DNA of 33,491 nt, from positions 1 through 33,491 of IMG/VR virus record IMGVR_UViG_3300025410_000053. One strand, 5' to 3'. Under the pieces are notes generated by a model. It searched no databases and was not told where the DNA came from. It was given only the letters and a program-made list of their open reading frames with translations. Shown in pieces: positions 1 through 33,491 of the stretch. A program made the position numbers and the translations under genes. Position 1 is the first letter of the stretch; each line of letters begins with the position of its first letter. Source of the DNA: a virus.

Positions 1-310
1 CCACCTAATTGTGTTGTTGATGATGTAGCAAGACCGATAGTACCACTCGAATTAGTAATTCCACTTGTAGCAACTGCTGGCACAATTACACCACCCAATT
101 GTGTTGTGCTTGCATTTGGTAATGAATATGCAACTGCACTACTGATAACTCCATTATTAATTGTGATAGTTGTTCCGTCAATCTTAACACCACCCAATTG
201 TGTTGTGCTTGCTGTAGCAAGACCGATAGTACCACTTGAATTAGTGATACCACTTGTAACAACAGTTGGAATAATAACACCACCTAATACTGATGTTGTT
301 GCTGATGGTA
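1..310 (-). repeat. Intragenic tandem repeats in the fibre gene, about 90 and 99 bp alternating
   Basis: Copies of the STTQLGGV-coding segment begin near 1, 91, 190 and 281. The spacing alternates 90 and 99 bases, giving a higher-order unit of 189 bases. Two segments 189 bases apart (near 31 and 220) are nearly identical in DNA, which indicates recent duplication. Confidence 0.75.
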
Positions 311-476
311 AAACATATCCAAGATTATATGATAAACTATTCCAAGCAGTAGAACCGTCACCTATTTTAATTTTATGTGTATCAGTTTCGATACCAAGTT
401 CACCTATCGCAAGAACTGGATTGTAGGATGTCCAATTTGCTGCTGTATCTCTTCTTAATTGTATAGTTGTTGACAT
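1..476 (-). CDS. Tail fibre protein, N-terminal part (cut by left window edge)
   Basis: The frame is open from an ATG at 476 to the window edge, so the C-terminus is missing. The first 50 or so residues (MSTTIQLRRDTAANW, then VLAIGELGIETD and IKIGDGSTAWNSL) match the short N-terminal domain found on many phage fibres, the type also seen at the start of the Bordetella phage Mtd protein. It is followed by tandem repeats of the form STTQLGGV plus either a GTTITINNGVISS or a SGITNSSGTIGLAT segment, as in fibre shafts. AGGAA lies 8 bases before the start. The gene follows gp13 after 12 bases, so it is probably on the same late transcript. Fibre identity is well supported; receptor and exact position on the virion cannot be told. 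Confidence 0.8.
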   Translation of the reverse strand, partial: MSTTIQLRRDTAANWTSYNPVLAIGELGIETDTHKIKIGDGSTAWNSLSYNLGYVLPSATTSVLGGVIIPTVVTSGITNSSGTIGLATASTTQLGGVKIDGTTITINNGVISSAVAYSLPNASTTQLGGVIVPAVATSGITNSSGTIGLATSSTTQLG

Positions 477-488
477 TTAGAAAAATTC

Positions 489-1247
489 CTATCCTATAAT
501 GAAGGTGTAACCTTGACCGCCTGTTACTTGTTGCATCAATTCTGCTTCAAGTTTTTCCATCATTTCTTTTGCTTCAGTTTTCATTGCTGTACCGTTTAGG
601 CTCGAGCCACCTTGTGGTCCGGCAATTTGAGCAAATTTTTCACGTGCCTCTCCGATCATTAATTTACAATTGGCAAGTGTATAATCACGTATCCACTGTT
701 TGGCATAGATATCTTCGAGGATAATAAAATCTGGACGATAGTTATATGTCCAAAGTAGAATTTGTTCTTCAGCCATTGGGCGCTGTAAAATCATTAGAGT
801 TTGTGTAGATTGGTTATATCTATAGTTGATAAAACTACCAAATATTCTACCTACCATCTCTTGATATTGAGCAAAGATTTCGTAAGTAGCAATACCACCC
901 ATATTTGAACTCGATAGTAAGTAAGTGTTAGTATAAGCCATATTAAACGGCTCAAATAGTGTACCACCGTCACCCATACCTGTTCTTGAACCTATTGATC
1001 TACGGAACAATTCTCTAACAGTTATTACTTCTTTGGGTAATTTGTAACTATTGACATTTGGTTGAAGTGTGAGGAACATATAACTTTCCTCAACTGAACT
1101 ATCACCCCTTTGTCTGTATTTGTCAAAAGCACGTTGTAATGCTATATCATAATGTTTGGGATCTAATTCTACATCAATCATGCCTCCGCCCAACATGGCG
1201 TCAACATATTCAAAGATTTGCGTTTTAGCGTCGTCTAATTGGCTCAT
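489..1247 (-). CDS. 13: Neck protein, T4 gp13-like
   Basis: This 252-aa protein (T4 gp13 is 309 aa) is probably the neck protein that, with gp14, closes the filled head and joins it to the tail. The N-terminal segment (MLGGGMIDVELDPKHYDIAL, then QRAFDKYRQRG) fits the gp13 pattern of a short helical stretch, I(N/D)VEL, then a helix with a Q(R)AxxxY core. A middle region is rich in Met, Gly and Asn, then comes a W(x)RDYTLANCK helix like the WVKDYATALAK of T4. The C-terminus ends GYTFIIG where T4 ends PFGILVG. There is no Shine-Dalgarno before the ATG, but a TATAAATAC motif lies 3 bases upstream. In T4, genes 13, 14 and 15 are adjacent on one strand; here gp14 and gp15 lie 2.8 kb away on the other strand. 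Confidence 0.75.
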   Translation of the reverse strand: MSQLDDAKTQIFEYVDAMLGGGMIDVELDPKHYDIALQRAFDKYRQRGDSSVEESYMFLTLQPNVNSYKLPKEVITVRELFRRSIGSRTGMGDGGTLFEPFNMAYTNTYLLSSSNMGGIATYEIFAQYQEMVGRIFGSFINYRYNQSTQTLMILQRPMAEEQILLWTYNYRPDFIILEDIYAKQWIRDYTLANCKLMIGEAREKFAQIAGPQGGSSLNGTAMKTEAKEMMEKLEAELMQQVTGGQGYTFIIG

Positions 1248-1250
1248 ACA

Positions 1251-1259
1251 GTATTTATA
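1251..1259 (-). promoter_or_regulatory. T4-like late promoter motif (TATAAATAC) next to the gp13 ATG
   Basis: On the minus strand TATAAATAC ends 3 bases before the gp13 start. In T4 late promoters transcription starts about 6 bases after TATAAATA, which here falls on the ATG itself. The motif matches the consensus fully; promoter activity is inferred. Confidence 0.55.
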
Positions 1260-2355
1260 GATTTTTGTCTTTATAAAAATCTAGGTTTTTCTTCAATCTT
1301 TCTTCATTTGGAAATAATTTTACTGCTTCTTCACCATATCGAAGTGCTTCTTTATAATGTCCTGTATAATACGCACCTAGTGCTGCTAGATCATATGGTT
1401 CCCAACCCCACGAAGCACTATCGTAGATATAACTCATAGATCTTTCTGTTATATCTATGGCCTTTGACGCAGCCCAATAACAAGTACGCCAGTCACTTAA
1501 AGCATAAGCAGCACGAGCAACTTCTACCCAAGGCTCTCTAGTATTATTACATTCTAAAAGGCCTTTCATTGCTGCGTCTACACTTGTTTGAAGGTTACCC
1601 ATACTTCTATAGCATTTAGACATAAATCGTAAACTAGCACATCGTTCTTCATTCCATCTAGCAGTTGGTAATGCTAAATGTCTTTCAAATTCTGTAATTG
1701 CTTCAATCCAACGATTGTTGTACATAAGTTCTCTAGCATAATAATGACACATGCGATCATTTTCAGGTGCTTCTTCAACAGCCATTTTAAGTAAATGTAG
1801 ATACTGTCCTCTGCTCTTTGTAGGATCTGCTCTATGATGTAAAATAACCTCAGGAACAACTTCTTTTATTTCAGGTCCTTTACCTTCCCAATAAAGTGTT
1901 TCGTGACAGGGATGTCGCCAAATATATCCGTTTCTATGGTGGAATTTATCTGTAAAGAATCTTATGTCAGGAGTAACTCCATCTTCTTTCCAATTCCAAA
2001 TATAATCATAGGTAATTCTAGTTAACTTACCTTCGCTCTTTTGCCAAGCCTCATTCACTGCTTCTCGCCAACCTGGTTGTAAGTATTCGTCTAAATCAAT
2101 ACTTAAACATAAGTCGAAGTCTTTTGGTACTAGACTTAACGCTGTATTTCTTGGAACATCAAATCTCCAAGGTTTTTGTTTTATATTATAGACAGTTGCT
2201 CCATATCTTTCTAATAAAGGAACGGTCTGATCTATTGATCCTGTATCACAAACTATTACAAGATCAGCATCTTTGCTTGCGTTCATAAAACGTTCAACAT
2301 GTTTTTCTTCGTTAAGAGCAATGGTATAGATACAAACCTTAGGAGGATTGATCAT
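1255..2355 (-). CDS. Glycosyltransferase family 2-like with TPR-like C-terminus (downstream copy)
   Basis: A 366-aa probable GT-A fold sugar transferase. Residues 7-16 (VCIYTIALNE) are the first beta strand. DTGSID at 37-42 fits the nucleotide-sugar site, PWRFDVPRN is at 62-70, and DLD at 87-89 is the metal-binding DXD-type motif. A HPCHETLYW segment follows. From about residue 200 the sequence turns into helical pairs ending with YYTGHYKEALRYGEEAVKLF, typical of TPR repeats. It is colinear with the neighbouring 355-aa protein: DTGS and DLD occupy identical positions, so the two are duplicates. Its start overlaps the upstream gene by 17 bases and AAGGA precedes the ATG. It probably glycosylates a virion protein or other acceptor; the sugar and target are unknown. 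Confidence 0.8.
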   Translation of the reverse strand: MINPPKVCIYTIALNEEKHVERFMNASKDADLVIVCDTGSIDQTVPLLERYGATVYNIKQKPWRFDVPRNTALSLVPKDFDLCLSIDLDEYLQPGWREAVNEAWQKSEGKLTRITYDYIWNWKEDGVTPDIRFFTDKFHHRNGYIWRHPCHETLYWEGKGPEIKEVVPEVILHHRADPTKSRGQYLHLLKMAVEEAPENDRMCHYYARELMYNNRWIEAITEFERHLALPTARWNEERCASLRFMSKCYRSMGNLQTSVDAAMKGLLECNNTREPWVEVARAAYALSDWRTCYWAASKAIDITERSMSYIYDSASWGWEPYDLAALGAYYTGHYKEALRYGEEAVKLFPNEERLKKNLDFYKDKNL

Positions 2356-3406
2356 TTAATTTTTCCTTATAGAATTTTAAGTTATGTATTAATCTAGTAT
2401 CATCTGGCATTAATTTTAATGCCTCTTCGCCATACTCAACTGCTTGTTTAGTGAAACCAATATGATAAGCAGAAAGAGCAGCATAGTCATAAGGTAATGC
2501 TCCCCACGCTTTAGGATCTTGCGTAAATCCATCTCTCTTTATTTCTACTGATAAACATTTCTTAGCAGCAATATAACATTGTTCCCAATCTTCTCTATTA
2601 TGCCAATAATCTGCATAATTAAACCAAGATTCTCTTTCGTTGCTATCAGTTACACTAATTTGAAACCATTTTTCTGCTGAGGTATAATCTTCCATTGCGA
2701 CATAATTTTTAGCAATGATTTTAGCAATATATGATTTAACAACAGGTCCATCGTCGCATTTTTCATAACTAATTAAGCGTGTTTTAACACATTCTTTCAT
2801 GTTTCCTGTTGATTCATATTCACCAGCAAGGAAGGCATATGTACGCCAATTCTGATCATCTTCACTAATTTTCTTTAGTAATAAATTAAGATAACTTCTA
2901 TTCTTTGTAACGTCTTGTTTTTCATCTAAGTAGAATTCATCGAGCCAAATTGCTTTTTCAGGTACAGACCATTTGAGTGTTTCATGTACAGCACCAGTCC
3001 ACCAACAATTATGTCTAGCATGTATTTTGCTATGCCACTGCCAAGGATTATCGTTATTTCTATAACGATGATTTGCTATAGTTGTATCCTCAGTCCAATT
3101 ATCTTCTATTTGTTTTCTCCAGCCTTCTAATAAAGCCTCATCTAAGTCTTGCCATATACAAACATCAATGTCTTCTGGAACTAGATTTAATGATGTATTT
3201 CTAGCAACATCAAATCGCCAAGGGTTTACTGTTATATCATAAACAGTAACACCTTTAGATTTTAATAATTCTACAGTATTGTCTGTTGAACCTGTATCGC
3301 AGACTATTCTTAAATCTGCGTCTTGATTGGAAGCAGCCCACCGTTCAACATGTTGTGATTCGTTTTTACAAATAGTATAGATAGCTATTTTAAGTTTTAA
3401 CATCAT
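2339..3406 (-). CDS. Glycosyltransferase family 2-like with TPR-like C-terminus (upstream copy)
   Basis: A 355-aa paralogue of the downstream gene. Residues 7-16 read IAIYTICKNE, DTGSTD is at 37-42, PWRFDVARN at 62-70 and DLDE at 87-90; a GAVHETLKW segment matches the acceptor region of its sister. The C-terminal half carries TPR-like helices (YHIGFTKQAVEYGEEALKLM). Two ATG codons are adjacent (3406 and 3403) and no clear Shine-Dalgarno lies before them. It lies between two virion genes, so it is probably expressed late, which fits modification of structural proteins. The conserved DXD and DTGS elements suggest both copies are active. Base or nucleotide modification of phage DNA is a less likely alternative, because the TPR tail suggests a protein partner. 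Confidence 0.8.
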   Translation of the reverse strand: MMLKLKIAIYTICKNESQHVERWAASNQDADLRIVCDTGSTDNTVELLKSKGVTVYDITVNPWRFDVARNTSLNLVPEDIDVCIWQDLDEALLEGWRKQIEDNWTEDTTIANHRYRNNDNPWQWHSKIHARHNCWWTGAVHETLKWSVPEKAIWLDEFYLDEKQDVTKNRSYLNLLLKKISEDDQNWRTYAFLAGEYESTGNMKECVKTRLISYEKCDDGPVVKSYIAKIIAKNYVAMEDYTSAEKWFQISVTDSNERESWFNYADYWHNREDWEQCYIAAKKCLSVEIKRDGFTQDPKAWGALPYDYAALSAYHIGFTKQAVEYGEEALKLMPDDTRLIHNLKFYKEKLNDQSS

Positions 3407-3473
3407 GTATATATTGTATGTAAAAAGATCAATTATATTTTTATGTTAAAATCTAATCTTGCTAGTAATTTGA

Positions 3474-3977
3474 TTAATCAAATGACCAAGGATCTAATAT
3501 CCAAACACTATCTATCGCATTCCAAGTTGCTGTTGCAATAGACTTTGCATTATTGCTTATTTTGATAAAAGGATACCAAGGCCACACACCAGTTGAGTAT
3601 CCAGTATTAGAGTCTGGGTGGTATGGTTTATGTAGATATACACGAATATTTTGTATATCAGTTATGCCAGTATTAGCATTCTGACCTTGTGGAAAAAACT
3701 GAATTTGCTGTCCATCATACAGTCCGGCAGATAGTGAATAACTTGCACTGATATTGTGTCTGCCTGCTAGAAATACTTTAGTACTAGTTACATCGATAAC
3801 TGTGGCACCAACATCTGTATTATCAACTGTACTAGTATAACGATTTATACTAGTATTTTCTCTTAATAATGTATAAACATCAGTAAAATTCTGATTTACT
3901 AAATCAAATGCGTGACGAACTGTGTCACCGTCCTTTGTATTGGGTCCTGTACCTATGTTTATAAGTTGTTGCGCCAT
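3474..3977 (-). CDS. Small virion-associated protein with fibre-type N-terminus
   Basis: A 167-aa protein starting MAQQLINIGTGPN. The chosen start is the ATG at 3977, because AGGTG lies 6 bases upstream; an in-frame GTG at 3986 overlaps that site. The first 40 residues (INIGTGPNTKDGDTVRHAF, then LVNQNFTDVY) form a segment seen at the head of many phage structural and fibre proteins. The rest is beta-rich, with a W-rich end (GVWPWYPFIKI and SVWILDPWSFD). A late promoter motif sits at 4005-4013 with a leader of about 22 bases. The stop codon lies inside a perfect 16-bp palindrome (3468-3483). A structural role is inferred from the N-terminal motif and position; the precise function is unknown. 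Confidence 0.65.
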   Translation of the reverse strand: MAQQLINIGTGPNTKDGDTVRHAFDLVNQNFTDVYTLLRENTSINRYTSTVDNTDVGATVIDVTSTKVFLAGRHNISASYSLSAGLYDGQQIQFFPQGQNANTGITDIQNIRVYLHKPYHPDSNTGYSTGVWPWYPFIKISNNAKSIATATWNAIDSVWILDPWSFD

Positions 3978-4004
3978 GTTTTTCACCTAAATAGACTTCT
4001 TATC

Positions 4005-4013
4005 GTATTTATC
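4005..4013 (-). promoter_or_regulatory. T4-like late promoter (GATAAATAC) for the 3474-3977 gene
   Basis: The minus-strand GATAAATAC differs from the T4 late consensus only in the first base. The predicted start lies near 4000, giving a leader of about 22 bases that contains the AGGTG ribosome-binding site. It is one arm of an inverted repeat with the plus-strand motif at 4020-4028. Confidence 0.7.
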
Positions 4014-4019
4014 GCTACC

Positions 4020-4028
4020 GATAAATAC
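4020..4028 (+). promoter_or_regulatory. T4-like late promoter (GATAAATAC) for the gp14 island
   Basis: The plus-strand GATAAATAC ends 4 bases before the gp14 ATG at 4033. With T4 spacing the transcript would start at the A of that ATG. No Shine-Dalgarno is present, so a leaderless mRNA is predicted. Confidence 0.65.
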
Positions 4029-4032
4029 TAAC

Positions 4033-5559
4033 ATGCCACGTTTAAGTCTTTATAAACCCGAAAAAGGTAATGATTTTAAGTTCATAGATCAACAAATCTA
4101 TGAGATGTTTCAAGTAGGCGGTACAGATGTTTTTATACATAAGTATCTAGGTCCTGTTGATCCTAGTGATCCCAATAAAGCCTTAGATCCTACTACAATC
4201 CAAGATGTACTTCTATTAGAAAATAGAGATAGAAAATATGATACAACAGTGTATCCTATACGCGGTGTTTATAATGTACAAGATATTGATTTTAATCTAA
4301 GTCAATTTGGATTATTTTTACAAAATGATACAATATTCTTAACAATTCACATTAATAACAGTGTCGACACCTTAGGCCGTAAGATTATCTCAGGTGATGT
4401 TATTGAATTACCTCATCTTATAGATCCATATGCATTGGGAAATTTAGCATTTGCTCTTAAGAGATTTTATGTTGTAGAAGATATTAATAGAGCAGCAGAA
4501 GGTTTCTCTATGACATGGTGGCCACACCTTTATAGATTAAAATGTAAACCTTTAACAGATAGTCCAGAATTTAAAGATATTCTTAATATTCCAGTTAATG
4601 CAGACATGTTTGCTGGAGACTTTGATGCAACTAAACATTATTGTCCCGGAGTTATTGTGAGATATAACGGTCAATTATATGAAGTGATTGCAGAATCTGA
4701 TTCTAGTCTAAATGTTCCACCTGATACTAATTTCTTTCGTTTATTAAATCCAAACGAAGTTACAGGAAGTGGACTTAGTGATTATCTTACTATTCTAGCA
4801 ATCAATAATAGTGTTGTAGCACAAGCAGAAGCAGATGCTCCTAAAAGCGGATTTGAAACTCAACAATTTTGGACATTATCAGTTGATAGAGATTCTGGAC
4901 AAGTTGATTTATTAACGGTTGATCAAACAAATATTGCAATTGATGATTCTGATACAACAGATGAAACCATGGTATCGCCCGACAAGGATGGTTATCAGGG
5001 ATACTTAGTAGGAGACGGTATACCTCCTAATGGTGCTCCATATGGGTTCGGAATACAATTTCCAGCAGGTGCAGCATTAGGTGATTATTTCTTACGTACA
5101 GATTATTATCCAAATCGCTTATTTCGTTTTGATGGAAAACATTGGATAGCATTTGAAGATAACGTACGTATGACTATGACAAATAATGATCAAAGACAAA
5201 CACAAAGAACTTCATTTATTAATAATACACAATTAAGTGGTGTTGGTTTACTTAATATAGATGTATTCACAGTTGCAGATCCAATGGTATTCCGACCAAC
5301 TGATCCTACGTTAAGTCTCAATCTTATAACCAATACAATTGTTACAAAAGATACATATAATACTATGTATGGTGTTGAAATGTTCCAAAATGAGAATAGA
5401 AACCCAGTTACTAGTACATTTAATGAAGGTGGAAAGCTTGCTTTTACTTTTCAATATTCTTTAGCAGTTGGCGACCGAATACAATGGTCATTATATGAAC
5501 AAACTGTACAACAAAGACAGGCAGTATCAAAAGCACTTAGACCGAGGGCTGATTTCTAA
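4033..5559 (+). CDS. 14: Neck protein, T4 gp14-like, with C-terminal extension
   Basis: A 508-aa protein, against 256 aa for T4 gp14, which completes the head-tail connector with gp13. The first 195 or so residues carry the gp14-type pattern: FIDQQIYEMF, GGTDVFIHKYLGP, a QDIDFNLSQFGLFLQND strand pair, SGDVIELPHL, then FALKRFYVVEDINRA and WWPHLYRLKCKP. After this lies a YCPGVIVRYNGQLYEVIAES segment resembling a small carbohydrate-binding-type module (about residue 203), and a GDYFLRTDYYPNRLFRFDGK segment (about 355-375), both familiar from aquatic T4-like neck proteins. The stop overlaps the next ATG (TAATG), so translation is coupled to what follows. Family assignment is by pattern only; the extended C-terminus has no clear role. 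Confidence 0.75.
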   Translation: MPRLSLYKPEKGNDFKFIDQQIYEMFQVGGTDVFIHKYLGPVDPSDPNKALDPTTIQDVLLLENRDRKYDTTVYPIRGVYNVQDIDFNLSQFGLFLQNDTIFLTIHINNSVDTLGRKIISGDVIELPHLIDPYALGNLAFALKRFYVVEDINRAAEGFSMTWWPHLYRLKCKPLTDSPEFKDILNIPVNADMFAGDFDATKHYCPGVIVRYNGQLYEVIAESDSSLNVPPDTNFFRLLNPNEVTGSGLSDYLTILAINNSVVAQAEADAPKSGFETQQFWTLSVDRDSGQVDLLTVDQTNIAIDDSDTTDETMVSPDKDGYQGYLVGDGIPPNGAPYGFGIQFPAGAALGDYFLRTDYYPNRLFRFDGKHWIAFEDNVRMTMTNNDQRQTQRTSFINNTQLSGVGLLNIDVFTVADPMVFRPTDPTLSLNLITNTIVTKDTYNTMYGVEMFQNENRNPVTSTFNEGGKLAFTFQYSLAVGDRIQWSLYEQTVQQRQAVSKALRPRADF

Positions 5560-6101
5560 TGCATATTTATAAATTTACTCATATAGAATCAGGAAAGTGT
5601 TATATAGGACAAACAATACAAGATCCTAATCAGCGTCGTCTTGAGCACATTAATCATTCTAAACGTTCTTCTAGAGAATATCATTTTCATAATGCTTTAA
5701 GGAAATATGGATTAGATTCTTTTTTATTTGAAGTTATAGATACAGCAAACTCGTTAGAAGAATTAAATTTGTTAGAAGAATTTTATGTAGAGAAATTTGA
5801 TTCTATCAATAATGGTTATAACATTAGACAACCTGGAAATAATAAAATACATTCTGAAGAAAGCAAACAACGTATGAGAGAAGCACAAAAGGCTGCTCAT
5901 GCCAGACGCCGAGAAGAGAATAATGGTGTAGAAAAACATTCTAGTCCAAGAAGTCATAAAGGTAAAACAGGTTTATGGATAAGTAACAAACGGGGTAAAG
6001 AAAGTACGAAATGGAAAAATAAAGGGTCTATGAGTTGGAAGTTAATAAACGGTAAACGTGTTTGGTTTATAAAGGAGAACGACAATTCAATGGTTCTATG
6101 A
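5559..6101 (+). CDS. GIY-YIG homing endonuclease (free-standing)
   Basis: A 180-aa DNA endonuclease. The catalytic domain spans about residues 1-90: IYKF at 3-6 and CYIGQT at 14-19 are the two halves of the GIY-YIG motif, with R27 and H30 on the following helix, and E73/E74 before FYVEKF as the probable metal ligand, then NGYNI. DNA-binding elements follow: a NUMOD3-like segment (IHSEESKQRMREAQKA, about 96-111) and basic W/N/G-rich repeats toward the C-terminus (KGSMSWKLINGKRVWF). It starts at the ATG overlapping the gp14 stop and ends inside the 5' end of gp15. Such enzymes cut uninserted alleles and spread their own gene. There is no room for a group I intron, so it is called free-standing. 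Confidence 0.9.
   Translation: MHIYKFTHIESGKCYIGQTIQDPNQRRLEHINHSKRSSREYHFHNALRKYGLDSFLFEVIDTANSLEELNLLEEFYVEKFDSINNGYNIRQPGNNKIHSEESKQRMREAQKAAHARRREENNGVEKHSSPRSHKGKTGLWISNKRGKESTKWKNKGSMSWKLINGKRVWFIKENDNSMVL
6071..6087 (+). promoter_or_regulatory. Shine-Dalgarno and ATT start of gp15
   Basis: AAAGGAG (6071-6077) stands 7 bases before ATT (6085-6087), the position of Met1 in gp15-like proteins. The site lies within the 3' coding end of the endonuclease gene. An in-frame stop (6070-6072) sits just upstream, so no earlier start is possible in this frame; ATT is the best placed candidate. Confidence 0.65.
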
Positions 6102-7443
6102 CGGCCAAGTACGCCGATATCTTTCTCAAATAATTAGAATGTTAAGTGACTTTAAAATTAAAACGGCTGACGGTGTTGAAAAAGTTGTTCCTGTAATTTA
6201 TGGAGATATGACTAGACAAGTTGGAAGCATTTTAAAAGATGGATCTGAAAACAAGTTGCTCTCAACTCCTCGTATTGCTGTTTATATGACAGATCTAGTA
6301 TTTGATAGAGATCGTCTAAGTGATTCAAGTTTTGTTAGTAAATTTAATGTTAGAGAAAGACAAATAAACTCACAAACAGGAAAATATGATACAGAACAAG
6401 GAATAAATTATACAATTGAAAGATTAATGCCTACTCCTTATAAATTAACAATTAAGGCAGATATCTGGGCATCAAATACTGATCAAAAATTACAAATATT
6501 AGAACAAATTTTAGTATTCTTTAATCCTAGTTTTGAAATACAAACTACAGACAACTATGTTGATTGGACTAGTCTTACAACAGTTGAATTAACTGATTTA
6601 GTTTTAACAAGTAAAACTGTACCAGTCGGTGTCGATAGTGAGATAGATATTGCAACTATGGAATTTGAAACACCTATATGGATAACTCCTCCAGCAAAGG
6701 TTAAAAGATTGGGAGTTATACAAACTATTGTTGCTAATATTTTTACAGAACCAGCAGGCGAAATTGATCCTTATTTTTTACTTGGACAACCAGATTCAAC
6801 TCAATATATTACACCAGGTTTTTTTGGATTGCTAGTTATTAACAATACAGCAAGATTATTAAATCCAGGAGAGAGTATTAGTAATGAAGAAATACCTCAA
6901 AAATATGGAACAAATGTAAATTGGTACAAATTACTCGACGAATATGGAAAATTTCGTGCAGGTACAAGTAGAATGTTTCTTAAAAAAGCAGATGGTACAG
7001 AAATTGTAGGTGCAATGAGTATTCATCCTACAGACGAATCCCTTGCTATAATTAATTGGGATCCAGATACATATCCTACAAATACAATTATACAAAACAG
7101 AGGAACAGTTGATGCTATTATAGATCCTCTAACTTATGCTCCTCCAACTAATATTGCTCCCGGTATTAGATATCTATTATTAGAATCAATAGGATCAACT
7201 ATAAATTCTGATGGAGCAGATGCTTGGAAAAATAGAGATAATAGTGATTTCATTAGTGATGCTAATAATATTATCGAATGGGATGGATCAAAATGGAATA
7301 TAGTATTCAATGCTGCATCTACTACAGACATTACCTATATAACTAATTTAAGAACTAGTATACAGTATAAATGGGACGGAGAAGCATGGACCAAGAGTTT
7401 CGAGGGAGAATACAGAAACGGACTATGGCGTCTGATGTTGTGA
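6085..7443 (+). CDS. 15: Proximal tail sheath stabilisation protein, T4 gp15-like
   Basis: A 453-aa protein when read from ATT at 6085; the first ATG is at 6139. T4 gp15 (272 aa) caps the top of the tail tube and sheath and binds the neck. The segment before the ATG reads QWFYDGQVRRYLSQIIR, which aligns with YFYNSSFRRY near the start of T4 gp15, so it is almost certainly translated. Then come PVIYGDMTRQV, PRIAVYMTDL, VSKFNVRER, ERLMPTPYKLTIKADIW, DQKLQILEQILVFFNPSFEI and a MEFETPIWITPPAKVKR strand, all colinear with gp15. The last 200 or so residues are an extension not found in T4, ending with a WDGEAWTK segment. It follows the inserted endonuclease and overlaps the Nudix gene. Confidence 0.8.
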   Translation: MQWFYDGQVRRYLSQIIRMLSDFKIKTADGVEKVVPVIYGDMTRQVGSILKDGSENKLLSTPRIAVYMTDLVFDRDRLSDSSFVSKFNVRERQINSQTGKYDTEQGINYTIERLMPTPYKLTIKADIWASNTDQKLQILEQILVFFNPSFEIQTTDNYVDWTSLTTVELTDLVLTSKTVPVGVDSEIDIATMEFETPIWITPPAKVKRLGVIQTIVANIFTEPAGEIDPYFLLGQPDSTQYITPGFFGLLVINNTARLLNPGESISNEEIPQKYGTNVNWYKLLDEYGKFRAGTSRMFLKKADGTEIVGAMSIHPTDESLAIINWDPDTYPTNTIIQNRGTVDAIIDPLTYAPPTNIAPGIRYLLLESIGSTINSDGADAWKNRDNSDFISDANNIIEWDGSKWNIVFNAASTTDITYITNLRTSIQYKWDGEAWTKSFEGEYRNGLWRLML

Positions 7444-7877
7444 CAAAAAAAATTCGTGGTAGTGGTGCTTTATTTCTCAGTCAAAATACTAAAAGATTTC
7501 TTTTATTACAAAAATCATCAGGAAAAAAAGAAGGAATTTGGGGATTAGTTGGTGGAAAAACAGAAAATGATGAATCTGTTTGGCAAGGCCTATGTAGGGA
7601 AATTAATGAAGAAATTGGATTCATGCCAGAAATAATTAAATCAATTCCTTTAGAAACATTTGTTAGCGACGATACACATTTTAATTTTCAAACCTATGTT
7701 TGTATAGTAAAAGAAGAATTTATTCCAATATTAAGTAGCGAACATAAAGGATGGGCATGGTCAGAATTAGATTCGTGGCCAAAGCCCGTACATCAAGGAA
7801 TAAGAAATACACTACATAATAAAGTTATTAGAGCAAAAATTGATACAATTTTTGAATTTTTATCTCTATTATCTTAG
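7425..7877 (+). CDS. Nudix hydrolase
   Basis: A 150-aa enzyme of the Nudix family, which cleaves nucleoside diphosphates linked to another moiety X. The Nudix box is perfect: G44-x5-E50-x7-R58-E59-I-N-E62-E63-I-G65-F (counting from the ATG at 7425). Before it lie the strand GSGALFLSQN and WGLVGGK, as expected. The frame is open further upstream, with ATGs at 7371 and 7386 inside the gp15 end. The 7425 start was chosen because the domain begins right after it and overlap with gp15 is only 19 bases; 7386 has a closer GGAG and is possible. Substrate (for example dNTP, ADP-ribose, dinucleotide or RNA cap) cannot be read from the sequence. A metabolic enzyme at the end of a neck operon is unusual. 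Confidence 0.9.
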   Translation: MASDVVTKKIRGSGALFLSQNTKRFLLLQKSSGKKEGIWGLVGGKTENDESVWQGLCREINEEIGFMPEIIKSIPLETFVSDDTHFNFQTYVCIVKEEFIPILSSEHKGWAWSELDSWPKPVHQGIRNTLHNKVIRAKIDTIFEFLSLLS

Positions 7878-10800
7878 GCTTGTGCTTCACCCCAACGAAT
7901 AACTAAGTTAGCAGTAGCGGTTGCTGATGTAATATAAACATTAACAACAAGTATATCTGGACCGTTTGGAAACGCACCTCTACCACCAATTGGTGTATTA
8001 GTTAATTCTTTTAACTGAGATAAATCTAATGAGTCCTTGTTACTTGGTGAAGATATAAACGAGAAAACAGTTTCACCAGGAACAGCAAAGTTGTTTGCTT
8101 GGAATATTAAAGTGTTACCGCTAGTAACTGTACTTAATATATTCTGATTGAGTGTTAATACACCTGTACCTGTATTAATATTGGTAATATATGTATTTGA
8201 CGAGATTGCACCACTTGAAGTTGAATTATATAGATAGATAAGTGTTGTTGGATTAGATGTCTGAAATGCTTGTAAAGTTGCTGCATTTGCTGAACTTATA
8301 GTAACTGTATTACCAGTACTTGTTGTTACAGCAGCAGCGTAACTAGTATTTAAACTGTTGTTCCAAACAAAACTAGTTCCTGTTGCAACCTGAGTAAAAC
8401 TTGGTTGTCCACCTGGAGTACTGAGAACATTAGTGGAAGGAGCAAGAGAATACCAAGTTGCAGAACTGTAATTCTGAGGATTAATAACACCTTCAATAAT
8501 AAATGCAGAGTTAGTACCAGCAGTACCGGCAGTAATTTCAATTGTTTGAAGTAACAACTGGGCTCTGTTAATTAATTCTCTATCTCCTAAATCTCCAACC
8601 TGTCCGTTTGATACACTAGGTGCTAATCGAATGCCAAATGCTGCCGCTCTAATAGGATTTGCTGTAACATTAGTCTGTTGGTAATTAAATATGTATCCAC
8701 GATCACTATCAAAACCACCGTCTGTCATAAATGCAGATCCCCAGTGACTTATTTGAGGTGTAGCAGTTATACTTACTAAGGTAACTCCTACACCTGCTGC
8801 ATGAGAACTAGCCGTACTGGCAGTATAGTTTCTTGTTTGACCACCAGAAAAATTACTTAAAGTTGCTGCTCGACCTAATCCGCTTATTACGCCAGTAGAT
8901 GTATTAATAGAAGTATAAGAAATTAATTCATAATCGATATACAAAGTACCACTTGGTGGAAATCTATAAGCATCTGATGACTGAATTGTTAATGTTGTAT
9001 CAGTAGACCCTATAGCATTAACTAGAGTACTTCTTCCACCTTCATTAATAACTTCATATCGAACAGGTTGGTTACCTGATCTCATATATGCTTCATTATT
9101 AACGTTACTTTGTTTCATTCTATGAACTAAAATAAATCTAGATTCTGGACCTCTTAAGAAGAATTCAATAAATCCAGCGCCATACCATGACCATTGCATT
9201 CCAATCATCTGCATTTTATATGGTGTTAGATTATAACCACTTGGATTAAACGGACCTGCACTACCATCGCAACGATCAACGTTCCATTGTGATTGAGGAA
9301 CTATAATATCTCTAACTCCTGCTGCAATAACTCCAGTATAAGAATTTATACCACGATAGTCTGGAGTTATATATAACTGTGTTTGAGATGCAATATTTGT
9401 AACAATATGTGTCATTCCTTTGATTACTATACGATCACCCACTTTTAATTGATCTTGGAATCTAGTACTAGATCCTACAATACTATTTGAATCTGGGTTT
9501 ACAGCAATAGTTCCTGCAATTTGATATGTTGCTGCTCTTCTTCCAACATACATTGATATTCCATCAAACATCCAAAACATACCATTTTGATCATCAAATG
9601 TTCCTGCACGAACTGTTGATCCATGCCATCCTGTAGTATTAACTAAACAAGGATTTTGCAATATTGGAGAAACTGATCCTAAAACTTGATACGCGGTAAC
9701 AGTAAATGTTCTTTCATCAACTATGCTTTGAACAGTATATTGTCCATTGTATCCGCTAGTTACTATTTGTGATAGACTTACCGAAGCACCTACTTGTAAA
9801 CCGTGATCTAAGTTATCAGTGACTACAGTTATTGTACTGCCGATCGCTGTGCCTGAAGCTGTAACGGATCTAATGTCATAATTAGGTGCAAATAAAGCAC
9901 CAGTATTATACATAATTCCTTTACCTGATTGATAACGGATATATTTTTTACTTTGACGTATAGCATGTGCGCCATGAGCAGGTCCACCTGTTCCTAAAGC
10001 AACACCTCCGTCTAGAGGTCTATGAATGTAATAACAATCGGGTCTTGCATATAAAGCCGAAACTATAATTGTTCCTGTAATTGTTCCTATGCCTCTAGCA
10101 CTAAATGATAGTGTAGTTGGACTGTTTATTTGTTCTATCCAAAATCCGCCTTGTGCCAATGTGTGGTTATTTGTTCCGTTATCTGAACTCACAGTAACGA
10201 GTATAGTATCTCCTGGAATAAATCCATGAGGATTTGCTAAACTTAATGTAATTAATGCTGCACCATTTAATCCTGTACCATTTACATATGTTGCAGTCGG
10301 TCCTGCACTACCGACACTTGCTCCTGTATAAAATGCTTCTCTTCTTAATTGAACGATACCACTATAAAGAGTATCACCATTGTTATTTCCAACTTTAGAT
10401 TTAGAATAATATGTAAAAGTTGTACTTGAAGGAACTGTATAAACTAGGAAAGAACCTTCTGCGCGGTTGAATCCAGGAACAGTATTTAAAAGACCTTTAA
10501 TATTAATTGGAGTCAATGCTGAATAACCGTGTGCAGTTGAAGTTGTAACTGTAATTAATGATGAACCAAGACCACTAAAAGGAACAGAAGCATCAGTTGT
10601 TACGTTTGTTACTGTTAAATCTGATCCAGGAATTTCATAAGTTGATGGATATCCTCTTAATTGGCTAACTGTTAGCCATTTAGTTGGTTGTAGACCGTAT
10701 TCAAAGTCAGCATCGAGCATTGATTGTGGACTTGCAACACGCATACGTTCGATAGCATCTGTACCAAATGGCCAAGGGCGAATTGTTTGTGATTCTTGAT

Positions 10801-11098
10801 CGACAAAAATTTGTAAATTTTCTGTACTAGAATATGAAGAAGTATTAAAATTAGTAAAAGTTAAAGTAGTATATCCATCACTGTCTTGTGTTATATAAGG
10901 AAAGTTTGTGTTAGTTCCAGCAGTAAATGTAACTGTTGCACCAGTTGTAGAATCAGCAAAATTATAAAGTATTTGATTTCTTACAGTATTAGTAACTAAT
11001 AGAAATTGACTCAAATCCCATCTTCCAGGAATTTGTATATTTCCTACTCCTGCTGCTCCTGGTGTAAAAACATATGTTCTTATTAGTCGTTTTGCCAT
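7874..11098 (-). CDS. Large virion structural protein (1074 aa), conserved in aquatic T4-like phages
   Basis: The N-terminus MAKRLIRTYVFTPGAAGVG and the segments IRPWPFGTDAIERMRV, DADFEYGLQPTKW and RGYPSTYEIPG are familiar from structural proteins of aquatic T4-like phages. From about residue 160 there are three HG-type modules (STAHGYSALTPI, NPHGFIPGDTI, NLDHGLQVGASV), each followed by a TTFT-type strand. The central part carries YRFPPSGTLYIDYELISY, and the C-terminus has SLDLSQLKELTNTPIGGRGA, then FPNGPDILVVNV and RWGEAQA. AAAAGGAA precedes the ATG. It is beta-rich with no membrane segment. It ends tail-to-tail with the Nudix gene with a 4-base overlap. Probably a fibre, baseplate-peripheral or adhesin protein; the exact location is unknown. 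Confidence 0.75.
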   Translation of the reverse strand: MAKRLIRTYVFTPGAAGVGNIQIPGRWDLSQFLLVTNTVRNQILYNFADSTTGATVTFTAGTNTNFPYITQDSDGYTTLTFTNFNTSSYSSTENLQIFVDQESQTIRPWPFGTDAIERMRVASPQSMLDADFEYGLQPTKWLTVSQLRGYPSTYEIPGSDLTVTNVTTDASVPFSGLGSSLITVTTSTAHGYSALTPINIKGLLNTVPGFNRAEGSFLVYTVPSSTTFTYYSKSKVGNNNGDTLYSGIVQLRREAFYTGASVGSAGPTATYVNGTGLNGAALITLSLANPHGFIPGDTILVTVSSDNGTNNHTLAQGGFWIEQINSPTTLSFSARGIGTITGTIIVSALYARPDCYYIHRPLDGGVALGTGGPAHGAHAIRQSKKYIRYQSGKGIMYNTGALFAPNYDIRSVTASGTAIGSTITVVTDNLDHGLQVGASVSLSQIVTSGYNGQYTVQSIVDERTFTVTAYQVLGSVSPILQNPCLVNTTGWHGSTVRAGTFDDQNGMFWMFDGISMYVGRRAATYQIAGTIAVNPDSNSIVGSSTRFQDQLKVGDRIVIKGMTHIVTNIASQTQLYITPDYRGINSYTGVIAAGVRDIIVPQSQWNVDRCDGSAGPFNPSGYNLTPYKMQMIGMQWSWYGAGFIEFFLRGPESRFILVHRMKQSNVNNEAYMRSGNQPVRYEVINEGGRSTLVNAIGSTDTTLTIQSSDAYRFPPSGTLYIDYELISYTSINTSTGVISGLGRAATLSNFSGGQTRNYTASTASSHAAGVGVTLVSITATPQISHWGSAFMTDGGFDSDRGYIFNYQQTNVTANPIRAAAFGIRLAPSVSNGQVGDLGDRELINRAQLLLQTIEITAGTAGTNSAFIIEGVINPQNYSSATWYSLAPSTNVLSTPGGQPSFTQVATGTSFVWNNSLNTSYAAAVTTSTGNTVTISSANAATLQAFQTSNPTTLIYLYNSTSSGAISSNTYITNINTGTGVLTLNQNILSTVTSGNTLIFQANNFAVPGETVFSFISSPSNKDSLDLSQLKELTNTPIGGRGAFPNGPDILVVNVYITSATATANLVIRWGEAQA

Positions 11099-11110
11099 TA
11101 TTAATTCCTT

Positions 11111-12025
11111 TTAAGACAGTGCAATCGATACTGCTATTGATTTTGCATCAACATACTTTTTATTAACAAGATGTGTTGCAGATGTTGGTAAAGTTGCTTG
11201 AATTCCTATTCCATTAATTGTTAAATTATTTGCTATATTTAGTGAATCACCGATACCCACCCCTCCAGAAATTACTAATGCACCAGTGGTAATTGTAGTT
11301 GATATAGTTGTAGAACTAATTATATGTGTAGCCGATGTATTCGATAAGGTAAGAAGACCAGTTGCTGCTAAAGTACTAAAATTACCAGTACCAGCAGTTA
11401 CGGTACCTATATTTGTATTATTAATTGTTCCCACCGATGTTGGTGATAAAGATAAGTTTGATGTTACAGTTAAAGAAGTAAATGTTCCTGCTTTTGGAGT
11501 TATTGATCCAATATTATAATTATCTAGTGTACCTGTAGTAGCAGCAACAGATTTTAAATAAGGAATACTAGAATTATCTGTTAAAGTTCCACTAATAGTA
11601 ACATTTGTAAACGTAGCAGTTTGTGGTGTAGTGGAACCAATAGCAATATTGTCCATAGTTCCTGCTGCATTTGAATTAATTACTACTGTACCTCCAGTTC
11701 CAGAAGTAATATTAACCATACCGCTAGTTCCAGAAGTTAAGGTTATTGATCCAGTTGATGTTAATGTTAATTGAGTTCTTGCATTAAGAGTTACAGTTCC
11801 TCCACTTGTAGATACTGTACCATTTACAGTTAATGCAGTTAATGTTCCTGTTTGTGTTAGACTGCTAAAAACAATGTTGCTTGGTAAAGTTGTTGTTGAT
11901 GCTGTAATTGCAGCACCGTTAACTTGAAATTGTCCTGTAATATTAACGTTTCCGTTTGTATCAACAGAAAATCCTGGAGAAATGAATCCATACTCGGATT
12001 TTAGTGGTAACTGGTTAACTGACAT
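11111..12025 (-). CDS. Fibre-like virion protein with repeated DNxxIG modules
   Basis: A 304-aa Thr/Ser-rich beta protein. The N-terminus (MSVNQLPLKSEYGFISPGFS, then VDTNGNVNITGQFQVNG) is of the kind that opens phage fibre and adhesin proteins. Three shaft modules follow the pattern GT(M/L/I)(D/N)NxxIGxxTPxxxTFTxL, at about residues 129-150, 164-190 and 200-220. The C-terminus reads LPTSATHLVNKKYVDAKSIA then VSIALS, a common fibre end. A late promoter lies upstream (12047-12054) and AGAGGAA precedes the ATG. It lies between the 204-aa lectin-like protein and the 1074-aa structural protein, 12 bases before the latter. Probably a fibre or whisker component. Confidence 0.65.
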   Translation of the reverse strand: MSVNQLPLKSEYGFISPGFSVDTNGNVNITGQFQVNGAAITASTTTLPSNIVFSSLTQTGTLTALTVNGTVSTSGGTVTLNARTQLTLTSTGSITLTSGTSGMVNITSGTGGTVVINSNAAGTMDNIAIGSTTPQTATFTNVTISGTLTDNSSIPYLKSVAATTGTLDNYNIGSITPKAGTFTSLTVTSNLSLSPTSVGTINNTNIGTVTAGTGNFSTLAATGLLTLSNTSATHIISSTTISTTITTGALVISGGVGIGDSLNIANNLTINGIGIQATLPTSATHLVNKKYVDAKSIAVSIALS

Positions 12026-12046
12026 GATTTCCTCTGGTTAGTGTTA

Positions 12047-12054
12047 TATTTATG
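12047..12054 (-). promoter_or_regulatory. T4-like late promoter (CATAAATA)
   Basis: The minus-strand CATAAATA lies 22 bases before the ATG at 12025, giving a leader of about 16 bases that holds AGAGGAA. One base differs from the T4 late consensus. Confidence 0.6.
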
Positions 12055-12060
12055 CTTTAC

Positions 12061-12675
12061 TCAAGCATATATATAAGCATCCCCATTCCAAACAGCCTTA
12101 GTAATACGGATATTACTAAATCCACTATATGTTTGTGTAGCGTCAACACTATAAAAACTACTATCAAGATATACAGTATTTCCTGTTCCATATGATGCGC
12201 TATAAAGTAATGTTGACCCATTCCAGTGTTTGATATTTCCGCTAAGATCATAGGAAATATAAAACCTCTTTGTGGGATCCCAACCTGTGCTAACGTTATT
12301 ACTAATTCCGTTATTATATACTATATAAGAAGTCTGTACATAAGCATATGAAGTATAATCTAGAGTTCCATAATTTGCATCAGTATTTGGATCAGTATTC
12401 CATCCCATCATAGCATAAGAAAGTGAATTATCAGTAACACCTGCTTGTTTAGTAAACTCTATTGTACAAGGAGCAGTATACGGAGTGTTTGAATTTATTT
12501 GATTATCCCAGTTGTTTGCTCCACTTGTTTTAAATGCACTTATAGTATTAGTTCCGTTTCCTGTAACAGTCATATTTCCACTAATAGCATTAAGAGTTAT
12601 AATATCGTATAGAACATACGGTTTTTTAGAAATACCTAATTGATTTACGCCTCTCATTGATGATAATAATGTCAT
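12061..12675 (-). CDS. Small virion protein, possible lectin-like beta-sandwich
   Basis: A 204-aa protein starting MTLLSSMRGVNQLGISKKPY. The ATG at 12675 was chosen because it follows the stop of the upstream fibre gene (12689); the open frame extends to 12732 inside that gene, but this part lacks fibre-like composition. A GNGTNTISAFKTSG segment is followed by strands such as CTIEFTKQ, LSYAMMGWN, KRFYISYDLSGNIKHWNG and a late SFYSVDATQTYSGFSNI. The alternating strands and the YDLSGNIKHW pattern resemble concanavalin-like or SPRY-like sandwiches; this is a suggestion only. It sits inside the fibre cluster, so it may be a receptor-binding tip or small adhesin. Confidence 0.6.
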   Translation of the reverse strand: MTLLSSMRGVNQLGISKKPYVLYDIITLNAISGNMTVTGNGTNTISAFKTSGANNWDNQINSNTPYTAPCTIEFTKQAGVTDNSLSYAMMGWNTDPNTDANYGTLDYTSYAYVQTSYIVYNNGISNNVSTGWDPTKRFYISYDLSGNIKHWNGSTLLYSASYGTGNTVYLDSSFYSVDATQTYSGFSNIRITKAVWNGDAYIYA

Positions 12676-12688
12676 GTTATAATACCCA

Positions 12689-14686
12689 TTATGCAAATCC
12701 TGGATTTTGTGATCCAAGAACTGTCCAACCACCGCTTCTTCTTATAAGAGTAAATGCCCATATATCTGTTTTATTAGCATTACCTATAGGAGTAGTAAAT
12801 CCTCCTGCCCATTTAATTGTAGCAGCAAGTCCTTCGATAGTACATCCAGTTATTTTATAAGCAGTTGATCCTTGAGGAACAACAATAGTCATCGAAATAG
12901 CTCTACCACTAGTAGTAGGTAAATTAAGGAATGATGCCGTCCAGTCTTGTCCAGGATTAGATGTATGATAAAAAATTGATCCAGATTGGAAGTTGTATGA
13001 AACTGTAGCACCACTTGCTACATCAAAAACTGTTTCAGATGTTCTGTTTAAATCACTTAATCCGGTTGCATAAACATTTGATGTATTAACATTGTTTGTT
13101 ACTGTTATACTATCTGTAAAAGAAACAGTAGTGAAAGTGCCGCCTCTAGGAACAATTGAACCAAAAGTCATATTGTCAATTGTACCTACTGAAGTTGGAT
13201 TGATAGCAACTGTTCCAGTTCCCGATGGACTTATAGTAACATTACCAGTACCTGTTGGACTTATAATAACATTAGCACTTGCAGGACTTAGTGTAGTAGT
13301 ACTAAATGATTTAAATCCTTGTAAAGCATTTAATGTATTTGATGTATCAATTGTTACAGCATCTGCTCCACTATTTGTAACAAATCGAATATTATTTGAT
13401 ACAAATGTTCCTATAACTAAATCGCTAGAAGCAGATGCAAGATAAACAACTCCCGGTGCATTAATGCTAGATGTTCCTAAAGTTCCAGTCCATCCGCTAC
13501 TGTTAATGCCCAAATTACCATAGTTTGTAGTAGCAGTTCCTTGATTATTGCTTACAATAAGATTAGCAGTTGCAGATGTTCCTGAAGAATTATTTTCTAT
13601 AATAATTTGATTGTAACTATTAGGAGATGACGTGAAACTTGCTAATATATTCACATCAGTATATCTTATGTTTCCATAATTAAAGGCTCCATAATTATTA
13701 AGTCCTGATACGTCTATTGTAGAAGTTATATTTGAATTAGAAGTTATTGTTCCAGTTGATAATGTAGTTCCGTTCACTGCTAATGAAGTATTAACTGTCG
13801 TTCCGTTATTAAACGTTGCGCCATTGTTAACAGTTAATCCATTATTAACTAAGATTCCAGTATTTGCTGTAATCAAACTAGATGCAGTAATTGCTCCAGT
13901 AAAAGTTGATGATCCTGAAACTGAAAGTGTAGGTAATGTTCCTAATCCGATATTAACTGTATTACTTGATGCATTTGTTGTAAGAGAGATACCGTTGCTT
14001 GATGAATAAGTTAAGCTACTACTAGCAGTTGCAGGAATTAAAGTTGGTTGTCCTGAAACTTGAATATTTTGAAAGAATGGAAATGATGAAGTAATTGTTA
14101 CAGATTTCGAAGTACTATTAGTTGTAAGACTAATTCCTGTTCCAGCGACAAAAGCAAGAGTGTCACTCGAAGAAGTTGCATAAACTGTTGACTGCCCAGA
14201 AACTGCAATTTGTCCAAAAGTTGTAGGAACTGTGTTAGTTGGGGGTACAGGTATTGATCCAGGAGGAAGATTTGTTACTGTGGTAGGATATGATAGGGGT
14301 TGCATTGTTTCATTATAAGAAACAGAGAAACTTAATTTTGCTCCAGAATATCCTGTATTTGCTGTAGCAGATAGTGTTAATTGACTATTTGAAACTGTAG
14401 CAGATAATGTAACTAGTTGATTATCAATACTTGTTCTACCATATATTGAATAAGTTGCTTGTGCTGGTCGAGCAATAACTAGAACATGCATACATTCTTT
14501 GTGATTTGAATCATATTCAACTGTAATAAAATATGATGCGCTTGAGAAGTCACCTACATACCAAGTATCTATTGTAGTATTTGAATAAATTTGAATCCAA
14601 GGATTTTTGAAGGATATGTCCTTTTGTAATTTAATAGTATTTCTTGGACCTTGCAAAAATAGGTTGTTTAGATTAAGACTGCTCAT
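12689..14686 (-). CDS. Tail fibre/adhesin protein (665 aa)
   Basis: The N-terminal 130 residues form a distinct domain (PWIQIYSNTTIDTWYVGDF, YFITVEYDSNHKECMHVLVI, YSIYGRTSIDNQLVTLSATV) that I associate with structural proteins of aquatic T4-like phages. After a Pro-rich linker (GSIPVPPTNTVP) come Ser/Thr-rich shaft repeats: two VSGQxTxxxxSS(S/D)L segments with GISLTTN, a run of NNGxTVNNGATFNNGTTVN and SPTGTGNVTISPSGTGTVAI, and one DNMTFGSIVPRGGTFTTV module shared with the 304-aa protein. The C-terminal 130 residues (about 540-665) look like a globular tip ending IRRSGGWTVLGSQNPGFA. A late promoter and AGGAA precede the ATG. Fibre role is likely; receptor unknown. Confidence 0.7.
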   Translation of the reverse strand: MSSLNLNNLFLQGPRNTIKLQKDISFKNPWIQIYSNTTIDTWYVGDFSSASYFITVEYDSNHKECMHVLVIARPAQATYSIYGRTSIDNQLVTLSATVSNSQLTLSATANTGYSGAKLSFSVSYNETMQPLSYPTTVTNLPPGSIPVPPTNTVPTTFGQIAVSGQSTVYATSSSDTLAFVAGTGISLTTNSTSKSVTITSSFPFFQNIQVSGQPTLIPATASSSLTYSSSNGISLTTNASSNTVNIGLGTLPTLSVSGSSTFTGAITASSLITANTGILVNNGLTVNNGATFNNGTTVNTSLAVNGTTLSTGTITSNSNITSTIDVSGLNNYGAFNYGNIRYTDVNILASFTSSPNSYNQIIIENNSSGTSATANLIVSNNQGTATTNYGNLGINSSGWTGTLGTSSINAPGVVYLASASSDLVIGTFVSNNIRFVTNSGADAVTIDTSNTLNALQGFKSFSTTTLSPASANVIISPTGTGNVTISPSGTGTVAINPTSVGTIDNMTFGSIVPRGGTFTTVSFTDSITVTNNVNTSNVYATGLSDLNRTSETVFDVASGATVSYNFQSGSIFYHTSNPGQDWTASFLNLPTTSGRAISMTIVVPQGSTAYKITGCTIEGLAATIKWAGGFTTPIGNANKTDIWAFTLIRRSGGWTVLGSQNPGFA

Positions 14687-14703
14687 GTATTATTCCTCAC
14701 GTA

Positions 14704-14711
14704 TATTTATC
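14704..14711 (-). promoter_or_regulatory. T4-like late promoter (GATAAATA)
   Basis: The minus-strand GATAAATA lies 18 bases before the ATG at 14686. The predicted leader is about 12 bases and contains AGGAAT. Confidence 0.65.
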
Positions 14712-14752
14712 GAGGTAATAGAATAAGAAACGATGGTAATTTATTTAGAATA

Positions 14753-15661
14753 TTAAACTGCAAAAGTAATTACAGAATATGAATATTGATCAGGAGCAGT
14801 ACAAATAATCGAATAATAATAAGCCGTAATTCTACTAGTTGCTCCACCGTTTCCTGTTCCAATAAGAGTAGGTGTGATTCCGTTTACTATTAATGTTGGG
14901 TTGTATACTGTACCACCTTGTGATATTAATACCGTTACTGTAGTTTGATAGTTAATAGAATTAGGTATTCCTGTTATATCTAAATACCAAGTCGATGGAG
15001 CGTTAATAATTTGAGGAGTAGTTGTTTGTATATTTGTAACTGCTCCGTTTGCAGGATTACCACCACTAGTTGTTATAGTAAAAGTTGTAGAACTTGTTAT
15101 ACTTGTAATAGTAGTATTACTACCTAAACTGCCGCCGGCGCCGGTTCCTGTTATAGCCTGTCCAATAACTAGTCCTGTAGTTGTACCATTTGTAAGTGTA
15201 ACAGTTGCGAATGTTGTTGATTGACCAAATACTGTTCCTAAAAGACCTATAAGGCTTGTAACAGAAGTTGTTAAATTAACAATAGTTCCAAGACTGTTAA
15301 CAGGAACACTGATATATGTATAAGTTGTAGCAGTTACCGCCGCGGCTGCTGTTGATAAAACAACTGGTGGCCCACCTGGAGTTGCACTAACTTGAAAAGT
15401 AGTTAAAGTAATTGATCCAAGTATTACATAATAAACGATACTAGTACTCAATCCACCGATAGCAGAACCAAATGTTATTGCTTGTCCTTCTCTAACGAAA
15501 CCTAAAACTGCTGCTCCTGTTGTAATAAGGTTAGTAGTTGCAGTTGTATTTGTAACACTTATAGATGTTGTAGATATAACGGGACTAAGAGAATAAACTC
15601 CTTGTTGTATTGCTTGTTGTTGAATTATTGGTGCTGTACTGATTCTAGGCTGTTTTCTCAT
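14753..15661 (-). CDS. Virion protein, module-expanded paralogue (302 aa)
   Basis: It starts MRKQPRISTAPIIQQQAIQQ, nearly identical to the 135-aa protein just upstream, and ends with the same domain (STWYLDITG, TVTVLISQGGTVYNPTLIVN, TAYYYSIICTAPDQYSYSV). It is longer because two beta modules interrupt the shared core. Residues about 31-112 are the STTNLIT...GQAITF...YYV...FQVSATPGG module found in the 2499-aa giant. Residues about 131-217 are a second type (VTLTNGTTTGLVIGQAITGT, then SSTTFTITTSG). The two genes are a tandem duplication 21 bases apart, and the module state differs. A surface-exposed virion protein is likely; function unknown. Confidence 0.65.
   Translation of the reverse strand: MRKQPRISTAPIIQQQAIQQGVYSLSPVISTTSISVTNTTATTNLITTGAAVLGFVREGQAITFGSAIGGLSTSIVYYVILGSITLTTFQVSATPGGPPVVLSTAAAAVTATTYTYISVPVNSLGTIVNLTTSVTSLIGLLGTVFGQSTTFATVTLTNGTTTGLVIGQAITGTGAGGSLGSNTTITSITSSTTFTITTSGGNPANGAVTNIQTTTPQIINAPSTWYLDITGIPNSINYQTTVTVLISQGGTVYNPTLIVNGITPTLIGTGNGGATSRITAYYYSIICTAPDQYSYSVITFAV
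15011..15571 (-). repeat. Two inserted beta modules in the 302-aa protein
   Basis: Module A (about 15326-15571) matches the repeat of the 2499-aa protein. Module B (about 15011-15271) is a second type with GQAITGTGAGG. Both are absent from the 135-aa paralogue, whose sequence runs across the same points without a gap. Borders are estimated by eye. Confidence 0.6.
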
Positions 15662-15682
15662 TTTTACCCATCTTATAAGTTA

Positions 15683-16090
15683 TTAAACTGGTTGAGCATA
15701 ACCAAATACAGAGTACTGATTAGGTCCTGTGCATAAAATTGTATAATAATAAGCATTAGTTCTACTTGTTGTTCCTGAAGCACCACTACCAATTACTGTT
15801 ACTGTATAACCGTTTACTAAAACTGTTGGATTATATGCTGTGCCACCTTGTGGTATTAAAACAGTTATAGTTATTGCAAAGTTAATTGATAGTGAAACAC
15901 CAGTAAAATCTAAATACCAAGTATTTGCTGTAGGAGCGTTAGTCATCTGAATCAATGTTCCTACAGTATTAATAGGAATAGTAGCATATGTACCATTACC
16001 TGGTGCACCTAACGGATAATAATAATATCCTTGTTGTATTGCTGGTAATTGTATTATCGGTGCTGAACTAATTCTAGGTTGTTTTCTCAT
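15683..16090 (-). CDS. Small virion protein, short paralogue (135 aa)
   Basis: MRKQPRISSAPIIQLPAIQQ is followed directly by TYATIPINTVGTLIQMTNAP, NTWYLDFTGVSLSINFAITI, TVLIPQGGTAYNPTVLVNG and a C-terminal YYYTILCTGPNQYSVFGY. It looks like a single compact beta domain with a short N-terminal tail. Its sister at 14753-15661 has the same parts with two extra modules. It follows a strong hairpin behind the giant gene. Role unknown; the fibre cluster suggests a virion surface protein. Confidence 0.65.
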   Translation of the reverse strand: MRKQPRISSAPIIQLPAIQQGYYYYPLGAPGNGTYATIPINTVGTLIQMTNAPTANTWYLDFTGVSLSINFAITITVLIPQGGTAYNPTVLVNGYTVTVIGSGASGTTSRTNAYYYTILCTGPNQYSVFGYAQPV

Positions 16091-16112
16091 CTTTTTCTCT
16101 ATAATGTTAATG

Positions 16113-16137
16113 TTGTGGGGGAACTAGTCCCCCACAA
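16113..16137 (-). terminator. GC-rich hairpin behind the giant gene
   Basis: TTGTGGGGG pairs perfectly with CCCCCACAA; one further A-T pair leaves a 5-base loop. It begins 10 bases after the stop of the 2499-aa gene on the minus strand. No T-run follows on either strand, so it may be a weak terminator, an RNA-stability element or a block to exonucleases. Confidence 0.55.
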
Positions 16138-16146
16138 TCTAAATTA

Positions 16147-19100
16147 TTATACTGATTCTTGGATACCTATTGCTACCGCAGTTACCTGTGGCTGATTACT
16201 TGAAACATACAAGTAAGTATTTGGAGGAACAAGTATACCTGTTCTTTCAAATGTACCGTTTGGTGATAATGAAACATCGTGCTCAATAAAGTCAGTATAT
16301 GACGGTAGTGAGTTGATTGTCATAATGTTTGTACCAGTAGCATAGTTACCTGGAACAGTACCAGATGCGTTTGTAATTGGCCAAGTTGAACCATTTAGTG
16401 TAGCCGATAGCATAATTCTTCTGCTATCAAGTACTGCTTTAACATAGTAATGTGGTATAGCATAGAAACCACCAACTGTTGACTGTGAAGACCAAGCAGC
16501 GGAGAATGTTACTGCTGTAGTGCTTGGCCAACTTGAAGCAACTGTAATTGTTGTAGTTGAAATGCTAAGAACATAATATGTCACGAATGGTGATACACCA
16601 GTTGAAGATGTAATCGGTGATAGTGGGTTTGTAAACACTATCGGTTGACCTATTACTAGTAAACTAGCTGCAGATGTGTTCAATGTAATGTTACCGTTTG
16701 TAGCAACTGCTGTTACTATGAACGGAGTACCTGGAACTGGAGCACCGTTGAATGTACTTGTACCTGCTGTTGCACCTACACCAAACGTTGTACCACTATA
16801 TGCTGTAAATGTTACAGGAGTGTTTGGTACAAAGAATGTATTTGTTGCACCCTGTGCTTGAGCAAGTGTAACAATGTTACTTGCAACGTTAACTATAGTA
16901 TTACCTGCTGTTTGTGTTACAGCGGACGGTACTGTTAATGTTAAACCACTTGCAGTTGCAGCAGATGTTGAAATCTGGAATGTATTTGGAGTTGGTGTTG
17001 CCAATACAAAGTAAGTTGAGTAAGGTATTAATGATGAACCTAAGTTACTTACAATTTGCATTGTTAAAGTATTAGTTTCAGTTACCCAAGTTATTACAGT
17101 ACCACCTGGTGTTGCACTTAGAGTAAATGTATTATTATCTAAGATAGCCTTAATGTAGTAAACTGTACCTGGCTGTATAGTACCACTTGTTTGGCTAGTA
17201 TAACCATAACCTGTGAACACTACTGCTTGGTTAGCACTTAATAATATTGTACTATTTGGAGTATATAGATTCTGTCCGTTAACAATAGTTACGTTAATCT
17301 GTGCTCCAGTAAATGCAATTGGTTGTGATGGACCAATTACGTTTGACATATTTGTTAAGTAGTTTGCAGTTGATCCAGTCATAGTCATATAACCATATGT
17401 TGTGGTTGAGATTGCAAGTGATGTGCCTGCTAACGCATTAGCTAACGATGAAGCTAATGTAAATGTTGTAGAACTTGGAATCGAAGCAACATAAAAAGCT
17501 GGATTATATGCAACGGTATAGCTACTAGTAAATGAAATATATCCAGTTCCTGTAACTAACATTGGTTGACCTACCGTCATTAATGCTGTCGACGGTTGAA
17601 GTGTAACAGCACCAGTACCTTGTGTTAGAATAGCAACTTGACCACCCCAAGTTTGTGATACTGTAAACTGTGTTGCGTTAATAATTTGAACAACATAGTA
17701 TGTTGTAGCAGATGCTAGTGAACCAATAGCCGAACCAAATACAACTGGCATACCAACTGCTAGTGCAGATGTACTATAGCAAGTGATATAGTTTGTACCG
17801 TATGATGTATTTGTAACAATAGTTAAGTTACCAGTAGTGAACACGTTTGATGATGTTGTACCACTATAAATTGGCATTGGCTGTGTGATCATTACGTTTG
17901 ACGCAACAGTCCATGTTGATAGTGGAACCATTATCATAGCCGCCGTAGTACCAGTATTGTTAACTGCTGAGAATGTAAATGCCGAACCGCCAGGTGTAGT
18001 TGATACTGACAATGTGCCACTCATTGGATTAGTAAATGTAGGGTTAACATAGTAAATTGTACCCTGTGTTAAGCCTGCAATCATTACACCACCAATAGTT
18101 GGATAAAATACAACTGCTTGGTTCTGTTGTAATCTTGCTAAACTTTGTACAGCTGACATAGTACCTGTTGTAGTCTGTTGTGTTAGTGCAACACCGTTTG
18201 CTGTCTGTAGAACAGTTGTACCGTTTGTTGCAATACCAATTGACCCAACTGGTGCAGTAGAAATAATAAATCTTTTTTCGTCATATACAGATACTACATA
18301 GTAAAGAACGTTATTTGATAAAAATCCGATCGATGTACCTGTAAACGATAGAGCCATACCTGGATACATTGCAAATGTGTTACTTGCTGTAACAAGCATC
18401 TGACCACCGTTAATTGCGGCAGTAGCAGTTACAGAAAAACTTTCAGTTTGCAGTACTGAAGTACCGTTGTTAGTTGAGTTAAAACTAAGAGATCTATAAG
18501 AACCAACTTGTGCCATCATAAAGCTTGGTGCTGTAGCAGTTGTTGTTGTGAGTGATAACTGTGTGCCTACACCACCTGACTGAGTACTGACAACAAATGT
18601 TGTACTACTTACTACGTTAGTTACATAGTATGTTACAGCATAGTTAGAAGCAGCAGTCAAACCACCTAATAATGTACCAGTAAATGTTACTGGTTGATTA
18701 ATCTGTAAGAATGATGTTATTTGGTTCATTGTAGTACTACCGGAACCTGTAATAATCAAGTCTGGTCCGCCAAAGAACTGTGAAATACTAAATGTGGTAG
18801 TTGACTGTATCGAAGAGATATAGTAAGTAATACCACCTGTAATACTACCAGTATTTGCAGCAAATGTAATTGGTTGTCCAAGTACAAATGCTGTTGTACC
18901 ACCTGATGTTGATATTGATATCAAGTTTGTACCTGATGCACCTAGTGAAACGCTGTAAGCCTGTGTAGTTAAAATGTTAGTACTTGTTGTTGTAGCACCA
19001 ATAGCAAGAGTTGGTGTTACGTTGTATGAATAAGCAGTAGCAATACCTGTTGCACTTAACGGAACAAGAATACAGTTACCACTAGCACCTGTTAATACAA

Positions 19101-22100
19101 CTGGAGTACCTGGAGTTGTAGTGTAAACGTTAAATGTAGTAGAACTTGCAATTGCATTTACATAGTAAACAGTTGGGTTAATAAGACTGTTAACTGAAGC
19201 AGTTAAACCACCAAATGTTGTACCAACAAATATTACAGGTTGTCCAACTGTAAGTGATGCAGTACTTGATATTGTAATATAATATGGACTAGATCCTGAT
19301 GTAGCAGTTACTACAAGTGGTGCAACTGCTGGTAGTGGAAATAGTCCTAAACCAGACTGTGTAACACTTGAACCTACTCTTGAAAGTATAAGTGATGTTA
19401 AACTTGGTGTACTTTGAACTACCCAGTTCTGACCATTAGTATTATATTGCTGACCGAATATACCTTGCTGTCCTGCAAACTGTGTTGAAGTAGTAGTTAA
19501 AGTAAGTGCAGATCCACTTGGAGTAGCTGATACTGTAAATGTTGTTGTACTTGGTGTACTTAATACATAGTAAGTTGTACCAGCAACAACACCACCAATA
19601 CTAGCAGTACCTTGTGCCATATTACCGAATACAATTGGCTGACCAATTATTAAGTTGTTTGTAGTATTACAAGTTAATAAGTTACCTGATGAACTTGTAC
19701 CAGTAATAGTTACAGTTGGTGAGTTCAATATAACAGTTTGGTTAGCGGAGTAACCAGATGTTGCTTGTTGAACTGACATCGTACCACTACCTGTTGTTAA
19801 TGCTACAACTGGACCACCATATGTAGATGAAATATTAAACTGTGTAGTACTTGCAATTGAGTTTACATAGTAAACTGTATTTGCAGATACACCGCCTAAT
19901 AATGTAGTACCTGTGAATATAATTGGTTGTCCAACTGCTAAGTTAACTGTATTAGCACAAGTTAGATAATATGTTGGACTTGTACTTGATGTAGCTGTTA
20001 CAGTAACAGGATTTGTTGTGTAAGCAAATACGTCAACAATGTTATTAACAATTGGGTTAGCAAGAATTATGTTACCACCTGTTACAGTAGCAGTAGTTGC
20101 AGATGTACCGGCAACGTTTTGTGCTGTTGAAATTGTAAAGGTTGTAGTAGACACAATACTGTTAATAAAATATGTAGTACCAAATGTAATACCAGTTGAT
20201 GTTGCTGTACTAAGTGGATAAGTAAATCCTTGGAACTGTATTTCTTGGTTAATGTACAATAGTGATGTAGCCTGTTGTACGTTTACAGAACCTGTTGCTG
20301 TAGCAAGAGCAAATGTATTTCCACCTAGTGTTGGTGAAACTGAAAATGCTGTTGCTGTTGGAATACTTGCAACATAGTAAATCATACCACTGACTAAGTT
20401 ACCTAAAGCACCACTGAATACAACTGGCATACCTACTGTTAAAGCAAATGTATTTGATACAGTAATTAAGTTAGTTGTAGCTGTAGTTGCTGTAACTGCA
20501 TAAGTCTGTGTTGCTAACTGGTTTGATGAAACACTTGACTGAATTGTTATTACTGGTCTTGGACCAATTAATGTTGGCATTGTACCAGTTGTTGCTGTTA
20601 ATGTAGAGATCTGTCCAAATGGTGAAGTTGAAATTGTAAACTGTGTTGCAGATGGAATAGTTCTTACATAGTAAGTAGTATTAGTAGTAGTACCACCGAA
20701 TGCTGTACCTGTTACATATATTGGTTGCCCAGCAAGAAGGTTAGTAGTTGCATGTTGTACTGTACTACTACCTGGAATACCTGCTGTTAATGGAACAATT
20801 GGACCACCGTATGTTGCAGATATCTGTATAGAGTTAGTTGGGTTATCATAATATGTGATGTAATAAGTTGGAACACCAGTAAATGATACTGTAGCAGTTG
20901 TTAGTGTAAGGTTTGTACCATATGGTGTTGTTGATACAGTAATATTTGCACCTGAAATCGATGTAATATAATAAACTGTACCTGTAATAATACCACCACC
21001 ACTAGCACCAAACACAATTGCTTGACCAACATAAAGACCAGTAGCACTTGCTAATGTAATTACGTTAGTTCCTGATGTAGTTGCTGTAACTGATACAAAT
21101 GCAACAATACCGTTCGAATTAGCAAGTGAACCACCGATAAAGAATGTAACTGGCTGACCTGTCATAAGTGGAACTGCAGAACCAATAACAACGTTAGTTG
21201 TAGTAGTGCTGCTTATTGAATATGTTGAAGTTGTATAAGTGTTGTTTAAAGGATAAACTGTACCAGTTGCAGTTGATGTTCCTAGTGTAATTGTAGGAAT
21301 AACTGACTGGAATGTAGCAAGCATAGAACCTGCTGCTACAGTAGTTAATGTAAGAGGAGTTGGCGCACCATGGATGCTTGAAACTACAACTTGTGTTAGT
21401 GAAGGAACACTGTATACATAGTATACCTGTCCTGGAACTAATCCAGAGAATGTACCTTGTTGAGCCGTTACGGAACCTGAAGCATTGGACATGCCGTATA
21501 CAGCACCACCCGATGTTTGGCTGATAGTAAATGTAGTAGTACTACCACCTGTAACTGCTGACACATAGTAAACTGTACCACCTGTAATAGTACCAATTGT
21601 TCCACTGAATACTATTGGCTGGTTTGCTACAAGATTTACAGTATTATTACAAGTAATTAAATTACCAGTTGACGATGTTGCTGTAACTGAAATTGTTACG
21701 GTAGCAAACTGCAACGGTTGGTTTGTTGCTAAACCAGTAGTTGCTTGAGACATTGCTACAGACTGACCTGTAGTAGTGATTAGAGGGAATGCTACACCGC
21801 CTTGTGTTGTTGAAACAACCAATTGTGTTAAACTGTAAACGTTTAATACATAGTAAACAGTATTAGCACTAAGTCCACCAACAGCAGAAGCAAATACAAC
21901 TGGTTGTCCTGGAACAAAGTTTGATGTATTTGTTACAGTAATTAAGTTTGTACTTGCTGTAGTTGCTGTAACAGTTGTTGAAAAAGTGTTAAAATATGGT
22001 AATGCTTGGGCAGTTAATGTACCTGTACCAGATGTTAAACTTAATGCAGTACCACCTTGTGTTGCACTTACCTGGAATGTAGTTCCACCAAAACCACTTA

Positions 22101-23646
22101 CAACATAGTAAGTTGTATTAGCAATAAGACCACCAATACTAGCACTGAATACGATTGGTTGGTTTGCTACTAAACCAGTTATACTAGTAGCAGTAATTAA
22201 GTTTGTACCAGTAGTTGTAGCACTAATGTTTAGAGTTACACCTGCTTGAGAACTACCAAAAACAAGTTGTGGAACTGTTGGAGGAACAAACGCCGATGCA
22301 ACCATTGTACCTGTGGTAGTTGTTAAAGGAAATACTGGTCCACCTGGCCAAGTTGAAACAGTAAATGTGTTATTACTTGGAACTGTTGAAATATAGTATG
22401 GAGTATTTGGAGTAATATTACCAAAAGAAGTACCAGTGAAAATTATCTGCTGGTTAGTCTGAAGGTAGTTTGTACTTAGATACATTGTAACACCACTGAT
22501 ACTAGCATTAGTTGCTATTGAGAATGGATTACCGTTATAAGAAGTACTAACAGTAAATGTTGTAGAACTTAATACTGAGTGAACATAATATGTAATGTTA
22601 GCATAAAGAGCAGAACCAGTAACTGTTGCGTTGAATACAATTGGTTGTCCTGCTGTTAAGAGGTATGCGTTACCACTAGTTGTTAAATAACCAAAACCTA
22701 ATGTACCTGAAGCAGCAGTTGATGCAGTAATCGAAAATGATGCTGTAGTTAATACGTTAGTTGATGCTGTTGATGCTATTACAGTAATACCTTGTAAAGT
22801 ATTATAGTAGCCTGACTGAGCAGTTGTATTAAGTGCAATTGCTGAAGTCATTGCAGTTGGATACTGAGCGGTTTGTGGGTTAGCAACTGGAGTAACTACT
22901 GGAACGCAGGACATTGTACCAATTGCAGAAATTAAAGGTAATGTTGGACCACCTGGGAATAATGAAATAGTAAATGTTGTACCATTTGAACCACCTGGTA
23001 AACTTGCAACATAATAGTTCATGTTATAAAAAGCATAACCAAATGTAGTACCGTGGAAGTTAATTGGCATACCAACTGACAGGTTAGTTACAGTTTGTTG
23101 GACAATCATAGGAAATGTACTAGTAGTTAACATTTGAACTGGTCCGTTCCAAATTGGAGAAACAGTAAATGTTGTTGAACTAGGAATAGTTAGGATATAA
23201 TAAACTGTACCTGCTGTTAAGTTACCAACCGAAGCACTGAATACAACTGGTTGACCAACTGTAAATGTTGCAGTACTTGATACTGTAATAACGTTTGTAT
23301 TTTCAGTAGTTGCTGTAACAACATATGATGCTGTTGAAAATGCATTAGTAATTGCTGATGCAGTATCAATTGTTAAAACTTGTTGTGTTTCAACAAGTGT
23401 TGATGCTGCACTCTGTTGTGCAACAAATGACTGCGATCCATGAACGTTTGAAACAACTTGTGATCCAATTGGGGTATTAGTTAAAGCAACTCTAACTCTG
23501 GCATCATATGCTGCTCTGTTAGTGATGTTGGTATTAACTACGGTATTTGTAGTACTTGGGTTTGTACTTGGTAGTGGAACTAACTGTTGGTAATTGAATG
23601 GATTACCGTTTAAGTCTTGTGCGCCATATTTTGCCGCTGTTGTCAT
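16147..23646 (-). CDS. Giant repeat virion protein (2499 aa), beta-rich
   Basis: A unique N-terminus of about 105 residues (MTTAAKYGAQDLNGNPFNYQ ... YDARVRVALTNTPIG) and a C-terminal 70 residues (FIEHDVSLSPNGTFERTGIL, then PPNTYLYVSSNQPQVTAVAI) flank roughly 2300 residues of degenerate repeats. These termini resemble short virion proteins of aquatic T4-like phages, so the giant looks like a small protein swollen from within. The repeat is about 80 residues: VTATT..TNLITV, GQPIVFS..GG.., TVYYV..I.S.TTFTVS...GG, then TTTGTM. Composition is dominated by Thr, Ser, Val and Gly with almost no charge. AGGAG precedes the ATG. It is longer than any T4 protein (the largest, gp34, has about 1290 aa). 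Probably an extended fibre or surface decoration; it is not helical, so not a tape measure. Confidence 0.75.
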   Translation of the reverse strand: MTTAAKYGAQDLNGNPFNYQQLVPLPSTNPSTTNTVVNTNITNRAAYDARVRVALTNTPIGSQVVSNVHGSQSFVAQQSAASTLVETQQVLTIDTASAITNAFSTASYVVTATTENTNVITVSSTATFTVGQPVVFSASVGNLTAGTVYYILTIPSSTTFTVSPIWNGPVQMLTTSTFPMIVQQTVTNLSVGMPINFHGTTFGYAFYNMNYYVASLPGGSNGTTFTISLFPGGPTLPLISAIGTMSCVPVVTPVANPQTAQYPTAMTSAIALNTTAQSGYYNTLQGITVIASTASTNVLTTASFSITASTAASGTLGFGYLTTSGNAYLLTAGQPIVFNATVTGSALYANITYYVHSVLSSTTFTVSTSYNGNPFSIATNASISGVTMYLSTNYLQTNQQIIFTGTSFGNITPNTPYYISTVPSNNTFTVSTWPGGPVFPLTTTTGTMVASAFVPPTVPQLVFGSSQAGVTLNISATTTGTNLITATSITGLVANQPIVFSASIGGLIANTTYYVVSGFGGTTFQVSATQGGTALSLTSGTGTLTAQALPYFNTFSTTVTATTASTNLITVTNTSNFVPGQPVVFASAVGGLSANTVYYVLNVYSLTQLVVSTTQGGVAFPLITTTGQSVAMSQATTGLATNQPLQFATVTISVTATSSTGNLITCNNTVNLVANQPIVFSGTIGTITGGTVYYVSAVTGGSTTTFTISQTSGGAVYGMSNASGSVTAQQGTFSGLVPGQVYYVYSVPSLTQVVVSSIHGAPTPLTLTTVAAGSMLATFQSVIPTITLGTSTATGTVYPLNNTYTTSTYSISSTTTTNVVIGSAVPLMTGQPVTFFIGGSLANSNGIVAFVSVTATTSGTNVITLASATGLYVGQAIVFGASGGGIITGTVYYITSISGANITVSTTPYGTNLTLTTATVSFTGVPTYYITYYDNPTNSIQISATYGGPIVPLTAGIPGSSTVQHATTNLLAGQPIYVTGTAFGGTTTNTTYYVRTIPSATQFTISTSPFGQISTLTATTGTMPTLIGPRPVITIQSSVSSNQLATQTYAVTATTATTNLITVSNTFALTVGMPVVFSGALGNLVSGMIYYVASIPTATAFSVSPTLGGNTFALATATGSVNVQQATSLLYINQEIQFQGFTYPLSTATSTGITFGTTYFINSIVSTTTFTISTAQNVAGTSATTATVTGGNIILANPIVNNIVDVFAYTTNPVTVTATSSTSPTYYLTCANTVNLAVGQPIIFTGTTLLGGVSANTVYYVNSIASTTQFNISSTYGGPVVALTTGSGTMSVQQATSGYSANQTVILNSPTVTITGTSSSGNLLTCNTTNNLIIGQPIVFGNMAQGTASIGGVVAGTTYYVLSTPSTTTFTVSATPSGSALTLTTTSTQFAGQQGIFGQQYNTNGQNWVVQSTPSLTSLILSRVGSSVTQSGLGLFPLPAVAPLVVTATSGSSPYYITISSTASLTVGQPVIFVGTTFGGLTASVNSLINPTVYYVNAIASSTTFNVYTTTPGTPVVLTGASGNCILVPLSATGIATAYSYNVTPTLAIGATTTSTNILTTQAYSVSLGASGTNLISISTSGGTTAFVLGQPITFAANTGSITGGITYYISSIQSTTTFSISQFFGGPDLIITGSGSTTMNQITSFLQINQPVTFTGTLLGGLTAASNYAVTYYVTNVVSSTTFVVSTQSGGVGTQLSLTTTTATAPSFMMAQVGSYRSLSFNSTNNGTSVLQTESFSVTATAAINGGQMLVTASNTFAMYPGMALSFTGTSIGFLSNNVLYYVVSVYDEKRFIISTAPVGSIGIATNGTTVLQTANGVALTQQTTTGTMSAVQSLARLQQNQAVVFYPTIGGVMIAGLTQGTIYYVNPTFTNPMSGTLSVSTTPGGSAFTFSAVNNTGTTAAMIMVPLSTWTVASNVMITQPMPIYSGTTSSNVFTTGNLTIVTNTSYGTNYITCYSTSALAVGMPVVFGSAIGSLASATTYYVVQIINATQFTVSQTWGGQVAILTQGTGAVTLQPSTALMTVGQPMLVTGTGYISFTSSYTVAYNPAFYVASIPSSTTFTLASSLANALAGTSLAISTTTYGYMTMTGSTANYLTNMSNVIGPSQPIAFTGAQINVTIVNGQNLYTPNSTILLSANQAVVFTGYGYTSQTSGTIQPGTVYYIKAILDNNTFTLSATPGGTVITWVTETNTLTMQIVSNLGSSLIPYSTYFVLATPTPNTFQISTSAATASGLTLTVPSAVTQTAGNTIVNVASNIVTLAQAQGATNTFFVPNTPVTFTAYSGTTFGVGATAGTSTFNGAPVPGTPFIVTAVATNGNITLNTSAASLLVIGQPIVFTNPLSPITSSTGVSPFVTYYVLSISTTTITVASSWPSTTAVTFSAAWSSQSTVGGFYAIPHYYVKAVLDSRRIMLSATLNGSTWPITNASGTVPGNYATGTNIMTINSLPSYTDFIEHDVSLSPNGTFERTGILVPPNTYLYVSSNQPQVTAVAIGIQESV
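16366..23328 (-). repeat. About 25 tandem degenerate modules (about 240 bp each) in the giant gene
   Basis: By eye I count about 25 copies of two alternating kinds. Type A has VTATT..TNLIT and GQP(V/I)VFS. Type B lacks that lead and has (N/G)QPI.FTGT.FG. Both share YYV..I.S.TTFT(V/I)S...GG. Copies differ in sequence but stay in frame. Exact count needs self-alignment. Confidence 0.7.
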
Positions 23647-23679
23647 TTATTATACTCCTAATATATCCTTGCGCCTTAT

Positions 23680-26600
23680 TTACCAGGCATTTGTCCATAA
23701 TGTATTTAGTGATAATGTACTTCTAGCTCTAGTCAAACTTGAAGAAGCAGCATCAATTGCTGTTTGAACGTTTGTTGCTGCTAAACCGGATGTTGCATTA
23801 TTATAGTAAATGTCTGATGCTGCTGCATTGACCAGATGATAACCTAAACTATTAACACCGCCGTTTATGATTTGATAACGAAGATCAATATATGTTGTTC
23901 CGTTATCTAATGTCTGAACAGCACCCGTTGAGTTAATAACTACAGCTCCAATCCAAACAAAATCCATGTTAGGTAAACCAACAAGACTTGTGTCTCTTGG
24001 TTCAGTTGATGCCGACTGTCTTGCAGCGGCAAGTGATGTGAATACTTTTTGTCCTACAAGTTTCATAACACCACCACGTATTTTATCACTTGTAGCAATA
24101 AAATATGTAACTGTGTACTGACCTGTTGTGAGTGTTGTTAATGCACCCGAACCGTTATATTGTGCAGTACCACCTGTTAAATAACCAAAGTTATTATCAG
24201 CAGTACCTACAGTCCATACTCCAGCAATATTATACAACCAATAGTTAGTTGATAGTGATGCAAAAGTATGTGTTAATTCTTGTACTGCGGTAGAACCTGC
24301 TACTGTATTAGTATATGTGGTAGCACCTGATGTTGCACCAACAACACCTAAACCAGTCTTATATACAGCACCAGTAGAGTTAATCAAATAACGGTGAACT
24401 GTACCTGGCATATTAATTCCGAGTGTTTTTCTCGAAAATACAGCAAATGTGTTAGTGCTATCTGTACCTGTTGCAACTGCAAATAGTGCTAAACTTTCAT
24501 AATATGAGTCTTGAATAGTTCCAGATGTATAAGATACTATACCACTTGGTCCAAAGAAGAAGTAATTAAGATTGTTTAGACTTGCGTATGTTCCAGTTAT
24601 CATTGATGTATAAGTGTATTGAATACCACTTACCCATACTGTAAATGAAGTCTGTCCGCTAACTGGATATATTACAATAGTTCTAGCACTTGCAGCTCTT
24701 GCATATGATGTACCAGTACCAAATGTTGAGTCTGCTCTTGTAGTTGCAGTTAAGTTTTGATCTATCTTAACAATGTTAACACCGTCATTTGAAATTTCAA
24801 CTATACCAATGCTAGTAAGACTGCTGAGATTGAAACCATTTGGTAAAAGTGTTGTTGTACGACCATTATCAACATACGTCTTAACAGCAGATTCAGTAGG
24901 AACACTAAGGCTACTATTATTAACTAAAGTTCCATCTGTAGAGAACTTAGTGATAGTTGCTCCAGTTAATGTACCAATTGCACCTAGTTGTAAGGATGAT
25001 GCACCAGTTATAGCAAATGCTGCTGGATTAAGTGTAGCAACACCTGTTTGCTGATTAACGTTAAAATAACTACCAATTTTAACGTTTCCGTATTCGTTGA
25101 TTGATTCGTAGTATACTCTACCAGGTAATCCTTGAACAATTTCGTTTGCTGGAGTTGGACCTGATAACGGAGTTCCTGGATAGTTTGTATTTGTTACACC
25201 ACCTGTACCAACATAGAAGAACTCATGTGCTTCTGCTTTAACAACTGATGTTTGAGAACGGAAAGATGCTGATGTACTATTTGCATATGTTGTAACAGTA
25301 GTGGATGCTAAAAGAATTGTTATTACTGTTGACGAGTTAACCCAAGTTCCGTTAACTGCTTGAACAACATAAGAATCTGTACCGTTTAATGTAATAACAC
25401 TACCAGCAACAGGTTGTGCAGTTAAAGTATTCAATGTAAATGAGTTACCTGTTTGATTACTTAATGCACCTGTAGTTACTGTACCTGTACCACCACTAGT
25501 AAATGTTAGCAAGTCATTAACATTAAATGTTCCTGTAGCACTAGTAACAAATACTTTATTTTGTGTTAGTTGGACACCGATAACTGTAGCAGTACCACCA
25601 CTAGTTACTGAAGTAACAGTATCACCTACGTTAATATTACCTGTGTTATATGTAAAGTTTAATTGTTGTCCAACAACATTACCAGTAATTGCAGTTTCTG
25701 AAGATAGATAACCTCTAGAAGTTAAACCATAAGTACCCCAGTTTGTTTTACAATTGTTAAGTCTTATAAAACCACCATTTGTAGCAGCATAACTGAAATA
25801 GCAATATGATGTTGCGCTTGTAATTACTTCAGGTCTTGCATTATTTGTAGCCCAAATACCAACACCTGTATCACTTTGAACGTTAAAATAACGGAAACTT
25901 GCTGTTTTTAATCCAGTAACTACTGAACCATCTAGATAAGCACCGATTGCTCCTGAAGCCGTACTTGTTGTACAATTTGAAACACTCGGTGGTCTAGTAA
26001 TTGCTCCTGAATTAAATCCAATATAGATACCTTTAGGAGTTGATGTTGTAATGTCGTTTGCTGTTCCACCTGGAACCCAACCAGTCATATTCTGGAATGT
26101 CATTTCACGAAGAGAAGTATTATCACTTAGTTTAAACATTGTTGATTGATTGTTTGGAATTAAACCAGTTAAGTCACCGTATTGTGTAGCACTGATTGAT
26201 CCTGTAGCAGTTCCTGGATTAAAAACTGAACCACCTGATGTTAAACTTACTTGGAAAGTAGTTGCACCAAAACCACTTACAATATAATAAACAGTACCTG
26301 CAACAAGATTACCTAGATTAGCACTAAATGTTATTGGTGCATTTGCTATGAAACTTGCTGTACTACTTGCTGTAATTAAGTTACCAGTTGATGAAACTTG
26401 AGTAACTGTAGTTGTTACGCTAGTTCCGCTAACTGGATTAACAAATGTTGTTCTAACGTTATCACCAATAACTGCAACACCTGCTGGAACAGTAATTGGA
26501 AGAAATTCATTATATGTTCCTGATTTGACAAAAATTGTGTATCCTGAACTTGCTTGAGTACAAGCATATCTAATACTTGCAAAAGGTAATGCTAAACTTG

Positions 26601-28557
26601 TACCATAACCACCTGAAACACTATCAACACCACCTGGACCAACATAAAGAACATTAGTAGAACCAGTTGGGTTCAACCAACTAAGAGATGCACCTCCCGA
26701 TGCAACTGTTAATGCTGTTCCTGGAGTTGAGTATGATGGAGGAGAGAATGAATTATATTGTACAAATATCTGCCAATAACCCGCACCTAAATCAGTACTA
26801 AAAGTACCGCTAGAAGTATTATCTTGTAGTGCAATATAAACAGATCCTGATGGACCAACAACTAAGTCGTTTACATAATAAACAGTAGAAGAAGCCCAAG
26901 TATTTCTCCATGCTAAGCCACTAGCAAGTATTTGCCATTTGCTTGCGCTTAAATCTGATGAAAAAGTACCTGATGTATGTGCTATTAATGAAATGTATAC
27001 ATTTGCACCATGTATTACAATTTCGTCAACGTTATATGATGTTGAAGTTACCCAAGTACCTCTGTTCTTAATACCAAAAGATAATTTTGACCAATATGTA
27101 GTTCCATATTGTGTAGCACTAATTGAGACAGGTCCTGCTGTTGATAAACTAAATGCTGTACCGCCTATTGTAGAACTTACTTGAAATTGTGTTCCTGAGA
27201 AACCTGATAAAATATAATAAGTTGTACCTGCTACAAGATTTCCAACACTAGAAGCAAATACTATTGGCTGATTAGCTGCTAAACCTGTTGTGCTACTTGC
27301 TGTAATTAAGTTTGTACCAGTAGTTGTAGCAGTAACAGTTATTGTTACATTACCCGGTGTTTGATTAGTATTGTCTGATAGTGCTTGATATAGAGAACCA
27401 CCAAATGTAATAACCTGACCTAATTTATATGCAGTTGATGAAGTCCATGTTCCTGCATAGTTATATCCATAATTAAATACTGACCAATATGAAGCTGAAG
27501 TGCTTGGTGTTTGACCTGTATTATCTTGTGTAGCAATATAAATGTTTGCACCATAAGAAGCTAAATCATTAACAAAATAATTTGTTGAATTTGACCATGT
27601 TCCTCTATTAGAAAGACCTGACGATAATACCTTCCAGTTTGATCCTAATGCAGAAGGATAAACATTGATATTTGCTTGTAATGCATAGTAAGTTGTACCA
27701 CCATAAACAACAATATCGTTTGGATTGTATTGTGTTCCGTAACTAAATGTTCCTCTAACATTTAGACCATATGCTACTATTGACCAATATGTAACATTAG
27801 TTGGATACTGATTAGTATTATCAAGAATAGCAACATATGTATTACCACCGTATTGAACAACACTACCTACTTTGTATGTTGTTCCGTAACTAAATGTACC
27901 TTGATTACTATAACCAGTTGTGTAAACTGACCAATAACTAGGGCTAGACGGCGGAACTTGTCCTGTATTAGTCTGCAATGAAACGTAAGTATAACCACCA
28001 TAAGTTACAATACTATCTGCTGAGTATTGAGTAGAATTGTTCCATGTATTAACAAATTGAGTTCCTTGTGCAAAAATTGTCCAATACGAAGATTGATCTG
28101 TAGCAAAATTTGAAGAACTAGTATTTGCAGTTGTACAAATAAATGTAATAGCACCAAATATAATAATATCATTAACATTATAAAGTGTTGCCGGTGTCCA
28201 AGTACCTCTCCAAGAAATACCACCTGCTAATAAATTCCAATAAGCCGAGTCACCTGCAAAAGTTGCGCCGGAAGTATTTCCTGTAACACAAATATAAGAT
28301 TGACCACCATTTCTAACAACGTCACCTATTTTGTATGAAGTTGCTGTTGTCCATGTTCCTTGATAAGAAAATCCATCAGCCATTAATGACCAATAACCAC
28401 TAGCAAGATCTGTATAGAAAGTGCCGGAAGTATTTCCTACCAAACATACATATGTTTTACCACCGAATCGAACAACATCGTCTTTAACATAGCTAGTACT
28501 AGTAGTCCATGTTCCCTGCCATACAAATCTCAATCTTCCTATTTTAAACTCAGCCAT
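23680..28557 (-). CDS. Adhesin with ten carbohydrate-binding-like repeats and a beta-helix (1625 aa)
   Basis: Residues about 10-595 hold ten approximately 50-aa modules of the form GTWxxxTxYxxxDxVxxGGxxYxxxxxNTxxxPxxxxxYWxxxxxG, like chitin/cellulose-binding modules in which the aromatic residues form the binding surface. A beta-helix follows: LYVGPGGVDSVSGGYGTSLA, IRYACTQASSGYTIFVKSGT, ITVPAGVAVIGDNVRTTFVN, REMTFQNMTGW, like pectate-lyase-type tail spikes. Two copies of the giant protein's module interrupt these domains (27100-27345 and about 26176-26421). The C-terminal 450 residues include the AVKTYVDNGRTTTLLPNGFN type fibre segment and end SLNTLWTNAW. Preceded by a late promoter (28596-28603). 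Likely recognises or degrades host-surface glycans; no catalytic residues can be assigned with confidence. Confidence 0.75.
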   Translation of the reverse strand: MAEFKIGRLRFVWQGTWTTSTSYVKDDVVRFGGKTYVCLVGNTSGTFYTDLASGYWSLMADGFSYQGTWTTATSYKIGDVVRNGGQSYICVTGNTSGATFAGDSAYWNLLAGGISWRGTWTPATLYNVNDIIIFGAITFICTTANTSSSNFATDQSSYWTIFAQGTQFVNTWNNSTQYSADSIVTYGGYTYVSLQTNTGQVPPSSPSYWSVYTTGYSNQGTFSYGTTYKVGSVVQYGGNTYVAILDNTNQYPTNVTYWSIVAYGLNVRGTFSYGTQYNPNDIVVYGGTTYYALQANINVYPSALGSNWKVLSSGLSNRGTWSNSTNYFVNDLASYGANIYIATQDNTGQTPSTSASYWSVFNYGYNYAGTWTSSTAYKLGQVITFGGSLYQALSDNTNQTPGNVTITVTATTTGTNLITASSTTGLAANQPIVFASSVGNLVAGTTYYILSGFSGTQFQVSSTIGGTAFSLSTAGPVSISATQYGTTYWSKLSFGIKNRGTWVTSTSYNVDEIVIHGANVYISLIAHTSGTFSSDLSASKWQILASGLAWRNTWASSTVYYVNDLVVGPSGSVYIALQDNTSSGTFSTDLGAGYWQIFVQYNSFSPPSYSTPGTALTVASGGASLSWLNPTGSTNVLYVGPGGVDSVSGGYGTSLALPFASIRYACTQASSGYTIFVKSGTYNEFLPITVPAGVAVIGDNVRTTFVNPVSGTSVTTTVTQVSSTGNLITASSTASFIANAPITFSANLGNLVAGTVYYIVSGFGATTFQVSLTSGGSVFNPGTATGSISATQYGDLTGLIPNNQSTMFKLSDNTSLREMTFQNMTGWVPGGTANDITTSTPKGIYIGFNSGAITRPPSVSNCTTSTASGAIGAYLDGSVVTGLKTASFRYFNVQSDTGVGIWATNNARPEVITSATSYCYFSYAATNGGFIRLNNCKTNWGTYGLTSRGYLSSETAITGNVVGQQLNFTYNTGNINVGDTVTSVTSGGTATVIGVQLTQNKVFVTSATGTFNVNDLLTFTSGGTGTVTTGALSNQTGNSFTLNTLTAQPVAGSVITLNGTDSYVVQAVNGTWVNSSTVITILLASTTVTTYANSTSASFRSQTSVVKAEAHEFFYVGTGGVTNTNYPGTPLSGPTPANEIVQGLPGRVYYESINEYGNVKIGSYFNVNQQTGVATLNPAAFAITGASSLQLGAIGTLTGATITKFSTDGTLVNNSSLSVPTESAVKTYVDNGRTTTLLPNGFNLSSLTSIGIVEISNDGVNIVKIDQNLTATTRADSTFGTGTSYARAASARTIVIYPVSGQTSFTVWVSGIQYTYTSMITGTYASLNNLNYFFFGPSGIVSYTSGTIQDSYYESLALFAVATGTDSTNTFAVFSRKTLGINMPGTVHRYLINSTGAVYKTGLGVVGATSGATTYTNTVAGSTAVQELTHTFASLSTNYWLYNIAGVWTVGTADNNFGYLTGGTAQYNGSGALTTLTTGQYTVTYFIATSDKIRGGVMKLVGQKVFTSLAAARQSASTEPRDTSLVGLPNMDFVWIGAVVINSTGAVQTLDNGTTYIDLRYQIINGGVNSLGYHLVNAAASDIYYNNATSGLAATNVQTAIDAASSSLTRARSTLSLNTLWTNAW
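26176..26421 (-). repeat. Giant-protein module inserted in the beta-helix
   Basis: A segment of about 82 codons (SSTGNLITASSTASF, NAPITFSANLGNLVAG, YYIVSGFGATTFQVS, ATGSISATQYG) interrupts the expected beta-helix path between TTFVNP and NQSTMFKLSDNTSLREMTF. The end nearest the C-terminus matches the other inserted copy (SATQYG). The left border is estimated. Confidence 0.65.
26765..28540 (-). repeat. Ten tandem carbohydrate-binding-like modules, about 150 bp each
   Basis: Each unit codes for G-T-(W/F) then Y, D, V, GG, Y, NT and YW at fixed spacing. Copies 1-7 and 9-10 are uninterrupted; copy 8 is split by an 82-codon insert. Protein copies differ, so the expansion is not recent. Confidence 0.75.
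27100..27345 (-). repeat. Giant-protein module inserted in carbohydrate-binding repeat 8
   Basis: Exactly 82 codons (246 bases) lie between DNTNQTPGNV and TYWSKLSFG, which join seamlessly in other copies (for example DNTNQYPTNV then TYWS). The insert reads VTATTTGTNLITASSTTGLA, NQPIVFASSVGNLVAGTTYY, FQVSSTIGGTAFSLS and ISATQYGT, the type A module of the 2499-aa protein. Confidence 0.75.
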
Positions 28558-28583
28558 TTTCTTATACCTTTATCTTGAAATTT

Positions 28584-28607
28584 TGTTGATATTTTTATTT
28601 ATCAACA
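28584..28607. other. Hairpin overlapping the late promoter of the adhesin gene
   Basis: TGTTGATA (28584-28591) and TATCAACA (28600-28607) form an 8-bp stem, followed by seven T on the plus strand. As a terminator it would work only for plus-strand transcripts, and no such gene ends here. The right arm contains most of the minus-strand GATAAATA. Confidence 0.4.
28596..28603 (-). promoter_or_regulatory. T4-like late promoter (GATAAATA) for the 1625-aa adhesin
   Basis: The minus-strand GATAAATA lies 39 bases before the ATG at 28557, giving a leader of about 33 bases; an AAGG near the ATG may bind the ribosome. Confidence 0.6.
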
Positions 28608-28632
28608 TTTTTTTGTATTCAGTTGTCATTAT

Positions 28633-29004
28633 TTATACGTTTCCTGCTGAAGGATATGTATGTACCTGTCCTATTACTGCTGTTAATTCACCATTTGAGT
28701 CAATGTAATAATACATACTTCTATTATCCCAACGATATTGTTCATAAGTTAAATTAGAATAAACTAGATTATGATTTACATCTCTACCCTCAAAGAAGTC
28801 TGTACCAAACTCAAATTGATCATAATTTCCCGAAGTAGGTCCAGGATTATTAATTGTAATTGTATCAGATTGTTCTAACTGATCAATTCTAACAAAATAA
28901 AGATCACCTTGATCTGTTCTTCTTAACCCGTAGAAATATCTAGGTTGTCCACCTAATAAATCATTTTGAGTTATTGCATTACCACCAAGAAAATAATCAG
29001 TCAT
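28633..29004 (-). CDS. Small conserved virion protein (123 aa)
   Basis: MTDYFLGGNAITQNDLLGGQ is followed by YFYGLRRTDQGDLYFVRIDQ, FEFGTDFFEGRDVNHNLVY, YEQYRWDNRSMYYYIDSNGE and a short tail. This pattern recurs as a small structural protein in aquatic T4-like phages, as I remember it; no function is known to me. It is charged and aromatic, unlike the Thr-rich neighbours. AAGGATA lies before the ATG, and the 109-aa gene ends 11 bases upstream, so the two are co-transcribed. Confidence 0.7.
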   Translation of the reverse strand: MTDYFLGGNAITQNDLLGGQPRYFYGLRRTDQGDLYFVRIDQLEQSDTITINNPGPTSGNYDQFEFGTDFFEGRDVNHNLVYSNLTYEQYRWDNRSMYYYIDSNGELTAVIGQVHTYPSAGNV

Positions 29005-29015
29005 GTTCTATATCC

Positions 29016-29345
29016 TTATACTATCTGCACATAAGAAACAATAGCATCTATAGATGTCGGACTATCTGCTATTGCCGACAATACATTTGATGCTCCTAAA
29101 ATTAATTTTTCACCGCCATTTACAATTTTCATACTGGTTCTTGGAGGTACCATTACATTTTTTATATAGTATCCTGTGTGACTAGAAGCATCTGTAAGAG
29201 TAACACTTACTTTAACTAAACTTTCTGTAGTGTTAGCTAAACTTAAACCAATAATAGTAATCGAAACGTTTGATGCTGCTGACACTAATGTTGTTGAGCT
29301 TGTTCCGATATTTGGTACTACTGAAGTTAAAAATGTTGTTGCCAT
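29016..29345 (-). CDS. Small conserved virion protein (109 aa)
   Basis: A compact beta domain: MATTFLTSVVPNIGTSSTTL, then NVSITIIGLSLANTTESLVK, VSVTLTDASSHTGYYIKNVM, VPPRTSMKIVNGGEKLIL and IDAIVSYVQIV. The order of strands, a PP(R/G)TS turn and a final AIVS strand resemble a recurring small virion domain of T4-like phages, also similar to the C-terminus of the 2499-aa giant (NGTFERTGILVPPNTYLYVS). AGGA lies close before the ATG. It sits 4 bases after the fibre gene upstream. Role unknown. Confidence 0.7.
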   Translation of the reverse strand: MATTFLTSVVPNIGTSSTTLVSAASNVSITIIGLSLANTTESLVKVSVTLTDASSHTGYYIKNVMVPPRTSMKIVNGGEKLILGASNVLSAIADSPTSIDAIVSYVQIV

Positions 29346-29349
29346 ATTT

Positions 29350-32300
29350 TTATCCTAACATTAACGCTATCTGTACTGCAATTTGCTGGGCATCGTTATA
29401 GGAAACACCGATAGATGATCCACCTGCCGAAACCCATGATGCTCCGTTCCATACTTCAATACGACCATCGTCTGTATTATATCTGGAAAAACCTATTTCT
29501 GGTACTGAAGGTCTTCCTAGACTGTTTCCAGAAGGTATAACAAAACCACCAGTACCACTTATTTTAAAATATCCTGTTCCGCTTTGTGAAATAGTTGTAA
29601 TACTATTGGAAACAGTATTAGTAATTGAACTACCATTTATTCGAAAATATTCTATATTAATATTTCCAGATGATGAATTAATAGTTAAATCTGTATTTGA
29701 TGTAGTTCCTATAACGTTGTTACTGATGTATGTATTACCAACAGTAACTCCATTAACATTAAATCTTGTAGAATTTAAATCTGCAACTTGTGTATTACCT
29801 ATATAAAAACGGAATGTTTGATCACCTGCTCCAGGTGTTAATTCTGGTGTTATATAAGTTGTCTGAGCGACATCATATAATCCATTTAATACAATCCAAT
29901 TAGAACCATTATAACCTTCATAATTATGATTATCAGTATTGTAACGGATCATCCCTGCTACAGCAGTAGGTCTTTGTAAACTTGTTCCAGATGGTAATTG
30001 TAATGATCCTGTTGAAGATATATTAACTATTTTACCTGTACCAGGTGTAATGATAAAATCATTGCTAGAAGATACAGAAATAGTATTTTGATTTATACTA
30101 AAACTACCAATATTAACAGATCCAGTTCCGTTTCCACTCAAATAAAGATTCGAACCTGTAGAAATTGTTTGAATATTATTATTGGTTATATTAACATTTG
30201 ATATATTTGCAGTTTTAGCGTATATATTACTCCACGAATATGAAGAATTACCTAAATTATAAGTATTATTTGCTAAAGGAATAAGATCACTTGCTATGCT
30301 GCCAACGAAATTTATTGTATTTGAAGACGATGATCCAAGTGTTATATTTCCGTTTATATTTGTAGTACCTGAAACAGTTAAAGAACCTGTTACATAAGTA
30401 TCATTTTGTAAATTAATAGTATTATTAGCTGCACTAAGATTAATGTTACCTGATGTACTACTAATTGTATTATTTGCTACTGTTAAATTTCCTGTAGTAA
30501 TTTGATAAGGAGTAATACTTGACGAATTAGATCCATTAACTAATGTTATGCCGTATGGTCCATTAACTCTAAGATTAACATTATTAAATGCAACATCATT
30601 AGTTTCTTGATTTACATAAAAAAGACCACCTACTCTAAAATCACCATTGTGATTAGTATCAGTATAAACTATAAGAGCATTATTAAGACTTACAATTTCA
30701 TTTGCTTGAATTGCTGTTGTTGGATCATTGCTATCATTATTTCCAGAACCAACATAAAAAACACTCTGTGTTAAAAGATCAATATAAACACCAATTCCGT
30801 TACCAACTACACCATAATTTCCGTAGAAGTTTCCAGAACCTACTGCTCTAATTTCTGCTCCAAAATTTCTATAATCTGCTAAAGTTATATATTGAGCAGT
30901 TGCTCCAGTACTAAATCTAATATCTTGTGTTTGTAAAATTCCATTAACAGTTGTTGCTTGAACAAATCCAGGAGAATATCCAGAAATATATATTTTTCCA
31001 TCTGTTCCTATTGAATAGATAGTTCCGGTAGCTACTACTGATCCACTTACATAATAACTTATAGTACTTCCAACACTATAAGATCCTGTTGCACCACTAA
31101 CTCTAAGAACTGTGTATGCATTGCCAGCGCGACCTTGTGATGAGGAAACATAAGCATAAATTCCTCTATTACTATAATATGTATTTGAATTTACAATTTC
31201 TAAACGAACACCGTTTGTTGCGGTTATACTATCCACACCTGGAGTTATAAAATTAGTGCTATCTACTAAGCAAGAAACATAATTGCTAGTTGAATCAGCA
31301 ACTGATCCATCAAAATATATTCCTTTACCTGCATCTCCAGTTAAAAATCCTTTAGGATCTGAGTTGCTTGTAACAGATCCAGATGTAATAACAAAAACAT
31401 TTCTAATATAAGGTGATTTTGTTGTTACTTTAAATCCATTTTTTAATTTAAAAGCGTATCCTGTATTTGCAGAGGAATTATAATAAAAATTCTTTATTGT
31501 TAAATCTTCAACAGTTGTTTGCCCATCTATTAAGAATACGTCATTACTGCTTGTAGAAGGTGTCGGAGTAATTATAACAGTATTTGGTTCAATACCTTTA
31601 ATAGAAACTCCAGAAGGTATAGATAAAGGTAATATTTCTTGATAAGTTCCTGGATATATGTAAACTGTAGTTCCAGAAGTTGCTTGTGATAAAGCATATT
31701 GTAGTGTTGCATATGGACTATTTTGAGAAATACCGTTGTTAGAATTACTACCATTTGTAGCAACATAGAGAATATTTCCTTGTCCTTGTAAAATGTTAAT
31801 ACCGTTTATTGTTAAACTAGTTGTGCTAATGGTATTAGCATTAATTGTATTAGTCCATAGATTATTCCAACGATTTGATGTTGATCCTAAATCATAAGTG
31901 TTTGTTGTCTTAGGAATAATATTACTAGCAATATCTGCATTAAAAGTTACGATATCTGATGGTTGATTACCAATAATAATATTACCATCAGCAGTAATAT
32001 TACCTGTAGCATGTATATTTCCTTGAACAAGCATATCAGAATAAACTGAAATTTTTCCTGTTCCGTTAGCTACTAATTGTAAATCTGTATTTGTAGTATT
32101 TGTTGAAATAATATTTGATTGAATATTAATTTCACTTACTGTTAAGTTATTTTGATAGATAACTCCACCAGATGTTGAACTTAGTGTTAGTGTTGATCCA
32201 CTAGTTGATAAAGTATTTCCGCTTAGAAGAAAATTTGCCCCAACAGTGAGAGAAGTTAATCCATCAATGTTAGTAGTTCTTAATGTTCCGTTTACATGTA

Positions 32301-32448
32301 AATCGTGTGTAGGTGAACTGGTATTGATACCAATGCGTCGGTTATTAACGTCTAAATAAAGAAGGCTAGTCTCAAAAGCTAAATTAACTCCATCTCGGAG
32401 AAGATTTGCTTTTAAGAGCGGGCCTGAGATACGACCAACGACCGTCAT
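29350..32448 (-). CDS. Tail fibre/spike protein with beta-helix (1032 aa)
   Basis: The start is the ATG at 32448, with AGGAG 5 bases upstream; an in-frame TTG lies directly before it. The N-terminus MTVVGRISGPLLKANLLRDG then LLYLDVNNRRIGINTSSPTH is a common opening of long fibres in aquatic T4-like phages. Shaft repeats (NTYDLGSTSNRWNNLW and NTYNLGNSSYSWSNIY) flank a beta-helix at about residues 225-460 (LYVATNGSNSNNGISQNSPY, TTVYIYPGTYQEILPLSIPS, GVSIKGIEPNTVIIT), the fold of many tail spikes. Near the C-terminus two copies of a (R/G)P..xxGxxRYNTD...xxxYNGxxWV segment occur, and the end is DAQQIAVQIALMLG. Likely a host-recognition fibre, possibly with glycan-binding or -cleaving activity. 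Confidence 0.8.
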   Translation of the reverse strand: MTVVGRISGPLLKANLLRDGVNLAFETSLLYLDVNNRRIGINTSSPTHDLHVNGTLRTTNIDGLTSLTVGANFLLSGNTLSTSGSTLTLSSTSGGVIYQNNLTVSEINIQSNIISTNTTNTDLQLVANGTGKISVYSDMLVQGNIHATGNITADGNIIIGNQPSDIVTFNADIASNIIPKTTNTYDLGSTSNRWNNLWTNTINANTISTTSLTINGINILQGQGNILYVATNGSNSNNGISQNSPYATLQYALSQATSGTTVYIYPGTYQEILPLSIPSGVSIKGIEPNTVIITPTPSTSSNDVFLIDGQTTVEDLTIKNFYYNSSANTGYAFKLKNGFKVTTKSPYIRNVFVITSGSVTSNSDPKGFLTGDAGKGIYFDGSVADSTSNYVSCLVDSTNFITPGVDSITATNGVRLEIVNSNTYYSNRGIYAYVSSSQGRAGNAYTVLRVSGATGSYSVGSTISYYVSGSVVATGTIYSIGTDGKIYISGYSPGFVQATTVNGILQTQDIRFSTGATAQYITLADYRNFGAEIRAVGSGNFYGNYGVVGNGIGVYIDLLTQSVFYVGSGNNDSNDPTTAIQANEIVSLNNALIVYTDTNHNGDFRVGGLFYVNQETNDVAFNNVNLRVNGPYGITLVNGSNSSSITPYQITTGNLTVANNTISSTSGNINLSAANNTINLQNDTYVTGSLTVSGTTNINGNITLGSSSSNTINFVGSIASDLIPLANNTYNLGNSSYSWSNIYAKTANISNVNITNNNIQTISTGSNLYLSGNGTGSVNIGSFSINQNTISVSSSNDFIITPGTGKIVNISSTGSLQLPSGTSLQRPTAVAGMIRYNTDNHNYEGYNGSNWIVLNGLYDVAQTTYITPELTPGAGDQTFRFYIGNTQVADLNSTRFNVNGVTVGNTYISNNVIGTTSNTDLTINSSSGNINIEYFRINGSSITNTVSNSITTISQSGTGYFKISGTGGFVIPSGNSLGRPSVPEIGFSRYNTDDGRIEVWNGASWVSAGGSSIGVSYNDAQQIAVQIALMLG

Positions 32449-32541
32449 CAACGCTCCTCACCACCGAGTTTCACGGCTAACCACCTTACATTGCGGGTTT
32501 CCACAGTTTAGACATCCAGACTTTGTTGGTATTGTCCGGCG
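32449..32541 (-). other. GC-rich 5' leader of the 1032-aa fibre mRNA
   Basis: This 93-base leader has about 51% G+C, much richer than its AT-rich surroundings. On the minus strand CCGGAC and GTCTGG can pair around a 12-base loop, and GGTGGTTAG and GGTGGTGAG form an imperfect direct repeat close to the AGGAG ribosome site. It may fold into a regulatory RNA; I do not recognise a known riboswitch. Confidence 0.4.
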
Positions 32542-32548
32542 TTAATAA

Positions 32549-32556
32549 TATTTATC
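32549..32556 (-). promoter_or_regulatory. T4-like late promoter (GATAAATA) for the 1032-aa fibre gene
   Basis: The minus-strand GATAAATA lies about 100 bases before the ATG at 32448. With T4 spacing, transcription starts near 32543 and gives a leader of about 95 bases, the longest in the window. Confidence 0.6.
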
Positions 32557-32567
32557 CAGAGGGTAAA

Positions 32568-33491
32568 TTAACCTAGTATTAGAGACCAAATATCGGATAA
32601 ATTGGTAATGTCAGATGTGCTAGTAACAATCGATCCTGCAGATACTACCCATGCTGTTCCATTATAAACTTCCATATATCCGTAGTCTGAATTATATCTA
32701 GTTGTACCTATTTCGGGTGTAGGTTGTCTAGTTCCAACATTTCCTGATGGTATAACTATTCCTAATGACCCGGTAAATTTTAAATATCCAGTTCCTGTAT
32801 GATTCCATACTAGAGGATTATTTGTAAGGTTAGTAATAACATTATTATTAATTTTAATAGAACTATTAAATTTTACTGATCCTGTTCCGTTGGCTTGTAA
32901 TGTGATATTAGAACTTCCAGAAGTAAATGAACTATTAGATAAAGTTGTAGTACCAAATTGTATTGCAGGTACATTAGTTAATCCTAACGAACTTACCGAA
33001 AGTAATGTATTTCCATTACTATTAAAGTTTATTTTTTGATTTGTAGGATCTAGTTGTACATAAGTAAGTCTATCAGAAGAATATACACCACCTAATGTAA
33101 TTCTTGCTGTTGAGTTTGCTCCTGTAAACAAATAAATTGATGAAGAAACAACATCATTTGGATTAAAATCTATCAAAGGATTATTACTGACAAAGATTAT
33201 ATAATAATCTAATCCAAAATCATTATAAGGACCTTGAACATTTGTAATAGTTGTTCCGGAGGCAAATTGTGATGGATTAGTTAGAGGAGATCCTATACCT
33301 AAACCACTTGATTCCCATGATATTTTTGTAGCTCGAAAATAATTCAAAGAAGAAGGTGTTGCTAATCTATAATCATTTGGTATTATTAAATTTACAGTTA
33401 CAGATTCAGATATTATTCCGCCTGGTGTAATTGGATTTGGAATATAACTAGTGGAATTTTTAGGTAATACTAGTGCAGTATTGATATTAAT
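32568..33491 (-). CDS. Fibre protein, C-terminal part (cut by right window edge)
   Basis: The frame is open from the window edge to a stop at 32568; an in-frame TTG at 33347 is not the start, since coding continues for 48 codons upstream of it (reading NTALVLPKNSTSYIPNP and GGIISESVTVNLIIPNDYRL). The 307 visible residues include WESSGLGIGSPLTNPS, DYYIIFVSNNPLIDFNPNDV, and a C-terminal GTRQPTPEIGTTRYNSDYGY then MEVYNGTAWVV segment. The last is a third copy of the RYNxDxxxxEVxNGxxWV module found twice in the next gene. It ends SDIWSLILG. Probably a long fibre related to the 1032-aa protein. Confidence 0.7.
   Translation of the reverse strand: MNINTALVLPKNSTSYIPNPITPGGIISESVTVNLIIPNDYRLATPSSLNYFRATKISWESSGLGIGSPLTNPSQFASGTTITNVQGPYNDFGLDYYIIFVSNNPLIDFNPNDVVSSSIYLFTGANSTARITLGGVYSSDRLTYVQLDPTNQKINFNSNGNTLLSVSSLGLTNVPAIQFGTTTLSNSSFTSGSSNITLQANGTGSVKFNSSIKINNNVITNLTNNPLVWNHTGTGYLKFTGSLGIVIPSGNVGTRQPTPEIGTTRYNSDYGYMEVYNGTAWVVSAGSIVTSTSDITNLSDIWSLILG

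Follow-up and report, generated by a model that had tools for sequence, protein, structure and literature searches.

A homing endonuclease inserted behind the gp15 start codon of T4-related phages probably supplies a replacement translation start that outlasts the enzyme gene

The locus described here raises the question of how an essential tail gene can be translated once a homing endonuclease has taken over its start codon. The window, by which we mean the whole stretch of 33,491 bases that was analysed, carries a gp14-like structural gene, a GIY-YIG endonuclease ORF, gp15 and a NUDIX gene, in this order (Table 1). The initial annotation had read a TAATG in which the upstream stop overlaps the ATG of the endonuclease gene, and a gp15 frame that resumes at CAA with no ATG of its own; both readings hold. 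It had further proposed that 526 bases were inserted directly after the gp15 start codon, and that the invader now provides the start signal on which gp15 relies. Comparison with related phages makes it very likely that the element did insert at this point, that its 3' end acts as the new gp15 start, and that this module has been kept through erosion of the endonuclease.

Table 1. Coordinates of the features of the gp15 locus in the window.
Feature	Position	Strand	Basis or remark
gp14-like structural gene	4033..5559	+	PHROG 11591 'virion structural protein', 8.8e-85; stop TAA at 5557-5559
ATG overlapping the upstream stop (TAATG)	5559..5561	+	Proposed old gp15 start, now endonuclease start; empty relatives
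GIY-YIG homing endonuclease ORF, 180 aa	5559..6101	+	PF01541, PHROG 314; final codons overlap gp15
Insert, 526 nt, between old gp15 ATG and codon 2	5562..6087	+	Compared with empty relatives
TAA, closest upstream stop in gp15 frame	6070..6072	+	Bounds the possible gp15 starts
Shine-Dalgarno (SD) AAGGAG, insert-borne	6072..6077	+	Same placement relative to AUH in 18 of 19 distinct junctions among the matches listed
Proposed gp15 start AUU	6085..6087	+	7 nt past the Shine-Dalgarno sequence
gp15, tail sheath stabiliser / tail terminator, from the proposed AUU	6085..7443	+	PF16724; T4 gp15 structures 4huh, 3j2m
Internal ATG (codon 18), rejected as gp15 start	6139..6141	+	Met not conserved; codons 2-20 constrained

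The downstream frame corresponds, beginning with residue 1, to the tail sheath stabiliser gp15 of T4 (PF16724, 3.1e-22), so that the domain is present from the N-terminus onward, and it also matches the solved T4 gp15 (about 3e-6). The only match of the upstream gene is to the 'virion structural protein' PHROG, and the name gp14 is given to it by position and synteny only. In the isolated Pseudomonas phage PA5oct, a structural protein, gp15 and a NUDIX gene stand in the same order, and gp15, which is annotated there as detected by mass spectrometry, starts at an ATG overlapping the upstream stop. We note that the NUDIX ORF of the window (7371-7877) starts within the end of gp15, and that a NUDIX gene follows gp15 in both PA5oct and GAP32. 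The ORF lying between the two genes carries a GIY-YIG catalytic domain (PF01541, E = 2.2e-5, 25.1 bits against a cutoff of 22.6) and resembles PHROG homing endonucleases, with a best value of 3.6e-24. Relatives of the protein were found in 31 loci, and a sequence search against solved structures returned no match.

Among relatives the endonuclease is either present or absent at one fixed site. Dozens of empty sites read TAATG|CAATGG or a near variant (for instance ...TAATG|CAATGGTTCTATGA in L030, and alike in L027), which is the junction that the initial annotation had predicted for endonuclease-free relatives. The insertion point is seen most directly in a near-isogenic pair, L165 with the insert and L227 without it, which are identical at 98.7% of gp15 and 97.4% of the upstream gene at the DNA level, and in which 528 nt separate the ATG region from codon 2. 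Three further contigs (L001, L002 and L005) share the junction of the window. These comparisons suggest that a free-standing GIY-YIG homing endonuclease inserts right behind the gp15 start codon in T4-related phages, and that the old gp15 ATG, coupled to the upstream stop, would have been captured as the start of the enzyme. Cleavage of the empty site and homing by this endonuclease are likewise inferred from the sequences. On the gp15 tree, presence or absence of the element changes 29 times among 155 sequences, in a direction that cannot be told, which indicates that it often moves or is exchanged. As a separate observation, codons 2-4 of gp15 differ between L165 and L227 (D-W versus D-Y) despite the 98.7% identity elsewhere; conversion of a short stretch together with the insert would produce such a difference, and co-conversion of this kind during homing is possible.

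In the window, codon 2 of gp15 is CAA at 6088, and no ATG, GTG or TTG lies between it and the in-frame TAA upstream. Past that stop, the frame reads AGG AGA ACG ACA ATT CAA TGG. Within this stretch, positions 6072-6087 form AAGGAG-7nt-ATT. This insert-borne ribosome-binding site, whose start codon is AUU, had escaped the initial annotation, and the AUU at 6085 is the sole near-cognate codon at usable spacing downstream of the TAA. We thus infer that gp15 is initiated at an AUH codon, and that the final ~15-35 nt of the element supply the new initiation site, in the window as AAGGAG - 7 nt - AUU. The proposed dependence of gp15 on a signal borne by the invader is well supported.

Across the wider family, the element closes at its 3' side with GGAGG, a hairpin, 7 nt and then AUU, AUC or AUA. 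In IMG/VR, 97 stretches contain the pattern GGAGGCNNCGGTTTAACNCCG; each of the 103 occurrences that were read lies immediately ahead of gp15 codon 2. The core of the motif was dictated by that initial pattern, which makes its invariance circular in part, and the first hairpin alignment, built from loci with the fixed core, shows little variation there; later IMG/VR scans anchored on gp15, in which the spacing was left free (4 to 13) and junctions with or without endonuclease were taken, ease this circularity. Among the matches listed, and counting distinct sequences rather than independent events, the codon at the start position of hairpin junctions is ATT in 13, ATC in 13, ATA in 11 and TCG in 23, and never ATG. 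The spacing between the SD and an AUH codon without a hairpin is 7 in 18 of 19 distinct junctions, and that of AUG junctions spans 4 to 13 and is most often 9, both again among the matches listed. The hairpin class keeps 7 nt between the hairpin base and the start codon, and in a 14-nt class the additional base bulges out of the stem.

Both folds and covariation indicate a hairpin between the SD and the start in the wider family. Indeed, 26 distinct 19-nt hairpins among the matches listed in the gp15-anchored scan have 85% paired cells (shuffles: 75%) and 23 double changes (at most 20 in 2000 shuffles), figures that are not strict probabilities because the hairpin sequences are related. Six of the seven pairs change on both sides in this set, as in L297 (CATCGG/CCGATG) compared with L298 (CATTGG/CCAATG). 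At the level of these alignments, a conserved module with its spacing and a covarying hairpin is demonstrated, and in most relatives the folded hairpin would place the SD 7 nt from the AUU, AUC or AUA. The window has no such hairpin, AAGGAG being followed directly by 7 nt and ATT. Since its endonuclease nests among those of hairpin-bearing relatives, the simplest history is that the hairpin was lost and the spacing preserved.

A non-AUG start is not obligatory, as some members of the family keep AUG or GUG: endonuclease variants at the same site precede a gp15 with ATG in L167, L379 and L156, the latter with a different perfect hairpin, 7 nt and then the ordinary ATG, and with GTG in L246. An SD plus ATG is also present in other gp15 relatives, and the idea that SD plus AUG is forbidden was refuted by such junctions in the gp15-anchored scans. 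A search of isolated phages for the same module found none, and that of bacterial genomes gave only two marine contigs, both with an ordinary ATG.

The fate of the element after insertion can be followed in dozens of related phages in which the endonuclease has decayed and the replacement gp15 start signal is kept. Inserts measure about 490-594 nt with the full ORF and 34-272 nt with remnants, which retain its first codons (MHIYK..) and its last (..EASV and stop), the latter holding both the SD and the hairpin. The series runs from the full ORF ending in ..EASV through MHIYKFIKEASV, MHIMEASV and MEASV, all closed by a stop, to none; at five distinct junctions the ORF is gone altogether (L058, L061, L062, L068 and L122). 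The scars would thus present a micro-ORF, or nothing, ahead of the same ribosome-binding site. All 19 distinct micro-ORFs from inserts shorter than 110 nt preserve the reading frame up to the UAA of the hairpin loop, where one third would be expected by chance (binomial p ~ 1e-9, the micro-ORFs not all being independent events). This full agreement makes it probable that hand-over of ribosomes from the micro-ORF to gp15 has been selected. It suggests that ribosomes must reach the hairpin, stop in it and then restart on gp15, so that ribosomes which finish the endonuclease or a micro-ORF at the stop in the loop probably pass on to gp15. The five junctions without an ORF indicate that hand-over is not an absolute need.

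As gp15 has no start of its own, later deletions in the endonuclease would be kept only if they spare the 3' module. The initial annotation had argued that loss of the element would be costly. This stands for the last ~35 nt with the ribosome-binding site, which are retained, and fails for the endonuclease, which has been lost repeatedly; loss of the enzyme is not costly and loss of the 3' module apparently is. Nor does the dependence fix the element in place, given that whole elements differ between close relatives, as the 29 changes on the gp15 tree attest. Empty sites, complete elements and eroded scars form a natural series, from which it can be read what portion of a selfish gene becomes needed by its host, and the host would depend on a translation start module of ~35 nt, not on the enzyme.

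Other ways of expressing gp15 were weighed against initiation at the insert-borne AUH codon. The ATG at 6139 is the first in the gp15 frame, and a start there would leave the first 17 codons untranslated. This is highly improbable: Met18, which the initial annotation had considered as a possible normal start, is replaced by another residue in most relatives, the FYDGQxRRY stretch before it is nearly invariant, and no SD lies ahead of it. Codons 2-20, moreover, have the same pN/pS at AUH junctions (0.27) as at ATG junctions (0.26), with values above 1 in the shifted frames of the class of junctions ending in ATCG, described below. Scarcely more credible is that the insert is spliced out as a group I intron, skipped by bypassing like that of T4 gene 60, or crossed by read-through or frameshifting from the endonuclease, even if the joined flanks restore the ancestral ATG and codon 2, and if the endonuclease UAA shares the gp15 frame in 13-nt spacers. 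L058, L061 and L122 have no upstream ATG and only GGAGG past the upstream stop, and L006 has two in-frame stops. A group I intron was rejected, as no intron core and no Rfam family match was found, the insert is nearly all coding and scars of 34-37 nt stay. So was bypassing with matched codons, as the take-off codon is altered in EAAV variants and no longer matches the landing codon, and L058 has no upstream ORF; a +1 or -1 frameshift fusion is incompatible with the different frames of the 13- and 14-nt classes.

Distinct from these is the reason for the start codon itself, and here one proposal is compatible with initiation at AUH. T4 virions contain few copies of gp15, and the non-AUG codon could have been retained because a strong SD would overproduce this low-copy protein, with AUH lowering its expression. 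We regard this as a real but tentative possibility. It agrees with the constant distance between SD and AUH and with the lack of any AUG at that position in the main hairpin class among the matches listed; against it, SD and AUG do occur together in L156, in L379 and in further relatives of gp15, and another cause may be that an ATG beside codon 2 might recreate the endonuclease target.

Initiation at AUH does not cover all members of the family. About 18 distinct junctions carry ATCG before codon 2, which puts TCG in the start position, and have no in-frame near-cognate (AUG-like) codon after the stop; their start is not explicable by known rules. Codons 2-20 of this class nevertheless appear to be translated, as their pN/pS (0.23) is like that of ATG junctions and exceeds 1 in shifted frames. 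It is conceivable, if unlikely, that gp15 starts here at a UCG set in the P site by its distance from the SD and hairpin, or at AUC with a one-base skip, either of which would be new. Such a start would fit the purifying selection on codons 2-20 and the distance from hairpin to codon 2, which is constant (10 nt) whichever codon is present, the 14-nt class bulging its extra base. It would also fit near-identical gp15 genes that swap ATT or ATC for TCG (L126/L058 and L175/L179), a swap between close relatives that makes a special host code unlikely, and the CTCG junctions (at least five distinct), where an in-frame AUC one codon earlier could serve as start. On the other side, UCG is not near-cognate to the initiator anticodon, and the TCG end could reflect common descent among elements. 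A special tRNA for UCG was rejected, as none of the 41 tRNAs of a contig carrying this class (G001, IMGVR_UViG_3300027770_001980) has a CGA anticodon. The same contig encodes a CAT tRNA (L200:13440-13513) that is initiator-like in its unpaired first acceptor position (T-T) and lacks the three G-C pairs of the anticodon stem.

Split ribosome-binding sites of T4 genes 25 and 38 were reportedly described by Nivinskas in 1999 and by Malys and Nivinskas in 2009. In these a hairpin shortens the effective spacing from 27 to 11 and from 22 to 5 nt (PMC3014915). The wider family resembles them in that a hairpin between SD and start would cut the effective spacing; it differs in that the start is mostly AUU, AUC or AUA (or UCG) and that the module travels with an endonuclease whose stop sits in the loop, and the window copy has no hairpin. 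The infC gene also begins at AUU and is autoregulated by IF3. It shares with gp15 an SD plus AUU proposed to start an essential gene, whereas autoregulation of the IF3 type is not evident for gp15.

GIY-YIG endonucleases of the T4 seg family are free-standing and carry promoters of downstream genes, such as segG with those of gene 32, and promoters embedded in seg and mob genes are said to favour retention (PMC2988022). Like seg, the element is a promoterless cassette between conserved genes that would give an essential downstream gene its expression signal; here, unlike seg, the signal acts in translation (an SD and a start codon), lies exactly at the start codon and persists as a scar once the enzyme gene is gone. 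In ShiLan, an insertion with a hidden HNH endonuclease sits within a methylase gene, whose reading frame continues through it (PMC11855218). Both are phage endonucleases within coding sequence and without known splicing, and the insert described here differs in displacing the start. A literature search turned up no endonuclease situated at gp15 and none associated with AUU starts.

The junctions amount to a large natural collection of ribosome-binding site variants, with non-AUG starts, an exact 7-nt spacing and an optional hairpin. Gene callers that seek ATG, GTG or TTG would misplace these gp15 starts. Elsewhere in the window, two ORFs of 2499 and 1625 aa on the minus strand (16147-23646 and 23680-28557) are repetitive, Thr/Ser-rich and virion-like. 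Two adjacent paralogous glycosyltransferase-like ORFs, both PHROG 13126, lie on the minus strand at 1255-3406, between a head-tail adaptor gene and the gp14-like gene.
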